A stretch of 64,000 nt of DNA, taken from Citricoccus muralis. GTDB taxonomy: Bacteria; Actinomycetota; Actinomycetes; Actinomycetales; Micrococcaceae. This document shows positions 1-64,000 of the stretch, piece after piece. A program made the position numbers and the translations under genes. The DNA is taken from the NCBI RefSeq assembly GCF_029637705.1, contig NZ_CP121252.1, forward strand, positions 62,001 to 126,000, in the 5' to 3' direction. The notes beneath the pieces were generated by a model. The model saw nothing but the letters and a program-made list of their open reading frames with translations, had not been told where the DNA came from and searched no databases. Each line of letters opens with the position of its first letter. Positions within the stretch are counted from its first letter, which is position 1.

Positions 1-49
1 ACTGTGTTCTCCTGGAGGTGAGCGTCTAGACGGGAAGGAGCGCTGAGGC

Positions 50-1882
50 TTGGCAACGTACGCAGTGAAACTTGAGCGCTCGGCGCCGCTTACACTCCCG
101 AGACACCCGGAAGCACCCGAAGAAGAGTCCTTCGAAGAGTGGTGCGCGCGGGAGAAGGCCACAGGGCGTCCGCTCGCCGTCGACCTCTTCTCCGGCGCAG
201 GAGGGCTCGGTGCCGGTGTAGAAGCCGCAGGCTGGACCGTTGTCGCTGCCGTGGATCATGACCGCGCGGCCCTTGAGACGCACCAATCCAACTTCCGCGG
301 GCTTGCCCTCGATGTGGACATGTCCGACCAAGACCAAGTGGCGGCTCTCATCGAGAGGCTCCAGCCGCTTGGGATTGATCTTGTCGCGGGAGGGCCACCC
401 TGCCAGCCATTCAGCCGGGCGGGCCGCGCGAAGATACGAAGCCTCATCAACGAGGGAGTCCGTGAGGAGGAGGACGCCAGAAAGGAGCTCTGGCGATCCT
501 TCATCGACGTTGTTCTCGCGGTCGCGCCTCGGGCGGTGCTCATGGAGAACGTCCCGGATATGGCAATCGGCGACGACCTGACCGTCATTCGCGAGATCGC
601 CATGCTCCTCGAAGAGGCCGGCTATATCGTCGACTATCGACTCCTCGATGCGTGGCGCTACGGGGTGCCCCAACACCGCAAGCGCTTCATCCTCCAGGCA
701 CGCAACGACGGAGCGCTCCCGGTCTGGCCAGAACCAGCGACGACCCGTCCCACTGTTCGCGACGCCATCGCCGACCTGCCAACGCTGAACGACACTACGG
801 GAGCACGTGAGCTGCGCTACACGGGAGAGCCCTCCAGCGCGCTGGCCAAGGCACTGCGAGGGGACGGGCAGAGCGACGTCATCCACGACCACATGACTCG
901 CCCCGTTCGCGACGACGATCGCGAAGCCTTTGAGCTCATGACCTCATCAACGCTGTATTCGGACCTTCCTGAACGGCTCCGCCGCTACCGTTCAGACACG
1001 TTCAACGACAAGTACAAGCGCCTTGACTGGGACGACTTGAGTAGAACAATCACGGCCCACATTGCCAAGGACGGTTACTGGTACATCCATCCCGCCGAGC
1101 ATCGCACGCTCACCGTCCGCGAAGCCGCACGCATCCAGACGTTCGCAGACGACTTCCGCTTCGCCGGAACCCGCAGTGATGCGTTCCGGCAGATCGGCAA
1201 CGCCGTTCCACCAAGCCTGGGCAAGTACGTCGCCGAGGCGATCCTCCCGTTGGACTTGCCGCGCACTGAAGCCCCCCGACTCCCAGCGATGCGCGAGCTA
1301 CTGGTTCAGTGGGCGAAAGAGCAACGCGCCGTGAAGTGGTGGTGCTATCCCGGCCCCGATATGACTCAGGCTGCTGCTGCCGTCGCATCGCTGCTCGACG
1401 TTCACCGCATGCCCACCGCCGCTGCTGAGACTCTCATGACGCCACTGCGGGGCGCGGAGGAACTATCACTCGACCTGCTCCAGCACATCGATGTCCATAC
1501 GCTCAGCGCTACCCGCAAGCGGACCATGCGAGCACTCCGCGAGTGCCTCCGCGACGAGGACAACAAGGACTGGCCCGAGCATGTCGAGTCGGCGCTAGGC
1601 GAAGCCCAGGGTCGTCTCTACTCCCTGCTCCAGGGCTCTGACGAACTCGTAGTCAACGGCCACGTGAGCAAGGTCGTCGCGCTCCTCATGGACCTTCCTG
1701 ACGATCACACTGGCCTGCGCACCGACATCAAGGTCGCGTTGGCTCAGCTAGTCTCAAGTGGGGAGGAGGCGTCACTGAGAATGTGTGCCATCCGCGGCAT
1801 CACTGTTGCTGAAGCGCGGGCGCGCATTGCGTCCAACGTCGTTTCGGTGCGGGATGCGGCTCCCGAGGAGAGTGCCTCATGA
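50..1882 (+). CDS. DNA (cytosine-5-)-methyltransferase with C-terminal extension
   Basis: The product (610 aa) methylates the C5 of cytosine in DNA using S-adenosylmethionine. The family motifs are in order: DLFSGAGG (about residues 45-52, AdoMet binding), PPCQP with the catalytic Cys near 118, ENV at about 166-168, QHRKR at about 208-212, and the QIGNAVPP motif X near 380-390. A normal enzyme of this type would end near residue 405. The remaining ~200 residues form a helical extension that I do not recognise. The start is a TTG placed about 10 nt after GGGAAGGAG. The gene overlaps the next by four bases, so they are co-transcribed. It is probably the modification arm of a restriction-modification or other defence system; the target sequence cannot be read from the protein. 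Confidence 0.93.
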   Translation: MATYAVKLERSAPLTLPRHPEAPEEESFEEWCAREKATGRPLAVDLFSGAGGLGAGVEAAGWTVVAAVDHDRAALETHQSNFRGLALDVDMSDQDQVAALIERLQPLGIDLVAGGPPCQPFSRAGRAKIRSLINEGVREEEDARKELWRSFIDVVLAVAPRAVLMENVPDMAIGDDLTVIREIAMLLEEAGYIVDYRLLDAWRYGVPQHRKRFILQARNDGALPVWPEPATTRPTVRDAIADLPTLNDTTGARELRYTGEPSSALAKALRGDGQSDVIHDHMTRPVRDDDREAFELMTSSTLYSDLPERLRRYRSDTFNDKYKRLDWDDLSRTITAHIAKDGYWYIHPAEHRTLTVREAARIQTFADDFRFAGTRSDAFRQIGNAVPPSLGKYVAEAILPLDLPRTEAPRLPAMRELLVQWAKEQRAVKWWCYPGPDMTQAAAAVASLLDVHRMPTAAAETLMTPLRGAEELSLDLLQHIDVHTLSATRKRTMRALRECLRDEDNKDWPEHVESALGEAQGRLYSLLQGSDELVVNGHVSKVVALLMDLPDDHTGLRTDIKVALAQLVSSGEEASLRMCAIRGITVAEARARIASNVVSVRDAAPEESAS

Positions 1883-4125
1883 CACGCGGTGCGAACCAAG
1901 ACCCCGGGGCGGAGCTAGCAGGACGCGGCGCGCTACGCCCCAAAGCGCGGCTTCTCAGGACACTCGGCAGCGACCTCATCAGCAGCGACAAGGTTGCGCT
2001 CATCGAACTGGTGAAGAACTCCTACGACGCCGACGCAGGTGTCGTCCTGATCCGGTTTCGTGGCCCTCTGAAGGCGGGCGAGGGAGGCATCGAAGTTTGG
2101 GATGATGGACATGGCATGGACGCTGCCACGCTCCAAAGTTCTTGGCTCGACATTGCCACCGACACCAAACGAAGGAACCCACGCAGCGACGGCGGGAGGC
2201 GTGTTCTCGGCGAGAAGGGTATCGGGCGCCTTGCTACCGCGCGCCTTGGCGAGGAGATGCTCCTTACCACGAGGAAGCAGGATGCTGACGAGGTCAAGCT
2301 CCTCATCGACTGGACAGACTTCGACCGGGAGGATGCCTACCTGGACGAGATCGAGGTCGCCTGGGAGGTCGGGGCCCCGGATGTCTTCGCGGCAAACGGT
2401 GCCGCTGCGGCGGCCTTCAGCGAGCTCGACGCTGACGGGTGGCATCAAGAACGAGGCACTGTTCTCCAAGTCGACAGGCTCTCCCGAGAGTGGACTCGCG
2501 ACGACCTTCTTGAGCTTCGCACGGCCCTCACCCGCCTTATCCGCCCGCGTCCGCAGGGTTCAGGCGCTGGATCGGCCAAGGACGCATCCACCGAGCCGGA
2601 CTTCCAGATTGTGCTTGAGCTCACGGATGTGGACGACACGCTGGAGGATCTCGCTGGTCCGATCGAGCCGTCGGCAGACCTACGAACCCCCCACTACCGA
2701 CTGAGCGGTTCGATCGATGTCAATGGATCGGCCACGCTGCACTACGAGCAGCAGGACCCGCCGGAGACCCAAGACATCGGAGTGATGCAACTCTGGAACC
2801 TCGAAGACCGCCCACCTCAGGCCGGCCCCTTCGAGTTCGAGATCAGCGTCTGGGATCGCGACAAGACGGCACTCCAGAGATCACTACAAGCAGCCAACCC
2901 CGAGAACACTGCACCGAGCGCCAGCGACCTCAAGGGCTTCCGAGACACGATGGACGAGGTTGCGGGCGTCAGCATCTACCGCGACGGGTTCCGCGTACTC
3001 CCGTTCGGTGAGACTGGAGACGATTGGCTCGGACTCGACCTGCGACGCGTGCAGAGCCCGACGCTGAGGCTGTCGAATAACCAGATCATCGGTCACGTCT
3101 TCATCGGTGCTGACACAAACGAGAGCCTCAAAGACCAGTCCAACCGCGAGGGCATCCTCGCCGGGGCCGCCTACGCCGATCTTCAGTACCTGGTGCGGGC
3201 GGCACTCAACCAACTCGAACAACGCCGCTACGGCGCTCGACACCCGAAGAAGGAGCAGCCAGAACGTAAGGGTGGTCTGTTCGAACGGTTCGACCTCGGT
3301 GAGATCAGCACTGCACTGAAGCAGAGCTACCCGGGCGACAAGCGGCTGCACGGCCTCATCGACGAGAAAAATCGCGACATCCAGGAAGGCGTAACACAGG
3401 TCCAGAACGTACTGTCCCGGTACTCACGCCTCGCCACCCTCGGCGCGCTCATCGACCGAGTGCTCCACGATGGGCGCACCGTCGTCACCCGACTCAAGAA
3501 CATCGCGCGCTTCGGAACCCGCGACCTCAACAAGCCAAGCGTGAACAACAGCGACAAGGTCAGCATCGCGCTCGGATCAATGACTGACACCGCCGAGCAG
3601 GCCGAACTCCTCTCCTCGCTGTTCAAGCAGATCGAGCCCTTCGGTGGGCGGAAGCGAGGCCGTCCCAAGCAGATCAGCGTCAGCGAGGTAATCGACCGCG
3701 CTATCTCGATACTTCAGCAGGAAGCCGACGATCGTAACGTGCAGCTCGTTGGCGGCGGCACAGACATTGCGGTCAAGATTGACGAGGCAGAACTCCTGAC
3801 AGTCCTCGTGAACTTGATCCAGAACGCGATCTACTGGACCGCTACCCAACCCCAGGGGATTGAGCGGAAGGTGCTCGTCGGTGCCCGGACAAACGAGGAT
3901 GAGTCGCTAACCCTGGTCGTCAGCGATTCCGGGCCAGGCGTCCCCTCTGAGAGCCGCGATTACATCTTCGATCCATATTTCTCCAGCAAGCCTGATGGCG
4001 TGGGGCTCGGGCTGAGCATCGTTGGCAACCTTGTAGAAGACATCTATGCGGGAGAACTCACGCTGGTCGATGAGGGTGCGCTTGACGGCGCGACATTCGA
4101 GGCCACCTTCAGGAGGCGGGTGTAG
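1879..4125 (+). CDS. Double-GHKL protein: MORC/MutL-like ATPase fused to a histidine-kinase module
   Basis: This 748-aa protein carries two separate GHKL ATP-binding folds. The first, at the N terminus, has ELVKNSYDADA (E43, N47), DDGHGMD near 75-81 and GEKGIGRL near 111-118, as in MutL/MORC/Hsp90-type ATPases. It is followed by an S5-like middle region (around 370-450) containing DWLGLD and RLSNNQIIG. The second, at the C terminus, looks like a sensor kinase: a helical stretch with HDG (His about 530) resembling a phosphoacceptor helix, an N-box with Asn near 649, SDSGPG, and GLGLSI near 708. No transmembrane segment is seen, so it should be cytoplasmic. It lies between the methyltransferase and a receiver protein and overlaps both. 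Family knowledge links MORC-type ATPases to C5-methylase systems. The phosphorelay link is my inference. Confidence 0.85.
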   Translation: MTRGANQDPGAELAGRGALRPKARLLRTLGSDLISSDKVALIELVKNSYDADAGVVLIRFRGPLKAGEGGIEVWDDGHGMDAATLQSSWLDIATDTKRRNPRSDGGRRVLGEKGIGRLATARLGEEMLLTTRKQDADEVKLLIDWTDFDREDAYLDEIEVAWEVGAPDVFAANGAAAAAFSELDADGWHQERGTVLQVDRLSREWTRDDLLELRTALTRLIRPRPQGSGAGSAKDASTEPDFQIVLELTDVDDTLEDLAGPIEPSADLRTPHYRLSGSIDVNGSATLHYEQQDPPETQDIGVMQLWNLEDRPPQAGPFEFEISVWDRDKTALQRSLQAANPENTAPSASDLKGFRDTMDEVAGVSIYRDGFRVLPFGETGDDWLGLDLRRVQSPTLRLSNNQIIGHVFIGADTNESLKDQSNREGILAGAAYADLQYLVRAALNQLEQRRYGARHPKKEQPERKGGLFERFDLGEISTALKQSYPGDKRLHGLIDEKNRDIQEGVTQVQNVLSRYSRLATLGALIDRVLHDGRTVVTRLKNIARFGTRDLNKPSVNNSDKVSIALGSMTDTAEQAELLSSLFKQIEPFGGRKRGRPKQISVSEVIDRAISILQQEADDRNVQLVGGGTDIAVKIDEAELLTVLVNLIQNAIYWTATQPQGIERKVLVGARTNEDESLTLVVSDSGPGVPSESRDYIFDPYFSSKPDGVGLGLSIVGNLVEDIYAGELTLVDEGALDGATFEATFRRRV

Positions 4126-5261
4126 TGAGACAGACGGTGCGGGTGCTCATCATCGAGGACCAGGCGGTGCTTGCGGCGGATGCTCAGCGAGAGATTGCCG
4201 ACGCGTTCGAAGACAGCGAAGACATTGAGGTTCAGGTCCAGGTTGCCACCGACTTCGATGAAGGGTTCAAGCGGGTGCGCAAGGGCGAGAGCGACGTGGT
4301 AGTGCTCGACGTGCGACGCGACGCCACGGCTAACACGCCAGAAGACGACACAGCCGGGCACGCTGGGTACCTTGAAATCAAGAAGGCGAGGTTCGCGCCG
4401 ATCATCTTCTGGACAGCCCTGCCAGAGAAGGTGTCGCATGAGGAGATGCCGCCACTCGTCACCGTCGTTACCAAGGAAGACACTGAAAAGCTCCCTGCTG
4501 CGATCCAGGCAGCGGTAGATAGCGGCGCGATGGCGACCATAGGCAGCATCGAGCAACACGTTGCATCAGTGCTTACAGATCACATGTGGAGCGAGTTGGC
4601 TCCGAACTGGACCGAGTACACCCAGGACGCGGACGGGGCCAGCATCGCTCCGGTCTTGCTCAGCAGGCTTGCGCGAGTCATCGACGACGATCGCGAACGG
4701 TCGCTCACCGGACGCCCGAGCTTCAGGTACGTCTATCCGCCGGCCTCTGATCGCAGAGCGCCGGGTGACATCCTGCGAGCATCCGATGAGACCTGGTGGG
4801 TTGTTCTGACCCCGGCATGTGACTTCGCTCAACACAAAGTCGGTCTTGTACTCCTCGCGCAAGCGTCCCCACTTGAAGCGCACGCAAAGTACGTCGCCTG
4901 GAGAGACGAATACCTGGCAGAGAAGAACAAGGGGAAGGCCGCCCACAACCGAGGCAAAGGCGAGTGGAACAGCTTGCGTCAAGACGTGCTCACGTCGACC
5001 CGTGGGCAGTTCCACTACCTTCCCAGATTCAGGGAGATTCCAGACTTGGTGATCGACTTCGAAGATGTCCGGGCCGTGCCGGTCGCGCGACTCACGGAGT
5101 ACGGTCCCGTGGCATCGCTCAGCAGCCCGTTTGCCGAGTCTCTCCTAGTGCAGCATAGTCACTATCGGGGACGTATCGGAGTCCCTGACCTCGACAGCGA
5201 ACTGATCCAGAAGCGGCTCTTCGCCGACGTTGAGGACGCGACAACCAGAGCGTCGAGCTAG
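4125..5261 (+). CDS. Receiver-domain protein with unknown C-terminal output domain
   Basis: Residues 1-130 form a response-regulator receiver: acidic pair E11/D12, phosphoacceptor D62 in VVVLDVRRD, T97 in FWTAL and K117 in VTKED. The rest (about 190-378) is not a recognisable DNA-binding domain. It contains TPACDF, a charged stretch rich in Lys, and a closing SPFAESLLVQ segment. The start is GTG and shares one base with the stop of the upstream kinase-like gene, so the two proteins are very likely made together and may signal to one another. I do not recognise the output domain. The CDF motif could bind metal or be catalytic, but that is a guess. It is the last gene of the three-gene unit and converges with the dprA-like gene 16 bp away. 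Confidence 0.8.
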   Translation: MRQTVRVLIIEDQAVLAADAQREIADAFEDSEDIEVQVQVATDFDEGFKRVRKGESDVVVLDVRRDATANTPEDDTAGHAGYLEIKKARFAPIIFWTALPEKVSHEEMPPLVTVVTKEDTEKLPAAIQAAVDSGAMATIGSIEQHVASVLTDHMWSELAPNWTEYTQDADGASIAPVLLSRLARVIDDDRERSLTGRPSFRYVYPPASDRRAPGDILRASDETWWVVLTPACDFAQHKVGLVLLAQASPLEAHAKYVAWRDEYLAEKNKGKAAHNRGKGEWNSLRQDVLTSTRGQFHYLPRFREIPDLVIDFEDVRAVPVARLTEYGPVASLSSPFAESLLVQHSHYRGRIGVPDLDSELIQKRLFADVEDATTRASS

Positions 5262-5277
5262 CGGCTTGCGGGCAGAG

Positions 5278-6276
5278 CTACATTGCGTGTGCTCTCGTGG
5301 ACTCCGTGTCCGCTGAAGAACGCCTCGATGTGCGGGATGCCGTTGGCGTTTGGCTCGCTTCAGTCCCCTCACGTCCGCATGGAGGAACCAGGTCCGAGGC
5401 CTCCGCGACCAATGAAGCACCGTCGCGCAGGAGTTGGTGAGGCCCGGCGCTCGTCGCGGACGTTACCGGACCAGGGACAGCTCCGACGGTGCGGCCGAGT
5501 TCGTGTGCGCGCCGGGCGACGGCCATTGAACCGGATCGAGCACCGGCTTCAACCACGACGGTGGTCGCGGAGAGTGCGGCCATCAGCCGCGCCCGTGCAA
5601 TGAAGCGATGGCGCGTCGGCACCGCACCTGGCGGAACCTCGGTGACCATGAGCCCGAGGTCGGCGACTCGCTCAAGCAGTTCACGGTGACCCATCGGGTA
5701 GGGACGATCAACGCCGTTCGCCATGACCGCGATCGTGTCGCCGCCGGATGCAAGGGCCGCTCGGTGGGCGGCTCCTTCGATGCCGTACGCGCCGCCGGCC
5801 ACGACTATCCGCTCAGCGTTGGCGAGGTCGGACGCCAGCTCCGCCGCCACATGCTCGCCGTAGGAAGTGGCGGCCCTCGCGCCGGTGACCGTGACGAGAT
5901 CGGTGAGCGGTCGTGCGAGGAACGATGTCGCGCCGCGAGTCCAGAGGACGTAGGGGCGCCGGTCGCCAAGATCGTCGAGCGCAGATGGCCATTCCTTGTC
6001 GCCGGGGATCAGCGTGCCGATACCGGCGCGCTCGGCTGCAGCAATGTTCTGCTCAAGTGTCCGAGTATCTGAGCGCTGGAACTGGGAACGCCACACGTGA
6101 GCGTCAACGGTACTGAGGCCCGGCACCACGTCGTCACGCCCGGCAAGCCGAAACAGCTCAAGTGCCCCCAGCTCGCCCAGCAGCCGGCCAGTCACGGTAT
6201 CGTCCGGTTCGACGAGCATCGACAGCGCCATCCGCGCCGTGCGCTCGTCCTGGACTACGTCGCTCAGGTTCGTCAT
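5278..6276 (-). CDS. DprA/Smf-family DNA-processing protein (accessory copy)
   Basis: The 332-aa product has the Rossmann-like DprA core: VTGARAATSYGE, GGAYGIEGAAHR, VDRPYPMGHRELL, RHRFIARARLMAALS and EAGARSGSMAVARRA. Core DprA proteins bind single-stranded DNA and load RecA during transformation. Relatives on islands and plasmids are common in actinobacteria and their role is less clear. The usual C-terminal winged-helix domain is absent; instead the protein ends in a Ser/Thr/Arg-rich tail of about 45 residues. An AGAGGA ribosome-binding sequence precedes the ATG. It is convergent with the methyltransferase module, and its position next to that module suggests a defence or mobile-element role rather than the chromosomal dprA. 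Confidence 0.85.
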   Translation of the reverse strand: MTNLSDVVQDERTARMALSMLVEPDDTVTGRLLGELGALELFRLAGRDDVVPGLSTVDAHVWRSQFQRSDTRTLEQNIAAAERAGIGTLIPGDKEWPSALDDLGDRRPYVLWTRGATSFLARPLTDLVTVTGARAATSYGEHVAAELASDLANAERIVVAGGAYGIEGAAHRAALASGGDTIAVMANGVDRPYPMGHRELLERVADLGLMVTEVPPGAVPTRHRFIARARLMAALSATTVVVEAGARSGSMAVARRAHELGRTVGAVPGPVTSATSAGPHQLLRDGASLVAEASDLVPPCGREGTEASQTPTASRTSRRSSADTESTRAHAM

Positions 6277-6472
6277 CGTCGGGTCCTCTCACTCATATAG
6301 AGAGGTGCGCGCGGCGACGCGGGAGCCGAAGGGTTCCATGAACGCTGACCCCGGCGTACAGTGGATGGTGAGGCAGGTTCTCCTCATATTGCGGGTCCTC
6401 CGGGACGGCCTTCGGGCACTCACACACGTTCTGCCTCCTCGACGGAGTAACACGTGTGACGAGAGGCCTGTC

Positions 6473-6844
6473 ATGTTCCGCGTTATCTGGACGCTCAGCG
6501 TTCGCACTCGCGACTACCTGCACCGCTACATGCCAAGCAACCGGCTGCTCGCTGCCATCCGCACCCGCCGCGGACTCAAGTGGGGGATACCCGCGATGCT
6601 GGTCGCGCTTCCGTACTTCCTGGTCGCCAGCATCTGCTCTGGCTCGGCAGCCGACGGCGGCCCAGGCTGGCTCCACCTCATCGTGCTATGGGCATGCTGG
6701 AACGCGCTCAAGTTCATCATCATGGGACCCGTGAGCGTCGCTCTGCTCATCCGTGCGCGCCTGCGCGAAGCTGCGGTCCGCCGTCACCAGCGCCACGACT
6801 CGCGCGTCGAGGCGAGCCTGCGTGAGCCAGCCCTTCGTGTCTAG
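6473..6844 (+). CDS. Small membrane protein of actinobacterial accessory DNA (often mis-named sulfate permease)
   Basis: The product is 123 aa with two hydrophobic segments, one at about residues 42-60 (MLVALPYFLVASI) and one at about 68-92 (LIVLWACWNALKFIIMG), and a basic C-terminal tail rich in Arg and His. I start it at the ATG following GAGAGGCCTGTC, because the longer upstream reading has no protein-like composition. From memory, similar short proteins occur beside mobile or plasmid genes in Arthrobacter- and Microbacterium-like genomes and are often labelled sulfate permease without support. No function can be assigned. It ends 2 bp from the convergent HTH gene. Confidence 0.7.
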   Translation: MFRVIWTLSVRTRDYLHRYMPSNRLLAAIRTRRGLKWGIPAMLVALPYFLVASICSGSAADGGPGWLHLIVLWACWNALKFIIMGPVSVALLIRARLREAAVRRHQRHDSRVEASLREPALRV

Positions 6845-6846
6845 GG

Positions 6847-7194
6847 TCAACCGCCCACGGCTGTGGGTGCCGTGATGCGAGAACCAGAGCGTCCGCCAGG
6901 CCGGATCACGACGCCGTGCGAAGCGAGCGCTCGCCGGACAGCCTGAGGCCCCGCCCCAACCTTCACGCCGACCTCTACCAGCGTCAACCCGCTGAGGTAG
7001 AGGTCGGCTGCTTCGTGGATGCGGGAGGGATCGAACCGTCCACGGCGGATCGTTACCTCCCGCCGGGTGAGGTGGGTGGCGACCGTGCGGCGGTTCACGC
7101 CGAACACGGATGCCAGCTCCACGAGCGTTGCGCCCTCGCGGTACTGCGCCACCAGATCGTCGACTTGCTCCGGGCGAAGGAGGGTTTGAGCCAT
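6847..7194 (-). CDS. Small helix-turn-helix protein
   Basis: The product is 115 aa and consists of two successive HTH-like units: LVELASVFGVNRRTVATHL near residues 25-43, and LVEVGVKVGAGPQAVRRAL near 72-90. This resembles the DNA-binding tail of serine recombinases and short Hin-type HTH proteins found with mobile elements. I chose the ATG at 7194 rather than an upstream one because the additional residues show no HTH or other fold. No recombinase catalytic domain is present, so it is either a stand-alone regulator or a remnant of a recombinase. It is convergent with the small membrane protein gene. Confidence 0.7.
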   Translation of the reverse strand: MAQTLLRPEQVDDLVAQYREGATLVELASVFGVNRRTVATHLTRREVTIRRGRFDPSRIHEAADLYLSGLTLVEVGVKVGAGPQAVRRALASHGVVIRPGGRSGSRITAPTAVGG

Positions 7195-7525
7195 CCTAAG
7201 TGATCGCACCACTCGCCCCCTGGAGTCGGAAACAGTAGGCCCAGAGGAGCGCTGGTCGTGGTCGTAGAAGCCCCGTGACCTGCGCAAAGACAAGGTTTTC
7301 AGGTGTGGGCAGGGGTTCTCAAACTCTCTACGGAGGTCCACCACCGGAAGTCCCGGATCATCGGCAACGATGATCCGGGACATTCGTTTTTTCTGGCTAC
7401 CTTCTCTTTGGTGCCGCGCATTTTCTGGGGATACAGAAATGGCGACTGCGGGGTGCTTTCAAGGGGACGCCTCGGAGTACTCAGATGCGGGTTATGTGCC
7501 AAAACGTGTGCTTTTTTGCGGCGTG
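7195..7525. other. Gene-poor stretch between HTH gene and IS-truncated remnant
   Basis: Short open frames exist on both strands but none has a convincing ribosome-binding site or protein-like composition. The only clear structure is the strong hairpin at 7351-7380. The stretch upstream of 7194 must contain the promoter of the HTH gene, but I could not pick a credible -35/-10 pair. Confidence 0.5.
7351..7392 (+). terminator. Strong hairpin with T-tract (terminator-like), repeated in variant form at 15932
   Basis: A perfect 12-bp stem (TCCCGGATCATC pairing with GATGATCCGGGA) closes a six-base loop GGCAAC and is followed within 12 nt by GTTTTTT. This is the form of an intrinsic terminator acting on rightward transcripts, yet no rightward gene lies just upstream. 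A close variant with loop GGAAAC lies at 15932-15961, again followed by a T-run. Confidence 0.65.
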
Positions 7526-7763
7526 TCATCGTCGTGAACGACCGGCCCAGCCCTGCTGAATCCCATTGCCGTCCTCAGCGCTGAACGCAAAGTCGTACAA
7601 AGCCGGCGCCCCACGATCCTCACTAGTAGCCTCGGCAGGCTTCACCGCTGGTTGGTAGTGCTCTTTCCTCACGAGCTCCCACGGGTCTTTCGGGTGTTCG
7701 GTGAGGAAGTAGAAATACCAGCCCAGGATCTTCATCGCGTACTCCGGGCTCGTCCCACGGTGT
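7526..7763 (-). pseudogene. 3' fragment of an unknown gene cut by the IS3-family element
   Basis: About 78 codons remain open from the left edge of the insertion sequence to a stop at 7526. The fragment has ordinary protein composition (for example ILGWYFYFLTEHPKDPWELV) and an acidic C-terminal part, but I do not recognise the family. It has no start outside the IS apart from an internal ATG, and the DNA beyond the right end of the IS does not continue it. It is best read as the surviving end of a truncated gene. Confidence 0.5.
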
Positions 7764-7790
7764 TGAAGCGCCCTGGGTTTCGTTCCGTGG

Positions 7791-8705
7791 TTAGACAACA
7801 GCGGACGCGGCCGTCAGGTGTTGAGTGTAGGTGGCCTCGACTTCTGCCGGGGTCCGGTAGCCGAGGTTCTCGTGCAGACGTCGGGTATTCCACCACTGCA
7901 CCCAGTCCATCGTGGCCATCTCGACGGCGGTGACCGAGGGCCAGACGCGACGTGAGTGGATGATTTCCGCCTTGTAGAGGCCGTTCACGGCTTCAGCCAG
8001 GGCGTTGTCATACGAATCCCCGACGGACCCGACTGACGCGGTGACACCGTAGGCGGCCAGCGTCTCAGTGTAGGACAGACTGACGTACTGAACGCCTCGG
8101 TCCGAGTGATGGACCAGCCGTCCGGCCCGCAGGCGGGCCTCGGTGCTCAGCAGCGCGTGTTCCAGTGCTTGCAGCGGCAGGGATTGCGTGTGCAGGGTGC
8201 CTGCCACGGCCCAGCCGACGATCTTTCGGGTGCAGACATCGGTGATGAACGCGACATAGCAGAACCCGGTCAGGATCCGCACGTAGGTAATGTCCGCGAC
8301 CCAGAGCCGGTTGGGGCCTTGCGCGACGAACTGGCGCTTCACCAGGTCCGGACGATGATCCGGCTCGACGGAGGGCCTCGTGGTGACCGGTTTGCGGCCT
8401 CGTCGTACGCCGGTCAGACCGGCGGCCTTCATCAGGCGTGCGACTTGGTCTCGGTCTATCTCCCAGCCGGCGCGGCGCATGGCATGCCACATCTTGCGAT
8501 ACCCATAAACGCCGTAGTTCTCAGCGTGGATCCGCCGCAGTTCCTCGCCCAGGACCACATCGCGCAGGCTCCGCGCCGAGACCGGACGGGTCTTCGCCGC
8601 GCGGTAGCCGCGGGAGGTGATGAACCCACACTCCGTCGCACCCAGGGTGCGGCAGATGGCCTCGACCCCGAAACGATCCTTGTGCTCGTCGATGAACCGG
8701 ATCAT
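7791..8705 (-). CDS. IS3-family transposase OrfB (DDE catalytic subunit)
   Basis: The product from its own ATG is 304 aa and contains the IS3 OrfB features: an HTH_21-like region (YGVYGYRKMWHAM) and an rve integrase core with catalytic residues in WVADITYV (D), HHSDRGVQYVS (D) and SYDNALAEAVNGLYKAE (E). Its start overlaps the end of orfA by four bases, and the open frame extends further upstream. As in other IS3 elements, the active transposase is expected to be the OrfAB fusion made by -1 frameshifting on the T_TTT_TTC run near 8736-8742. All catalytic residues are intact, so the element may still be mobile. Confidence 0.92.
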   Translation of the reverse strand: MIRFIDEHKDRFGVEAICRTLGATECGFITSRGYRAAKTRPVSARSLRDVVLGEELRRIHAENYGVYGYRKMWHAMRRAGWEIDRDQVARLMKAAGLTGVRRGRKPVTTRPSVEPDHRPDLVKRQFVAQGPNRLWVADITYVRILTGFCYVAFITDVCTRKIVGWAVAGTLHTQSLPLQALEHALLSTEARLRAGRLVHHSDRGVQYVSLSYTETLAAYGVTASVGSVGDSYDNALAEAVNGLYKAEIIHSRRVWPSVTAVEMATMDWVQWWNTRRLHENLGYRTPAEVEATYTQHLTAASAVV

Positions 8706-9025
8706 CTCGTCGTGGGGCGGTCGAGCTCCGCTGCGAAAAAAGCCGAGGCCTTCTTGAGGATCTCGTTGGCACGGCGGGTCTCGGCCAGCTCGCGGCGCAG
8801 CTGCCGGTTCTCCTCCTCCAGATCCGACTCGCCGCTCAGGGCCACCACTGCAGGGCCGGACGACTCCGCCCTGCGGCACCAGTTCCGCAGGGTCTCCGGG
8901 CCACAGCCCAGGGACTGCGCCACGACGCGGATCGAGGCGGCTCTGGGCCCACCTTCCGCGACTTGTCGGTCAAGGACCATTCGCACCGCTCGGTCGCGGA
9001 ACTCAGGGGTGAACTTCTTGGGCAT
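8702..9025 (-). CDS. IS3-family transposase OrfA
   Basis: The 107-aa product has an N-terminal HTH (KKFTPEFRDRAVRMV and SLGCGPETLRNWCRR) that binds the element ends. A leucine-zipper-like helix follows (LEEENRQLRRELAETRRANEIL), used for assembly with OrfB. Near its 3' end the mRNA reads GCT TTT TTC, the slippery site for -1 frameshifting into orfB. An AGGAGAATCGGTAC leader precedes the ATG within the right inverted-repeat region. Confidence 0.92.
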   Translation of the reverse strand: MPKKFTPEFRDRAVRMVLDRQVAEGGPRAASIRVVAQSLGCGPETLRNWCRRAESSGPAVVALSGESDLEEENRQLRRELAETRRANEILKKASAFFAAELDRPTTR

Positions 9026-9088
9026 GTACCGATTCTCCTTAGTGAGACTCGGAACGAAACCCAGGGCGCTTCACGTAGACTCCTACTT

Positions 9089-10231
9089 ATGGACCTTCTA
9101 GACCTGGGGCGGATCATTGTCGGGTTGGTGCTGCTGGTGCTGGGCGGGGAGGTACTGGTGCGAGCGGCCTCCGCCCTGGCTCGTCGAGCGGGGGTCTCCT
9201 CCCTGGTGGTCGGGCTCACCGTGGTCTCGGCGGCCACGTCGGCGCCCGAGCTTTCGGTGAGTATCGGTGCGGTCCTGCGCGACGAACCCGGACTGGCGGT
9301 GGGCAATGTGGTCGGCAGCAACATTGCTAACGTCTTGCTCATTCTCGGCCTCTCCGCTCTAGTTCTGCCGCTGGCCGCGACACAACGGTTGGTGCGCTTT
9401 GATCTCCCCCTGATGCTTTCTCTGTCCGCGGCGCTGCTGCTGGTCTGCCTCGACGGGGTGATCAGCGCGGTAGACGGGCTAATCCTGTTCGGTGCCGTGG
9501 TCGCTCACACCGTGCTGAGCGTCACCATCGGCCGCAGAAGGACACAGTCCAAGGCCCCTGTTATGCAGCTGACTGAGGGTTCCCCGGGTATCGGCACCTC
9601 CGCCCAGGCCCAGAAACTGCCTGTGGCATCGAGCGGAAAGTCGATTCTGCTCGTGGTGTTCGGAGTTGCTCTCCTGGTAACCGGGGCCACGCTCCTCGTC
9701 GAGGGCGCGGTGAACACCGCCACCACGCTCGGGGTGAGCAGCCTAGTGGTCGGTTTAACCGTCGTGGCCATCGGCACATCTCTGCCTGAGCTGGCGACTT
9801 CCCTCATCGCCGTGCGCCGTGGCGAACGTGACTTGGCGATTGGCAACGTGGTCGGCAGCAACATCGTCAACATCGGAGTCGTGCTCGGGTTGCCAGCCAT
9901 GATCTCCCTCGAGGGCATTCCCGTATCCAGCGCCGCCCTGGCCTTCGATATCCCGGTAATGTTGGCGGCCGCGATCGCCTTGCTGCCCGTAGCCTTCACC
10001 GGCTTCACGGTGGCGCGATGGGAAGGCGCCCTGTTCGTAGCCCTGTATCTGGTTTACCTTGGGTATCTCATCCTGGCTGCCACCGCACACGACGCACTGG
10101 AAGGATTTACCGCCGTGATGGCATGGTTTGTCCTCCCCTTGATCACAGTGACGCTGATCGCCTTCACCGCATACGAAATCGGGCTGCGTAAGGGCCGACA
10201 AGGCAGCGGCACAACCCCCCGTCCGTCCTGA
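9089..10231 (+). CDS. CaCA-family sodium/calcium (cation) exchanger
   Basis: The 380-aa membrane protein has the two inverted alpha-repeats of the YrbG/CaCA family. Repeat 1 has SAATSAPELSVSI and GNVVGSNIANVLLILG; repeat 2 has AIGTSLPELATSL and GNVVGSNIVNIGVVLG. About ten hydrophobic segments flank a variable cytoplasmic loop near 165-205. These proteins exchange Ca2+ or other cations for Na+ or H+. The ATG lies only 15 nt after the right end of the IS3-family element, and no clear ribosome-binding sequence stands before it. The native upstream region has therefore been replaced, and expression may depend on the IS or be lost. Confidence 0.92.
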   Translation: MDLLDLGRIIVGLVLLVLGGEVLVRAASALARRAGVSSLVVGLTVVSAATSAPELSVSIGAVLRDEPGLAVGNVVGSNIANVLLILGLSALVLPLAATQRLVRFDLPLMLSLSAALLLVCLDGVISAVDGLILFGAVVAHTVLSVTIGRRRTQSKAPVMQLTEGSPGIGTSAQAQKLPVASSGKSILLVVFGVALLVTGATLLVEGAVNTATTLGVSSLVVGLTVVAIGTSLPELATSLIAVRRGERDLAIGNVVGSNIVNIGVVLGLPAMISLEGIPVSSAALAFDIPVMLAAAIALLPVAFTGFTVARWEGALFVALYLVYLGYLILAATAHDALEGFTAVMAWFVLPLITVTLIAFTAYEIGLRKGRQGSGTTPRPS

Positions 10232-10342
10232 CCACGAGCCGCTGACTAGATCAACCCGGGCCTGTCAATACCGCGCGCCACCCAGGCACCAGATAGTCGC
10301 CCCCCGATCAGCGCCAGACCCAGTGTCTAGGGCGTGTCTCCC

Positions 10343-10888
10343 TTATGCGCGTAGCCAGGTGAGAATGGCGCAAACGGTGACGGCGGCGCGGTAGGTGATG
10401 GCGAGCTTGTCGTAGCGAGTAGCCAAGCCGCGCCATTGCTTGGCCAGGGCGAAGTACCGTTCCACGACGTTGCGCCTGCGGTAGGCCTGCCCGTCGACGG
10501 CCGGGGGTCGCCCGCCGCGACTACCCCGCCGTTGGCGGGCGGCGATCTGGTCCTTCTTGTCCGGGATGACCGCCCGGATCCGGCGCCGACGCAGTTCGGT
10601 GCGGATCACCCCGGTGGCGTAGGCCCGGTCCGCGATCACCGCCTCCGGTCGGGTCCGCGCCGCCCCGGGGCCGGGCCGGGGAACGTGGATCTCGGCCAGT
10701 ACTTGTGCCAGCACGGCCCCGTCGTTGCGCTGACCACCGGTGACGATCGTGGCCAGCGGCCGGCCCCGGCCATCGACGGCGTGGTGGATCTTGGTGGTCA
10801 GTCCACCGCGGGAGCGTCCGATGCCGTGACCAGGCGGTTCAACCTCGGTCACCGGCAGTTTCTTGTGATTCGCCCCGACCCCCTGTTG
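10343..10888 (-). pseudogene. C-terminal half of the IS5-family transposase
   Basis: This part encodes the catalytic C-terminal half: GRSRGGLTTKIHHAVDG, a Walker-like turn ADRAYATG, and YRRRNVVERYFALAKQWRGLATRYDK with the catalytic Glu. Its upstream end is removed by the IS21-family insertion. Relative to the N-terminal half the frame differs by one base, which is normal in IS427-type elements that use a frameshift between two frames. The split makes this copy inactive. Confidence 0.88.
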
Positions 10889-10948
10889 TCAACGGCGGCT
10901 GAAAAGTGGACATTAATCGACGTCTGAAAACTGGACACTCTGACAGGT

Positions 10949-11734
10949 TCAGGTCGTGATGTTGGTGTTCTTCTCAAGGAGTTCCCGTCGGGTTCGTGTC
11001 CGATAAGACTCTCCATCGAGGGTGAGGACCTCTGAATGATGGATCAACCGGTCAATCATCGCTGCTGCAATCGTGTCATCAGCAAAGATCTCACCCCACC
11101 GGCTGAAGGGCAGGTTAGAAGTAATGAGCAACGAACCCTGCTCATACCTTGAGGCGACTAGCTGGAAAAACAGATTCGCAGAGTCAGCGTCTAAGGGCAG
11201 GTACCCGAGCTCATCAATAATGAGTAAGCGGTATCGTCGCAGGCGTTTGATTTCAGCTGCTAATCCTCCATGACGCTGATGAGCAACGCTAAGCCTGTTG
11301 ATCCACCCAGCAGCGGTATCAAACAACACGGGATACCCAGACTGACAGGCCCGAATGCCGAGTCCGATCGCTAAGTGCGTCTTGCCTACTCCGGGCGGGC
11401 CAAGCAAAATCACGTTGTCAGCTTTCGGAATGAAACTCGTGGTCCCTAGATGCGCGATCAGATCACGGCGTAGGGTTGGCTGAAAATCAGGGTTGAAGTC
11501 CTCGAGAGTCTTCATCGCTGGAAACCGGGCGGTGGAAATCCTCAAGCTGGTGCCATTGGCTTCGCGATCAGCAACCTGACGTTCAAGCACGGCAGCTAAA
11601 TACTCCTCGTGTGTCCATCCCTGCTCACGAGCGGTGTTGGCCAGTTGTTCCCAGACCTTCGCGATCGTGGGAGTCTTCATCGCTCGAGCTAGATGTGACA
11701 GCGTGGCCCCGATCTTCTCTGGATTGGTCCTCAT
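10949..11734 (-). CDS. istB: IS21-family helper ATPase IstB
   Basis: The 261-aa protein is an AAA+ ATPase that helps the IstA transposase select targets and assemble the strand-transfer complex. It shows Walker A GPPGVGKTHLA near residue 110, Walker B LLIIDELGY near 175 and a sensor-like LLITSNLPFSRW. It overlaps istA by four bases, as is usual in this family, and its length is normal. Confidence 0.95.
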   Translation of the reverse strand: MRTNPEKIGATLSHLARAMKTPTIAKVWEQLANTAREQGWTHEEYLAAVLERQVADREANGTSLRISTARFPAMKTLEDFNPDFQPTLRRDLIAHLGTTSFIPKADNVILLGPPGVGKTHLAIGLGIRACQSGYPVLFDTAAGWINRLSVAHQRHGGLAAEIKRLRRYRLLIIDELGYLPLDADSANLFFQLVASRYEQGSLLITSNLPFSRWGEIFADDTIAAAMIDRLIHHSEVLTLDGESYRTRTRRELLEKNTNITT

Positions 11735-12987
11735 ACTGCCTCCTGTTCCGTCACCGGCGCCGGTGCAGCCGGTGCAGATCTCAATCCGAAGAGCTCGTCG
11801 TAGACGCTCAGAGGTCGATACGCGACCTCAGTATCGCGCCCGACAGGACGACGTCGGATCTGGTTGTAATGGGCTCGGAGCATCTTCGCGGTAGCAACAT
11901 GACCGGGATCAGTGATCGTTTGCGCGGTGGCCCAACAACGGGGGTGATCAGCAACAGTCTCCCCATCACAGACCACGAGAATCCGTTCTAGGGTCGTGGT
12001 GACTTGTACCAGTCGCCCGATGTATCGGGGATCCACACTGTAGTCATTGGTATCGACACGAACGTAGTAGTCCCGGCCTAGTCTGATCTGGAAATTCAAC
12101 CCGACAGCCGGTGGTGACGGAGGAAGCGCAGTCATAGCTGCTCGATCCTGATCAAGTACATTCACTGGACGATCTCCCAGGCTGCGCACGAGTCGTTGAT
12201 TAGCGCGTGTCTCTAACCACGCTTCCATCTGGGCGTTGAAATCTTGGGGTGAGCCGAAGGTTCGCCCCGGCAGGAAACTCGTCTCGAAGAACTGGTTATT
12301 TCGTTCCGTCATGCCCTTAAACTCTGGGTCTCTGGCCGGAGCGATAATCATCTTGGCCGCGATCGTGCCGGCGAAGCCTTGGACTGCAGGCAGAGGCTTT
12401 CCCTTCGGTGCGATTGCTGCTTCACGGTCCCAGATCAATGACTTGCTCACAGCGCCAACGCCAGTGATCAGATGCCACATACCTGCCAGCAGATCCCCCG
12501 ACTGTCTCGAGGGAATCATCCGAGCACGAAGGAATCTACTGAAAGTCAGAGTCATCACTAGCACCGGTAAGACGCGTACTTGGCTGAACCCCACCGGGAT
12601 CTTCGGCTCGGGAAACCACAAATCGAACTGGGCAGCCTCACCAGGAGCATGCTCTAACCGGTCCGCTGGATCTACCCCGGTATACAAAGGACGGATCTGA
12701 CGCACGCGATCTTTGAGGATCGTCATCGAATGCTGCCACTGCAAGCGTTCCGCGATAACGGTCGCTGGCATCCTCGGAGCGTCTTTAAGAAGCTTATGGA
12801 TCTCTGGGACCACCGCATCTACAATCGAGCCCTTCGACGCTCGTTGATACTTCGGTGGCTCTGTTGACTCAAGAGCTCGATACACCGTGGTCCGAGAGAC
12901 TCCCAATCGCTCAGCGATCTGCTTCTTCGGCATCTTCTCCGCACGATGCAGCCGACGGATTTCAGCCCAATCTTCCATAGTGATCAT
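11731..12987 (-). CDS. istA: IS21-family transposase IstA
   Basis: The product from the ATG at 12987 is 418 aa, the normal IstA size. The N terminus has an HTH (KKQIAERLGVSRTTVYRALE). The central rve/DDE core shows AAQFDLWFPEP (D), SLIWDREAAI (D) and MTERNNQFFE (E). A longer reading upstream to 13278 is only the antisense-like frame of the disrupted IS5 transposase and is rejected. It is intact and should be functional. Confidence 0.93.
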   Translation of the reverse strand: MITMEDWAEIRRLHRAEKMPKKQIAERLGVSRTTVYRALESTEPPKYQRASKGSIVDAVVPEIHKLLKDAPRMPATVIAERLQWQHSMTILKDRVRQIRPLYTGVDPADRLEHAPGEAAQFDLWFPEPKIPVGFSQVRVLPVLVMTLTFSRFLRARMIPSRQSGDLLAGMWHLITGVGAVSKSLIWDREAAIAPKGKPLPAVQGFAGTIAAKMIIAPARDPEFKGMTERNNQFFETSFLPGRTFGSPQDFNAQMEAWLETRANQRLVRSLGDRPVNVLDQDRAAMTALPPSPPAVGLNFQIRLGRDYYVRVDTNDYSVDPRYIGRLVQVTTTLERILVVCDGETVADHPRCWATAQTITDPGHVATAKMLRAHYNQIRRRPVGRDTEVAYRPLSVYDELFGLRSAPAAPAPVTEQEAV

Positions 12988-13059
12988 GCCTCCTAGCATG
13001 GATGAAACTGTCCAGTTTTCATCCGTCGCTACGTGCCCACTATTCACCCGTCGTCGACA

Positions 13060-13436
13060 CCTGTGTCCTGGTCCGGGCGGGTCGTGTTCGTTGCGTGCTG
13101 ATGGGCTCGGGCGATGGTGGCATCGACCGAGACGGCCCAGTCGATCATCCCGGCCGCATCGGCCTCGGCCAGCACCTGGGTCAGGACCCGGTCCCAGGTG
13201 CCGTCCGCGGCGTAGCGGCGGTGGCGTTTCCACACCGTCTGCCACGGCCCGAACTGCTCCCGTGGCAGGTCCCGCCACGGGATCCCGGTCCGGTACCGGT
13301 AGGCGATGCCCTCGACCACCCGCCGGTGGTCACCGAACGGGTGCCCGCGCCGGCCCTGATTCGAGGGCAACAACGGCTCGATCCGCGCCCACTGCTCGTC
13401 CGTGAACACCCGATATCGCGATCCCGTTGATCTCAC
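13060..13436 (-). pseudogene. N-terminal half of the IS5-family transposase
   Basis: The fragment starts at the native ATG (13436) and encodes the DUF4096-type N-terminal part: YRVFTDEQWARIEPLLP, YRYRTGIPWRDLP and WKRHRRYAADGTWDRVL, then SVDATIARAHQHA with the first catalytic Asp. It is cut at 13060 by the IS21-family element; its continuation is at 10343-10888. Confidence 0.9.
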
Positions 13437-13521
13437 CCGACCAGCCTGCCGCGAGCCTCATCACCGATAAGGGAGACACGCCCTAGAGCCCTCCCAAGAG
13501 CAGGTAACCCCTGAAATCCGA

Positions 13522-13535
13522 TACCCCCTGGGGTA
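13522..13535. promoter_or_regulatory. CsoR-like copper operator
   Basis: TACCCCCTGGGGTA is an inverted repeat with arms TACCCC/GGGGTA around CT. It matches the G/C-tract palindromes bound by CsoR-family Cu(I)-sensing repressors. It lies 114 bp upstream of the DUF6153-DUF305-CueP cluster, whose products fit copper handling. No csoR gene is in the window. A separate TATACT at 13637-13642 lies 7 bp from the ATG at 13650, so a second, leaderless start is possible. Confidence 0.6.
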
Positions 13536-13649
13536 GTTTCAGAAGGAGGGTGCAATCGGAACGCGATGGCCCTGACAGGGTGGGTGGGAGCTGGTAATTC
13601 AGCGTCTCGCGCTCAAGCAGCCACCGGCCGAACCCGTATACTGGGGCCT

Positions 13650-14126
13650 ATGGCATCCGTCGCCGCAACGCGTTCTCGGAGAGGTCTTCCCGACTTCCTG
13701 CGATTCGTGCTGTTCGGCGGGCTGCTGGTGGTGGCGATCATCCCCGGGCTGCTCGCCATGCACACACTGAACCTGCATGGCACCCCCTCCGCGCACGCGC
13801 CTGCCGCCATGTCCGTCACCGTCGCCGACTCCAGCGAGCCACACCAGGGTGTGGCGCATCACGGCTCGACGGGCTCACCCGGGTTGACCAGCGGCACGGC
13901 TCACGATCGCGGCGGTTCCTGCGCGGACTGCGGGGGTGGCGATCATCTGGGCATGGCAATGGCATGCGTGCTCGCACTGCTACTCGCCCTCCTCGTCCTG
14001 GTGCCGCCGCGGCTTCTACCCGAATGGATGCACACCGCACCCCGGCCGTTCCTCGTGAAGCGCTTCATCGACAGGCTGCTGTCTCGGGCGCCGTCACTTC
14101 AGGTTCTCTGCATCAGTCGCACCTGA
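13650..14126 (+). CDS. DUF6153-family membrane protein
   Basis: The 158-aa product has an N-terminal transmembrane segment (FVLFGGLLVVAIIPGLLAMHTL), a periplasmic loop rich in His, Ser and Gly with a CADCGGGDH motif, and a second membrane segment near 110-130. This two-helix form with a Cys/His loop is typical of DUF6153, which is recurrently found next to DUF305 genes in actinobacteria. I start it at the ATG just after a possible -10 TATACT, because the longer frame has no protein-like N terminus. The His/Cys loop would suit metal binding, but no function is established. Confidence 0.75.
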   Translation: MASVAATRSRRGLPDFLRFVLFGGLLVVAIIPGLLAMHTLNLHGTPSAHAPAAMSVTVADSSEPHQGVAHHGSTGSPGLTSGTAHDRGGSCADCGGGDHLGMAMACVLALLLALLVLVPPRLLPEWMHTAPRPFLVKRFIDRLLSRAPSLQVLCISRT

Positions 14127-14239
14127 GGGAGCAACGAACCCGGCGCACACCCGCGCCGACGGTTCCCCTTCTCTCACTCACGCGGCGCCCATGTGGGGTT
14201 CCGCGTCACTCAAGCGACTGTTGATATTGGAGAACGCTC

Positions 14240-14827
14240 ATGAAGTTTCGTACCGCGGCGACCGCCGCACTCGCCCTCACACTGACCCTGGCTGGATGCT
14301 CGGCCGGAAGCGAGGACGAAGACATAATGCCGGGCATGGACCACGGCTCGTCCGAGCAGGCAGCCGGTGCCAACGACGCGGACGTGATGTTCGCTTCGAT
14401 GATGATCGTCCACCATGAGCAGGCCATCGAGATGAGCGACATCGTCCTCGCCAAGGACGACGTCCACCCCGAGGTGGTCGAGCTGGCCGAGGCGATCAAG
14501 ACCGCCCAGGGGCCGGAGATCGAACAGCTTCAGGGCTGGCTGGACGACTGGGGCGTCGACCCCGACGAAGGCCAGATGGACGGCATGGACCACGGCGACG
14601 GCATGATGACCGAGGACGACCTGGCCGCCCTCGAATCCGCCGACGGCGCCGAGGCATCGCGACTGTTCTTGGAGCAGATGATCGTCCATCACCAGGGAGC
14701 CGTCGAGATGGCCCAGACGCAGGTCGATGACGGCAGCAACCCCGATGCCGTCGAGCTCGCGCAGACGATCATCGACGCGCAGACCGCTGAGATCCAGGAG
14801 ATGCAAGACCTCCTGGCCACCCTCTGA
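14240..14827 (+). CDS. DUF305-family lipoprotein
   Basis: The 195-aa product begins with a lipoprotein signal ending in the lipobox LAGC (Cys near residue 20). Two DUF305 repeats follow, with the signature MMIVHHEQAIEMSD near 54-67 and QMIVHHQGAVEMAQ near 146-159. A Met/His/Asp-rich linker between them (GQMDGMDHGDGMMTEDD) could bind Cu(I). DUF305 belongs to the ferritin-like fold and is frequent in copper-resistance loci. It follows the DUF6153 gene by 113 bp and is probably exported and anchored to the outer face of the membrane. Confidence 0.88.
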   Translation: MKFRTAATAALALTLTLAGCSAGSEDEDIMPGMDHGSSEQAAGANDADVMFASMMIVHHEQAIEMSDIVLAKDDVHPEVVELAEAIKTAQGPEIEQLQGWLDDWGVDPDEGQMDGMDHGDGMMTEDDLAALESADGAEASRLFLEQMIVHHQGAVEMAQTQVDDGSNPDAVELAQTIIDAQTAEIQEMQDLLATL

Positions 14828-14904
14828 TTGACCACCAGGGTCGGTCGGTGCCGTGGCGAGAGTGCCCGGCACCGACCCGCCCAACTCTCTTGAAGGACCA
14901 CGCC

Positions 14905-15525
14905 ATGAACCACCCCACCGTGCCGCGGCGCCGAAATCTGAACGTCGCTGCCACCGCTACCTTTGCCGCCGCCCTCGTTCTCACCGGATGCACCACCACG
15001 TCGCCCGAGCCCGAATCCACCTCCATCGGCAGTCAAGCCGTCGACACTGACTTCCTGGCAGACCACAACCTGGACGGACTCGACGCCACGCAGGTCATCG
15101 AGCGGCTCGACACGATGCCCGTCGCCGACCGCCCCACCGATCTGATTGCATCTGTGCAACCCGACGCGCTCATTCTCACCGACGATCAAGACCGCGAGAC
15201 ACGACTGCCGATGCCCGAAGACGAGGTGTACATCTCGGTCGCCCCATATCGTGAGCAAACGCACGATTGCTACTTCCACAGCCTGACCACCTGCCTCGGA
15301 GAACTCACTAACAGCGAAGTCCAGGTCACGCTCACCGGCGAGGACGGCGATGTGCTCGTCAACGAGGTGCAACAGACCTACGACAACGGGTTTGTCGGCG
15401 TCTGGGTGCCCCACGGCATCGAGGCAACGCTCACGATCGAGCACGAAGGTCAGACGGGATCCGCGATCATCTCCACGATGAACGACGACGACCCGACGTG
15501 CATCACCACATTGCAACTGACCTGA
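14905..15525 (+). CDS. CueP-family metal-binding lipoprotein
   Basis: The 206-aa product has a lipoprotein signal (VLTGC) and the CueP-family pattern: DFLADHNLDGLDATQVIERLD, then SVAPYREQTHDCYFHSLTTC with two Cys and paired His, and a final DDPTCITTLQL with a third Cys. CueP in Salmonella is a periplasmic copper-binding protein. Gram-positive relatives are lipoproteins. The start follows TGAAGGA by about 7 nt. With DUF305 and DUF6153 upstream and a CsoR-like operator ahead, this completes a putative copper-response cluster. Confidence 0.82.
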   Translation: MNHPTVPRRRNLNVAATATFAAALVLTGCTTTSPEPESTSIGSQAVDTDFLADHNLDGLDATQVIERLDTMPVADRPTDLIASVQPDALILTDDQDRETRLPMPEDEVYISVAPYREQTHDCYFHSLTTCLGELTNSEVQVTLTGEDGDVLVNEVQQTYDNGFVGVWVPHGIEATLTIEHEGQTGSAIISTMNDDDPTCITTLQLT

Positions 15526-15986
15526 CCTGAGGACATTAGCTCGCCGCGCTCGGGGACATCGTTCGATTGGAGATGGATACAACTCCGAGAGCGTTGGCGT
15601 CTGGCCGATCACCAGCGCAGAGAGGGCTGTGTTCTGCTGGTTTGCCGTCAGCTCGTGCGCTGGATCGGTGACCCCGCTGGCAGACAAGCCCATAAGCCAT
15701 TCCACGCACGCCGGCGATGGTCTCGGCCCGAGGTCCTCGTTCAGGATCGACGGTGCCGGGGCCTTTCGTCGGTGACATGTTCCCATCGGGCGATGGCGTG
15801 GGCGTAACCGTCCCAGCGGCGAAGATGGTCTCGATCAGGCTCCATAGTGTCTCGGATTCGTTCTGCCTGGCGGGTGAGCGATGCGGCCCGTGCCGGGCGA
15901 GGTCGATGACCTAATGGCTCAGCGCGATCATTCCCGGGTCATCGGAAACGATGCTCCGGGATTTTTTCGTTCCCACTATGCTCCTG
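15526..15986. other. Gene-poor stretch with possible protein relic and a hairpin
   Basis: No intact gene is seen. On the minus strand an open stretch from about 15930 to a stop at 15741 has protein-like composition (Arg/Ala-rich, with RRWDGYAHAIARWEHV) but no start. It may be the tail of a lost gene. The right part holds the hairpin at 15932. Confidence 0.35.
15932..15967 (+). terminator. Hairpin with T-tract, sibling of the one at 7351
   Basis: The arms TCCCGGGTCATC and GATGCTCCGGGA pair over 12 positions with one G-T wobble and one mismatch, around loop GGAAAC. ATTTTTT follows directly. It reads as a rightward intrinsic terminator, but the nearest rightward gene ends about 400 bp upstream. 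The loop and inner stem match the hairpin at 7351-7380. Confidence 0.55.
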
Positions 15987-16682
15987 TCAGCCCTGCCGTT
16001 GCTGGTGCTCCAGGACGTAGATCGCCAGCTGCACGCGATTGGTGACGTGCAGTTTCGCAAACAGGCTGGCCAGGTGGGTCTTCACGGTGGTTGCGCTGAG
16101 GTGCAGGGTTGCAGCGATGTCGGCATTGGTGAGGCCCTGGGCGACGAACTGGCCCACCTCCCATTCGCGCACGGTAACCATGGCTGGCGGTGAGACGGGT
16201 CGGCTCGAGAAGGTCTCGGTTCGAGATGCCACGGAGTCGCGGCCACGTTCGGCAAGCTCGACCAAGGTGGCGAGAGCGGTCGCCGAGACCTGAGGGTGGC
16301 CGGCAGCGGCCTCCGTGACAGCCTGGACAACCCGCTGTGGAGCGGAGTCTTTCAGCAGGAAGGACACGGCACCGCCGCGCAGCGCGTCGAGGAGAAAGTC
16401 ATCGGTGTCGAATGCGGTGAGTACGACCACGCGGGCGCGTGCCCCCTTGCGGGTGAGTTCTCGGGTGGCTTCGATGCCGTTCATCCGCGGCATGCGGATA
16501 TCCATCAACACGACGTCGGGGTCGAGATCCCGGACCGCGGCGACGGCGTCGATTCCGTCGGCGGCTTCCCCGACCACCTCGATACCCTGAACGCCGTCGA
16601 TCATCAGCCGGATGCCGGCCCGCATGAGCGTCTCGTCGTCGACAACAAGAACCCGGATGCGAGCGGTTGATGTCAGGTCCAC
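15987..16682 (-). CDS. NarL/FixJ-type response regulator
   Basis: The 231-aa protein has a receiver domain with D15/D16 in VVDDE, phosphoacceptor D61 in VLMDIRMPRMNG, and the conserved Thr and Lys (VLTAFD, LLKDS). A LuxR-type HTH follows near residues 165-225 (TVREWEVGQFVAQGLTNADIAATL). It overlaps the 3' end of the upstream kinase gene by 10 bp, forming a two-component pair. Its targets are unknown; the divergent CPBP protease gene beyond the kinase is a candidate. Confidence 0.93.
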   Translation of the reverse strand: MDLTSTARIRVLVVDDETLMRAGIRLMIDGVQGIEVVGEAADGIDAVAAVRDLDPDVVLMDIRMPRMNGIEATRELTRKGARARVVVLTAFDTDDFLLDALRGGAVSFLLKDSAPQRVVQAVTEAAAGHPQVSATALATLVELAERGRDSVASRTETFSSRPVSPPAMVTVREWEVGQFVAQGLTNADIAATLHLSATTVKTHLASLFAKLHVTNRVQLAIYVLEHQQRQG

Positions 16683-17944
16683 GGCAGTTCCACCTCCACG
16701 CTGAAATGATCATCGGCGGTGGGCCCAGAGCGGGCCTTCCCGCCCAGCAACATTGCCTGCTCCTCGATTCCGAGAAGCCCGTTCCCGGTGCCCAGCACCG
16801 TCTCGTCAACGTCGTCGGGGAGACGATTGCGCACCCGCAGCAGAACGGCCGCGTCGAGGCGCTGCAGGTCGAGGTGAACCGGTTCTCTGGGGGCGTGCTT
16901 GCCGGCGTTCACGAGCGCCTCGTCCAGCATTCTCAGCAGCGAGGCTGTTCGAGCGGGATTCCGCTCCCACTCCGCGGTCGAGAGCTCCTGTCGTACCACC
17001 ACGATGTTCGTGCCTCGCGACGCCGCAGAGTCCAGAACCGAGCGCAGTGTGCGCAGTGTCTGCAGGTGCTGCTGCCCCGCATTCTCAGCATCCACGGGTT
17101 CACGCAGCGCGGTGAGAATGTCGGCCAGCATGCTGCCGGCGTCTCGAGCTGCTTGATGGATGACGTGTGATGCCTCCCGGATCTGCGCGGGAGCGAGATC
17201 GTCGCGGGAGGCCAGGGCCCCGGCGTGCATGGCAATAATAGAGAGCTGATGGGAGACGCCGTCGTGCATGTCACGGGCGACCGAACGACGTTCGTCGAAT
17301 CGCGCCTGGCGCTTTTCCGCCTCTCGGGTACGCGCCTGCTCCGCCCGGGCCAGTTCAGCGGTTCGGGCTTGCTCGCGCAACGAGGCGATGAGCGCGGCTC
17401 GGGTGCCCCGAACCCGTCCCCACAGCAGCCCGCAGCCGGTAATCAACCCGGCCACGGCCGCGGTGACGATCGAAGGGAGCGGCACCTCGGACTGGTAGGG
17501 CGCACTCACCGAATCCTGCCAGGCGTACATGCCCCAGACCCCGAGCATCATCGCAGCGACCACGGCCAGATCCAGGGCGAGCATCCGGCGTTCGCCGAGT
17601 CGTTTCGTGGCCACCAGCCAGGCGGGCAGCGCGAAGCTGCTGACCATACCGCAGCAGATGATCAGCACGTTGCCCCAGAGGGAGCGACGCAGGGGGCCGA
17701 CCGCGATACAGGCGGCGACTCCGAGAACGAGGTCCGCGAGCAAGAAACCGGTCAGCGCGTTGAGACCCGCCTCGCCCACGTCGTCGAGCGTTAATCCGAA
17801 TCCCACGAGATAGATGGGCGCCCCGAGGCCCAGGCACAGCAACGAGGTGAGCGTGGGGCGGAGAAGACCGCCGACGGAGACACGGGGATCTCGGTGTCGA
17901 CGTGGAGTCGTCTCGGTGCGCTGGGCTGCCATGGTCTTCATCAT
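16673..17944 (-). CDS. Sensor histidine kinase (HisKA_3 type)
   Basis: The 423-aa protein begins with about five to six hydrophobic segments (residues 28-160) that act as the sensor region. A coiled linker rich in Arg, Glu and Ala follows. The dimerisation helix RSVARDMHDGVSHQLSIIAMH carries the phosphoacceptor His near residue 227, and a HATPase domain ends the protein (LDEALVNAGKHA, LGTGNGLLGIEEQ). I start it at the ATG at 17944; another ATG at 17932 is equally possible. Much longer readings to 18415 are antisense to the CPBP gene. It partners the adjacent NarL-type regulator. Confidence 0.9.
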   Translation of the reverse strand: MMKTMAAQRTETTPRRHRDPRVSVGGLLRPTLTSLLCLGLGAPIYLVGFGLTLDDVGEAGLNALTGFLLADLVLGVAACIAVGPLRRSLWGNVLIICCGMVSSFALPAWLVATKRLGERRMLALDLAVVAAMMLGVWGMYAWQDSVSAPYQSEVPLPSIVTAAVAGLITGCGLLWGRVRGTRAALIASLREQARTAELARAEQARTREAEKRQARFDERRSVARDMHDGVSHQLSIIAMHAGALASRDDLAPAQIREASHVIHQAARDAGSMLADILTALREPVDAENAGQQHLQTLRTLRSVLDSAASRGTNIVVVRQELSTAEWERNPARTASLLRMLDEALVNAGKHAPREPVHLDLQRLDAAVLLRVRNRLPDDVDETVLGTGNGLLGIEEQAMLLGGKARSGPTADDHFSVEVELPWT

Positions 17945-18049
17945 AGGTTCGGCGATGCGGTGTCTGGATCCTCCGAAAGAACGAGACTGAGTTCGAAGTC
18001 CGACCGAAGGGAGGATCCGCCGCCGGCACATTCCCGCGACGCTGGAGGC

Positions 18050-19042
18050 ATGACGATCACCGACACCACCCTCACCGCCCCTCTCACCACCTCCGCTGGC
18101 CCCTCGACTGCCCGGCAGGCCGACTTGCCGTACCACCGGCTCATGCGGCACTCCCCGCGGAGCAGAAAATGGTGGCGCCCGCTCCTGGCGACACTGACCA
18201 CCGCGGGTCTGTATGTGGCGTTCGTTCTTCCGCTGTTCGTCTTCTGGTTCATCGCGGAGGAGGGGGCGTTCGGGGAGTCCTGGCGCCCTACGGCTGAACT
18301 CACCGACCCGTCGAACCCGATGGACCTGTTGCTGTTGCTTGGACTCATCGTGATGATGCTGCCCGCGGTGCTCCTCGGGATGCGGTGGGGCGGACGCGCG
18401 CCGGGGATCCTGCACTCCGTGCGGGGACGGGTGCGCTGGGGAATGATCCTGCGAGCCGCCGCGATCACGCTGCCCCTCTATGCCGTCGTCCTGGTGGGGC
18501 TGTACGTTCTCTTCCCGCCGAACGATGTCGCCTGGCCCGAGGCCACGAGCCGCACGCTGTGGCTCTACGTCATCATCGTCCTGCTCACCCCACTGCAGTG
18601 CGCGGCGGAGGAGTACGTTTTTCGCGGCCTGGCGATGCAGGTGCTGGGAACCTGGCTGCGCTCACCGCTCTGGGGCATCCTCATCCCGGTGCCGCTGTTC
18701 ATGCTCGGACACGGCTATGACTGGGTCGGACAGATTGATATCGCCGTGTTCGCCCTCTGCATGGGTGCACTGGTGTGGAAGAGCGGTGGTCTCGAACTCG
18801 CCATCGTCATGCACACCGCCAACAACCTCGTGCTCTTCCTGCTGGCCCCGTTCAGCGCCACTTCCCTCGAGCAGGGTGCTGTTGATCCGATGTCACTGCT
18901 GGTGAGTCTGCCGATGACGATCGGTGTGACCGCTCTGCTGTGGGTGTGGGTCTCCCGTCGACACGGCCTGCGGGTTCTCGAGCCGCTGACGAACGGCCAC
19001 GGGGCTGAATGTGCGAGCGGGGAAGTGCGACAAACGACGTAG
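18050..19042 (+). CDS. CPBP-family intramembrane glutamic endopeptidase
   Basis: The 330-aa membrane protein has the three CPBP (CAAX protease/bacteriocin-processing) motifs: EEYVFRG (EExxxR) near residue 188, FMLGHG (FxxxH) near 220 and HTANN (HxxxN) near 258. About eight hydrophobic segments are present. It lies divergently to the two-component pair, and the 105-bp gap between them probably holds both promoters. GGAGG stands only 1 nt before the chosen ATG, an unusually short distance, so the true start could differ. Some family members process peptides or protect from bacteriocins; the substrate here is unknown. Confidence 0.87.
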   Translation: MTITDTTLTAPLTTSAGPSTARQADLPYHRLMRHSPRSRKWWRPLLATLTTAGLYVAFVLPLFVFWFIAEEGAFGESWRPTAELTDPSNPMDLLLLLGLIVMMLPAVLLGMRWGGRAPGILHSVRGRVRWGMILRAAAITLPLYAVVLVGLYVLFPPNDVAWPEATSRTLWLYVIIVLLTPLQCAAEEYVFRGLAMQVLGTWLRSPLWGILIPVPLFMLGHGYDWVGQIDIAVFALCMGALVWKSGGLELAIVMHTANNLVLFLLAPFSATSLEQGAVDPMSLLVSLPMTIGVTALLWVWVSRRHGLRVLEPLTNGHGAECASGEVRQTT

Positions 19043-19097
19043 TCGGACTAGGTCGAGGCGCTCGTGTTCTGGGATCGGGGCAACTCTAGACTTCAGC

Positions 19098-19113
19098 AGT
19101 GAGACAGCTCACA
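19098..19113. promoter_or_regulatory. CRP/GlxR-like operator upstream of the MHS transporter
   Basis: AGTGA-GACAGC-TCACA fits the TGTGA-N6-TCACA palindrome of CRP and the actinobacterial GlxR with one mismatch. It lies 57 bp upstream of the chosen ATG of the transporter gene and just downstream of a TAGACT that could be a -10 element, so binding there would be expected to repress. Confidence 0.5.
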
Positions 19114-19170
19114 GTGGCGCTGCCGCAGCGAGGTTCGCGAGACGTGAGCATTGAGAGAGGACCCGTCACG

Positions 19171-20547
19171 ATGAACGAGCTCCATTCACCCCACACATCG
19201 AGTATCGATACCTCCGCATCCCCGGACGAATCCGGACCGGGGCGCGGATTGCCCTCCGCCCGGGAGCGCAGCAAGGTTCTGAGCGCGTCACTGGTGGGGA
19301 CCGCCATCGAGTGGTACGACTTCTTCATCTACGGTTCCGCGGCCGCGCTGATTTTTGGACCGCAGTTCTTCCCCGCGGATGACAACCCGGTGGTGGGCAC
19401 CCTGGCGGCGTTCGCGACCTTCGCGGTGGGATTCCTGGCTCGTCCCCTGGGCGGGCTGCTCATGGGGCACTACGGGGACCGGATCGGACGCAAGGCGATG
19501 CTGATGGTGTCGATGCTGCTCATGGGTGTGGCCACGGTGGCCATCGGGCTGCTACCAACTTACGCGACGATCGGGGTGTGGGCGCCGATTCTGTTGGTGA
19601 CCTTCCGGATTCTCCAGGGGGTCGGCGTCGGCGGCGAATGGGGCGGGGCGGTGCTGATGGCGGTGGAGTACTCACCGCGGAACCGGCGCGCCCTCTATGG
19701 GGCGTTCCCGCAGATGGGGCTGCCGTTGGGGATCATCGGCGCCAACCTGGTCTTCGTCGTCGTCTCGAATATTCTGGCACCCGAGGCGTTTCAGGCGTGG
19801 GGCTGGCGAGTTCCCTTCCTGTTCAGTGCGGTGCTGGTGCTCATCGCGCTGTGGATCCGGCTGCAGGTGGAAGACTCCCCGGCCTTCAAGACGATGAAGA
19901 AGGAGAAGACGGTAGCCAAGGCGCCGATGCTGGATCTGTTCCGGCGGCACACCGGCACCGTGCTGCTGGCGGGCGTGGTCTCGATCGCCCCGCCCGCCAT
20001 CGGTTACCTGTATTCGGTGTGGATGCTCTCGCACCGGGGCAACCTAGGGGAGGATGGGGTCTCGCAGAACACGATGCTGGCGCTGATCATCTTCGGGGCG
20101 GTCTGCCACCTGGTGACGGTGGCCCTGGGCGCGCTGTTGGCCGATCGGTTCACCCAGAAAAAGGTGTTCCTGTGGGGTGCGGCGATGCTGACCCTGTGGG
20201 CGTTCCCGTTCTTCTGGCTCGCGGATACCGGCCAGTGGTACAACATCGCGATTGCGTTTGCCGTCGTGCTGTTGGCGCAGTCACTGATGGCTGGCCCGCA
20301 GGCTGCGCTGATTGCGGAGCTGTTCCCCGCCGAGGTGCGGTACTCCGGGGCGTCGGTGGCCTACCAAATTGGGTCGATCCTGGGTGGCGGGTTCATGCCG
20401 CTGATCGGTACGGGCTTGTATGCGGCCTTCGGCACCTCGACACCGATTGCGCTGTATCTGATGCTGATGGGACTGATCAGCTTCGGTGCCATGGCGGTGC
20501 TGACGGTGGGCCGCTACCAGGCGTCGGCCGATGCGGTACAGCGGTGA
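19171..20547 (+). CDS. MHS-family MFS metabolite:H+ symporter
   Basis: The 458-aa product has twelve predicted membrane segments and the metabolite:H+ symporter (MHS) signatures: GTAIEWYDFFIYGSAAALIF near 37, HYGDRIGRKAML near 95-106, and RILQGVGVGGEWGGAVLMAVE near 135-155. This family carries organic acids, betaines and similar solutes such as shikimate or proline betaine; the substrate here is unknown. I chose the ATG at 19171 because GAGAGAGG lies 10 nt ahead; a GTG at 19099 is also in frame. It is followed by a two-component system and a methyltransferase-type enzyme, which may use the imported compound. Confidence 0.9.
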   Translation: MNELHSPHTSSIDTSASPDESGPGRGLPSARERSKVLSASLVGTAIEWYDFFIYGSAAALIFGPQFFPADDNPVVGTLAAFATFAVGFLARPLGGLLMGHYGDRIGRKAMLMVSMLLMGVATVAIGLLPTYATIGVWAPILLVTFRILQGVGVGGEWGGAVLMAVEYSPRNRRALYGAFPQMGLPLGIIGANLVFVVVSNILAPEAFQAWGWRVPFLFSAVLVLIALWIRLQVEDSPAFKTMKKEKTVAKAPMLDLFRRHTGTVLLAGVVSIAPPAIGYLYSVWMLSHRGNLGEDGVSQNTMLALIIFGAVCHLVTVALGALLADRFTQKKVFLWGAAMLTLWAFPFFWLADTGQWYNIAIAFAVVLLAQSLMAGPQAALIAELFPAEVRYSGASVAYQIGSILGGGFMPLIGTGLYAAFGTSTPIALYLMLMGLISFGAMAVLTVGRYQASADAVQR

Positions 20548-20613
20548 CCCCCTGACCGGGACGAGACGGAGTATTCTGTGCACAGACGTGCCGTGAAGGA
20601 GGGCTGAGCCGCG

Positions 20614-21876
20614 ATGACCATCCACCCCGACACGACGACCATGGCGGAACTGGAGGCCGTGCGACGTCGTGAACGGCACGCTGCCGCCGTGGCACGCACC
20701 GCCGCCCGGGTGGCTTCGGAGAGGTCGTTGCCGGCCACGCTGCGGGCGCTGGCCGAGGAGATCCTGCAGGCGGATGGGTTGGCCGGGGTACAGGTGCTCA
20801 CGAATGAACACTCCGGCGACCAGCTGCACATGCTCGGAGTGGCGGGCTTTCCGGCCTCGGGCCAGCGTGCGTTCTTCTCGCGATTGCTGGAGTGTCAGCG
20901 ACGGGGTGCACGGCTGCGGATGCTGGAGGTGATGGAGACCGGGGAGCCGGTGATCATGCCGCACCGCTACGCCACGGTGATGGAGGATCCGGCCTGGGAG
21001 CCGCTGCGCGAGTACCACCGTAGTCCGGAGTGGGACGCTTTCGCTTCGCTACCGATCACGGTGCGAACGCGCACCATCGGAATCCTGAACGTGTTCTTCA
21101 CCCCGGGTACTCATATCGACGACGACGGCTTCGAGTTTCTCGCGGCGATGGCGGAGCAAGCGGGGCTGGCCATCGACTATGCCTCGCTGCTGGAGCAGGA
21201 GCGCCATACGGTGCAGCGGGAGGAACGGCAGCGCCTGGCCCGGGACCTGCACGATTCGGTGGTGCAGCAGGTGTTCTCGATGGGCATGATGACCCAGGCG
21301 CTGAAGGTGCTGAGCGAGGGTAACCGGCCGGAGAGGATGACCCGGATTCGGGAGATATCCACCGACCTGGAGGAGATCACTGCCTCGGTGTTGCAGGACC
21401 TGCGCGGCCTGGTCGCGCAGTTGCGGCCGAGTCCGCTGACGGGGGGCGGATTGGCGGACGCCGTTGCGAAGCTCGCCGCGACGACCCACCGGCAGACCGG
21501 GATCGACGTGGACGTCCACCTCGATGACGTTGCGGCGTCTCTGGATGCCCCCATGGCTGAAGACCTCTACTACGTGGCGGCGGAGGCGGTGCACAATGCG
21601 ATCAAGCACGCGGCCCCCGACGTCATCACGATTCGCCTGGAACGCGGCGAGCCGGGCACGCTGGAGCTGCTGATTCGGGATCACGGTACCGACCCGCATC
21701 CAGTACACCCGGAGGCAGGAACCGATTCGGGCGAGGGCCACGGACTGGAGTTCATGCGCGAGCGAGTGGAACGCTGGCACGGTGAATTGACGGTGGCGCC
21801 CAGCTACAACGGTGCAGGAACCGACGTGTTAGCGGTGGTTCCACACCACATCGTGACTCTCGAGGAGGACGCGTGA
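20614..21876 (+). CDS. GAF-domain sensor histidine kinase (HisKA_3)
   Basis: The 420-aa protein is cytoplasmic. It has a GAF sensor domain (about residues 35-190), a HisKA_3 helix RLARDLHDSVVQQVFSMGMM with the phosphoacceptor His near 213, and a HATPase domain (AEAVHNAIKHAAPD, then DHGT and GHGLEFMRERVE). GAAGGAGGG lies about 10 nt ahead of the ATG. It overlaps the next gene, a NarL-type regulator, by four bases (GTGA). It sits between a transporter and a LigM/GcvT-like enzyme, so a small aromatic or organic ligand sensed by the GAF domain is plausible, but this is inference. Confidence 0.92.
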   Translation: MTIHPDTTTMAELEAVRRRERHAAAVARTAARVASERSLPATLRALAEEILQADGLAGVQVLTNEHSGDQLHMLGVAGFPASGQRAFFSRLLECQRRGARLRMLEVMETGEPVIMPHRYATVMEDPAWEPLREYHRSPEWDAFASLPITVRTRTIGILNVFFTPGTHIDDDGFEFLAAMAEQAGLAIDYASLLEQERHTVQREERQRLARDLHDSVVQQVFSMGMMTQALKVLSEGNRPERMTRIREISTDLEEITASVLQDLRGLVAQLRPSPLTGGGLADAVAKLAATTHRQTGIDVDVHLDDVAASLDAPMAEDLYYVAAEAVHNAIKHAAPDVITIRLERGEPGTLELLIRDHGTDPHPVHPEAGTDSGEGHGLEFMRERVERWHGELTVAPSYNGAGTDVLAVVPHHIVTLEEDA

Positions 21877-22553
21877 CCACGGAACAGCACTCGAGCCACG
21901 CCGCCATCACGGTGTTGATCGTGGACGATCACGCGGTGGCCCGGCGTGGAATATCGGCGTACTTCGATGTGCTCGATGACCTCGAATCGGTCGGCGAGGC
22001 GGTGGACGGTCAGGATGCCCTAGAGCAGCTGGCCGAGCTCGACACCTACGGACGGTTGCCCGATGTCGTGCTACTGGATCTCGTGATGCCGCGTATGGAC
22101 GGGATCGCCGCGCTGAAGGAGATTCGCCAGCGTTACCCCGGGGTGAAGGTCGTGGTGCTCACCAGTTTCGGGGAGACGGAGCGGCTGAACACCACCATGC
22201 AGCTCGGGGCGGCGGGTTACCTGCTCAAGGACGCCGGTCCGCTGGAAGTGGCCTCGGCCGTGCAAGCGGCGGTGCGCGACGAGGTCTTCATTGATACCGC
22301 GATGGCGCGCAAGCTCACCCAGATGTTTGGCTCCCCGGCGGGTGGGATCGCCTCGCTCACCCAGCGTGAGCGGGCGGTGCTGATGCTGGTGGGTGAAGGA
22401 TGCTCGAACCGAGACATCGCTCGCCAACTACACATTTCCGAACGCACCGCGCGCACCCACGTCTCCAACATGCTGGGCAAGCTCAACGTGTCGTCCCGCA
22501 CCCAGGCGGCACTGCTGGCGGTCAACGCTGGCTTGATCTCACCCGACGCCTAA
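21873..22553 (+). CDS. NarL/FixJ-type response regulator
   Basis: The 226-aa product starts with GTG inside the stop of the kinase gene. It has the receiver acidic pair D18/D19 (LIVDDH), phosphoacceptor D69 (VVLLDLVMPRMDG), the switch Thr and Lys (VLTSFG, LLKDAG), and a LuxR-type HTH near residues 160-220 (LTQRERAVLMLVGEGCSNRDIARQL). It forms a two-component system with the GAF kinase. Confidence 0.94.
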   Translation: MTTEQHSSHAAITVLIVDDHAVARRGISAYFDVLDDLESVGEAVDGQDALEQLAELDTYGRLPDVVLLDLVMPRMDGIAALKEIRQRYPGVKVVVLTSFGETERLNTTMQLGAAGYLLKDAGPLEVASAVQAAVRDEVFIDTAMARKLTQMFGSPAGGIASLTQRERAVLMLVGEGCSNRDIARQLHISERTARTHVSNMLGKLNVSSRTQAALLAVNAGLISPDA

Positions 22554-22638
22554 TCGCTCGGGCGAGAATCGCGACAAACGTCCCGGTCGAATCGGTGCCG
22601 ATGGCCTGCCTGAGGTCTCCCGAACCTTCCTACAGTGG

Positions 22639-24095
<1,457 letters not shown>

Positions 24096-24154
24096 TACGC
24101 GGACGGACCTATCCTGGTCGGTGATTGAGGGGTCAGCCAACGAATGGAGCCCTC

Positions 24155-24677
24155 ATGCTGTTCACCGCCGACTGGTGGGCCCACGCCCTGAGCTGGGGCG
24201 GCCTCGTGGCGATGGTCAGCGGAGCCGTGCTCATCGCCACCCTGTTCTTCGCCCCCTACGAGCTGCTCAGCGACTATCCATAAGAGATTCAGGAGACGGC
24301 GCCGAAGCCGACGCGGCGCCAACGGATGGCGGGGTTGGTCGCCGGGCTGGTCCTCATCCTCTGCCTGTTCGGCGGAATGCTCGGCGCTGTCGTGTCCTGG
24401 GGCGTAAGTCATCCCGGCGCGGGTTTTCTCGGGTTGGGGCTGATGGCGCTGGTGGTGATGGTGCTCTTCGCGCTCGTCGACCTGCTGGTCATCGCCTGGT
24501 TGCTCATCTGCATGTGGCGCCCGAGACGGCTTGTGTTCTCAAAACCGAGGACTGCGACGGCTGGGGCGCCTACCGTTTTCACCTGTCAGAGCAGCTGTCC
24601 AGCTGTCCCTCCGCGGGGTCACCGACCTGTTGGCGTCCAGCGCGGTGATCGCCGTGTTGGCTTGGTGGATCACATAG
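24155..24677 (+). pseudogene. Decayed small membrane-protein gene (stop, frameshift, 8-bp duplication)
   Basis: Three pieces in line read as one membrane protein. The first is 42 codons with one hydrophobic helix, ending at TAA (24281-24283). The second continues in the same frame past that stop, with two hydrophobic helices up to MWRPRRLV. A one-base frame change near the AAAA run at 24541 leads to TEDCDGWGAYRFHLSEQ. Then a tandem duplication of AGCTGTCC (24593-24600 and 24601-24608) shifts the frame; removing one copy restores LRGVTDLLASSAVIAVLAWWIT and a stop at 24677. Three independent lesions argue for a dead gene. The first piece alone, with GGAG before its ATG, could still make a 42-aa peptide. 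The original family is not recognised. Confidence 0.7.
24593..24608 (+). repeat. 8-bp tandem duplication inside the pseudogene
   Basis: AGCTGTCC occurs twice in direct succession. The 8-bp addition breaks the frame of the membrane-protein pseudogene, and deleting one copy restores it. Confidence 0.85.
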
Positions 24678-25608
24678 CGCTGGAGGGCAGACTGGAAATG
24701 GTTGAGAGCCGTTGCATCAGCCGGTGAGCGATGCGCATGAACTCCGCTGTGGCCGGTGAAATGGCTCCGTTGCGTTTGGTGATGAACGCGTAGTGTTCTA
24801 ACAGCGGGGGATCCAGTGGCGCCCAGTGCAGATGGCGCGATTCAATCACGGACCGACCTACATGGTAAGAGACGAAGGTGTCTCCCAGGCCTTCGGCCGC
24901 CAGACTCAGCGCGTGCGTCTGGAATTCTACTTCGATGATGGGCTCCAGGTTCTCTCCGGTGCGCTGGGTGCGTTCCAACAGTGACTTGCGCAGTGGGTCG
25001 GTCTGCGACCAGCTGGACTCGGAGAGGATGATCGGGCGATCGGCGATGTCATTGACATTCACCGTGCCGCGGCCGGGAATCGGATTCGCGGACACGTAAA
25101 CCACCTGGTCTGTGAAGACAGCGGGGGTCACCGCCAGATCACGGGCATCGACGGGAAGCTGCACGAGTCCGGCCTCCAGTTCGCCTGTGCGAACGCCATC
25201 GGCGACCTCAGAGGAATTCAGGCCGGTGACGTGAACGCGCACTTTCGGATGGCGTTGGCGAAAGTCGCGGATGAGATCGGTCAGCAGGTAGAGATGCGCG
25301 CTGCTGAACGTTCCGAAGGATACCTTTCCTACCTCGACGGAACGCAATCGCCGACTCCATTCGGAGAACACCCGGATATTGCGCAGGGCCTCTTCGGCGA
25401 GCGGAACCAGTTGGGATCCAGCGTCGGTCACGATCAGGCTGCGTGATCCGCGGGTGAAGAGTGAGACGCCGAGATTCTGCTCCAGATTGGAAATCTGTTC
25501 TGACAGGCTCGGCTGGGCGATGTGGTTCTCGGCTGCCGCACCGGCGAAGGTGCCGATACGGGCAGCCGAGATGAAGTACTCGAGTTGGCGGACGGTGGGT
25601 AGCGCCAT
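24670..25608 (-). CDS. LysR-family transcriptional regulator
   Basis: The 312-aa product has the N-terminal winged HTH of LysR proteins (residues 4-63: LPTVRQLEYFISAARIGTF, AQPSLSEQISNLEQNLGVSL) and an effector-binding domain of two lobes from about 90 to 300. It is transcribed away from the SDR-ABC-monooxygenase operon, and the 264-bp gap contains a T-N11-A palindrome. This is the classic arrangement for a LysR activator of the divergent operon, whose inducer is likely the operon substrate. Its 3' end overlaps the 3' end of the convergent pseudogene by eight bases. Confidence 0.94.
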   Translation of the reverse strand: MALPTVRQLEYFISAARIGTFAGAAAENHIAQPSLSEQISNLEQNLGVSLFTRGSRSLIVTDAGSQLVPLAEEALRNIRVFSEWSRRLRSVEVGKVSFGTFSSAHLYLLTDLIRDFRQRHPKVRVHVTGLNSSEVADGVRTGELEAGLVQLPVDARDLAVTPAVFTDQVVYVSANPIPGRGTVNVNDIADRPIILSESSWSQTDPLRKSLLERTQRTGENLEPIIEVEFQTHALSLAAEGLGDTFVSYHVGRSVIESRHLHWAPLDPPLLEHYAFITKRNGAISPATAEFMRIAHRLMQRLSTISSLPSSAM

Positions 25609-25766
25609 AGAAACCCCTTGCTAATTGAGAAACTCAACGAACGTCCGCGGATGATCTCATCGCTTCCCCACGTGTCAGGCGTGTTTCGTGCGGGAAAACT
25701 CTGGAGTCACCCGGTCAGTGAGCGCCGATGAAAAACCCTGAAATCATGCGGTCGACATGGTCATTA

Positions 25767-25779
25767 TAGGTAAAACCTA
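25767..25779. promoter_or_regulatory. LysR-type operator (T-N11-A box)
   Basis: TAGGTAAAACCTA is a perfect 5-bp inverted repeat with the T-N11-A form of LysR boxes. It lies between the lysR gene and the divergent SDR gene, 94 bp before the ATG of the latter. The surrounding bases are AT-rich for this genome, which suits a promoter. Confidence 0.5.
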
Positions 25780-25872
25780 GCACAGTCATCAGAAAGTAAG
25801 CATTGCCCTGGGTCGATGAAGGCTGATGCAATGACGTGAACGTAACGAACCGCACATTGGAGAACGCCGGAG

Positions 25873-26592
25873 ATGAATTCTAAGAACCTTACCGCTGTGG
25901 TCACTGGCTCCGCCTCGGGCATGGGACGAGCCGCGACCGTGGCTTTTCTCGAGCACGGCTGGCGAGTGATCGCACTCGATGTCACTGACACGGCGGCGCC
26001 GGACTCGGGGTCCGGCACCTTCATCAGTCGCGTCGTTGATGTGCGGTCCCGGACCGCCGTGGAAGAGGCGCTCTCAACGGTCCTGGGAGATGATGAGCGG
26101 TTAGACGCGGTCGCCAATATCGCTGGCATCTATCCGCCCACCACACTCGACTCCTACGACGAGGAGACCTATCGACGGATCTTCGATGTCAACGTGCTCG
26201 GGGTGGCGAACGTGATAGCCGCGGCCCGCCCGTACCTGGGCGAGGGGTCCTCGGTGATCAACTTCGCCTCCGTCGACGCCTTCGAAGTTTCCCCGGGTCA
26301 ACTGTTCTACGGGGCGTCCAAGGCGGCGGTGGTGATGCTGACCAAGGCGCTGGCCCTGGAATTGGCCCCTCAGGGAATCCGTGTCAACGGGATCGCGCCG
26401 GGCTGGGTGGAGACTCCCGGCAATGCCGCCACCGGGCGCATGGCGGAAGCCGCAGCGAGCATCCCCCTGGGGCGGGTGGCCCAGCCCGAGGAGATCGCGC
26501 AGTGGGTGTTCACCCTTGCCCAGCCCAGCCACACCGCCTTCATGAGCGGGGAGATCATCACCCTCTCCGGCGCGGCCGTCATCCGCCAATAG
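25873..26592 (+). CDS. SDR-family oxidoreductase
   Basis: The 239-aa product is a classical short-chain dehydrogenase: NAD(P) motif VVTGSASGMGRAA near residues 9-21 (TGxxxGxG), NIAGIY (NxAG) near 83, catalytic Ser in NFASVDAF, and YGASKAA (YxxxK) near 152. It is the first gene of the operon divergent from lysR, and it is followed by a second SDR 39 bp on. It probably oxidises an alcohol or hydroxyacid in the pathway, but the substrate is unknown. Confidence 0.92.
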   Translation: MNSKNLTAVVTGSASGMGRAATVAFLEHGWRVIALDVTDTAAPDSGSGTFISRVVDVRSRTAVEEALSTVLGDDERLDAVANIAGIYPPTTLDSYDEETYRRIFDVNVLGVANVIAAARPYLGEGSSVINFASVDAFEVSPGQLFYGASKAAVVMLTKALALELAPQGIRVNGIAPGWVETPGNAATGRMAEAAASIPLGRVAQPEEIAQWVFTLAQPSHTAFMSGEIITLSGAAVIRQ

Positions 26593-26631
26593 CGCGCACC
26601 CCATTCACTCACATCGTCAGGAGCAACAACC

Positions 26632-27366
26632 ATGAGGATCTTTCCCTCCGAATCCACCGTCGTCGTCACCGGCGCCGCACGCGGCCAGGGCGCAGCCCAC
26701 GCCGCACGACTGGGGCGCCCGGGAGTGCGGGTCATCCTCACCGACGTGCTCGACGACGAGGGCGAGCGCACCACCGAGGTGCTGCGCAGCTCCGGGGTCG
26801 ACGCGCATTATCGCTCCCTTGACGTCTCGGTCCCCGAACAGTGGTCTGCCCTGGCGGAAGAGATCCGGCGTGACCAGCCCCGATTGACCGGGCTCGTGAA
26901 CAACGCCGGAATTCTGCGCTACGGATCGATCGAGACCACCGACCTGGCCACTTGGTCACTGCACGAGCGCATCAACGTCCACGGGACCTTCCTCGGAGTG
27001 CAGACCATGGCGCCGCTGATGCGCAACGGTGGGGGTGGCTCCATCGTCAACGTGGCCTCGACCGCGGCCCTGATCGGGTCGAAGGGATATGCGGCCTATT
27101 CCGCCTCCAAGGCGGCCATCGTCGCTCTGACCAAGGTCGCAGCCCATGAATTCTCGCCCACCGTGAGGATCAACGCCATCTCACCGGGAGGAGTCTCCAG
27201 CCAGATGAACAACGACGAGCCCGAAGGCGGCTCCAGCAGCTCCGCACCCCTGGGCCGTCGCGCGAGCGTCGAGGAGATCTCGCCGCTGATCGACTACCTG
27301 CTCAGCGACCAAGCCTCCTTCGTCACAGGGTCCAATGTCGTCATCGACGGCGGACTGACTGCCTGA
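26632..27366 (+). CDS. SDR-family oxidoreductase
   Basis: The 244-aa product has the SDR motifs VVTGAARGQGAAHA (residues 11-24), VNNAGIL near 89, a Ser in NVASTAA and YSASKAA near 152. The Asp in LTDVL after the second beta strand favours NAD over NADP. A GAGCAAC leader precedes the ATG, and the gene lies 39 bp from the previous SDR and 43 bp from the ABC binding protein, so it is part of the same operon. Confidence 0.92.
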   Translation: MRIFPSESTVVVTGAARGQGAAHAARLGRPGVRVILTDVLDDEGERTTEVLRSSGVDAHYRSLDVSVPEQWSALAEEIRRDQPRLTGLVNNAGILRYGSIETTDLATWSLHERINVHGTFLGVQTMAPLMRNGGGGSIVNVASTAALIGSKGYAAYSASKAAIVALTKVAAHEFSPTVRINAISPGGVSSQMNNDEPEGGSSSSAPLGRRASVEEISPLIDYLLSDQASFVTGSNVVIDGGLTA

Positions 27367-27409
27367 ACACCACATTCACCTCACCCAATCAGAGAAACGG
27401 ACACGAACC

Positions 27410-28282
27410 ATGTTGACCAAGAACATTTCTTCCGGCATCTATATCACCTCCACCGTGGGCATCGCCTCGTTGATCCTGGTGGGCTGCTCGGCCAGTGTCG
27501 ACTCGACGGAGGCCGCCTCCGACTGCACGCCAGCCACTGAGGGCCTGACCACCATCAACGCGGGCACCCTCACCGTGGGCGTGCCCGAAAACCTGCCCTA
27601 CACGAAGGACGAGGGCAGCGACGCCGACGGGTTCGAGATCGACTTGCTCCGGGCCATGGCCGAGGAGGAGTGTCTGAGTCTGCAGTTCGAAGTCATCACC
27701 TACGCTAACGGGATTCCGATGATCACCGCTCAGCGTAGCGTCGACATGATCAGCGGCGGCTGGTACATCACCCCCGAGCGGGCCCAGCAAGTGGACTTCA
27801 CCTCCCCTACGTTCTACGACTCCATGGCGATCATCTCGGAAGAGGGCGCCACCACAGTGGACGAGCTCGAAGAGATGAGCGCCGTGGGCAGCGTGGCCGG
27901 CTTCTCCTGGGAGGGCGACATGAGCGGGGTGCTCGGCAGCACGATGAAGACCTACCCCTCCACCATCGAGACGCGACAGGATCTCATCTCCGGCCGACTC
28001 GAAGCAGCGCTGGACGGTTACGCGGTAGCTACGGTGGCCTATGGAGACACTGACTACACGGTGGAGATCGCCGAGCCCGACGACCGCATCGCGATCACCA
28101 CCGATCAGCCGCAGATCGGGTTCCCGGTCTCGAAGGACAACCCGGAACTCACAGCGGCCCTGAGCTCTCTGATCGATCAGTATCGCGAAGACGGGACGCT
28201 GGCGAGGATCCTCGCCGACTGGGACCTGCCCGAGGACCTTGTGGTCCCGGCTGACGTCGCAGAGCAGACGAACAACGGCTGA
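27410..28282 (+). CDS. ABC transporter substrate-binding lipoprotein (amino-acid type)
   Basis: The 290-aa product has a lipoprotein signal with lipobox LVGC (Cys near residue 25), then the SBP family 3 fold: GTLTVGVPENLPYTK, GFEIDLLRAMAEEE, MISGGWYITPERAQQVDF near 105-122 and DQPQIGFPVSKDNPEL near 235. Family 3 proteins bind polar amino acids and related amines or opines. It is followed by an ATPase and two permeases, making a complete importer. Confidence 0.92.
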   Translation: MLTKNISSGIYITSTVGIASLILVGCSASVDSTEAASDCTPATEGLTTINAGTLTVGVPENLPYTKDEGSDADGFEIDLLRAMAEEECLSLQFEVITYANGIPMITAQRSVDMISGGWYITPERAQQVDFTSPTFYDSMAIISEEGATTVDELEEMSAVGSVAGFSWEGDMSGVLGSTMKTYPSTIETRQDLISGRLEAALDGYAVATVAYGDTDYTVEIAEPDDRIAITTDQPQIGFPVSKDNPELTAALSSLIDQYREDGTLARILADWDLPEDLVVPADVAEQTNNG

Positions 28283-28315
28283 CCCCACGACCAAGAGAAC
28301 GGAAGGTACCCCGCC

Positions 28316-29101
28316 GTGGGCGAATCAATTCTCACCACCTCCCTCAACATCACGCGTGCTGGCGTTGAAGTCAGGAACCTCTCGAAGAGCTTCGGGTCCC
28401 ACCTGGTGCTGGACGATATCTCAATGACGGTGGCTCCAGGCAGCGTGACAGCACTCATCGGTCCCTCCGGATCCGGAAAGAGCACGCTGCTGCGCTGCAT
28501 CAACCTGTTGGAGACACCCGATCGTGGCTCCATCACCGTGGGATCGCAGACCATCGACGCCGATCAGCGGATCCGTGACGTAGACCTGCTGAAGCTGCGG
28601 CGTCAGGTGGGCATGGTCTTCCAGTCCTTCAACCTGTTCCCGCACTTCTCCGTGCTGCGCAACATCACCTTTCCCCAGGAGAAGATTCTGGGCCGCAGCC
28701 GAGAAGAAGCCGAAGAGCGGGCATTGACGCTGCTGGGTCGCGTCGGTTTGAAGGACAAGGCGAACCACCATCCCACCCAGTGCTCGGGAGGCCAGCAGCA
28801 GCGCATCGCCATCGTGCGGGCGCTAGCGCTGAACCCGCAGGCGATGCTCTTCGATGAGCCCACTTCGGCCCTGGATCCGGAGATCGGTCTGGAAGTTCTC
28901 GCCGTGATGCGGGACCTGGCCGAGACCGGCATGACGATGATCGTGGTCACCCACGAGATGCAGTTCGCCCGCGATGTCGGCGACCACCTGGTGGTGATGG
29001 CCGACGGCGGCATCATCGAAGAGGGCAACCCCGAGGAGATCATGTCCGATCCGCGCGAAGAGCGCACCCGGCGTTTCCTCAATGCCGTATTGGAGCGCTG
29101 A
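28316..29101 (+). CDS. Amino-acid-type ABC transporter ATPase
   Basis: The 261-aa product from the GTG start has Walker [10 protein letters not shown] near residue 43, Q-loop VFQSFNLFP, signature [15 protein letters not shown] near 155, Walker [13 protein letters not shown] near 180 and the H-loop VVTHEMQ. The sequence is closest in form to GlnQ/ArtP-type importers of polar amino acids. GGAAGG lies about 10 nt before the start. It is part of the SBP-ATPase-permease-permease set. Confidence 0.95.
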
Positions 29102-29102
29102 G

Positions 29103-29744
29103 ATGGCCGAGGCATTCCTGGCCGTCATCATCGGCCTCCCCATGACTCTGTTGGTCACGGCCCTGGCCTTCACCACGGGGGCGATCCTCGGATTCCCGAT
29201 TATGTTGGGAATGCGCTCGCGGTTCGTCGTCGTGCGTCTGGTGATCCGCTTGATGGTCGACATCATTCGGGCTGTGCCGCCCATCGTCTGGCTGTTCCTG
29301 ATCTACTTCGGCGTGCAGATCGGCAGCATCCGGCTGGACTCGCTGACCGCCGCGGTGATCGGTCTGGGCCTGATCGCCAGCGCTTACCTTGCGGAAGTGT
29401 ACCGGGGCGGTTACAGCACGCTGCCGAAGGGTCAAACCGAGGCGTCCCTGGCGCTGGGGCTGACTCCGACGACGACGTTCCTGCGCATCCAGACCCCACA
29501 AGCGATCAGAACCGTGCTGCCCTCGATGAGCACCTTCCTGCTGGCGCTCGTGAAGGACTCTTCCATCGCCTCGACCATCGGGGTGATGGACCTGGTGTTC
29601 CGCGCCTCGCAGTTCGCCCGGCAGAATCCAGACATTCCCGGCATCGCCCCGTTCCTGGTGGCGGCAGCGGTGTACCTGATTATCAGCATCCCGATCGCGA
29701 TCTTCGCTCGAAGACTGGACGCCAAGCTGAAAGGAGCCGGCTGA
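29103..29744 (+). CDS. Amino-acid-type ABC transporter permease
   Basis: The 213-aa integral membrane protein has about five membrane segments and the HisMQ-type EAA loop SLALGLTPTTTFLRIQTPQAIRTVLP near 115-140. I prefer the ATG right after the ATPase stop, with GGAG 7 nt ahead; an ATG at 29082 inside the ATPase gene is also in frame. Its stop overlaps the start of the second permease by one base. Confidence 0.93.
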   Translation: MAEAFLAVIIGLPMTLLVTALAFTTGAILGFPIMLGMRSRFVVVRLVIRLMVDIIRAVPPIVWLFLIYFGVQIGSIRLDSLTAAVIGLGLIASAYLAEVYRGGYSTLPKGQTEASLALGLTPTTTFLRIQTPQAIRTVLPSMSTFLLALVKDSSIASTIGVMDLVFRASQFARQNPDIPGIAPFLVAAAVYLIISIPIAIFARRLDAKLKGAG

Positions 29745-30388
29745 TGGATCTCATTGATTTTCTGCCCCGATTGGGCGCAGGCCTGCTGGTCAGTCTACGA
29801 CTCACCGCGATTTCCGTCGTGGTCGGTTTCGTCCTGGGACTGCTGTTGGCGCTGGGCACCTCGCACCCCTCGAAGGCGATTCGGATTCCTTGCCTGGTCA
29901 TCGTGGAGCTCGGTCGTGGCCTGCCGGCCCTGGTGGTGCTGTACATGGTCTACTTCGGGCTACCCTCCCTGGGCCTGCTCTTCGAGAACTTCTGGGCCGC
30001 GGCGGTGGCGCTGACCTACACGGTGTCGGCGTACTCCTCCGAGATCATGCGTTCCGGAATCGAATCGGTGGCCCCGGCCCAGCGGGAGGCAGCGAACGCC
30101 CTGGGAATCACCAAACGAGACACATTCCTGCGGATCATCCTTCCGCAGGGGCTGCGCTCGGCGATCCCCGCCCTGATGGGGCTGGCCGTGATGTCCTTCC
30201 AGGCCACCTCGCTCGCCTACTCGATCTCCGTAAACGAGCTGATGAGCCAGGCGTACCAGATCAGCATGATCACCTTCGATTACCTCAAGGTGTACGCGCT
30301 GACCGGTCTGATCTTCGTAGCTTTCGCCCTGCCGGTGATGTGGTTGATCGCGTGGCTGGAGAAGCGCATGGCACGAGGAGCCGCATGA
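29744..30388 (+). CDS. Amino-acid-type ABC transporter permease
   Basis: The 214-aa product resembles its upstream neighbour: RGLPALVVLYMVYFGLP and the EAA loop NALGITKRDTFLRIILPQGLRSAIP. The two permeases presumably form a heterodimer with the ATPase described upstream. A 150-bp gap without a gene follows before the flavin monooxygenase. Confidence 0.93.
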   Translation: MDLIDFLPRLGAGLLVSLRLTAISVVVGFVLGLLLALGTSHPSKAIRIPCLVIVELGRGLPALVVLYMVYFGLPSLGLLFENFWAAAVALTYTVSAYSSEIMRSGIESVAPAQREAANALGITKRDTFLRIILPQGLRSAIPALMGLAVMSFQATSLAYSISVNELMSQAYQISMITFDYLKVYALTGLIFVAFALPVMWLIAWLEKRMARGAA

Positions 30389-30537
30389 TGACATCAGTCG
30401 CGCGACCGGAAAACCAGGGCGGGAATACCTCTCGCTGACCACGCGGGTCCACGCCTCCCTCGTCCATCGCCGACTATGAGCGCTTCATCTGAGCGCGCCG
30501 CGCACGATGAGCCAGAACCAACAACTGAGCAACACCC

Positions 30538-31883
30538 ATGACTGAGAAAGAGACGAGGACCATCATGACCCGTTACTGCGTGATTGGCGGCGGTGCCGCT
30601 GGAATGTCTGCCCTGGTTCAGCTACGTGAGGCTGGTTTCGAGGTGGACTGCTACGAGAAGTCCGACCGCGTCGGCGGCCACTGGCAGCACGACTACGACG
30701 CGCTGCATTTGATCACCTCCCGCGATATGACCCACTTCGAGGGCTTTCCGATGCCGGCGGAGTACCCGCACTTCCCGAGCCGCAAACAAGTGGTGGCCTA
30801 CCTGGAGTCCTACGCCCGAGAGAAGGGCCTCTACGACATCATCCAGTTCAACACCGCTGTCGAATCTGTGGTGCCCATCGCCATCGAGGGGCCCGTGGGC
30901 TCGGCAGGCTGGACCGTCACGCTCAGCACCGGTGAATCGAAAGACTACGACGGCGTGCTGGTCGGCAACGGCCACCTGTGGGACCAGAAAGTCCCGAACT
31001 TCCAGGGCGAGTTCACCGGAAAGGCATCCACTCCGGTTCCTACAAGAACACCGCAGACATCGACGGCGATCGCGTCCTCGTGGTCGGGGTCGGCAACTCC
31101 GGCTGTGATCTGGCGGTCGACGCCGCTCAGAACCACTTCCAGGTGGATGTGGTGATGCGCGAAGGCACTCATTTCCAGCCGAAGATGTATTTCGGGGTGC
31201 CCCGCCAGGAGGTGCCGTGGCTGGCAGATTTCGCCCCCGATGAGGTGGATCTGTTGTCTCGGTTGTTGTCGAAGGTCTCGATTGGTGAGGCCAGTAATTA
31301 TCCGGGTATGCCGTCGCCTCAGACGCGTTCATTGGCTGAGGGTAAGGCGGTGGTGAATACGCTGATGCCGTATTGGGTGCACCATGGCCGGATCGGTATC
31401 GTGCCTGGGATTGAGCGTTTCGAGGGCAAGACGGTGCATTTCGTGGATGGTTCCGCGAAGGAGTACGACACGATTTTGTGGGCGACCGGTTTCCACGCGA
31501 GTCTGCCGTTCTTGGATGAGTCTCTGATTGAGCGTAGTAACGGAGTGCCCCTGCGCTACGCCGCCGGAATCGTGCCGAAGGGTCTGGAGAAGCTGTATTT
31601 CATTGGTTTGTCTGCTCCGCGTGGTCCGCAGATTCCGGTGTACGGGGTGCAGTCGAAGCGGGCCATCACGATGATCCGCCTCCATGAAGCCGCGCCGAAC
31701 GGTTTCGCCGGAGTCCAGCGGTATCTCGCGGAGTTGCAGGACACTAACGACGTCATCGACATTGTTCGTGCGGTGTGGGAGGAGCAGCTGGCGGATACGG
31801 ATCGGCTGTTGGCCGCTTTTGGTGCGGGTCAGGTGGTCGGGTCCGCGCCAGCAGCAACTGAATCCGAGAGAATACCGGTCTGA
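30538..31883 (+). pseudogene. Flavin-containing monooxygenase, broken by one missing base
   Basis: The first frame (from 30538, or the internal ATG at 30565 with GAGGA ahead) gives the FAD motif CVIGGGAAGM and the start of the FMO fingerprint GEFTGK. The frame is then lost near 31020-31030. One base further on, IHSGSYKNTADIDGD completes the fingerprint (FxGxxxHSxxY) and leads on to the NADPH motif VLVVGVGNSGCDLAV and a normal FMO C terminus ending at 31883. Adding one base in GGCATCC would join the two halves into a ~448-aa protein. It is either a recent pseudogene or a sequencing error. FMOs oxidise N, S or carbonyl groups; it closes the ABC operon and may act on the imported compound. Confidence 0.88.
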
Positions 31884-31924
31884 CAGGCCTCGGCATCAGG
31901 GCCTCTGAGGGTTAGACTACGGCT

Positions 31925-34900
31925 ATGGCGCGCTTCACACCTCTGGAATGGCCGGTGATCCGGCAGCTGCGCTCGTCCGATCGCTTCGGCCGAGGCGAAG
32001 CCGTCATGTCTCAGCGCACCAAGGACATCGAGCCACGGACCTCCACTGCAGATCGTGTGGTGCAGAGCGTGTGCCCGTACTGTGCCGTCGGGTGTGGCCA
32101 GAAGGTGTTCGTCAAAGATGAGAAGGTCGTTCAGGTCGAAGGCGACCCGGATTCGCCGATCTCGCGAGGGCGGCTCTGCCCCAAGGGCTCCGCCAGTGAG
32201 CAGTTGGTGAATTCGGCGACTCGACAGACCGAGATCCTCTACCGGGCACCGTACGCCACCGAGTGGCGGACCCTGGAGTTGGACGAGGCGATCGACATGA
32301 TCGCCGACCGGTTCATCGAGTCCCGCGCGAAGTTCTGGCAGGACCACGACGAGGCCGGTCGCCCGGTACGGCGCACCATGGGCATTGCCGCACTCGGCGG
32401 TGCGACCCTCGACAACGAAGAGAACTACCTGATCAAGAAGCTGTTCACCGCCGCCGGTGCGATTCAGCTCGAGAATCAGGCCCGTATTTGACACTCCGCT
32501 ACGGTTCCCGGTCTGGGAGCCTCCTTCGGCCGAGGCGGGGCCACGCAACCGCTGCACGATATGGCCAATGCGGACTGCATCGTGATTCAGGGATCCAACA
32601 TGGCCGAGTGCCATCCCGTGGGATTCCAGTGGGTGATCGAGGCGAAGGCTCGCGGCGCCCGGGTGATCCACGTCGACCCCCGGTTCACTCGCACCTCCGC
32701 CCTGGCGGACCAACATGTCCCGATTCGGGCCGGATCCGACATCGTGTTGCTCGGTGCCCTGATCAACCACGTGCTGAGCAACGAGCTGTGGTTCAAGGAC
32801 TATGTGGTGGCCTATACCAATGCGGCCACGATCGTCGGCGATGACTTCGTCGACACCGAGGACCTGGACGGACTGTTCTCTGGTTACGACCCCGAGACAG
32901 GAAAATATGACTCGTCGAGCTGGGCGTACAAGCAATCCGGCTCAGACAACGCTGATGCCGATGCTTCCGGAACGGGACAGGACACGACCCCAGGCAGCCC
33001 CGAACAGTACGGTGACGGAGGTCCGAACGTCCGCACGACCGGGCTGCGCGACGAGACGCTGCAGGACCCGCGGACGGTGTTCCAGATCCTGAAGCGGCAC
33101 TATGCCCGGTATACCCCGGAGATGGTGTGCCAGACCTGCGGGATCTCCGAGGAGGACTTCGCCTATCTGGCCCGCTCCATCGCCGAGAACTCCACGCGCG
33201 AGCGCACGACGTGTTTCGCCTATGCGGTGGGCTGGACCCAGCACACCATGGGTGCCCAGTTCATCCGCACAGCGTCGATCTTGCAGCTGCTGCTGGGCAA
33301 TATGGGACGACCCGGCGGCGGCATCATGGCGCTGCGCGGTCATGCCAGCATCCAGGGCTCCACGGATATTCCGACCCTGTTCAACCTGTTGCCCGGCTAT
33401 CTGCCGATGCCGACCGCGGATACAGCGACGCTGGACCAGTACATCGAGGGCATCGCGACCCCGAAACAGATTGGCTTCTGGGCCGAAGCCCGGGCCTACA
33501 CGGTGAGCTTGCTCAAAGCCTGGTGGGGAGACCATGCGACGGCGGAGAACAACTTCGCCTACGACTACCTGCCGCGATTAACGGGACCACACGGCACGTA
33601 TCAGACGGTCGGGCGGATGATGGACGACGAGGTCGACGGCTACTTCATCTTCGGCCAGAATCCGGCGGTGGGCTCGGCACACGGGCGCATGCAGCGCATG
33701 GCCATGTCACACCTGAAGTGGCTGGTGGTACGCGACTTCTCGCTGATCGAATCCGCCACCTGGTGGAAGGACAGCCCAGAGATCCAGTCCGGCGAAATGA
33801 AGACAGAGGACATCGGCACCGAGGTGTTCTTTATGCCCGCGGCGAACCATGTGGAGAAGTCCGGGACCTTCACCCAGACCCAGCGCATGTTGCAGTGGCG
33901 CCACCAGGCGGTGCAGCCGCCGGGACAGGCCCAGAGCGAGCTGGACTTCTTTTACGAGCTAGGGATCCGGATCCGGGAGCGGCTGAAAGACTCCACCGAC
34001 CCTCGAGACCGTCCGCTGCTGGATCTGACGTGGGAGTATCCATTGGATGAGCACGGCAACCCGGACCCGGAGGCGGTGCTGGCTGAAATCAACGGCTATC
34101 ACGTCAGTGGAGAGATGGCCGGCACGCCGCTGGGTGCCTCCACGGAGATGAAGGACGACGGCTCCACCGCGGGAGGCTGCTGGATCTACACGGGCGTCTT
34201 CGCCGACGGCGTGAACCATTCCGCGGACCGCCCGGCGCGCGCGGAGCAGAACCCGGTGAGCCCGGAATGGGGTTGGGTGTGGCCGGCGAACCGCCGCGTG
34301 CTCTACAACCGCGCCTCGGCCGACCCCGAGGGCAAGCCGTGGAGCGAGCGGAAGAAGTACGTCTGGTGGGATGCGGACGAGCAGCGCTGGGTAGGCAACG
34401 ATGTGCCGGACTTCCCGGTGAATCTTGCCCCCGATCACCGACCGGAATCAGGGGCCACCGGGGTGGCCGGGCTGAGCGGGGTGGACGCGTTCATCATGCA
34501 GGGTGACGGCAAGGGATGGCTGTATGCGCCCAAGGGGCTGCTCGACGGGCCGCTGCCTACTCACTATGAGCCGCAGGAATCCCAGGTGCGCAACCCGTTG
34601 TACTCGCAGCAGCGCTCGCCCACCCGGATCACGATGAACAGCAGGGACAACCTCAGCGCGCCCAGCGGTGCTGATGCCGGCGCCGAGGTGTACCCGTACT
34701 CGTTCACCACCTACCGCCTCACCGAGCATCACACGGCGGGCGGGATGAGCCGGTGGCTGCCCTACCTCTCCGAGCTGCAGCCGGAGATGTTCTGCGAGGT
34801 CTCCCCGCAGCTGGCCGAGGAAGTCGGCCTGGAGCCCTACGGATGGGCCACCATCATCTCGCCGCGCGCCGCCATCGAGGCCAAGGTGCTGGTGACCGAG

Positions 34901-35308
34901 CGAATGAAGCCCTTCGACGTCGGGGGCCGGACCGTCCACCAGATCGGGCTGCCGTACCACTGGGGTGTTGGCGGCGACGGCGCGGTGGTTCAAGGCGACG
35001 CCGCCAACGACCTGCTGGGCATCGTGATGGACCCCAACGTGCTCATTCAGGAGTCCAAGGTGGGAGCGTGCGCCATGCGCCCTGGACGCCGCCCGCGGGG
35101 AGCGGAGTTGCTGGACCTGGTGCGCGACTACCAACAGCGCGCCGGGCTGACCGTGCAGGTCGGGCTCAGCCCCGCCGACGAGGGACCGCATGCCGACGAG
35201 GTCGCCCAGTCCCCGAATCGTGTTGCTCCTGACGCGAGTGCACGAGAATACTACGATGACACGCAGATGCCAGGATCAACCGAACCGAGCAGAGAGGTGG
35301 ACCGATGA
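31925..35308 (+). CDS. fdhA: Formate dehydrogenase alpha subunit, selenocysteine-containing (UGA at 32489)
   Basis: Reading through the in-frame TGA at 32489-32491 as selenocysteine gives a 1127-aa molybdopterin protein. The N terminus has the 4Fe-4S ligands CPYC, C in AVGCG and GRLCPKG. The active site is ARI-U-HSATVPG, followed by GASFGRGGATQ. The C-terminal molydop-binding domain contains GLPYHWG. The UGA sits exactly where FDH-N/FDH-H enzymes carry Sec, and a SECIS hairpin follows it. It oxidises formate to CO2 and hands the electrons to FdhB. I keep the start at 31925 because the 28 residues before the next ATG resemble the N terminus of related enzymes. The stop overlaps fdhB by four bases. 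No Tat signal is obvious at the N terminus. Confidence 0.95.
32489..32521 (+). promoter_or_regulatory. SECIS element for selenocysteine insertion
   Basis: After UGA and an 11-nt spacer, GGTTCCC (32503-32509) pairs with GGGAGCC (32515-32521) over seven pairs, one a G-T wobble, closing a loop GGTCT. The loop and its distance from UGA match the E. coli fdhF/fdnG SECIS, whose loop GGUCU is recognised by SelB. Confidence 0.9.
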
Positions 35309-36309
35309 CATCGACAACGGTGGGTCTTACCGAGGCCGGGCACGCCCCGGCGCAGCACCAGCACCACGACCGCAAGGGGTTCTTCACCGACACCTCGATC
35401 TGCATCGGCTGCAAGGCCTGTGAGGTCGCGTGCAAGGAATGGAACCGCAACCCCGCGGATTCCACCTGGGAGCTCTCCGACTCCTCCTACGACAACACCG
35501 GATCGCTGGGAGCGGATACGTGGCGGCACGTGGCGTTCATCGAGCAGGATCAGGAGCAGATCGAGCAGGCCCGCGAGTCCGGACGGCGGCTGGTGAGCCT
35601 GGGGATGCCCAGCGTGCGCCGCGACCCGGACACGCAGGACCTCTCCGGCGTCGACACCACCCCGCCGGACACCCCGGACTTCCGCTGGCTGATGTCCTCG
35701 GACGTGTGCAAGCACTGCACCAACGCCGGCTGCCTGGATGTGTGCCCCACCGGCGCCCTGTTCCGCACCGAGTACGGCACCGTCGTCGTCCAAGAGGACA
35801 TCTGCAACGGCTGCGGCACCTGCGTGGCCGGCTGCCCGTTCGGGGTGATCGAACGCCGCAAGGACGGGATCGCCCAGCCCAAGACGAACCGGGATTTCAC
35901 CGCCGGGGAGCAGGCCCCGACCCCGAACGTGGGCGTGGCCCAGAAATGCACGCTGTGCTACGACCGGCTCACCGACGACCAGACTCCGGCCTGCGCTCAA
36001 GCTTGCCCGACCACTTCGATCAAATTCGGCTCACACGAGGAACTGGCGAAGATCGCCCGGGCCCGGGTGCGGGAGCTGCACCGTCAGGGGCTCAGCGAGG
36101 CCCGGCTCTACGGGGCTAACGAGAACGACGGCGTGGGCGGCACCGGGTCGATCTTTCTGCTGCTGGACGAGCCTGAAGTGTACGGGCTGCCCCCAGACCC
36201 TCGGGTCGCGACCGCGGATTTGCCGAGGATGTACAAGCGGGCCGGGATGGCCGCGCTGGGCATGATCGGTGCGGCGGCGCTGGCGTTTGTGGCGGGAGGG
36301 CGCCGGTGA
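35305..36309 (+). CDS. fdhB: Formate dehydrogenase iron-sulfur (beta) subunit
   Basis: The 334-aa product has four 4Fe-4S clusters: CIGCKACEVACKEW (33-46), CKHCTNAGCLDVCPTG (near 135), CNGCGTCVAGCPFG (near 170) and CTLCYDRL with CAQACPT (near 214-235). A C-terminal hydrophobic helix (near 310-330) anchors it, as in FdnH. It passes electrons from FdhA to the membrane subunit. It starts inside the fdhA stop and its own stop overlaps the next gene. Confidence 0.95.
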   Translation: MTSTTVGLTEAGHAPAQHQHHDRKGFFTDTSICIGCKACEVACKEWNRNPADSTWELSDSSYDNTGSLGADTWRHVAFIEQDQEQIEQARESGRRLVSLGMPSVRRDPDTQDLSGVDTTPPDTPDFRWLMSSDVCKHCTNAGCLDVCPTGALFRTEYGTVVVQEDICNGCGTCVAGCPFGVIERRKDGIAQPKTNRDFTAGEQAPTPNVGVAQKCTLCYDRLTDDQTPACAQACPTTSIKFGSHEELAKIARARVRELHRQGLSEARLYGANENDGVGGTGSIFLLLDEPEVYGLPPDPRVATADLPRMYKRAGMAALGMIGAAALAFVAGGRR

Positions 36310-37406
36310 CGGTCTCCGAGTTCGACAGCTACCGTCCGCCCGAGAAGCCCCGACGGCGTCGCGGGCGCCGGGGTCGGCCCGGGGGCGGACCCCGGCCGGG
36401 GGCGCTGGACGGCTCCCGCGAGATGGCGATGGTGCCCGAGGTCGAGTTCAGCTCCTACTACAACCGCCCGATCGTCAAGGCGCCGCCCTGGGAGAGCCCG
36501 ATCGGGATCTACCTGTTCCTGGGCGGGGTCGCCGGGGGCTCGGCGCTGTTGGGCTTCGGCGCCCAGCTCACCGGCAATGACACGCTGCGGCGGAATTCTC
36601 GGATCTCGGCAGTGGGCGCGGCCAGCCTGGGCGCCGGGGCCTTGGTGCTGGACTTGGGGCGCCCGGAGCGGTTCCTGAACATGTTCCGCACCCTGAAGGT
36701 GTCCTCCCCGATGAGCGTGGGCTCCTGGATTCTGGGTGCGTTCAGCGCCGGGGCCGGGGTGGCTGCGGTGGCCGACGTGGACCGGATGACGGGCGAGCGG
36801 TTGCCGCTGGGTCCGCTGCGCGGGCTGCTGCGGCTGATGGAGGCACCCGCCGCCGGGGTGGCGGCGGTGTGTGCCGCACCGTTGGCCGCCTACACCGGGG
36901 TGCTGCTCTCGGATACCGCGAACCCCACCTGGAACGCGGCAAAGGAGGACCTCTCGTTCGTCTTCGTCAGCTCGGCGTCGATGGCGGCCGGCGGGCTGGC
37001 CATGGTGACCACACCGGTGGCCGATGCCGGACCGGCCCGGGTGCTGGCGATCACCGGGGCGGCCGCGGAGCTGGTGGCCGATGAGGTGATGGAACGTCGG
37101 ATGGACCCGGTGGCGGCCGAACCGCTGCACCACGGCGCCCCGGGAACGATGCTGCGCTGGGCCAAACGGTTGTCGGCGGTCGGCGGTGCCGGGGCGGTGC
37201 TCGCCTCGGTCACGCGCAGCCGGACGGTGGCGGTGGCCTCCGGGGCTGCCCTGATGACGGCCTCGGCGCTGACCCGCTTCGGGGTGCTGCACGCCGGCCT
37301 GGAGTCGGTGCACGATCCCCGGTACGTGATCGAACCGCAGAAGCGGCGCCTGGAACAGCGCCGTCAGCGCGGGGTGACCGACGACTCGATCACCACCGCG
37401 GAATGA
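36306..37406 (+). CDS. NrfD/PsrC-type membrane subunit of formate dehydrogenase
   Basis: The 366-aa product starts with GTG within the fdhB stop. After a basic, Pro/Arg-rich N terminus it has about eight hydrophobic segments and the NrfD features GIYLFLGGVAGGSALLGF and VLDLGRPERFLNMFRT. NrfD subunits move electrons to the quinone pool without haem, replacing FdnI. It ends directly against the convergent selD gene (TGATCA), with no room for a terminator. Confidence 0.9.
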   Translation: MTVSEFDSYRPPEKPRRRRGRRGRPGGGPRPGALDGSREMAMVPEVEFSSYYNRPIVKAPPWESPIGIYLFLGGVAGGSALLGFGAQLTGNDTLRRNSRISAVGAASLGAGALVLDLGRPERFLNMFRTLKVSSPMSVGSWILGAFSAGAGVAAVADVDRMTGERLPLGPLRGLLRLMEAPAAGVAAVCAAPLAAYTGVLLSDTANPTWNAAKEDLSFVFVSSASMAAGGLAMVTTPVADAGPARVLAITGAAAELVADEVMERRMDPVAAEPLHHGAPGTMLRWAKRLSAVGGAGAVLASVTRSRTVAVASGAALMTASALTRFGVLHAGLESVHDPRYVIEPQKRRLEQRRQRGVTDDSITTAE

Positions 37407-38405
37407 TCAGCGCAAGGTGATGCCGGCCCCGGCCACGGTTTCTCCGATGACCGGGTAGCCGGGGATCTCCCCGACGACGAGCAGCCCGCCGGAGGTCTGG
37501 GCATCGGCCAGCAGCACCAGCTGTTCCTCGCTCAGGTCGGTCTCGACGTGCAGGTGCGGGCGCACCCAGTCCAGATTGCGGCGGGATCCGCCCGGAACGA
37601 ATCCGTCATCCAGGGAGGACTGGGCGCCGGCGATCACCGGGACGGCCGCCGCGTCGAGCACCGCGCCGATCCCGGAGGCCCGGCACATCTTGAACAGGTG
37701 GCCCAGCAGCCCGAAGCCGGTGATGTCGGTGGCGGCGCGCACCCCGGCGGCCACCGCCTGTTGCGAAGCCTCCCGGTTCAGCTGGGCCATCTGCGCCACG
37801 GCATGGTCGAAAACCTCCCCGGTGGACTTGTGCCGGTTGTTGAGCACCCCCACTCCGATCGGTTTGGTCAGGGTCAGCGGCAAGCCGGGCTCGGCGGCAT
37901 CGTTGCGCATCAGCCGTTGCGGGTGCGCCGTGCCCGAGACCGCCATCCCGTAGAGGGGCTCGGGGGTGTCGATGGAGTGCCCGCCCGTGACCGGACAACC
38001 GGCTTCGGTGGCGACGTCGAGCCCGCCGCGCAGCACCTCGGTGAGCAGATCGAAGGGCAGAGTCTCGCGCGGCCAGCCCACCAGGTTCAGCGCGCTGACT
38101 GGGGTGCCGCCCATGGCGTAGATGTCCGAGAGCGCGTTCGCGGCGGCGATGCGCCCCCAATCGTAGGGGTCATCGACCACCGGAGTGAAGAAATCGGTGG
38201 TGGAGAGCAGGGCCAGATCCTCGCGCACCAGCACGGCGGAGGCGTCGTCGCCGTCGTCCAATCCCACCAGCACCTCGGGCGAGGTCTTCCCGACCAACCC
38301 GGAGACGGCATCCTCGAGCTCACCGGGCGGGATTTTGCAGGCGCAGCCGCCGCCGTGGGCGAAGTGGGTGAGTCGGATCTGCTCGGACACAGTGTGATCA
38401 GCCAT
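37407..38405 (-). CDS. selD: Selenide, water dikinase
   Basis: The 332-aa product makes selenophosphate from selenide and ATP. The catalytic loop GGGCACKIPP carries Cys21 and Lys24, matching Cys17/Lys20 of E. coli SelD; this copy uses Cys, not Sec. ATP-binding Asp residues are in GLDDGDDA and STTDFFTPVVDDP, and GGHSIDTPEPLYG is conserved. It is the last gene of the selenium unit, 24 bp after selB. Confidence 0.96.
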   Translation of the reverse strand: MADHTVSEQIRLTHFAHGGGCACKIPPGELEDAVSGLVGKTSPEVLVGLDDGDDASAVLVREDLALLSTTDFFTPVVDDPYDWGRIAAANALSDIYAMGGTPVSALNLVGWPRETLPFDLLTEVLRGGLDVATEAGCPVTGGHSIDTPEPLYGMAVSGTAHPQRLMRNDAAEPGLPLTLTKPIGVGVLNNRHKSTGEVFDHAVAQMAQLNREASQQAVAAGVRAATDITGFGLLGHLFKMCRASGIGAVLDAAAVPVIAGAQSSLDDGFVPGGSRRNLDWVRPHLHVETDLSEEQLVLLADAQTSGGLLVVGEIPGYPVIGETVAGAGITLR

Positions 38406-38429
38406 GCCCCGAGACTATCGGATTCCGGT

Positions 38430-40241
38430 TTAACGCACGATGGTTCGGGTGGCGCCGTCGACGCGGCGGGTCCACCCGCGGGCGTCCAGGTGTTCCAGCA
38501 GTGGGATGGCCACCCGGCGCGTGGTGTCTAGCGCCTGGCGGGCCGCGCTGGTGGTGAAGGGCTGTTCCAGTCCGGCCAGGGCGCGCATGGCCAGGGCGGG
38601 GGCGGTGGGCAGCAGGATCACCTCTCCGGGCAGGCGCAGCACCCGCCCCATGCGTTCGGCGGCGGCCAGTTCTCGGGCGCCCAGGCCCCCGGCGGCCAGA
38701 TCGTCGGCCTCGGGGGCGGCGAAGGGCTGTTCGCGCAGCCGCGCCTCCAGAGCGGTCAGGCCAGCCTCGGCGTGACCCAGCTGGGGGCGGTGACCGGGCG
38801 GGGCCACCAGCCCGTCGGCGGATTCCAACTGTGCTGCCGCCACGACGCGCGGCAGTAGCGAGGCCTCCGGCAGCGGGGGCGAGCACCGGGACAACACCGA
38901 CGCCGCGGCGCCGGTGGTGAGCCCTGGAGCCAGCGGATCCTGCCGCAGGTGGTCGGTGACGGCACGGTGCAGCGCGGTGGCCCAGCGGTGCAGGGCGTCG
39001 GGGTTGATCTGCCAGGGGTCCGGCTGCTGTACCGTGGCCGGGGTGCCCCAGTGTTCGGGCAGCCGCAGCCCGAGATGGTACAGGGCGGAGCGGGTCATCG
39101 CACCGCGCCGGCGCACCTCGGCGTCCGGATCGCCGGCAATCGGGCGTCCCTCCAGCTCTCGGGCTCGGCGGGCGCCATCGCCGCGGCGGGCCAGGGCCGG
39201 CGGGTTGACGTCGAGCACCAGGGCCCCGGCGAACACGAAGCGGGCGCCAGGGCTGGAGAGCACCAGCCGGTCCCCGTGCTGCAGCGGCAGGGCCCGTTCC
39301 AGGGTCAGTCGCGCGTGCCCGTCGCCCAGCGGGCGCACCCGGGCGGACACCACCGCCGTGCCCAGATAGACCATCAGCTCCTGGGGTGCGTCTGAAAAGT
39401 CGGAGCCGGTGACGCTGCGGACGTCGACGACGGTGACGGCCGGCCAGGCGTCCGGGGACACCAGGGCGTCACCGCGGTGCACCTGGGCCACGGTGAGTTC
39501 GCGCAGATTCACCGCCACCCGAGACGTCGGGGTGATCTCCCTCAGCTGGGCGTTCTGCCGGTGCAGCCCGCGCACCGCGGTGGCTTTCGTCCCGGTGCGC
39601 CCCACCAGTTGCAGCCGGTCTCCGACCCGCAGCGTGCCGGCGGTCAGGGTGCCGGTGATCACGGTGCCCGACCCCTTCACGCTGAAGGACCGGTCCACCC
39701 ACAGCCGCACCCGGTCCGTAGTGTTCGGGACTGGCGCCTGCGCGAGCACCGTGTCCAGGGTGTGCATCAGCTCCTCGAGCCCGGAGCCGGTGCGCGCGGA
39801 CACGGTCACGACGGGCGCGTCGTGCAAGGCGGAGTCGGTCACTGCGCGCCGGAGCTGGGCCTCGGTGGCGGTCAGCTGTTCGGCCGAGGCCAGGTCGGCA
39901 CGGGTGAGGACGATGAGGCCGCCGGTGATTCCCAAGGCGGTGATCGCCGCCAGGTGGTCATCCGACTGCTCCTGCCAGCCCTGGTCGGCGGCGACCACCA
40001 GGCACACCGCCGGCGCCGGGCCGACCCCGGCCATCATGTTGGACAGGAAACGTTCATGTCCGGGGACGTCGACGAAGGCGACCTCGCGTCCGGAGGGCAG
40101 GGCGCGCCAGGCGAAGCCTAGGTCGATGGTGAGACCCCGGCGCTGTTCATCGGCGAGCCGGTCTGGTTCCATCCCGGTCAGGGCGCGAACCAGAGCGGAC
40201 TTGCCGTGGTCGACGTGGCCGGCGGTGGCGACGACGTCCAT
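38430..40241 (-). CDS. selB: Selenocysteine-specific elongation factor SelB
   Basis: The 603-aa GTPase brings Sec-tRNA to the ribosome at UGA codons followed by a SECIS. It has G1 GHVDHGKS (residues 9-16), G3 DVPGHERF near 58 and a G4-like LTRADLA near 112 in place of NKxD, then EF-Tu-like barrels and C-terminal winged helices (about 370-603) that bind the SECIS loop. The length is close to E. coli SelB (614). It lies one base from selA. Confidence 0.96.
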   Translation of the reverse strand: MDVVATAGHVDHGKSALVRALTGMEPDRLADEQRRGLTIDLGFAWRALPSGREVAFVDVPGHERFLSNMMAGVGPAPAVCLVVAADQGWQEQSDDHLAAITALGITGGLIVLTRADLASAEQLTATEAQLRRAVTDSALHDAPVVTVSARTGSGLEELMHTLDTVLAQAPVPNTTDRVRLWVDRSFSVKGSGTVITGTLTAGTLRVGDRLQLVGRTGTKATAVRGLHRQNAQLREITPTSRVAVNLRELTVAQVHRGDALVSPDAWPAVTVVDVRSVTGSDFSDAPQELMVYLGTAVVSARVRPLGDGHARLTLERALPLQHGDRLVLSSPGARFVFAGALVLDVNPPALARRGDGARRARELEGRPIAGDPDAEVRRRGAMTRSALYHLGLRLPEHWGTPATVQQPDPWQINPDALHRWATALHRAVTDHLRQDPLAPGLTTGAAASVLSRCSPPLPEASLLPRVVAAAQLESADGLVAPPGHRPQLGHAEAGLTALEARLREQPFAAPEADDLAAGGLGARELAAAERMGRVLRLPGEVILLPTAPALAMRALAGLEQPFTTSAARQALDTTRRVAIPLLEHLDARGWTRRVDGATRTIVR

Positions 40242-40242
40242 A

Positions 40243-41574
40243 TCAGCTCCCGATGGTGGTGACGGTCAACGCCGCCCGGACGGCCGTGGTGAGGGCGGCA
40301 TCGTCGTGCTCGGGAATGCAGCGCAGATCGATGAGGCATCGGCCGCTGTGTGCCCGGGCCAGGACGGCGGGACTCCCCTGACGCAGGGCAGTGGCCACCG
40401 ACTCGGGAAGCTCCACCGCCCAGCCGGGCAGCGGGTGGCCTGGAGCCCCGCCTCCGCCGACGCGCCCGTGGTGCTCCACCACGGTGCCGCCCACCGCGTC
40501 CGCCAGAGCTGCGGTGCGGGCGTGCAGGTGCTCGGGGTCGGCGTGCAGAAAGGCCGGAACCGGAGCCTCGGGCCCGCGCAGCGTGGCCTCCAGGGCGGCG
40601 AGGGCGAGTTTGTCCGCGCGCAGCGCTCGGGCCAGCGGGTGGGTGCGCAGGCGCTGGATGAGCTCGACTCGGCCCAGCAGGATCCCGGCCTGCGGGCCGC
40701 CGAGCAGCTTGTCGCCGCTGGCGATCACCACATCCGCGCCGGCGCGCAGGGCGGTGGCGATATCGGGCTCCTGTGGCAGTGACGGGTCGGGGGCCAGTAG
40801 CCCGGAACCCAGGTCCACCACCAGTGGTAGCCCGTGGGCATCGGCCAGGGTGCGCAGCGCGGGGATTCCGACATCGGAGGTGAACCCTTCGACCCGGAAG
40901 TTGCTGGGGTGAACCTTCACCAGGCACCCGGTGTCGGGGCCGAGGGCGCGGCGGTAATCCTCCAGATGGGTGCGGTTGGTGGTGCCCACCTCGCGCAGCC
41001 GGGCCCCGGTGGAGACCATCAGATCGGGCAGCCGGAACCCGGCGCCGATCTCGACCAGCTCGCCGCGGCTGACCACGGCCTCCCTCGAGGATCCGGGCCC
41101 GGCGCACAGTGCGGTGATTGCTAGCAGTAGGGCCGCTGCCCCGTTGTTCACCACCAGCGCGTCCTCGGCCTGCGGGCAGGCACGCAGCAGGGCTTCGGCG
41201 GTGCCGGTCGCTCGGGAACTGCGCTTGCCGGTGCCCAGATCCATCTCGACGTCGACGTACCCGGCGGCGACCTGCACGGCCTCCCGGGCCGCGGCGGAGA
41301 GCGGGGCCCGGCCCAGGTTGGTGTGCACGATCACCCCGGTGGCGTTGAGCACGGGGGCGAGAGAAACCACGGGGTGGGCGAGCAGTTCCTCGGCGACGGC
41401 GGCTCGCACCTGCTCGGGGGGCAACTGCCCGGTGCGGGCACGCTCCTGGACAGCGCGCAGCACGGCCCGGATCTCCGTCTCGGCCAGGCGCTGCCGGGCT
41501 TGATCTACGACGTCGAGGGCGAGCAAGTCGTCGGTGCGGGGGATCGCGCGCCGGCGGTCGCCGTCGTGGTGCAT
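40243..41574 (-). CDS. selA: L-seryl-tRNA(Sec) selenium transferase
   Basis: The 443-aa PLP enzyme converts Ser-tRNA-Sec to Sec-tRNA-Sec using selenophosphate. It shows NATGVIVHTNLGRAPLS near residues 80-96, NNGAAALLLAI near 145, and the PLP lysine in ASGDKLLGGPQAG near 290. AGGAAGG precedes the ATG. It begins 31 bp after the tRNA-Sec gene on the same strand. Confidence 0.96.
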   Translation of the reverse strand: MHHDGDRRRAIPRTDDLLALDVVDQARQRLAETEIRAVLRAVQERARTGQLPPEQVRAAVAEELLAHPVVSLAPVLNATGVIVHTNLGRAPLSAAAREAVQVAAGYVDVEMDLGTGKRSSRATGTAEALLRACPQAEDALVVNNGAAALLLAITALCAGPGSSREAVVSRGELVEIGAGFRLPDLMVSTGARLREVGTTNRTHLEDYRRALGPDTGCLVKVHPSNFRVEGFTSDVGIPALRTLADAHGLPLVVDLGSGLLAPDPSLPQEPDIATALRAGADVVIASGDKLLGGPQAGILLGRVELIQRLRTHPLARALRADKLALAALEATLRGPEAPVPAFLHADPEHLHARTAALADAVGGTVVEHHGRVGGGGAPGHPLPGWAVELPESVATALRQGSPAVLARAHSGRCLIDLRCIPEHDDAALTTAVRAALTVTTIGS

Positions 41575-41604
41575 GGAAGCCTTCCTGAACAGCGGGCTAA
41601 CGTG

Positions 41605-41700
41605 TGGCGGAGGCGGACGGGAATCGAACCCGCCAGACCGAGATGCTCGGCCTCACCGGTTTTGAAGACCGGGGGGACCACCAGGAACCCAGACGCCTCC
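41605..41700 (-). tRNA. selC: tRNA-Sec (UCA anticodon)
   Basis: The 96-nt sequence (CCA encoded) begins GGAGGCG, pairing with CGCCTCC at the 3' end. It has the anticodon TCA (41663-41665) in loop TCTTCAAAA, a long variable arm (GAGGCCGAGCATCTCGGTCT) and T-loop GGTTCGATTCC. The long extra arm, extended acceptor and UCA anticodon identify the selenocysteine tRNA. It heads the selA-selB-selD unit. Confidence 0.95.
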
Positions 41701-41858
41701 ACCTCTGATTCTAGCTGTGAGCCAGGATCAGTGCCGCGAACGTCGTCCGGCACGTTGAGCGAACGAATCGATGGCGGACAGAATCTCGTCACTTCGCCAG
41801 ACGGGCCCCGGTTCATGGTCATTTTTTGATTGGGCAATACCGTCCTTCACCAGGGAAC

Positions 41859-42525
41859 TCAAAGGCGGGTAGACATTGGGTTGCTGTACATCGAGTTCAG
41901 AGGCTGCGAGCTCACTGGTGAGGACTGGTCGACGAGCGAGCGCATCGAGAAGTTTCCGCGCATTGGAGCTTTTCTTGCTGTGAGCCGCTCATCCCATCCG
42001 GCGCGTAGCTGTTCGACGTCGTTCGCCAGTGCACGGGCGTTGTGAACGGCGCGGACGGAGGCATCAGCGAAGGCGCGAACAATCGAGTCCACATCACCGG
42101 TGCGGTACGCAGTCAGCGCTGAGTGGTAGCCCCCGACGTCCGCCAGTGAAGGGGTGAATCGTTTTGAACTGAGCATGACTTGACTTACTGTTGCCGAGAC
42201 GAGCGCAGGAATCATGGAGTCATTGATGAAGGCAACCAGATCATGGGTCACATCGGGTACGTGCTCACAGTGGGGCGCAACGAAGGTGGCGTCGATGCGG
42301 CTCCATGAGCACGGCATGGAGCCGCAGCATGGCCTCGACGGAGAGATCTTCGGCCAGCTCCAGAGCCACACGCATGGTGCGTGTGTTCGCGGCGATTTCT
42401 CCCGCGTTTCGACTTCGTCCTACGCCGAGCTCGGCGTCGAATCGTGTCAGCTCACGCTCGGCCTCCGCGGCGGTAGCACGAACGTGTGGACACCGGTGGC
42501 GTCCGACCGGCGATGCATGGCACAC
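41859..42525 (-). pseudogene. Fic-family protein remnant lacking the catalytic core
   Basis: Two out-of-frame parts resemble one Fic protein. The first has RNAGEIAANTRTMRVALELA and AMLRLHAVLM, typical of the N-terminal helices. The second has FVAPHCEHVPDVTHDLVAF, then GGYHSALTAYRTGDVDSIVRAFADAS and the C-terminal helices. The stretch between, which should hold HPFxDGNGR, is missing, and the frame changes near 42290. Fic proteins transfer AMP to target proteins; this copy cannot. Confidence 0.75.
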
Positions 42526-42566
42526 CTGCGGAAGCCATAGGAGTCGTCCCGAGAATGATGAGTTCT

Positions 42567-43280
42567 TCAGCGGAGCTCGGCGCGGGGGCGGACGTGGATG
42601 TCGGTGAGCTGGGTGTCGTCGCTGGCGAGGATCGCCCCGACCACCGCGCGGGCGACGGTGGCGGGCTGGATCATCACGGAGCGGTCCTTCGGCTCGGCGA
42701 GCATCGGGGTATCCGTGGGTCCCGGGTACACCGAGGTGACGCGGACGCCGTCGTGTTCCACATCAGCGCGCAGCCCGTTGGCGAAACCGCGCAGGGCGTG
42801 CTTGGTGGCCCCGTAGACGGTGTTCTTCGGCCGATCGAACACACCGGCCCCGGAGTTCAGAAACACGATGGTGCCCTGGGAACGGCGCAACGCAGGCAGG
42901 CCAGCGCGGGCCAAGCGCATGGCCGCGGTAACGTTGACGGCGAAGACCTCATCCCATTCGGCATCGGTGATCTCCTCGATGGAGGCGGTGGGCAGCAGTC
43001 CGGCCGCGTGCACCACGGCATCGACGCGCTCGGGCATCACGGTGCTGAGATCATCGGCGGTGAGATCCAGGGCCATGGAGGTGATCTGCGGGTGGGCGGC
43101 CAGCTCATCCAGACGCTGGCGGCTGCGTCCCAGGGCAATGACCTGCCAACCGTGCTCGGTGAGCTGGTCAACGACGGCGCGGCCGATGCCGCTGGTGGCT
43201 CCGCTGACGACGGCGCATGGCCGGTCGGGAGCAGGGGTGCTGGGGGTGCTGGCTGCGGAGTCGGGGGTGGAATCACTCAT
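42567..43280 (-). CDS. SDR-family oxidoreductase
   Basis: The 237-aa product from the ATG at 43280 has SGATSGIGRAVV near residues 25-36, HAAGLLP near 90, a Ser in FLNSGAGV and YGATKHA near 155 (YxxxK). A short Ser/Thr/Pro-rich leader precedes the domain. The Arg in GRSRQRLDEL after the second strand suggests NADP. The substrate is unknown. Confidence 0.9.
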   Translation of the reverse strand: MSDSTPDSAASTPSTPAPDRPCAVVSGATSGIGRAVVDQLTEHGWQVIALGRSRQRLDELAAHPQITSMALDLTADDLSTVMPERVDAVVHAAGLLPTASIEEITDAEWDEVFAVNVTAAMRLARAGLPALRRSQGTIVFLNSGAGVFDRPKNTVYGATKHALRGFANGLRADVEHDGVRVTSVYPGPTDTPMLAEPKDRSVMIQPATVARAVVGAILASDDTQLTDIHVRPRAELR

Positions 43281-43353
43281 GCCCCCGACGATAACGGATC
43301 CGGCCGTGCCCCGTCCGGGGTTCGCCGCCCGGGACAATGAATGACGCCGCCGG

Positions 43354-44838
43354 TTACCGCGGAGCGGTGCTGCTTAGCTGAGCCTCCCCACCGAGCACCT
43401 CGTCCCGGCTGCGCTCGGTGGCCGCTGCCGAGTACTCGGCGAACGCGCCCCGATACCGGGCGGCTGGGTGCGAATCCGGCAGTCGATCCTGGCCGGTCAC
43501 TGCACCGCGCAACGTGGCACCGGATTCGCCCAGCTGCTGGATCTCCTCGAGGCTGCGGGCCAGTCCACGCTCACGCAGCACCGGCAGAACCTGTGCGATG
43601 AACTCGTGGTACGACCCCGGGATGGACGAGTTGATCAGATTCACCCCGTCGATGCCGGCGTCCTGCCAGGCGGCCAGTTCGTCGGCGATCTGCTCCGGGG
43701 TGCCCACCACGCGGGTGGATTGGGCCCGGAAATGCGCCAGATCTCGCAGCGTCATCGTGCCGTCTTTGGTCATCTTCCGGATCTCGGACAGATGCCCCTG
43801 CGCGCCCTCGGTCTCGATGTCGTTGATGGGGGTGTCCAGTGGCAGGTAGCCCAGGTCGAGGCCCAGGGAGCCACCGGTGTGGGCGATCAGCGCCTCGACG
43901 TCGATAGCGTCATCGAGCTCGCGCGCCTTCTGTTGTGCCTCCGCTTCCGTGGAGCCGACCACGAAGGAGAGCCCCTGGATGAACTTCACGTCCTGGGGAT
44001 CGCGTCCGAATTCCACGGCACGACGGCGCACCTCGGCCGCGTGGGCGGCGGCGATGTCGCGGCGCGGGGCCATCGAGAAGGTGGCCTCGGCGTGTCGGGC
44101 GGCCACTTCCTGACCGCGGGGCGAGGAGCCGGCCTGGAACAGGAACGGGGTGCGCTGCGGCGAGGGAGCCGAGAGGTGGGGCCCTTCGATCCGGTAGTTC
44201 TCGGAGGCGTGATGGATTTTCGCCACCTTGGCCGGATCGGCGTGCAGCCCACGCCCGCGGGAATGCTCCACGGTCTTGTCCTGCAGCAGCGCGCCGTCGT
44301 CCCAGGAGCCTTCCCACAGCTTATAGGCGACGTCGAGGTACTCTTCGGCCAGGTTGTAGCGGTCACCGTGGCTGGTCAGCTCGGCGCCGCCGAAATTGCG
44401 GTGCGAGTTCTCCAGAGCGGAGGTCACCACATTCCAGCCCACGCGTCCGCCGGAGAGGTGATCCAGGGTGGAGAGCTGCCGGGCGAAGGTAAAGGGGTGG
44501 GCCTGGATGACCGAGGAGGTCATGGCCAGGCCGATGCGCCGGGTGGTCGCCGCCAACGCGGAAATCAACACCAGCGGGTCATTCGAGGGAATCTGCAGGC
44601 CCTTGCGCAGGTGCGAGGCCCAGCCGCCCTCGTAGTCGCCGTAGAGGCCCACCACATCGGCGAAGAACGCGATGTCGAAACCGGCGTCCTCCAGATCGCG
44701 CACCAGATCCACCCACAGGCCAAGCTCATTGAACCGGTGCTGCTGGGATTCCTCCCGACGCCACGCGCCGCCGATGATGTGGCTGGTGGTGTTCATCAGG
44801 AAGGCGGACAGGATGAGTGGACGGCGCTGTGCGGCCAT
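43354..44838 (-). CDS. NtaA/SnaA/DszA-family FMN-dependent monooxygenase
   Basis: The 494-aa product belongs to the luciferase-like fold subgroup that includes nitrilotriacetate, pristinamycin and dibenzothiophene-sulfone monooxygenases. It shows LILSAFLMNTTSHIIGGAWR at the N terminus, DIAFFADVVGLYG near 55, SGGRVGWNVVTSALENSHRNFG near 130-150 and PFLFQAGSSPRGQEVAARHAEATF near 230. Such enzymes use FMNH2 supplied by a separate reductase, which is not in the window. The substrate is unknown. It lies 73 bp upstream of the SDR gene on the same strand. Confidence 0.9.
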   Translation of the reverse strand: MAAQRRPLILSAFLMNTTSHIIGGAWRREESQQHRFNELGLWVDLVRDLEDAGFDIAFFADVVGLYGDYEGGWASHLRKGLQIPSNDPLVLISALAATTRRIGLAMTSSVIQAHPFTFARQLSTLDHLSGGRVGWNVVTSALENSHRNFGGAELTSHGDRYNLAEEYLDVAYKLWEGSWDDGALLQDKTVEHSRGRGLHADPAKVAKIHHASENYRIEGPHLSAPSPQRTPFLFQAGSSPRGQEVAARHAEATFSMAPRRDIAAAHAAEVRRRAVEFGRDPQDVKFIQGLSFVVGSTEAEAQQKARELDDAIDVEALIAHTGGSLGLDLGYLPLDTPINDIETEGAQGHLSEIRKMTKDGTMTLRDLAHFRAQSTRVVGTPEQIADELAAWQDAGIDGVNLINSSIPGSYHEFIAQVLPVLRERGLARSLEEIQQLGESGATLRGAVTGQDRLPDSHPAARYRGAFAEYSAAATERSRDEVLGGEAQLSSTAPR

Positions 44839-45056
44839 GGAGACTCCTCAATTCCATCGGTTCTGGCGGTAGCACCGTGTCCAGACCGCGGGGGAAACCC
44901 GGGATGGGACGGTTGCTGCGACGTCAACGAGCCAGATCTCTCGGTCGCTCTGGATGGTTTCTGCTTTCACCGTACGCCGGGGACGCATTCTGGGACAAAC
45001 GACGACGAGCAATCCGAGTCACGTTCTGTCACGCACACCGCGCCCATCACACAGCA

Positions 45057-45088
45057 CAGCCCGCCGACCCTGGCGGATCGGCGGGCTG
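45057..45088 (-). terminator. GC-rich hairpin after the coiled-coil membrane protein gene
   Basis: CAGCCCGCCGA (45057-45067) and its complement (45078-45088) form an 11-bp perfect stem with a 10-base loop, 20 bp past the stop of the minus-strand gene ending at 45108. No clear T-run follows on either strand, so it is a probable rather than a textbook terminator. Confidence 0.5.
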
Positions 45089-45107
45089 TCTGGTGTAGCT
45101 GTGGTGA

Positions 45108-45830
45108 TCAGCTGGCGGGCTTCGGTGCCGGTGCGTCGACCTGCTCCTCAGCGCCACCCTCGGTGTCGTCGGTAATGATCGCCTCGGTCGTCGCCGCTGG
45201 CTGGGAAGCCTGCGGGGTGGCAGGGGTGTTGGTCTTCAGCGGCTGCGGGGTGGGGTTCTTCCACGGATCCTCCACCGGCTTGGTCAGCTGGTAGACGGCG
45301 TAGGCGGCACCACCTGCAGCCACGACGACGCCGACCACGAGCCACTTCTTGCCGCCGCCGGACTGAGCCTGCTTCTTCAGCGACTTCTCGGCCGACTTGG
45401 CGTACTTCTCGGCAGCCTTCTGTAGCTTCTTGGCGGCCTTCTTGTCGCCGGTGACCTTGGTCAGCAGCTCGGAGACCGGCTTCGGGACGTCGGCGTCGTG
45501 CAGCGCCTTCGACGTCTTCGAGGCGGCACCGGCGAGCTGGCCGGCTGCGGTGGGGACGTACTCGTCCTGCACCTTGTGGCGTGCTGAGTCCAGGGCGTCG
45601 GTGAGGTTCGCCAGGGCGCTCTTGGCCTTCGGTCCGGCCTTGTCCACCGCGGAGTAAGCGACCTTCTCGGCGCGGTCGAGGCTATCGCCCAGGTGCTCTT
45701 CGGTCCACGCCAGCGCGGACTCCACCTTGGGGGCAGCCCATGACTTGGCCTGCTCCACAGACGCGTTCAGCTTCTTTTCTGCAGCCTTGGCCTGCTTCTT
45801 GGCGATTTTCTCAGCCTTGCGCTTTCCCAT
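45108..45830 (-). CDS. Lys/Ala-rich coiled-coil protein with one membrane segment
   Basis: The 240-aa product starts after GGAGGTAATCAG. The first ~165 residues are helical, very rich in Lys, Ala and Glu, with repeated amphipathic stretches such as EKIAKKQAKAAEKKL and AAKKLQKAAEKYAKSAEKS. A single hydrophobic segment (WLVVGVVVAAGGAAYAVYQL, near 173-192) is followed by a Pro/Thr-rich acidic tail. Similar unnamed proteins lie next to ppiA and rhomboid genes in related genomes as far as I recall. A role at the membrane or with the nucleoid is possible but unproven. Confidence 0.8.
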   Translation of the reverse strand: MGKRKAEKIAKKQAKAAEKKLNASVEQAKSWAAPKVESALAWTEEHLGDSLDRAEKVAYSAVDKAGPKAKSALANLTDALDSARHKVQDEYVPTAAGQLAGAASKTSKALHDADVPKPVSELLTKVTGDKKAAKKLQKAAEKYAKSAEKSLKKQAQSGGGKKWLVVGVVVAAGGAAYAVYQLTKPVEDPWKNPTPQPLKTNTPATPQASQPAATTEAIITDDTEGGAEEQVDAPAPKPAS

Positions 45831-46001
45831 CTGATTACCTCCGGGGATCGACGTGCGTTTCTCCCACAGTACGCCAGAGTCACGTGGCGATTCCACGGCT
45901 GAGCGCCAGTGTGGGGTATCAAGATTCGGCTCAGCGCGAATTGTCCACGCCCCGCCGATCGACGGAAGCGAGGATTGCGGCTCTAATGCGAGAATACGTC
46001 T

Positions 46002-46550
46002 ATGACTATCGCAACGCATCAGGCAACCGTCCATACCAACCAGGGCGACATCGTCGTGGACCTGTTCGGCAACCACGCGCCGAAGACCGTCCAGAACTTC
46101 ATCGGCCTGGCCACGGGTGAGCAGGCCTGGGTCGACCCGGAGACCGGCGAAGAGCGCACCGGCACCCCGCTGTACAACGGCACCATCTTCCACCGGATCA
46201 TCCGCGACTTCATGATCCAGGGCGGCGACCCGCTGGGCCAGGGCTTCGGAGGACCGGGCTACCAGTTCGACGACGAGATCCACCCGGACCTCAACTTCAA
46301 CGAGCCCTACAAGCTGGCCATGGCCAACGCTGGCATCCGCAACGGCCGCGGCACCAACGGGTCGCAGTTCTTCATCACCTCCGTGCCCACCACGTGGCTG
46401 CAGGGCAAGCACACCATCTTCGGTGAGGTGAACGACGAGGCTTCGCAGCAGATCGTGGATGCCCTCAACGGCGTGGCCACCGGCGCTAACGACAAGCCGG
46501 TCGAGGACGTCGTCATCGAGTCCATCGAGATCACCGAGCTCGCCGGCTGA
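46002..46550 (+). CDS. ppiA: Cyclophilin-type peptidyl-prolyl cis-trans isomerase
   Basis: The 182-aa cytoplasmic protein has the cyclophilin core FHRIIRDFMIQGGDPLGQGFGG near residues 63-84, MANAGIRNGRGTNGSQFFI near 105-123 and the Trp/His region TWLQGKHTIFGEV near 128-140. It assists folding by isomerising Xaa-Pro bonds. Its position next to a rhomboid gene and crgA is typical for actinobacteria close to the origin. Confidence 0.96.
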   Translation: MTIATHQATVHTNQGDIVVDLFGNHAPKTVQNFIGLATGEQAWVDPETGEERTGTPLYNGTIFHRIIRDFMIQGGDPLGQGFGGPGYQFDDEIHPDLNFNEPYKLAMANAGIRNGRGTNGSQFFITSVPTTWLQGKHTIFGEVNDEASQQIVDALNGVATGANDKPVEDVVIESIEITELAG

Positions 46551-46606
46551 TCCACGGTGATTCACCTGAGGCGGGCCCTCGCGCCCGAGAGCGCGCAGGC
46601 ACGTCG

Positions 46607-47617
46607 ATGACACCCGGTCAGGATTTCGGAGCGACTCATCCACAGGACCCGCACGGCGGGAATGGTGAGTCCGGGCAGCATCCTGTCTGCCCCCGACACC
46701 CTGACCGGGTGTCCTATGTCCGTTGTCAGCGCTGCGACCGGCCCGCCTGCCCGCAGTGCCAGCGTTCGGCCGAGGTCGGCGTCCAGTGTGTGGACTGCGT
46801 GGCCTCGGCGCAGCGCAACCTCCCCGCCGAGCATCGTCCACCGCGTTTCGCAGACAAGCACGGCCAGCCGATTCCTGTGGTCACCTATGTTTTGATTGCC
46901 CTGTGCGGGCTGGCCTATGTAGCGCAGTGGGCCACCAATGGTCTGTCCACCGGAGTGACCGAGTCCCTCTGGTACGCCGGTTTCTATACCTCCGCCGCCA
47001 GCCTCGACTCCCAGTTCGCCGCCCTTAGCGGCATCGGATTCGAACCCTGGCGCATGCTCACCTCGGCCTTCCTGCATTCCATGTCCTCTCCCATGCATCT
47101 GCTGCTGAACATGGTCGTGCTGTGGATGATGGGCCGCACCCTGGAGCCAGCCCTGGGTTGGGCGCGCTTTCTCGCGATCTATCTCATCAGCGCCTTCGGC
47201 GGTTCGGTAGCTGTGCTGCTGCTGGCCAACCCGTTGGCACCCGTGGTGGGAGCCTCCGGTGCCGTCTATGGTCTCTTTGCCGCCCTGTTCCTGATGATCC
47301 GACGCATCGGCGGCTCGGTGGTGTCGATCGGTGCGCTGATCGCCGTGAACCTGGTGATTTCCGTGGTCTGGTCCGGGATCTCTTGGCAGGCTCACGTGGG
47401 CGGATTGGTGGTCGGCGCGGCCTGCGCGGCCGTGCTGTTGTTCCAGCCGAAGAGCGATCAGACGCTCGTCGGTGCCGAAGAAGCAGCGCAGCGACGGCGG
47501 CGGATACGCCGCCGCCAATGGTGGGGACTGGCCGGAGTTGTCGTGATCCTGATGGTGATCACCGCGATCGGCGCCATGCAGATCACCCCCGAGTCACTAC
47601 TGGCTGCTCGCGGCTGA
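46607..47617 (+). CDS. Rhomboid-family intramembrane serine protease with N-terminal zinc ribbon
   Basis: The 336-aa product begins with a B-box-like zinc ribbon (CPRHPD, CQRCDRPACPQC, CVDCV; residues 28-66). The rhomboid domain follows, with about six membrane segments, HLLLNMVVLWMMG near 165, the catalytic Ser in GASGAVYGLF near 220 and the catalytic His in SWQAHVGGLVVG near 265. The zinc ribbon plus rhomboid architecture is usual in actinobacteria. The substrate is not known. Confidence 0.94.
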   Translation: MTPGQDFGATHPQDPHGGNGESGQHPVCPRHPDRVSYVRCQRCDRPACPQCQRSAEVGVQCVDCVASAQRNLPAEHRPPRFADKHGQPIPVVTYVLIALCGLAYVAQWATNGLSTGVTESLWYAGFYTSAASLDSQFAALSGIGFEPWRMLTSAFLHSMSSPMHLLLNMVVLWMMGRTLEPALGWARFLAIYLISAFGGSVAVLLLANPLAPVVGASGAVYGLFAALFLMIRRIGGSVVSIGALIAVNLVISVVWSGISWQAHVGGLVVGAACAAVLLFQPKSDQTLVGAEEAAQRRRRIRRRQWWGLAGVVVILMVITAIGAMQITPESLLAARG

Positions 47618-47679
47618 TTCGGCGCCAGGTGGCCGACAAAATCTCGTCGTCCACGCCCTGTCCCCAGGTTTCCCCCACG

Positions 47680-47777
47680 TTATCCACATGTGTGTCTACA
47701 GATGTGGAATGAATGCCACGCGTGTAATTCCACAGGTGTTATCCACAGGAATTATCCACATTGTGGAGGAATTACAC
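47680..47777. promoter_or_regulatory. Cluster of DnaA boxes inside an inverted repeat
   Basis: Three perfect TTATCCACA boxes, all in the same orientation, lie at 47680-47688, 47739-47747 and 47752-47760. Boxes 2 and 3 are bracketed by a perfect 10-bp inverted repeat (GTGTAATTCC at 47722-47731 and GGAATTACAC at 47768-47777). The 287-bp gap between the rhomboid and crgA genes holds no gene. It may be a secondary DnaA-binding site or part of the origin region; dnaA and dnaN are not in the window. Confidence 0.75.
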
Positions 47778-47904
47778 CCTTGTAGTTCCCTGCGTCAGCG
47801 CCGGCACGGAAGGCTTGTGGATGGTGGGTCGGCACGATCATCTAGGGATTCCCGGCGCTGGGCGCGCTCATGTCCCTGCCGATCAGGAGAAGGCGGTCTT
47901 TTTC

Positions 47905-48186
47905 TTAGCGCCAGCGAGTGGTCATCAGGAAGCCGATGATGGCGATGCCGAAGCCGACCACGATGTTCCAACCACCCAGAGGCTGCACCGGTAGCGCACC
48001 CTGGCTGATGTAGTACAGGCAGATCCACAGCAGACCGACGATCATCAGCCCGAACATGATGGCTTTGTACCAGGTGGGTAGCGGCTCGGCTTCCGCTTCG
48101 GCATCGTAGCCGAGCTGGGCGCTACGCTCGCCGCGGGCGGCGTCGGAGCGATTCTTGGCGGATTTCCGGGATCTCGACTCTGGCAC
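47905..48186 (-). CDS. crgA: Cell division protein CrgA
   Basis: The 93-aa product from the GTG at 48186 has two membrane segments (AIMFGLMIVGLLWICLYYI and NIVVGFGIAIIGFLMTT) and the closing TTRWR typical of CrgA. CrgA coordinates FtsZ, FtsI and other septal proteins in actinobacteria. I choose GTG because the N terminus then reads PESRSRKSAKN, as in relatives. It is divergent from the sortase gene. Confidence 0.95.
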   Translation of the reverse strand: MPESRSRKSAKNRSDAARGERSAQLGYDAEAEAEPLPTWYKAIMFGLMIVGLLWICLYYISQGALPVQPLGGWNIVVGFGIAIIGFLMTTRWR

Positions 48187-48311
48187 GGTGTTCCTGTTCG
48201 ACGGGGACTGCAAGGGACAAGTAGGACGAGTCACGGCGCCGGTGGCACCGCGGTGTTATCCTGCCAAGGCAGGGCTTGTCGCCCAGTCTACTGGAGCCTC
48301 TGGGAGAGAAG

Positions 48312-49040
48312 ATGTCAAAACGGCCCACCGTGGTGAGTGTGCTCGGCGAGCTGCTGATCACCGTCGGCGTGTTTTTGCTGCTGTTCGTGGCCTGGGAGCT
48401 GTGGTGGACGGATATTGCCGCCGGACGTGAGCAGGAATCGGTGCGCAACGAGGTGGTCCAGCAATGGGAGCCCGATACCGACTACGAGGGTGAGGGTGCG
48501 GACCCCGCCGTCGTGAATGGATCCGGCGCCTGGGGTTTCCTCTACGTGCCGCGACTGGGTGCGGAGTGGTCGGTGCCGGTGGCCGACGGCGTGGGATCTG
48601 ACGTCATCGACCGGGGCTTGATGGGCCGATACGACGTGGCGTCGCTACCCGGCGAGGAGGGCAACCTCTCGCTGGCCGGGCACCGACAGACCCACGGTTC
48701 GATTCTGTGGGACCTGGACCAGGTGGTCGAGGGTGATGTGATGTACGTGCAGACCGCGAACGGCTGGTGGGTGTACCGCACGGTGCAGAACCATATTGTG
48801 GCCCCGACCCAGACCGAGGTGTTGGACCCGAACCCACTGGACCCGGGTGGTCCGGCTTCGGGGCGCTGGCTGACCCTGACCACATGCCACCCGTTGTTCA
48901 GCACGCGGGAGCGGATGGTGACGCACGCCGAGTACGTCTCGTTCATTCCGACGTCGCAGGGGCCCCCGGAAGCGATCGCCGATGCCGTGGCGAAAAACGG
49001 CACCCCTGAATTGGAACCGCAAGCCGCGGGGAGGACATGA
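48312..49040 (+). CDS. srtE: Class E sortase
   Basis: The 242-aa product from the ATG at 48312 has an N-terminal membrane anchor (LITVGVFLLLFVAWELWW) and a sortase domain with the catalytic His in LAGHRQTHG near 122, Cys in TLTTCHP near 195 and Arg in STRERMV near 204. Class E sortases attach LAxTG-type proteins to the cell wall in high-GC Gram-positives. GGGAGAGAAG precedes the start. Confidence 0.94.
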   Translation: MSKRPTVVSVLGELLITVGVFLLLFVAWELWWTDIAAGREQESVRNEVVQQWEPDTDYEGEGADPAVVNGSGAWGFLYVPRLGAEWSVPVADGVGSDVIDRGLMGRYDVASLPGEEGNLSLAGHRQTHGSILWDLDQVVEGDVMYVQTANGWWVYRTVQNHIVAPTQTEVLDPNPLDPGGPASGRWLTLTTCHPLFSTRERMVTHAEYVSFIPTSQGPPEAIADAVAKNGTPELEPQAAGRT

Positions 49041-49042
49041 GA

Positions 49043-49201
49043 ATGTACGCCTACCTGTTTTCCCTGTTGCCTGGGCCGACCTGGGTGAAATGGATTTTCA
49101 CCCTGGTGATTCTGGCCCTGGTGGTGCTGCTGTTGATGGAGGTCGTGTTCCCGGCGCTGGCACCGTATAGCCCGTTCTCGGATTCGACCATCGACGAGTG
49201 A
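49043..49201 (+). CDS. Small single-pass membrane protein
   Basis: The 52-aa product (MYAYLFSLLPGPTWVKWIF at its N terminus) has one strong hydrophobic segment (LVILALVVLLLMEVVF) and an acidic tail ending TIDE. GGGGAGG lies 9 nt before the ATG at 49043; an in-frame ATG at 49037 overlaps the sortase stop but is only 3 nt from that site. Small proteins of this kind commonly follow the sortase gene in related genomes. Its function is unknown. Confidence 0.75.
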   Translation: MYAYLFSLLPGPTWVKWIFTLVILALVVLLLMEVVFPALAPYSPFSDSTIDE

Positions 49202-49266
49202 CGCCCGAAAACTGAGACAACCGACTGAGACAACTCTGACGAGCGATGATGAGTGAGGACCCCCGC

Positions 49267-49974
49267 ATGACCACCCCAGGACAGCTACTGCCGACCACCC
49301 TGAGCGCGGACGAGCGGACCGGGGAGCCGGTGCGGATTCTCGTGGTGGATAACTACGACAGCTTCGTGTTCACCCTGGTGGGCTACCTGCGCGAACTGGG
49401 CGCGGATACCGTGGTGGTGCGCAATGACGAGGTGACCCCGGATCAGGTGCGTGAACTGGCTGCGGAGTCGGCCGGGGTGCTGCTGTCTCCCGGGCCCGGA
49501 GCGCCGGCAGAGGCCGGGGTGAGCATGGGTCTGGTGGATTGGGCGATCGAGGCGGACAAGCCGCTGTACGGGGTGTGCCTGGGACATCAGGCGATCGCGG
49601 AGGCGCAGGGTTCGGTGGTGACCCATGCCGAGGAGCTGATGCACGGCAAGACGTCGCAGCTGCTGCACACCGGTCACCCGATGTTTGATGGGGTGCCTGC
49701 CGAGTTCACGGCGACCCGCTACCACTCGCTTGCCGTGGTGCGCGACACTCTGGATGAGTCGGTGCTGGAGATTACCGCGGAGACCCCGGGGGGTGTGGTG
49801 ATGGCGGTGGCGCATCGCAGCGCTCCGGTGTGGGGCGTGCAGTTCCACCCCGAGTCGGTGCTGACCCAAGGTGGCTACCAGATGCTAGGCAACTGGCTAG
49901 AGACCGTGGGTGTGACCGGTGCGAGTGCCCGCGCCGCGGAGAAAACCCCGCTGCTGGACCGCTCCGGGGCGTGA
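49267..49974 (+). CDS. pabA: Glutamine amidotransferase of anthranilate/aminodeoxychorismate synthase
   Basis: The 235-aa product is a class I glutamine amidotransferase: VVDNYDSFVFTLVGYL near residues 25-40, SPGPGAP near 77, nucleophile Cys in GVCLGHQAIAE near 105, and the His/Glu pair in FHPESVLT near 200. It supplies ammonia for 4-amino-4-deoxychorismate (folate) or anthranilate (tryptophan); the origin-near location matches genes usually called pabA/trpG. I chose the ATG with GAGG about 9 nt ahead; one at 49246 is also in frame. Confidence 0.92.
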   Translation: MTTPGQLLPTTLSADERTGEPVRILVVDNYDSFVFTLVGYLRELGADTVVVRNDEVTPDQVRELAAESAGVLLSPGPGAPAEAGVSMGLVDWAIEADKPLYGVCLGHQAIAEAQGSVVTHAEELMHGKTSQLLHTGHPMFDGVPAEFTATRYHSLAVVRDTLDESVLEITAETPGGVVMAVAHRSAPVWGVQFHPESVLTQGGYQMLGNWLETVGVTGASARAAEKTPLLDRSGA

Positions 49975-49997
49975 AACCGGGGCGGTCCGAGCTGCGG

Positions 49998-52019
49998 TTA
50001 GTTGTCCTCGGACTCGTCCGGGCTCGGTGATTCCTCGTCGTCCTCGGATGCGCTGGGACTGGGCGAGCCGGAGGACTCGGTGGGGCTTGGTTCCTCGGTG
50101 GGGGTTGGTTCCTCGGTGGGATCCGGTTCGGGCGCCTCGGTGGTGATGGTCACCCCGATGGTGGTGCCCTGATCGACGGGTGCGCCGGCGTCGGGTGACT
50201 GGTGGGTGACGGTGTCGAACCCGGAGCTGGGCGCGGATTCTGCCTCGGTTACGGTGATATCGATGCTTAGGCCTACTTCGTTGAGCGCGGCTTCGGCCTC
50301 GGAGGCGGTCATGCCCATCAGCGAGGGCACTTCGATCTGACCGGAGGACATCTGCAGTGACACCGATGATCCGTAGGCCACGGTGGAACCCAGGGCCGGG
50401 TTGGTGCTGACGAGACGATCGCGCTCGATGGAGGCGGAGCTGACGTAGTCCACGGAGGAGATGCTGACGCCGAGCTCTTCCAGAGTGTCGCGCACGGTGG
50501 CTTCCGAAGCACCCTGCAGGTCTTCGGGCAGAACCACCTGGTCGGGGCCGAGCGAGATGTTCAGGGTGATCTCTTCGTCGCGCTGCATGATCTCGCCGGC
50601 CTCGGGGTCGGTGCCGACGGCGTTGCCGCGCGCGATCTCGTCGTCGTGTACTTCTGCCACGATGGGGCGCAGCCCGGCCCGTGTGATCTCGTTCTGGGCG
50701 TCGTTCTGGGACAGGTCGGCGACGTCCGGAACGGTGACCTGGTTGGCCTCGATGTTGCGCTGGTTGATCTCGTTCATCACCCACCAGCCGCCGGCGACGG
50801 CGCCCAGGGCGAGCAGGATCATCACGATGGCGATGATGATGCGCTTGTTGGACTTGCGTTCGCGCTGATCAATATCGCGGGCGTTCTGCGAGGTCATCAC
50901 GGAGGAAACGGCGTCGTCGTGATCGTCGTGGTGGTCTGGGTCGGCGCCGGGCTCACGGTGGGCGGCCAGCTGGTGGCCGTGTAGGGTGTCGTCGCGGCCA
51001 GCGCGCGGGGAGCCCGAGGAGCTGTGGACCGCGGTGAGCGCCTGGGTGCGGGTGGCGTCGGAGTCTCCGGACTCGACCGCACCGGCAGCGAGCACGGTGG
51101 TGGCGGCCTCGCCGGAGTGGTCTTCGTTCTCCGAAGTGTTCCCTGCGCCCGCTGCGGCCACCGTGGTGCCGTGCTGGTGAGCGGCGGCCAGGGCGGTACG
51201 GAATTCTTCACCGGACTGGAATCGGGCGTCGACGTCCTTCGCGAGGGCCTTGGCGAGCACCGAATCGAGGGCAGGGGTGATCTCGGGGTTGATGGCGGAG
51301 GCCACGGGCGGATCTTCACGTACGTGCTGGTAGGCCACCGAGACGGGGGAGTCTCCGACGAAGGGCGGGCGGCCGGTGAGGAGCTCGAAGAGCAGGCAGC
51401 CCACCGAGTAGAGGTCGGAGCGGGAGTCGACTTGTTCGCCGCGGGCCTGCTCCGGGGAGAGGTACTGGGCGGTGCCGACCACGGCCTGGGTTTGGGTCAT
51501 GGTGGCCGAGGAGTCGGAGAGGGCGCGGGCGATGCCGAAGTCCATCACCTTGACCTGGCCGGCGTCGGTGACCATCACGTTAGCGGGCTTGATGTCGCGG
51601 TGCACAATGCCGTGATCGTGCGAATAGGCGACGGCGGAGAGTACCCCGGAGGTCCAGGTGACGGATTGGTCGATGCTGACGTCGCCGGCACGCAGCAGGG
51701 CACGCAGGGTGGAACCGGAGACGTACTCCATCACCAGGAACGGGCAGGCCACCTCGTGCTGGTGCTGGTCGGTCAGCTCCTCCTCGCCGGTGTCGAAAAC
51801 GGCGACGATGTTGGGGTGGTTGAGCGAGGCGGAGGACTGGGCCTCCCGGCGGAACCGGGACTGGAACTGCGGGTCGCGCGCCAGGTCAGGTCGCATCATC
51901 TTCACGGCCACGCGGCGGCCGAGGCGCTGATCGCGCCCCTGGTAGACGTCGGCCATGCCGCCGCGTCCGATCAGCTCGCCGAGTTCGTATCGGCCGTTGA
52001 GAATCCGTTGGTCAGCCAC
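49998..52019 (-). CDS. pknB: Serine/threonine protein kinase PknB with PASTA domains
   Basis: The 673-aa product has an N-terminal Hanks-type kinase domain (GRGGMADVYQG, Lys in AVKMM, HRDIKPANV, DFGIA, residues 11-270), then a Thr/Ser-rich linker and a membrane segment near 395-415 (IIIAIVMILLALGAVAGGWW). Three PASTA domains (about 425-635) bind peptidoglycan precursors outside the cell, and a Glu/Ser/Pro-rich acidic tail ends the protein. Most relatives have four PASTA units. It is the last gene of the fhaA-to-pknB operon and controls cell-wall synthesis and division. Confidence 0.97.
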   Translation of the reverse strand: MADQRILNGRYELGELIGRGGMADVYQGRDQRLGRRVAVKMMRPDLARDPQFQSRFRREAQSSASLNHPNIVAVFDTGEEELTDQHQHEVACPFLVMEYVSGSTLRALLRAGDVSIDQSVTWTSGVLSAVAYSHDHGIVHRDIKPANVMVTDAGQVKVMDFGIARALSDSSATMTQTQAVVGTAQYLSPEQARGEQVDSRSDLYSVGCLLFELLTGRPPFVGDSPVSVAYQHVREDPPVASAINPEITPALDSVLAKALAKDVDARFQSGEEFRTALAAAHQHGTTVAAAGAGNTSENEDHSGEAATTVLAAGAVESGDSDATRTQALTAVHSSSGSPRAGRDDTLHGHQLAAHREPGADPDHHDDHDDAVSSVMTSQNARDIDQRERKSNKRIIIAIVMILLALGAVAGGWWVMNEINQRNIEANQVTVPDVADLSQNDAQNEITRAGLRPIVAEVHDDEIARGNAVGTDPEAGEIMQRDEEITLNISLGPDQVVLPEDLQGASEATVRDTLEELGVSISSVDYVSSASIERDRLVSTNPALGSTVAYGSSVSLQMSSGQIEVPSLMGMTASEAEAALNEVGLSIDITVTEAESAPSSGFDTVTHQSPDAGAPVDQGTTIGVTITTEAPEPDPTEEPTPTEEPSPTESSGSPSPSASEDDEESPSPDESEDN

Positions 52020-52028
52020 GGAAGGTCC

Positions 52029-53780
52029 TTATTCCTCGTTCGTTCCGACGTCGGTCGGGGTCGGCTCCAGGGTGGGAGTCGGGGTGGGTTCCTGGATCGA
52101 CGACTGGGTGGGAGTCTGGGTAGTCGTCGGCGTCGGCGTGGGAGTTGGGGTGGGAGTCGGGCTCGGAGTCGGCTCCTGGGTGGGTTCCGCGGTGGGAGTC
52201 GGCGTGGGTGTGGGCGTGGGTGTGGGCGTGGGTGTGGGCGTCGGCGTCGGGGTCTCCTCTTCCACCAGGGCGGCGTTGGAGTAGATGACCTCGATGGCGG
52301 AGCCTTCGTCGAGCTGACCGGTGGGGTTGAGTGAGAGCACGGTGCCGGCCACGGCCTCGTCGTCGCGCTCGGTGGCGGTGACCTGGAAGCCCAGTTCCTC
52401 GAGTTCTGCTCGGACTTCCTCGACGTCGCGGCCCACGTAGTCGTTGGCGTTGACGGTGACGACGGCGGTGGTCTCGGACACGGTGGGGCTCGGCGTGGTT
52501 TCCGGCTCCGGCTCAGAATTGCGGTTGCTCAGCCACATGCCGAACACGGTGAACAGCACCAGAATCAGCAGGCCGACCAGCGGCCAGGTCCAGGGGCTGC
52601 GCTTCTTGGTGCTGCGCTCATCGTCGGGGTCCACCCGGAACGGGTCATCGTCCTCGGCGGCTGCGGCGGCGGTGTCGCCCTGATGTAGGGGAGCCGCGCC
52701 GGCCACGCGAGTGCGCTCGGCTGCTGTCTCATCGGCTCCGCCAGCGCCCGGCAGCGGGGCCACGGGCATGGCGGCGGTGCCGGAAGCGGTGCCTGAGGCG
52801 CCGTCGTTGATGACCTGGGTGGCGTGGGTGTCGGTCATCCCGGAGTAGTCGTTGGCCTGCGTGGCGATCGCCTGAGTGGCGTCGTCGTCTGGGGCATCTC
52901 CAGACGGCGCGACGGCGAGGAACGCGGCCATCCCGGGCACTGCCTTGACCGCGGCGGCCGTGTCCTGACGACGCAACGATTCCGCGGCGGTGGCGAGCTG
53001 GTTGGCGTCGGCGGGCCGGTCAGCGGGGTCCTTGGCCAGCATGGACATGATCAGCGCGCGCACCGGCTCAGGGATGGAGTCCGGCAGTGGTGGCGGGGTG
53101 TCGTTGACCTGAGCCAGGGCGATGGCGATCTGGGATTCCCCGGTGAACGGACGGCGGCCGACGAGGCACTCGTAGCCGATGACACCGAGCGAGTAGATGT
53201 CGGAGGAACCCGTAGCCTGCTGGCCTGTGGCCTGTTCGGGGGCGAGGTACTGGGCGGTGCCCATGACCTGACCGGTGGCGGTGAGCGGCACCTGGTCGGC
53301 AAGACGGGCGATGCCGAAGTCGGTGACCTTGACCCGGGTGGACTGATCGAGGATCAGGTTGCCGGGCTTGATGTCGCGGTGCACGAGTCCCTGGGCGTGG
53401 GCAGCCGAAAGCGCGCGAGCAGTCTGGGCGATGATGTTCAGCGTGCGGTCGGGGGAGAGCACCTTGTCGCGCTCGAGAATCGCGGAGAGCGGCTGTCCGG
53501 GGACCAGCTCCATGACCAGGTAGCCGGAGCCCTCTTCCTCGCCGTAGTCGAACACGTTGGCCACGCCCGGGTGATTGAGCAGGGCGGTATGTTGTGCTTC
53601 CGCGCGGAAACGGCGCAGGAAGTTGGGGTCGCCGGTGTACTCCTCTTTGAGGATTTTCACGGCGGTGATACGCCCCAGGACCTTGTCGCGGGCTTTCCAG
53701 ACCTCGCCCATGCCACCAATGGCAATGCGATCGGTCAGCTGGTATCGCCCACCCAGCGTGATTCCCGATGTCGGCCTCAC
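52029..53780 (-). CDS. pknA: Serine/threonine protein kinase PknA-like
   Basis: The 583-aa product has the kinase motifs [26 protein letters not shown] and DFGIARLA in residues 12-275, a long linker, a membrane segment near 415-435 and a single PASTA-like unit near 455-520. A Pro/Thr-repeat tail of about 70 residues follows, outside the cell. The repeat tail is encoded by a tandem-repeat tract. GTG start; it overlaps pbpA by four bases. With PknB it phosphorylates cell-division and wall-synthesis proteins. Confidence 0.95.
52201..52236 (-). repeat. 12-bp tandem repeat encoding the Pro-Thr tail of PknA
   Basis: GGCGTGGGTGTG occurs three times without change (52201-52212, 52213-52224, 52225-52236), and degenerate copies flank it from about 52130 to 52255. 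On the coding strand each unit gives Pro-Thr-Pro-Thr, so copy number can change in frame. Confidence 0.9.
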
Positions 53781-55240
53781 TGTGTCACCACCGTTTCCAT
53801 GATGTCTTTCATATTGCTCACCGTCAGACTGCTGCCCGTGCTGTACGGAACGTTTTCATATACCAGTGTTACCGCGATCTGTGGGTCATCCGCGGGGGCA
53901 AACGCGGTGATCCAGGAATTGACCAGCTCTTCGCCAGCGTCATTCTCGACGCCGCGCTGAGCCGTACCGGTTTTGGCCGCCCAGTCCACCGAGGAGGATC
54001 CTGCTGTCGACGCCGTGCCCTCTTGGACCACGCGGCGCATCATCTGCGTCATGTCGTCGGCCACATCCTCGCTGGTGGCTTCGCTGAAGACCTCGGGCTC
54101 GAACTCCTCGAGCAGGCTCAGGTCCGGACCGCGCACCGACTCGACCAGCTGAGGTTTCATCACCGTGCCACCGTTGGCGATTCCGGCTGCGACCATGTTC
54201 ATCTGCAGAGCGCTGGCACGCACATCGACTTGGCCGAGTGACGACTGCGCGAGCGTGGCGTCGGCGATGTCCTCCGTGGGGAATGAAGATCCCTGGACGG
54301 GAAGGGGCATCTCGAAGCTCTGGTTGAATCCGAAGCGCTCGGCAACGTCGCGGATCGCGTCCTGTCCCAGATCCATCGCCGCGGTGGCGAAGGGAGTGTT
54401 GCAGGACTGGGCGAAAATCCAGCCCAGGTCTGCGCTGTTCCGGTTGGCGCAAATGCCGCCGCCAAAGTTGCTGATCGTGTTCTGTGTTTGCGGCAGGTCG
54501 ATCGAGTTGGGCAGATCGAGGGTGCCGTCCGGGGTGTAGTCGCCGGATTCCAGCATGGCGATGGTGTCGATCAGTTTGAAGGTCGACCCAGGTGCAACGG
54601 CGTCTTGAGTTGCACTGTTCCGATACGGGCTGGCACCGCTGGCCAGGATCTGATCCATATTGGCTTTCGCCTGGGTTCCGGAATGCACCGCCAGCTTGTT
54701 GGTGTCGTAACTCGGGCGTGAGACCATGCCGAGAATGCGGCCGGTGGAGGGATCGGTGGCGACCGCCGAGGCCTTGATGCCCTCGGGTAGCTTCGAGTAC
54801 AGCAGCTCTTGGATGTCCTGGTCGATGGTCAGCTCGACCTGGGCGCCTTCGACCTGCTCACCGGTGAACAGTGCGCGGGCACGATCGACGAACTGGTTGT
54901 CGGAGGTGCCGGAGAGCACATCGTTAAGCTTGGACTCCAACCCCGTGGCACCGTAGGTCAGCGAATAGAAGCCGGTGATGCCCGAGTAGAGCTCGGGGTT
55001 GTTGTACTGACGCTGGTACTCGAAGTTCTCGGAGTTGGTCTGGACCGATTCGGCGATGGGGGTGCCATTCACCAGGATCGGGCCGCGATGGGAGCCGAAC
55101 TGCTGGTAGATCTGGCGCGAATTGTGCTCGTTTTCGTTGAGGTCCTTGGCACCAATGACCTGAATGTACGAGGCCGCTCCGAGGAGGACGAGGAACAGCA
55201 CGATGGTGACGGTCCAGGCGTTGCGAATGGCCTGATTCAC
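53777..55240 (-). CDS. pbpA: Class B penicillin-binding protein (transpeptidase)
   Basis: The 487-aa product has an N-terminal membrane anchor (residues 10-27), a dimerisation-like region with [10 protein letters not shown] near 48, and a transpeptidase domain: SxxK in [10 protein letters not shown] near 212, SxN in QSCNTPFA near 279 and KTG in [10 protein letters not shown] near 424. It crosslinks peptidoglycan and works with the SEDS protein encoded upstream. It overlaps both neighbours. Confidence 0.96.
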
Positions 55241-56637
55241 TGGTTCTCACCTCCACGAGCGGATGTGGCGACGGCGCGATCGGCGGTGCCGGCACCATCG
55301 CCGGAGGCGTTGACCATGGGGCCGACGACGACGGGACGGCGGGCGGCGTGGGAGACCACGAGCACCAGGGTGACGATTAGCCAGTTAGCCAGCAGCGAGG
55401 TACCACCGGCTGCCATGAACGGGGTGGTCAGGCCGGTCAGCGGGATCACCCGCATCACTCCGCCCATCACCACGAAGCACTGGATGGCCAGGGTGAAGGC
55501 CAGCCCGGAGGCCAGCAGCTTCCCGAAGGAGTCGCGGGCGCCCAGGGCGGCGCGCATCATGCGGGTCACCAGCAGCACGAACAGCACAATAATGGCAGCC
55601 AGGCCGATGAAGCCCAGTTCCTCGCCCAACGAGGCGACGATCATGTCGGAGTTCGAGTACAGAATGAGATCGGGACGGCCGCCGCCGAGTCCGGTGCCCA
55701 CCAGCCCGCCGGAGGCCATGCCAAACAGCCCCTGGACGATCTGGAACGACGTCGACTGCACATTCTCGGGGGCGAAGGCGTTGAGCCAGGCGTCGAAACG
55801 TCCGGAAACGTGCGGGAAGATCTGTACGGCCGCCACCGCGCCAGCCAGGGCCAGCGCCCCGCCGAGCACAATCCACGACACCCGTGAGGTGGCCAGGTAA
55901 ATCATCGCCATGAACAGCGAGAAGTAGAGGATGGCGGATCCCAGGTCGCGCTGGAACACGAGCACGCCCATGGACACCGCCCAGGCGATCACCAGTGGTG
56001 CCATATCGCGGAACCGCGGGAAGGTCATCGGGCCGATCTTCTGACCCGCCAGCAGGATCAGGTCGCGGTTGGCGGAGAGGTATCCGGCGAAGAAGATGGC
56101 CAGGGTGATCTTGGCGATTTCCCCGGGCTGGAAGGAGCCGATGCCGACGTTGATCCAGATCCGGGCGCCGTTGATCTCCATGCCGAGACCGGGAATGAGC
56201 GGCAGCAGAAGCAACAGGGCTGAGGCGGCGAGGAACAGGTAAGTCCACTTGCGCAGGATCCGGTGATCGCGCAGGAACCAGAGCAGGGCGATGGCCATGA
56301 TCATGGCCAGGGCGGTCCACAGCAGCTGTGACGACGCTGCATCGGTGCCATTGGCGACGTCGAGACGGTGGATCATCGCGATGCCGATGCCGTTGAGTGT
56401 GACGACGATCGGCAGGATGTAGGGGTCGGCGTACTTGGCGCGGACCCGCAGGAAAATGTGGAAGGTGAACGCGAGGATGGCCAGGGCGCTGGACTGGATC
56501 CAGAAGGCGGCGTCGGCGGGCAGGTCCATGCCGACCAGGGCCAGGTAGTTGGCGCCCGTGGAGATGCCCAGCGCGATGATGAGCAGCATCAGCTCGGTGG
56601 TGCGGCGCGGACGGGACGGTGAGATCACATCGGTCAT
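55237..56637 (-). CDS. rodA: SEDS-family peptidoglycan glycosyltransferase (RodA/FtsW)
   Basis: The 466-aa product has about ten to twelve membrane segments and the SEDS features GIGSFQPGEIAKITLAIFFA (near 185-205), FQRDLGSAILYFSLF (near 230) and VIPLTGLTTPFMAAGGTSLL (near 405-424). SEDS proteins polymerise glycan strands from lipid II. It lies between the phosphatase pstP and its partner transpeptidase pbpA in one operon. Confidence 0.96.
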   Translation of the reverse strand: MTDVISPSRPRRTTELMLLIIALGISTGANYLALVGMDLPADAAFWIQSSALAILAFTFHIFLRVRAKYADPYILPIVVTLNGIGIAMIHRLDVANGTDAASSQLLWTALAMIMAIALLWFLRDHRILRKWTYLFLAASALLLLLPLIPGLGMEINGARIWINVGIGSFQPGEIAKITLAIFFAGYLSANRDLILLAGQKIGPMTFPRFRDMAPLVIAWAVSMGVLVFQRDLGSAILYFSLFMAMIYLATSRVSWIVLGGALALAGAVAAVQIFPHVSGRFDAWLNAFAPENVQSTSFQIVQGLFGMASGGLVGTGLGGGRPDLILYSNSDMIVASLGEELGFIGLAAIIVLFVLLVTRMMRAALGARDSFGKLLASGLAFTLAIQCFVVMGGVMRVIPLTGLTTPFMAAGGTSLLANWLIVTLVLVVSHAARRPVVVGPMVNASGDGAGTADRAVATSARGGENQ

Positions 56638-58268
56638 CAGCGGTTACCTCCCATCGCTCCGGCGGCGGCGCCACCGATGGATACTTGGGCCGAGGACCCG
56701 GGCACCGAGGGGATCGGTGAGGGCAGATCGGTCTCGCTGGGTGAGGGGCTCGCCTCGGATTCCGTGGGTGAGGCGGAGGGGCTGGATTCCGAAGGATCGG
56801 CGCTGGCGGAACCGGATTCGCTGGGCTCTGGGGTGGCGACCGGCGGGGCCTCCGGGGTCAGATTGTCGCGCAGATCGGCCACAATATCGCGGGCGTGCTG
56901 CTCGTCCTGGGCGGGTAGCCCGGATTCGACGCGCTGCCGGGAGTAGGCGGGGAGCCGATCCAGGGCGATGTCGGTGGATTCTTCGACGCCGGAGAGCCGG
57001 ATGGGTCCGAGATCCTGGGAGACGCCGCGGTAGATGGCCACGTTGTCACCTTCGGCTCCGACGTAGAACTGGGACTGGGTCCACACGTAGGAGGCGACGA
57101 CGGCGCCGGCGAAGAACAGGGCGAGCACGGCGGCCAGCGTGATCAGTGGCCAGGAGCGCCAGGGTTTGGGGCGCGGATCGTGGTCGGCTTGGCGCACGTC
57201 GGTGCCCGGCTGGGTGGCGCCCGGGCTGGAAGCAGGGGATGGACTTCCCCATGTCGTGGAGGAAGCCGCGGCGGAGGCGGTGAGCGCACCCTCGTTCAGT
57301 TCGTCGTCGTTGCCGTGGAGCAAGGTGGCGGCCCGCTTCTGGGTGGAGGCGCGGGTGACAATCGGGATTTGGTCGGTGTTGGTGGCCAGTCGGGCCGCAC
57401 CCACCAGTTCGTGGGGCCGGGATTCCAGGTCTTCGCGCAGCAGGGCGGCGGAGACGGTTTCTTCGCCGGTGCCGGTGGTGCTCGCGCTGGCGGCGGCGCG
57501 GGCATTCTCGGAGATCTGGCCGGCGTCGCCGGAGGCGTCGTCGTCGGCTGATTCGGCGACCTCAAACACCACAATGGTGACGTTGTCGGGGGCGCCCCCG
57601 GCCAGGGTGAGGTCCACGAGTTCGTGCACGATCGCGTTCAGATCGGTGCCATGGCGCAGTTTCTGTTCAATCACCTGATCGGGAACCACGGCGTTGAGAC
57701 CGTCTGAGCACAGCAGCCAGCGTTCACCGACGGCGGCGTCATAAACAGCCAGGTCGAGTTCGGGGGAAGCGTCGACGTCGCCGAGCACCCGCATCAGCAC
57801 GTTCTTGTGCGGGTGGGTTTCGGCCTCGGAGGGGTCGAGCCGGCCTTCGTCGATGAGGCGCTGTACGAAGGTGTGGTCGCGCGAGATCTGGGAGAATTCG
57901 CCGTCCTTGAGCCGGTAGGCGCGGGAATCGCCGATGTGGGCCAGGTGCAGGGTGGAGCCCTCGAGCAACAGCGCGGTGCAGGTGGTGCCCATGCCAGCCA
58001 GCTTGGGGTTGGTGTTGACCAGGTCGTTGAGAATCAGGTTCGCGTTCTGAATCTCATCGGCCAACACGGTGGACGGGTCCGCGTGATGGGTGTGGTCCAA
58101 GGGTGCCAGGTCGAGCACGGTGGAGGCCGAGGCGACGTCGCCACCTACGTGTCCGCCCATCCCGTCGGCGACCACAGCAAGGTGGCGCCCCACATAGGCC
58201 GAGTCGTCGTTCTTCGAGCGGACTCGGCCCACATCGGAGCGGGCGGCGTAGTGGAGGACCAGGGGCAT
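56637..58268 (-). CDS. pstP: PP2C-family serine/threonine phosphatase PstP
   Basis: The 543-aa product has an N-terminal PP2C domain: RSDVGRVRSKNDDSAYVG, VADGMGGHVGGDVAS near 33-47 and CSDGLNAVV near 187. A long variable linker, one membrane segment near 375-395 and an external Ser/Pro-rich tail follow. It removes phosphates placed by PknA and PknB. It follows fhaB by 4 bp and overlaps rodA by one base. Confidence 0.95.
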   Translation of the reverse strand: MPLVLHYAARSDVGRVRSKNDDSAYVGRHLAVVADGMGGHVGGDVASASTVLDLAPLDHTHHADPSTVLADEIQNANLILNDLVNTNPKLAGMGTTCTALLLEGSTLHLAHIGDSRAYRLKDGEFSQISRDHTFVQRLIDEGRLDPSEAETHPHKNVLMRVLGDVDASPELDLAVYDAAVGERWLLCSDGLNAVVPDQVIEQKLRHGTDLNAIVHELVDLTLAGGAPDNVTIVVFEVAESADDDASGDAGQISENARAAASASTTGTGEETVSAALLREDLESRPHELVGAARLATNTDQIPIVTRASTQKRAATLLHGNDDELNEGALTASAAASSTTWGSPSPASSPGATQPGTDVRQADHDPRPKPWRSWPLITLAAVLALFFAGAVVASYVWTQSQFYVGAEGDNVAIYRGVSQDLGPIRLSGVEESTDIALDRLPAYSRQRVESGLPAQDEQHARDIVADLRDNLTPEAPPVATPEPSESGSASADPSESSPSASPTESEASPSPSETDLPSPIPSVPGSSAQVSIGGAAAGAMGGNR

Positions 58269-58272
58269 CGGG

Positions 58273-58797
58273 TCAGGCTCTCAGTTGCAGCACAGTTTTG
58301 CCGATGCGGATGGGGGTGCCGGGTTCGACGGCGACGGTGCGGGCGAGCTGGGCGCCGTTGACGTAGGTTCCGTTGGTGGATCCGAGGTCCTCGAGGAACC
58401 AGCGGGACCCCTGCGGGAACAGACGGGCGTGGCGGCCGGACACGTAGTCGTCGTCGAGAATCAGGTCGGCCTCCGCGGCGCGGCCCAGCATGAGCGGGGC
58501 GCCGTGCAGGTCGATGACGGTGCCCTGGAGCGGACCCTCGGTGACGACGAGTTGGGAGGCCAGCGTGCGCTGCTGGGTCTGGCCGGTGTTCGGTGCGCTC
58601 TCGGTAGCGGTCGGGACGGGTGCTGCCTCGGCTTCTTCCGCGCGGGCGGCGGCGCGCTGAGCTTTCTTGGAGCCGCCGAGCTTATTGCGGCGGCCCACCA
58701 TCAGGTCGCGGCCCTGGGAGGCGACGACGGCGATGATGAGAACCCAGATGACGGCCAGCAGGCCGATGCGAAGTGCGGCAACGGCGAGCTCGCTCAA
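58273..58797 (-). CDS. fhaB: FHA-domain protein FhaB (FipA) with N-terminal membrane helix
   Basis: The 174-aa product has an N-terminal membrane segment (residues 7-24), a basic/acidic linker and a C-terminal FHA domain with LMLGRAAEADLIL, DDYVSGRHARLFP and LGSTNGTYVNG (about 98-170). FHA domains bind phosphothreonine peptides, here probably from PknA/PknB. It overlaps fhaA by four bases. Confidence 0.95.
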   Translation of the reverse strand: MSELAVAALRIGLLAVIWVLIIAVVASQGRDLMVGRRNKLGGSKKAQRAAARAEEAEAAPVPTATESAPNTGQTQQRTLASQLVVTEGPLQGTVIDLHGAPLMLGRAAEADLILDDDYVSGRHARLFPQGSRWFLEDLGSTNGTYVNGAQLARTVAVEPGTPIRIGKTVLQLRA

Positions 58798-59561
58798 CGG
58801 TCACCTCCGGTGCGATCAGGAAGCATACGGAAGATAATGCGCTGTCGGCCGACCGTGATCAAATCGCCGTGGCGCAACGTTGCTGAGCCCTGGACCTTGC
58901 GGCCATTGACGAAGAACCCGTTGGTGGAGCCCAAATCCACGGCAGTGATGGTGCTTCCACGGGTGGTGACCTCCAGGTGGCGGCGGGAAACGCCGGGGTC
59001 ATTCAGAGTGATGTCGGCGTCCGTTGCGCGGCCGAGCACCACGGAGTCTGCGTTCAACGCGTACTTGGTGCCGGCGACGTCGAGCACGGGCTTCAGCCGG
59101 GTGGCCGGCTGGCTGGGTGCGGGAGCCGGGGCGGGCGCGGGCTGAGCCGGGGCAGCGGGAGCCGGTGCTGAGGAGGGGACGGGCGCCTCATCGCGCTCCG
59201 TCGTCGTCTCGACCTTGATTTTGCCCGAGCGCACGGATTCGTCTTCGATGAAGGTGACGCGCACCCCACCGGAGAGGGTGTAGCCCTGCTCGTTGGCGTG
59301 GCGGATCGCGTCGTCGCAGAGCTCTTCGGCCAGGGCGGTGCCCCAGTGCCGGATCTGCTCGAAGTTGTCTGTGCTGAACGAGATCGTGAAGACGTTGGGC
59401 GCGAGCGTGCGGCCCTCGGAGACGACGATCGAGTCGTTGTCCATCGCCAGGCGCAACGCATTGGCGATCTCCACCGGCTTGACTGATCGCGAGCCACCGG
59501 CGGAGAACGCTGATCGCACAGCCCGCTCGAGGCCGCGTTCCAGGTTATCCAGAAGTCCCAC
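58794..59561 (-). CDS. fhaA: FHA-domain protein FhaA with N-terminal DUF3662 domain
   Basis: The 255-aa product has the DUF3662 N-terminal domain (GLLDNLERGLERAVRSAFSA, then the IVVSEGRTLAPNVFTISF segment), a Pro/Ala linker and a C-terminal FHA domain (VVLGRATDADITL, DPGVSRRHLEV, LGSTNGFFVNG). I start it at the GTG at 59561, which has AAGGAG ahead and gives the GLLD N terminus of relatives. The ORF opens further upstream without similarity. It is the first gene of the operon; the promoter lies in 59562-59839. Confidence 0.93.
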   Translation of the reverse strand: MGLLDNLERGLERAVRSAFSAGGSRSVKPVEIANALRLAMDNDSIVVSEGRTLAPNVFTISFSTDNFEQIRHWGTALAEELCDDAIRHANEQGYTLSGGVRVTFIEDESVRSGKIKVETTTERDEAPVPSSAPAPAAPAQPAPAPAPAPSQPATRLKPVLDVAGTKYALNADSVVLGRATDADITLNDPGVSRRHLEVTTRGSTITAVDLGSTNGFFVNGRKVQGSATLRHGDLITVGRQRIIFRMLPDRTGGDR

Positions 59562-59839
59562 CGGGGCACTCCTTTCCGCAGTTTCTTTCACGATACTAGT
59601 GTGCAAGGTGTGATTCCCGCAGGTTGGGGGAGCCTGGGCAAGCGTACTAGACGCGGATGACAAGACTCTGAGACGGCACAGAAGGCGGGTTTCTGCCCAT
59701 TTTGCCGGTTTCGCGCAGCGGGGAGCCCCAGGTGCAACGTCGATTAGACGAATCAGGCTTCCTCTGGTTAGGATAGATCTCGCTGTTCAGCACGATCCGC
59801 ATGTCTGCATCACGGATCGAACCTGTGTGAACGGACCGC

Positions 59840-59926
59840 GCGCGAGTGGCGGAATTGGCAGACGCGCTGGCTTCAGGTGCCAGTGTCCTTACGGACGTGG
59901 GGGTTCAAGTCCCCCCTCGCGCACCA
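59840..59926 (+). tRNA. tRNA-Leu (CAG anticodon)
   Basis: The 87-nt sequence with encoded CCA has acceptor GCGCGAG/CTCGCGC, anticodon stem CTGGC/GCCAG around loop TTCAGGT (CAG at 59874-59876), a long variable arm typical of leucine tRNAs (TGTCCTTACGGACGT) and T-loop GGTTCAAGTCC. Confidence 0.97.
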
Positions 59927-59934
59927 TCTGAAAT

Positions 59935-59973
59935 GGCCTCCGACCTGGATCTTTGATCCTCAGGTCGGGGGCC
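59935..59973 (+). terminator. Intrinsic-type terminator after tRNA-Leu
   Basis: GGCCTCCGACCTG pairs with CAGGTCGGGGGCC over 13 positions with one T-G wobble around a 13-base loop, 9 nt after the tRNA. It is followed by ATTCGTCTCTC, a weak T-rich tract. Confidence 0.8.
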
Positions 59974-60201
59974 ATTCGTCTCTCGCGGCACAGCGGCGAA
60001 CCCGACGTTGTCGGTTGCATATGACAGGCTATGTTCGGCCGCGCATCGCATCGCCCACGTTCTATGACGTCGCGAGGGTAGTGGTCAAGTGCGACAAGCG
60101 CTGACAGTGCGTTGCGTTGTGGAACTGTGCCTGGTGGCGGCTTCGTGCGTCGAGCCTGATGCAGATTCGACGCAGGCGATCGGCTCTGAAGGCATGCGAG
60201 C

Positions 60202-61464
60202 TCACCTTGCGCGGTTGCGGCGCTGAGACCAGAGCAGCACCGGGATGAGCAGCAGGGCGAGTGCGCCGCCGCCGAGGGAGAGCAACTGGAAGCTGGTCGC
60301 GGACATGACCATCCCCGACATCATTCCGCCTCCTGCGCCGGCTAAGGCGACCAGCACGTCGATGGAGCCCTGGGTGCGCGGGCGGTTTTCCGGCACGGTG
60401 GCGTCCACGACGAGCGCGGTGCCCGAGACGAGGCCGAGGTTCCAGCCGAGCCCCAGCAGCACCAGGGCCAGGATGAGCAGGCCGAGCGAGTCACCGGGAG
60501 CGGTGGCGGCCACGATGCCGGACAGCAGCAGGGTGACCCCGGCGGCGACGGCCATGGGGGCGCGGCCGAGCTGGTCGACCAGGATCCCGGTGACCAGCGA
60601 GGGCAGCCACATGGCCCCGATGTGCAGTCCGATCACCAGCCCGACGGCGGCGAGTTCGTGGTGGTGGGCCCGCATGTGGATCGGCGTCATCGTCATGATC
60701 GCGACCATCACCAGCTGGCACAGCACCATCACGGTGGCGCCCGCGTACGCTCCGATCCCGACGGCGGGGGCCGGGGCATCAGGATCCGGGGCGGGGGATT
60801 GCGCTGCTTCCTCGTCGGCCAGGCGCCGGCCCAGCAGGTACGGGTCTGGACGCAGCAGCACCAGCAGCACCACACCGGCCGCACCGTAGGCCGCGGCCGC
60901 GAGCAGGAAGGGCCCGGCCAGGGCGGGCACGCCGAGCGCGTGGGCGAGGTGGCCGAGCGGATCGATGAGATTCGGCCCGACCACCGCGCCCAGGGTAGTG
61001 GCCACCATGGCCATGGAGGTGCCGAATCCGCGCCGGTGCGCCGGAGCCAGATCGGCCCCGGCGTACCGGGCTTGCAGGTTGGTGGCGGTGCCGGCTCCGT
61101 ACACGAACAGGGAGACGAACAGTAACGGGAGGCTGTCGAGGGCGGCGGCCAGCACGACGCCGAGGCCTCCGGTCCCGCCGGCCAGGAACCCGAACCCCAG
61201 GCCCAGGCGCCGTCCGACCCGCTGGGTGGAGCGTCCCACCAGAAAGGCAGCCAGGGCGGAGCCGAGGGTGAACAGCCCGGTGGGGAGCCCGGAGAGGGCG
61301 TCGGAGCCGAGCATCTCCGCGGCCAACAGCGCGCCCACGGAGATGCCCGCCGCCAGCCCGGCGCCACCGAGCACCTGGCTGAGGATGACGACAGCCAGGG
61401 TGTGTCGGTGGACGCGGGCGACGTCGTGTGTGGAAAGCCGAACCTGGGGCTCAGACTCCGGCAC
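60202..61464 (-). CDS. MFS transporter
   Basis: The product from the GTG at 61464 is 420 aa with about twelve membrane segments. It has the MFS loop FLVGRSTQRVGRRLG near residues 72-86 and its mirror GILVDQLGRAPMA near 290-302. A charged, Pro/Ala-rich central loop separates the halves. I prefer the GTG start because the frame upstream only duplicates the end of putP; the genes then overlap by 14 bp. The substrate is not known; multidrug-efflux-like members are common in this group. Confidence 0.87.
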   Translation of the reverse strand: MPESEPQVRLSTHDVARVHRHTLAVVILSQVLGGAGLAAGISVGALLAAEMLGSDALSGLPTGLFTLGSALAAFLVGRSTQRVGRRLGLGFGFLAGGTGGLGVVLAAALDSLPLLFVSLFVYGAGTATNLQARYAGADLAPAHRRGFGTSMAMVATTLGAVVGPNLIDPLGHLAHALGVPALAGPFLLAAAAYGAAGVVLLVLLRPDPYLLGRRLADEEAAQSPAPDPDAPAPAVGIGAYAGATVMVLCQLVMVAIMTMTPIHMRAHHHELAAVGLVIGLHIGAMWLPSLVTGILVDQLGRAPMAVAAGVTLLLSGIVAATAPGDSLGLLILALVLLGLGWNLGLVSGTALVVDATVPENRPRTQGSIDVLVALAGAGGGMMSGMVMSATSFQLLSLGGGALALLLIPVLLWSQRRNRAR

Positions 61465-62968
61465 GCTCGGGCGCCGTTTCGTCACGCACCAGCGCCACTG
61501 CGGCGTCGAATTCCGCCTCGATGTCCTCATTACGGGTGTAGGTGATGAGGGAGACGACGACGGCGGTGATCACCGCGAAGAGGAAGCCGGGCAGCAACTC
61601 GTAGAGATCGAAGATTCCGCCCTCGGCCTCGCTCCAGGTGAACACGGTGACCGTGCCCACCACCATGGCGGCCAGCGCGCCCCAGTGGGTGAGCTTGCGC
61701 CAGAACAGGCTCAGCAACACCACGGGGCCGAAGGCGGCACCGAAGCCGGCCCAAGCGAAGCTGACCAGTCCGAGGATCGAGTCCTGTGGGTTCAGGGCGA
61801 GCACGGCGGCGATCAGCGCCACCACCAGCACGCACACCCGGCCCAGGGTGACCAGGGTCCGCTCGGCCGGCGGGTTCTTCCGCACCACCTTGAGGACATC
61901 CTCCACCAGGGCCGAGGAGCAGACGATCAGCTGCGAAGAGAAGGTACTCATGACGGCGGCCAGCACGGCAGCGAGCACGAACCCGGCGACCAGCGGGTGC
62001 AGCAGCGCCTGCGACATCAGCAGCACCACGGTTTCCGGGTCGCCCAGATCGATGTTGTTCTGCGCCACGTAGGCCACACCCACCAGGCCGGCGATGACGG
62101 CCCCGGAGAGCGAGACGATCTGCCAGGTGATGCCGATGCGGCGGGCGGACTTGGCCTCGCGGGGGTGACGCAGCGCCATGAAGCGGACGATCACGTGCGG
62201 CTGCCCGAGGTAGCCCAGGCCCCAGGCGAGTCCGGAGAGCACGCCGATGAGGGTGACCGAGGTGAGCCCGGTGCCGCCGAAGAAGTCGAAGTGGGCCGGT
62301 TCCAGGCTGGAGATCAGGGTGTAGGCCTCGCCGGGGCCGCCCACCGCGATGACCGCGGCCACGGGGACGACGATCAGGGCGACGACCATCATCAGTCCCT
62401 GCACGACGTCGGTGAGCGAGGCGCCGAGGAACCCACCGAACAGGGTGTAGGCCAGGGTCACCGCCGTCACCAGGAGCATGCCCCACACGTAGTCCCCACC
62501 GAATGCGGATTCAAAGAACACGCCGCCGGCGACCATGCCGGAGGACACGTAGAGGGTGAAGAACACCAGGATGATGATGCTGGAGACGATGCGCAACGAC
62601 CGGGAACGGTCGCGCAGCCGGTTCTCGAAGAAGCTCGGAATGGTGATCGAGTTCCGGGAGACCTCGGTGTAGGCGCGCAGACGCGGTGCGACGACGAGCC
62701 AGTTGATGTAGGCACCCAGGGTCAGGCCGATGGCGATCCAGGCCTCGATGAGACCGGCAAGGTAGATGGCGCCGGGCAGGCCCATGATGAGCCATCCGGA
62801 CATGTCGGAGGCGCCGGCGCTGAGTGCGGCGACCGCCGGGGGCAGGCCGCGGTTGCCGAGCATGTAGCCCTCGTGGCCGGTGGTGCGGCGGTAGGCGAGG
62901 TAGCCGAGGAGGATCATGGCGGCGAAATACGCGCCGAGCGCGATGTAGAGCCAGAGTTGGTCGGACAT
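61451..62968 (-). CDS. putP: Sodium/proline symporter
   Basis: The 505-aa product belongs to the SSS family with about thirteen membrane segments. Markers are GASDMSGWLIMGLPGAIYL near residues 52-70, INWLVVAPRLR near 88, LTSVTLIGVLSGLAWGLGYLG near 227 and PHVIVRFMALRHPRE near 252. It imports proline with Na+. It sits 123 bp downstream of the putA gene on the same strand, fitting proline uptake and breakdown. Confidence 0.94.
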   Translation of the reverse strand: MSDQLWLYIALGAYFAAMILLGYLAYRRTTGHEGYMLGNRGLPPAVAALSAGASDMSGWLIMGLPGAIYLAGLIEAWIAIGLTLGAYINWLVVAPRLRAYTEVSRNSITIPSFFENRLRDRSRSLRIVSSIIILVFFTLYVSSGMVAGGVFFESAFGGDYVWGMLLVTAVTLAYTLFGGFLGASLTDVVQGLMMVVALIVVPVAAVIAVGGPGEAYTLISSLEPAHFDFFGGTGLTSVTLIGVLSGLAWGLGYLGQPHVIVRFMALRHPREAKSARRIGITWQIVSLSGAVIAGLVGVAYVAQNNIDLGDPETVVLLMSQALLHPLVAGFVLAAVLAAVMSTFSSQLIVCSSALVEDVLKVVRKNPPAERTLVTLGRVCVLVVALIAAVLALNPQDSILGLVSFAWAGFGAAFGPVVLLSLFWRKLTHWGALAAMVVGTVTVFTWSEAEGGIFDLYELLPGFLFAVITAVVVSLITYTRNEDIEAEFDAAVALVRDETAPERAGV

Positions 62969-63091
62969 GGTGGTTCTCTCTTCAGTAGTTCCGCGTCACC
63001 GGTGGGTGCGCAGATGGATGGTGAGTGGTGATGAGATCCAGTACGAATAGGGTAGCGACTTGCGACGGCGCACGGTCAGAACGGCGCATGA

Positions 63092-64000
63092 TCAGATCAG
63101 CCCTTCCGACAGGCGGTGCAGGGTGCCGAACCGGTGCGCGGTGATGGAGACCGCTTGTTCCCGCAGGTGCGGCAGCATCTCGACCCGGCCCGCGGAGACG
63201 ACGTCGCCGGAGTAGACCGCGATGTCGGGCTTGCCGCCGGTGGCGGAGACGATGCGGGCGGTTTCTTCGGCGCGGGAGGTGCTGGACGCTCCCGATGCCG
63301 GAGTGGCCCCGGTGACCAGCCGGATGCGGGCGCCGGCCTCGGGTCCGCTGCGCTCAGCCAGGCGCTGCAGGTGCGCGGTCCACGCGGCGTCGTCTTCCAC
63401 GGTGACCGTGACCCCGGCGTGCGCGAGGGCGGCAGTGAGGGCCGCGGGGAGCTCGACGGCGGTACTCACGGTGGGGGCGGACTCCGCGGCGAGCCCGGCG
63501 GCGATCACCCGGACGCTGTGGTGCAGCGCCGCATCGGCGGCCAGGCGCACGACAACGGGGACCGGGCGGTAGCGCAACAGGTTGCGCTCGAACACCAGCT
63601 GGGAGGCGTCACGGGCCACCCCGAACTCCTCGGCCCAGGCGCGGGCGTCGGTGGCCAGTGCCGAGCGCAGCCACGCGGCGTCGTCGTCGTCGATCTCTGG
63701 CGTCTGCTCGACGGCGCGCAGCAGGCCAGCCACCGCGGGACGCACCTCCGGGGTGGAATCCGAGCCTGCGGGAGCTTCGTTCACCGGAGCGTCGGTCCAG
63801 GTGCCGAGGCCGTGCAGATAGTTCGGGCCGCCGGCTTTGGTGCCAGGACCGATAGCGGAGCGCTTCCAGCCCCCGAACGACTGCCGACGCACGATCGCCC
63901 CGGTGATCCCGCGGTTCACGTACAGGTTGCCGGCCTGTACGGTGTCCAGCCAGGTGGCCAGCTCATCGCGGTCCAGGGAGTGCAGCCCGGAGGTCAGGCC
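63092..64000 (-). CDS. putA: Bifunctional proline dehydrogenase / P5C dehydrogenase, C-terminal part (cut by window edge)
   Basis: At least 302 codons are open from the window edge to the stop at 63092. The upstream part has the end of an aldehyde-dehydrogenase domain: GLTSGLHSLDRDELATWLD, QAGNLYVNRGITGA and FGGWKRSAIGPGTKAGGPNY. These are typical of the glutamate-semialdehyde dehydrogenase domain. The downstream ~240 residues match the additional C-terminal domain seen in long PutA proteins. Whether the N-terminal proline dehydrogenase is fused cannot be seen here. The pair with putP supports the role. Confidence 0.88.
   Translation of the reverse strand, partial: GLTSGLHSLDRDELATWLDTVQAGNLYVNRGITGAIVRRQSFGGWKRSAIGPGTKAGGPNYLHGLGTWTDAPVNEAPAGSDSTPEVRPAVAGLLRAVEQTPEIDDDDAAWLRSALATDARAWAEEFGVARDASQLVFERNLLRYRPVPVVVRLAADAALHHSVRVIAAGLAAESAPTVSTAVELPAALTAALAHAGVTVTVEDDAAWTAHLQRLAERSGPEAGARIRLVTGATPASGASSTSRAEETARIVSATGGKPDIAVYSGDVVSAGRVEMLPHLREQAVSITAHRFGTLHRLSEGLI

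Follow-up and report, generated by a model that had tools for sequence, protein, structure and literature searches.

A three-gene module of Citricoccus muralis couples a C5-cytosine DNA methyltransferase to a double-GHKL kinase-like protein and a receiver whose output domain is predicted to adopt a fold reminiscent of the MazF and CcdB toxins. This predicted toxin-like fold, with conserved residues of its own (Cys232, Asp233 and Arg350), is the new element described here. The explanation that we favor, tentatively and at rather less than an even chance, is that the module is a mobile, modification-gated phosphorelay defense system with a toxin-fold effector, of which we infer the trigger and the effector activity.

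Architecture of the Module

The genome is a single contig of 3.13 Mb, and the window, the whole stretch of 64,000 nucleotides that was analyzed, starts at its base 62001. The three-gene unit consists of the open reading frames exactly as placed by an initial annotation made from the sequence alone, and the overlaps of 4 bases (ATGA) between methylase and kinase and of 1 base (TAGTG) between kinase and receiver, as well as all of the motifs that it claimed, were confirmed in every detail. The features, in window coordinates, are as follows.

50..1882 (+), C5-cytosine DNA methyltransferase, 610 aa, TTG start; PF00145, TIGR00675, catalytic motifs
1247..1879 (+), methylase C-terminal extension, ~210 aa, possibly a decayed HhH-GPD-like domain; position matches the Endo III-type domain of relatives, suggestion only
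1879..4125 (+), soluble double-GHKL sensor-kinase-like protein (paraMORC-like), 748 aa; PF13589, PF02518, 85-sequence alignment
1984..2349 (+), N-terminal GHKL ATPase domain (HATPase_c_3, MORC/MutL-like), aa 36-157; PF13589 E 1.8e-22, conserved motifs
3466..3468 (+), His530 codon, predicted phospho-acceptor in the H-box helix (VLHDGR); His in 85/85 relatives
3781..4113 (+), C-terminal kinase-type GHKL domain (HATPase_c), aa 635-745; PF02518 E 1e-20; N, G1, F and G2 boxes
4125..5261 (+), response-regulator-like protein, 378 aa, GTG start; open reading frame, predicted structure, 73-member family alignment
4131..4520 (+), receiver domain, aa 3-132; predicted structure against receivers, Z up to 16.5 over ~120 residues
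4308..4310 (+), Asp62 codon, predicted phosphorylation site; Asp in 73/73 relatives
4707..5192 (+), output domain, predicted MazF/CcdB-type fold, aa 195-356; AlphaFold2 pLDDT 93, Foldseek, VIA-align
4818..4823 (+), Cys232-Asp233 of the TPxCD motif; Cys in 73/73, Asp in 70/73
5172..5174 (+), Arg350 of the output domain; Arg in 70/73

The methylase matches PF00145 (E 4.5e-57) and TIGR00675 (E 3.6e-46) in profile searches and, with GPPCQ at position 115, ENV at 166 and GNAVPP at 383, is intact by motifs. The C5-methylases of four relatives (L010, L031, L033 and L039) carry an Endo III-type four-cysteine cluster fused at the C terminus, in which the catalytic Asp is seemingly lost. Profile comparison matches this cysteine-cluster clade to HhH-GPD (P 1.5e-5) and, weakly, to the extension of the C. 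muralis methylase clade (P 0.0019); the latter extension gives no match to the HhH-GPD profile and contains no cysteine cluster. The extension is possibly a decayed HhH-GPD-like domain, which is offered as a suggestion only.

Both GHKL domains of the kinase keep their N- and G-boxes, and the ATP-binding motifs ELVKNSYDAD, DDGHGM and GEKGIGR of the N-terminal domain are conserved in the 85-sequence alignment. His530 is invariant in these kinases, the surrounding helix reading mostly HE/HD-G-R-K-P-L. The receiver is strongly diverged, such that PF00072 is only weakly detected (E 0.063). An AlphaFold2 model of the protein, computed with 73 relatives, has a pLDDT of 92, and its residues 2-138 superpose on receivers. 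Asp62 is invariant among the 73 members of the receiver family, and the acidic pair E11/D12, T/S97 and K/R117 are kept, corresponding to D12, T97 and K117 in the C. muralis protein. The H-box His and the N- and G-boxes of the kinase and the acidic pair, Asp, Thr/Ser and Lys/Arg of the receiver are thus all conserved, and the earlier proposal that the two signaling proteins retain phosphorelay residues holds across the family.

Conservation and Exchange of the Three Genes

About 85,000 species genomes were scanned with the kinase alignment, yielding 291 relatives, of which the best 80 were kept. The loci were picked by the kinase alone, so the linkage of the partner genes, counted for these 80 nearest kinases with mechanical gene calls, fairly represents this clade. 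Of 78 testable loci, 76 have the receiver gene directly downstream of the kinase gene, and the two exceptions (L019 and L042) are truncated or broken. Of 76 loci, 74 have a C5-methylase within 8 kb and 61 have it directly upstream. The kinase-receiver junctions mostly measure -8 to +5 bases, and the gene order recurs in Actinomycetota, Bacteroidota, Pseudomonadota, Campylobacterota and archaea. Such a neighborhood search had been called for by the initial annotation, whose view that the three genes form one unit is upheld by it. Together with the invariance of His530 and Asp62, the recurrence of the gene order across distant phyla shows that the observation is not due to chance. At one decayed locus, L019, the receiver is lost and the methylase remains; this resembles the decay of restriction-modification (R-M) systems, an analogy for which a single locus is a thin argument.

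The kinase and receiver vary together more closely than the kinase and methylase. In 59 complete sets, the Mantel r is 0.951 for kinase-receiver distances and 0.692 for kinase-methylase distances, with 0 of 999 permutations as high. Between L052 (Sediminicola) and L053 (a Cytophagales MAG), the kinases are 98% and the receivers 91% identical, and the methylases only 56%; at the DNA level, a 92.5% identical stretch runs from inside the methylase gene to the end of the receiver gene. This exchange of the methylase beneath the pair indicates that the pair is independent of any one methylase sequence, and suggests that target specificity, if required at all, is supplied by the methylase. The reverse case is seen in L011 and L012 (methylase 98%, kinase 96%, receiver 69%). 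Related kinase-receiver pairs are found beside an N4/N6-type methylase in L128, L129 and L155, and a pair of the same kind lies behind a DndD-like ATPase, with no adjoining methylase, in L193 (6724-13621, -) and L194 (6698-13687, -). The DndD-like ATPase was tested in L193, where it matches TIGR03185 with E 9e-26, below the model cut-off.

Predicted Structure of the Output Domain

Because a fold search with the whole receiver protein was dominated by the receiver domain and uninformative on the output, the output domain (aa 195-378) was predicted separately. The resulting AlphaFold2 model has a pLDDT of 93.3, and MazF-family structures make up all of its top 50 Foldseek matches in the PDB, with E values from 1.7e-3. 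VIA-align superposes the domain on MazF-mt3 with Z 11.4 (rmsd 2.7, 102/105 residues) and on CcdB with Z 10.6; 146 chains reach Z ≥ 8, and just 3 more fall between Z 5 and 8. A viral fold library gave weak PemK-like matches only. A MazF/Kid/CcdB-type fold is predicted with high confidence for the output domain, the match in the model being one of fold, not activity. The initial annotation had described the output as unknown and had considered a nuclease in this position; structure prediction, which it had proposed, replaces the former with a predicted fold, and no nuclease is recognizable.

The known toxin catalytic sites comprise an Arg/Thr pair in MazF and an Arg/Asp pair in Kid. The MazF pair is not evident in the output domain: by alignment and motif reading, neither Arg nor Thr is conserved at the strands where it would be expected. 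PF02452 (PemK) has no match at E ≤ 1 in the C. muralis receiver, and the 25 families listed for the 73 members of the receiver family do not include it. A sequence link to PemK was also sought by profile-profile comparison with 12 PemK proteins and was rejected as not significant (probability 0.1%).

The domain instead has a conserved set of its own: Cys232 and Pro300 are found in 73/73 receivers, Gly214 and Gly352 in 72/73, and Asp233 and Arg350 in 70/73. The Gly, Cys-Asp and Arg residues are kept, by alignment, in receivers of the PF19192, N4/N6-methylase and DndD-like families. A profile of the output domain matches L126-L129 weakly, with E values of 1e-5 to 0.009 that rest on the motif, and the TPxCD core is faintly visible in L126 and in the PF19192 member L127. 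The domain also occurs alone, as proteins of ~185 aa in Bacteroidota genomes, with the same Gly, Cys-Asp and Arg kept.

L185, 7053-7613 (-), standalone output-domain protein
L186, about 6817-7393 (+), standalone output-domain protein
L188, 7391-7945 (+), standalone output-domain protein
L190, 6320-6874 (+), standalone output-domain protein

Conserved across distant families and standalone proteins, Cys-Asp-Arg looks more like a functional site, as judged from these alignments. The standalone gene of L188 is located behind a TIGR04255 gene and a gene for a 114 aa protein. In the collection of papers searched, none was found that links a receiver to a MazF/PemK output or to TIGR04255, an absence that is not proof.

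Comparison with Known Systems

A two-component-like pair next to C5-methylases, HEF_HK/Response_reg_2 (PF19191/PF19192), was reported in 2021 (Bellieny-Rabelo 2021, PMC8011034). The claim of the initial annotation that the combination cannot be matched therefore does not stand as regards this parallel pair, and its overall interpretation survives in part: the conserved unit, the phosphorelay residues and the lack of a nuclease to the left are retained, and the "unmatched" combination and "unknown" output are not. Similar to HEF_HK/Response_reg_2, the pair described here comprises a kinase of HATPase_c_3, histidine helix and HATPase_c and an adjacent receiver with a conserved Asp, usually with a C5-methylase upstream and commonly with Vsr, the genes being adjacent in the proportions given above (76/78 and 74/76 loci). 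The pair differs in that neither Pfam model detects its proteins and in that its helix reads HDG/HEG rather than HEF. PF19191 gives no match at E ≤ 1 in the C. muralis kinase or the relatives scanned, and PF19192 none in the receiver (E ≤ 1) or in its genome; the list of 25 families for the 73 receivers lacks PF19192 as well. Both searches work, since they detect the positive control L127, a genuine member from the same order of bacteria (E 5.9e-28 and 9.4e-42, respectively). Further, no other known domain was reported in the Response_reg_2 receiver protein (PMC8011034), whereas an output domain is identified here. The pair is a sister family of HEF_HK/Response_reg_2.

The kinase also resembles the paraMORC GHKL ATPases of R-M operons (Iyer 2008, PMC2292703), in which paraMORC1 has a conserved C-terminal extension beyond S5. 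Like these, it has an N-terminal GHKL domain with intact ATP motifs and is found beside C5-methylases and Vsr; unlike them, it has a receiver partner, none being mentioned in a text search of that paper. The BbrUII/HgiDII-type GHKL restriction enzymes (NF050001, which matches the kinase weakly at aa 26-219) and MzaABCDE likewise have GHKL ATPases working with C5-methylases, and Mza-like genes adjoin some relatives of the module. In C. muralis, however, a kinase transmitter replaces the fused nuclease, and no Mza gene is nearby. A C5-methyltransferase is shared with classical type II R-M systems, from which the module differs in having no recognized adjacent endonuclease. The output domain shares its predicted fold with the MazF/Kid/PemK and CcdB toxins and differs from them in lacking a PF02452 or significant profile match, in its conserved residues and in its fusion to a receiver.

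Genomic Context

The left neighbor of the module, at a distance of 146 bases, is a MobF-type relaxase gene, identified as traA from its translation, of which the 3' half is present there. With the intact TraA of L015 as the yardstick, traA is split by ~12.9 kb in L002 (own genome 45001-62000): residues 27-880 map to L002 342-2987 and residues 878-1208 to L002 15893-16873, the right end of the insert being occupied by a serine recombinase (L002 14262-15845, -). The initial annotation had placed a possible fourth gene or nuclease left of position 1. The 17 kb left of the window contain recognizable relaxase/transfer, transporter and recombinase genes only, and this candidate was rejected; no cognate endonuclease was recognized there or immediately to the right of the receiver, so that its statement that no nuclease is visible also holds for those 17 kb. 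On the right, insertion sequences and a DprA-like gene on the opposite strand are observed.

5278-6276 of the window (-), DprA-like gene, running toward the module with 16 bases between it and the receiver stop

Four of the nearest relatives (L015-L018, from Microbacterium and Propionicimonas) also lie behind a full-length traA. The recombinase and traA end of C. muralis recur in L128 (4407-11848), with 77.7% DNA identity over 2573 bases, and the module that comes next there is a different one, of N4/N6-type methylase, kinase and receiver. The site behind traA thus resembles a slot for cargo. Given these arrangements and the location of the Campylobacter relatives on conjugative plasmids, the module is probably cargo of conjugative elements.

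Elsewhere in the window, formate dehydrogenase genes (32561-41574) stand beside genes for apparent SelD (37407-38405, -), SelB (38430-40241, -) and SelA (40243-41574, -), read from translations; the formate dehydrogenase probably uses selenocysteine.

Accessory Genes and Alternative Roles

Vsr is found near 28 of 86 loci and is absent beside the C. muralis module. In six other loci, a standalone HhH-GPD glycosylase with catalytic VDSN and a cysteine cluster lies directly behind the receiver.

L043, 7637-8293, HhH-GPD glycosylase
L045, 4843-5487, HhH-GPD glycosylase
L047, 3364-4107, HhH-GPD glycosylase
L055, 12270-13013, HhH-GPD glycosylase
L081, 4354-4977, HhH-GPD glycosylase
L085, 8261-8887, HhH-GPD glycosylase

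The glycosylase occupies the slot where Vsr often sits, which suggests that the two replace each other beside C5-methylases. These genes and the Endo III-type cysteine cluster of some methylases are consistent with a repair signaling role, in which a MutL-like watch on 5-methylcytosine deamination damage (T:G mismatches), with Vsr or glycosylase, would signal stress. We consider this role improbable, as Vsr accompanies many C5-methylases anyway, the C. muralis module has neither Vsr nor a cysteine cluster on its methylase and a toxin-fold output is unnecessary for repair.

MzaB-E-like genes (GHKL, Z1, DUF4420, AIPR) occur in about 8 loci and are absent next to the C. muralis methylase. In L054, L056 and L065, the receiver gene is joined to an MzaB-like GHKL gene by junctions of -8 to -4 bases, followed by Z1, DUF4420 PD-(D/E)XK and AIPR genes, and a similar run is found on the Hymenobacter plasmid L006. 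Such junctions could be expected of an adaptor, inert alone, whose phosphorylated receiver would recruit or license a separate nuclease cassette next door or elsewhere. The rarity of the cassette (about 9/86 loci), together with its absence in the 17 kb left of the C. muralis module and the DprA gene and insertion sequences on its right, makes this reading unlikely.

PglZ, type I and type III R-M genes stand beside some other loci, and some loci have no adjoining same-strand restriction gene, the neighbors having been partly scanned. The coexistence of the pair with many different restriction cassettes and swapped methylases is what would be seen with a generic regulator, the main rival to the defense reading. 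Here the pair would sense DNA or nucleotide state and tune the methylase and nearby restriction genes, in their expression or their activity, with the toxin-fold domain as a mere binding module; SH3-like barrels are able to bind DNA, RNA or protein, and the canonical MazF catalytic residues are not evident. A regulatory role for such pairs has been proposed in general terms, with the speculation that they control R-M systems (PMC8011034). Against a regulator stand the frequent lack of a recognized restriction gene beside the three-gene module (within the neighbors scanned), the lack of a known DNA-binding output domain and the Cys-Asp-Arg set, whose conservation in distant families and standalone proteins is more like that of a functional site. 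We regard a regulator as somewhat unlikely, and the probability left after the four explanations is reserved for something not considered.

Proposed Mechanism and Implications

In the favored defense reading, the kinase-receiver pair would occupy the place of the restriction half in an R-M-like system. The methylase, intact by motifs, would mark the host's own DNA, and the N-terminal MutL/MORC-type ATPase clamp of the kinase would inspect DNA, probably in concert with the methylase, a sensing role assumed for the clamp by analogy with its MutL/MORC relatives. Unmarked foreign DNA would alter the state of the clamp and switch on the C-terminal kinase, leading to phosphorylation of the conserved His530. 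The phosphate would then pass to Asp62 of the partner, as the residues, linkage and co-variation of the two proteins suggest. Phosphorylation would free or assemble the C-terminal domain of predicted MazF/CcdB fold, which, through its Cys232/Asp233/Arg350 site, may target nucleic acid or essential machinery of the host, thereby halting the invader or sending the cell into dormancy.

This reading draws on the conserved unit, the phosphorelay residues, kinase-receiver co-variation and methylase swapping, on the DNA-handling partner genes (N4/N6 methylase and DndD-like), the output fold and the standalone output domains, and on the defense-gene neighborhoods (Vsr, Mza-like, PglZ, type I/III R-M), the conjugative plasmids and the decay of L019. 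Against it stand an output domain that, by sequence, has no evident MazF Arg/Thr pair, PemK model match or significant profile match, and the complete nuclease cassettes beside some modules, which would be superfluous if the pair itself restricts.

To our knowledge, two-component signaling has not so far been shown to drive restriction. It is possible, if still doubtful, that the module represents an R-M-like system with a His-Asp phosphorelay in place of the restriction enzyme, that this phosphorelay fires an effector of MazF/CcdB fold whose Cys-Asp-Arg site is new, and that the system can be coupled to several partners (C5- and N4/N6-methylases and a DndD-like ATPase). If the defense reading is true, a widespread, horizontally moving module would tie the marking of DNA to a phosphorelay whose output has a toxin fold, and R-M, two-component signaling and toxin-antitoxin biology would become linked fields.
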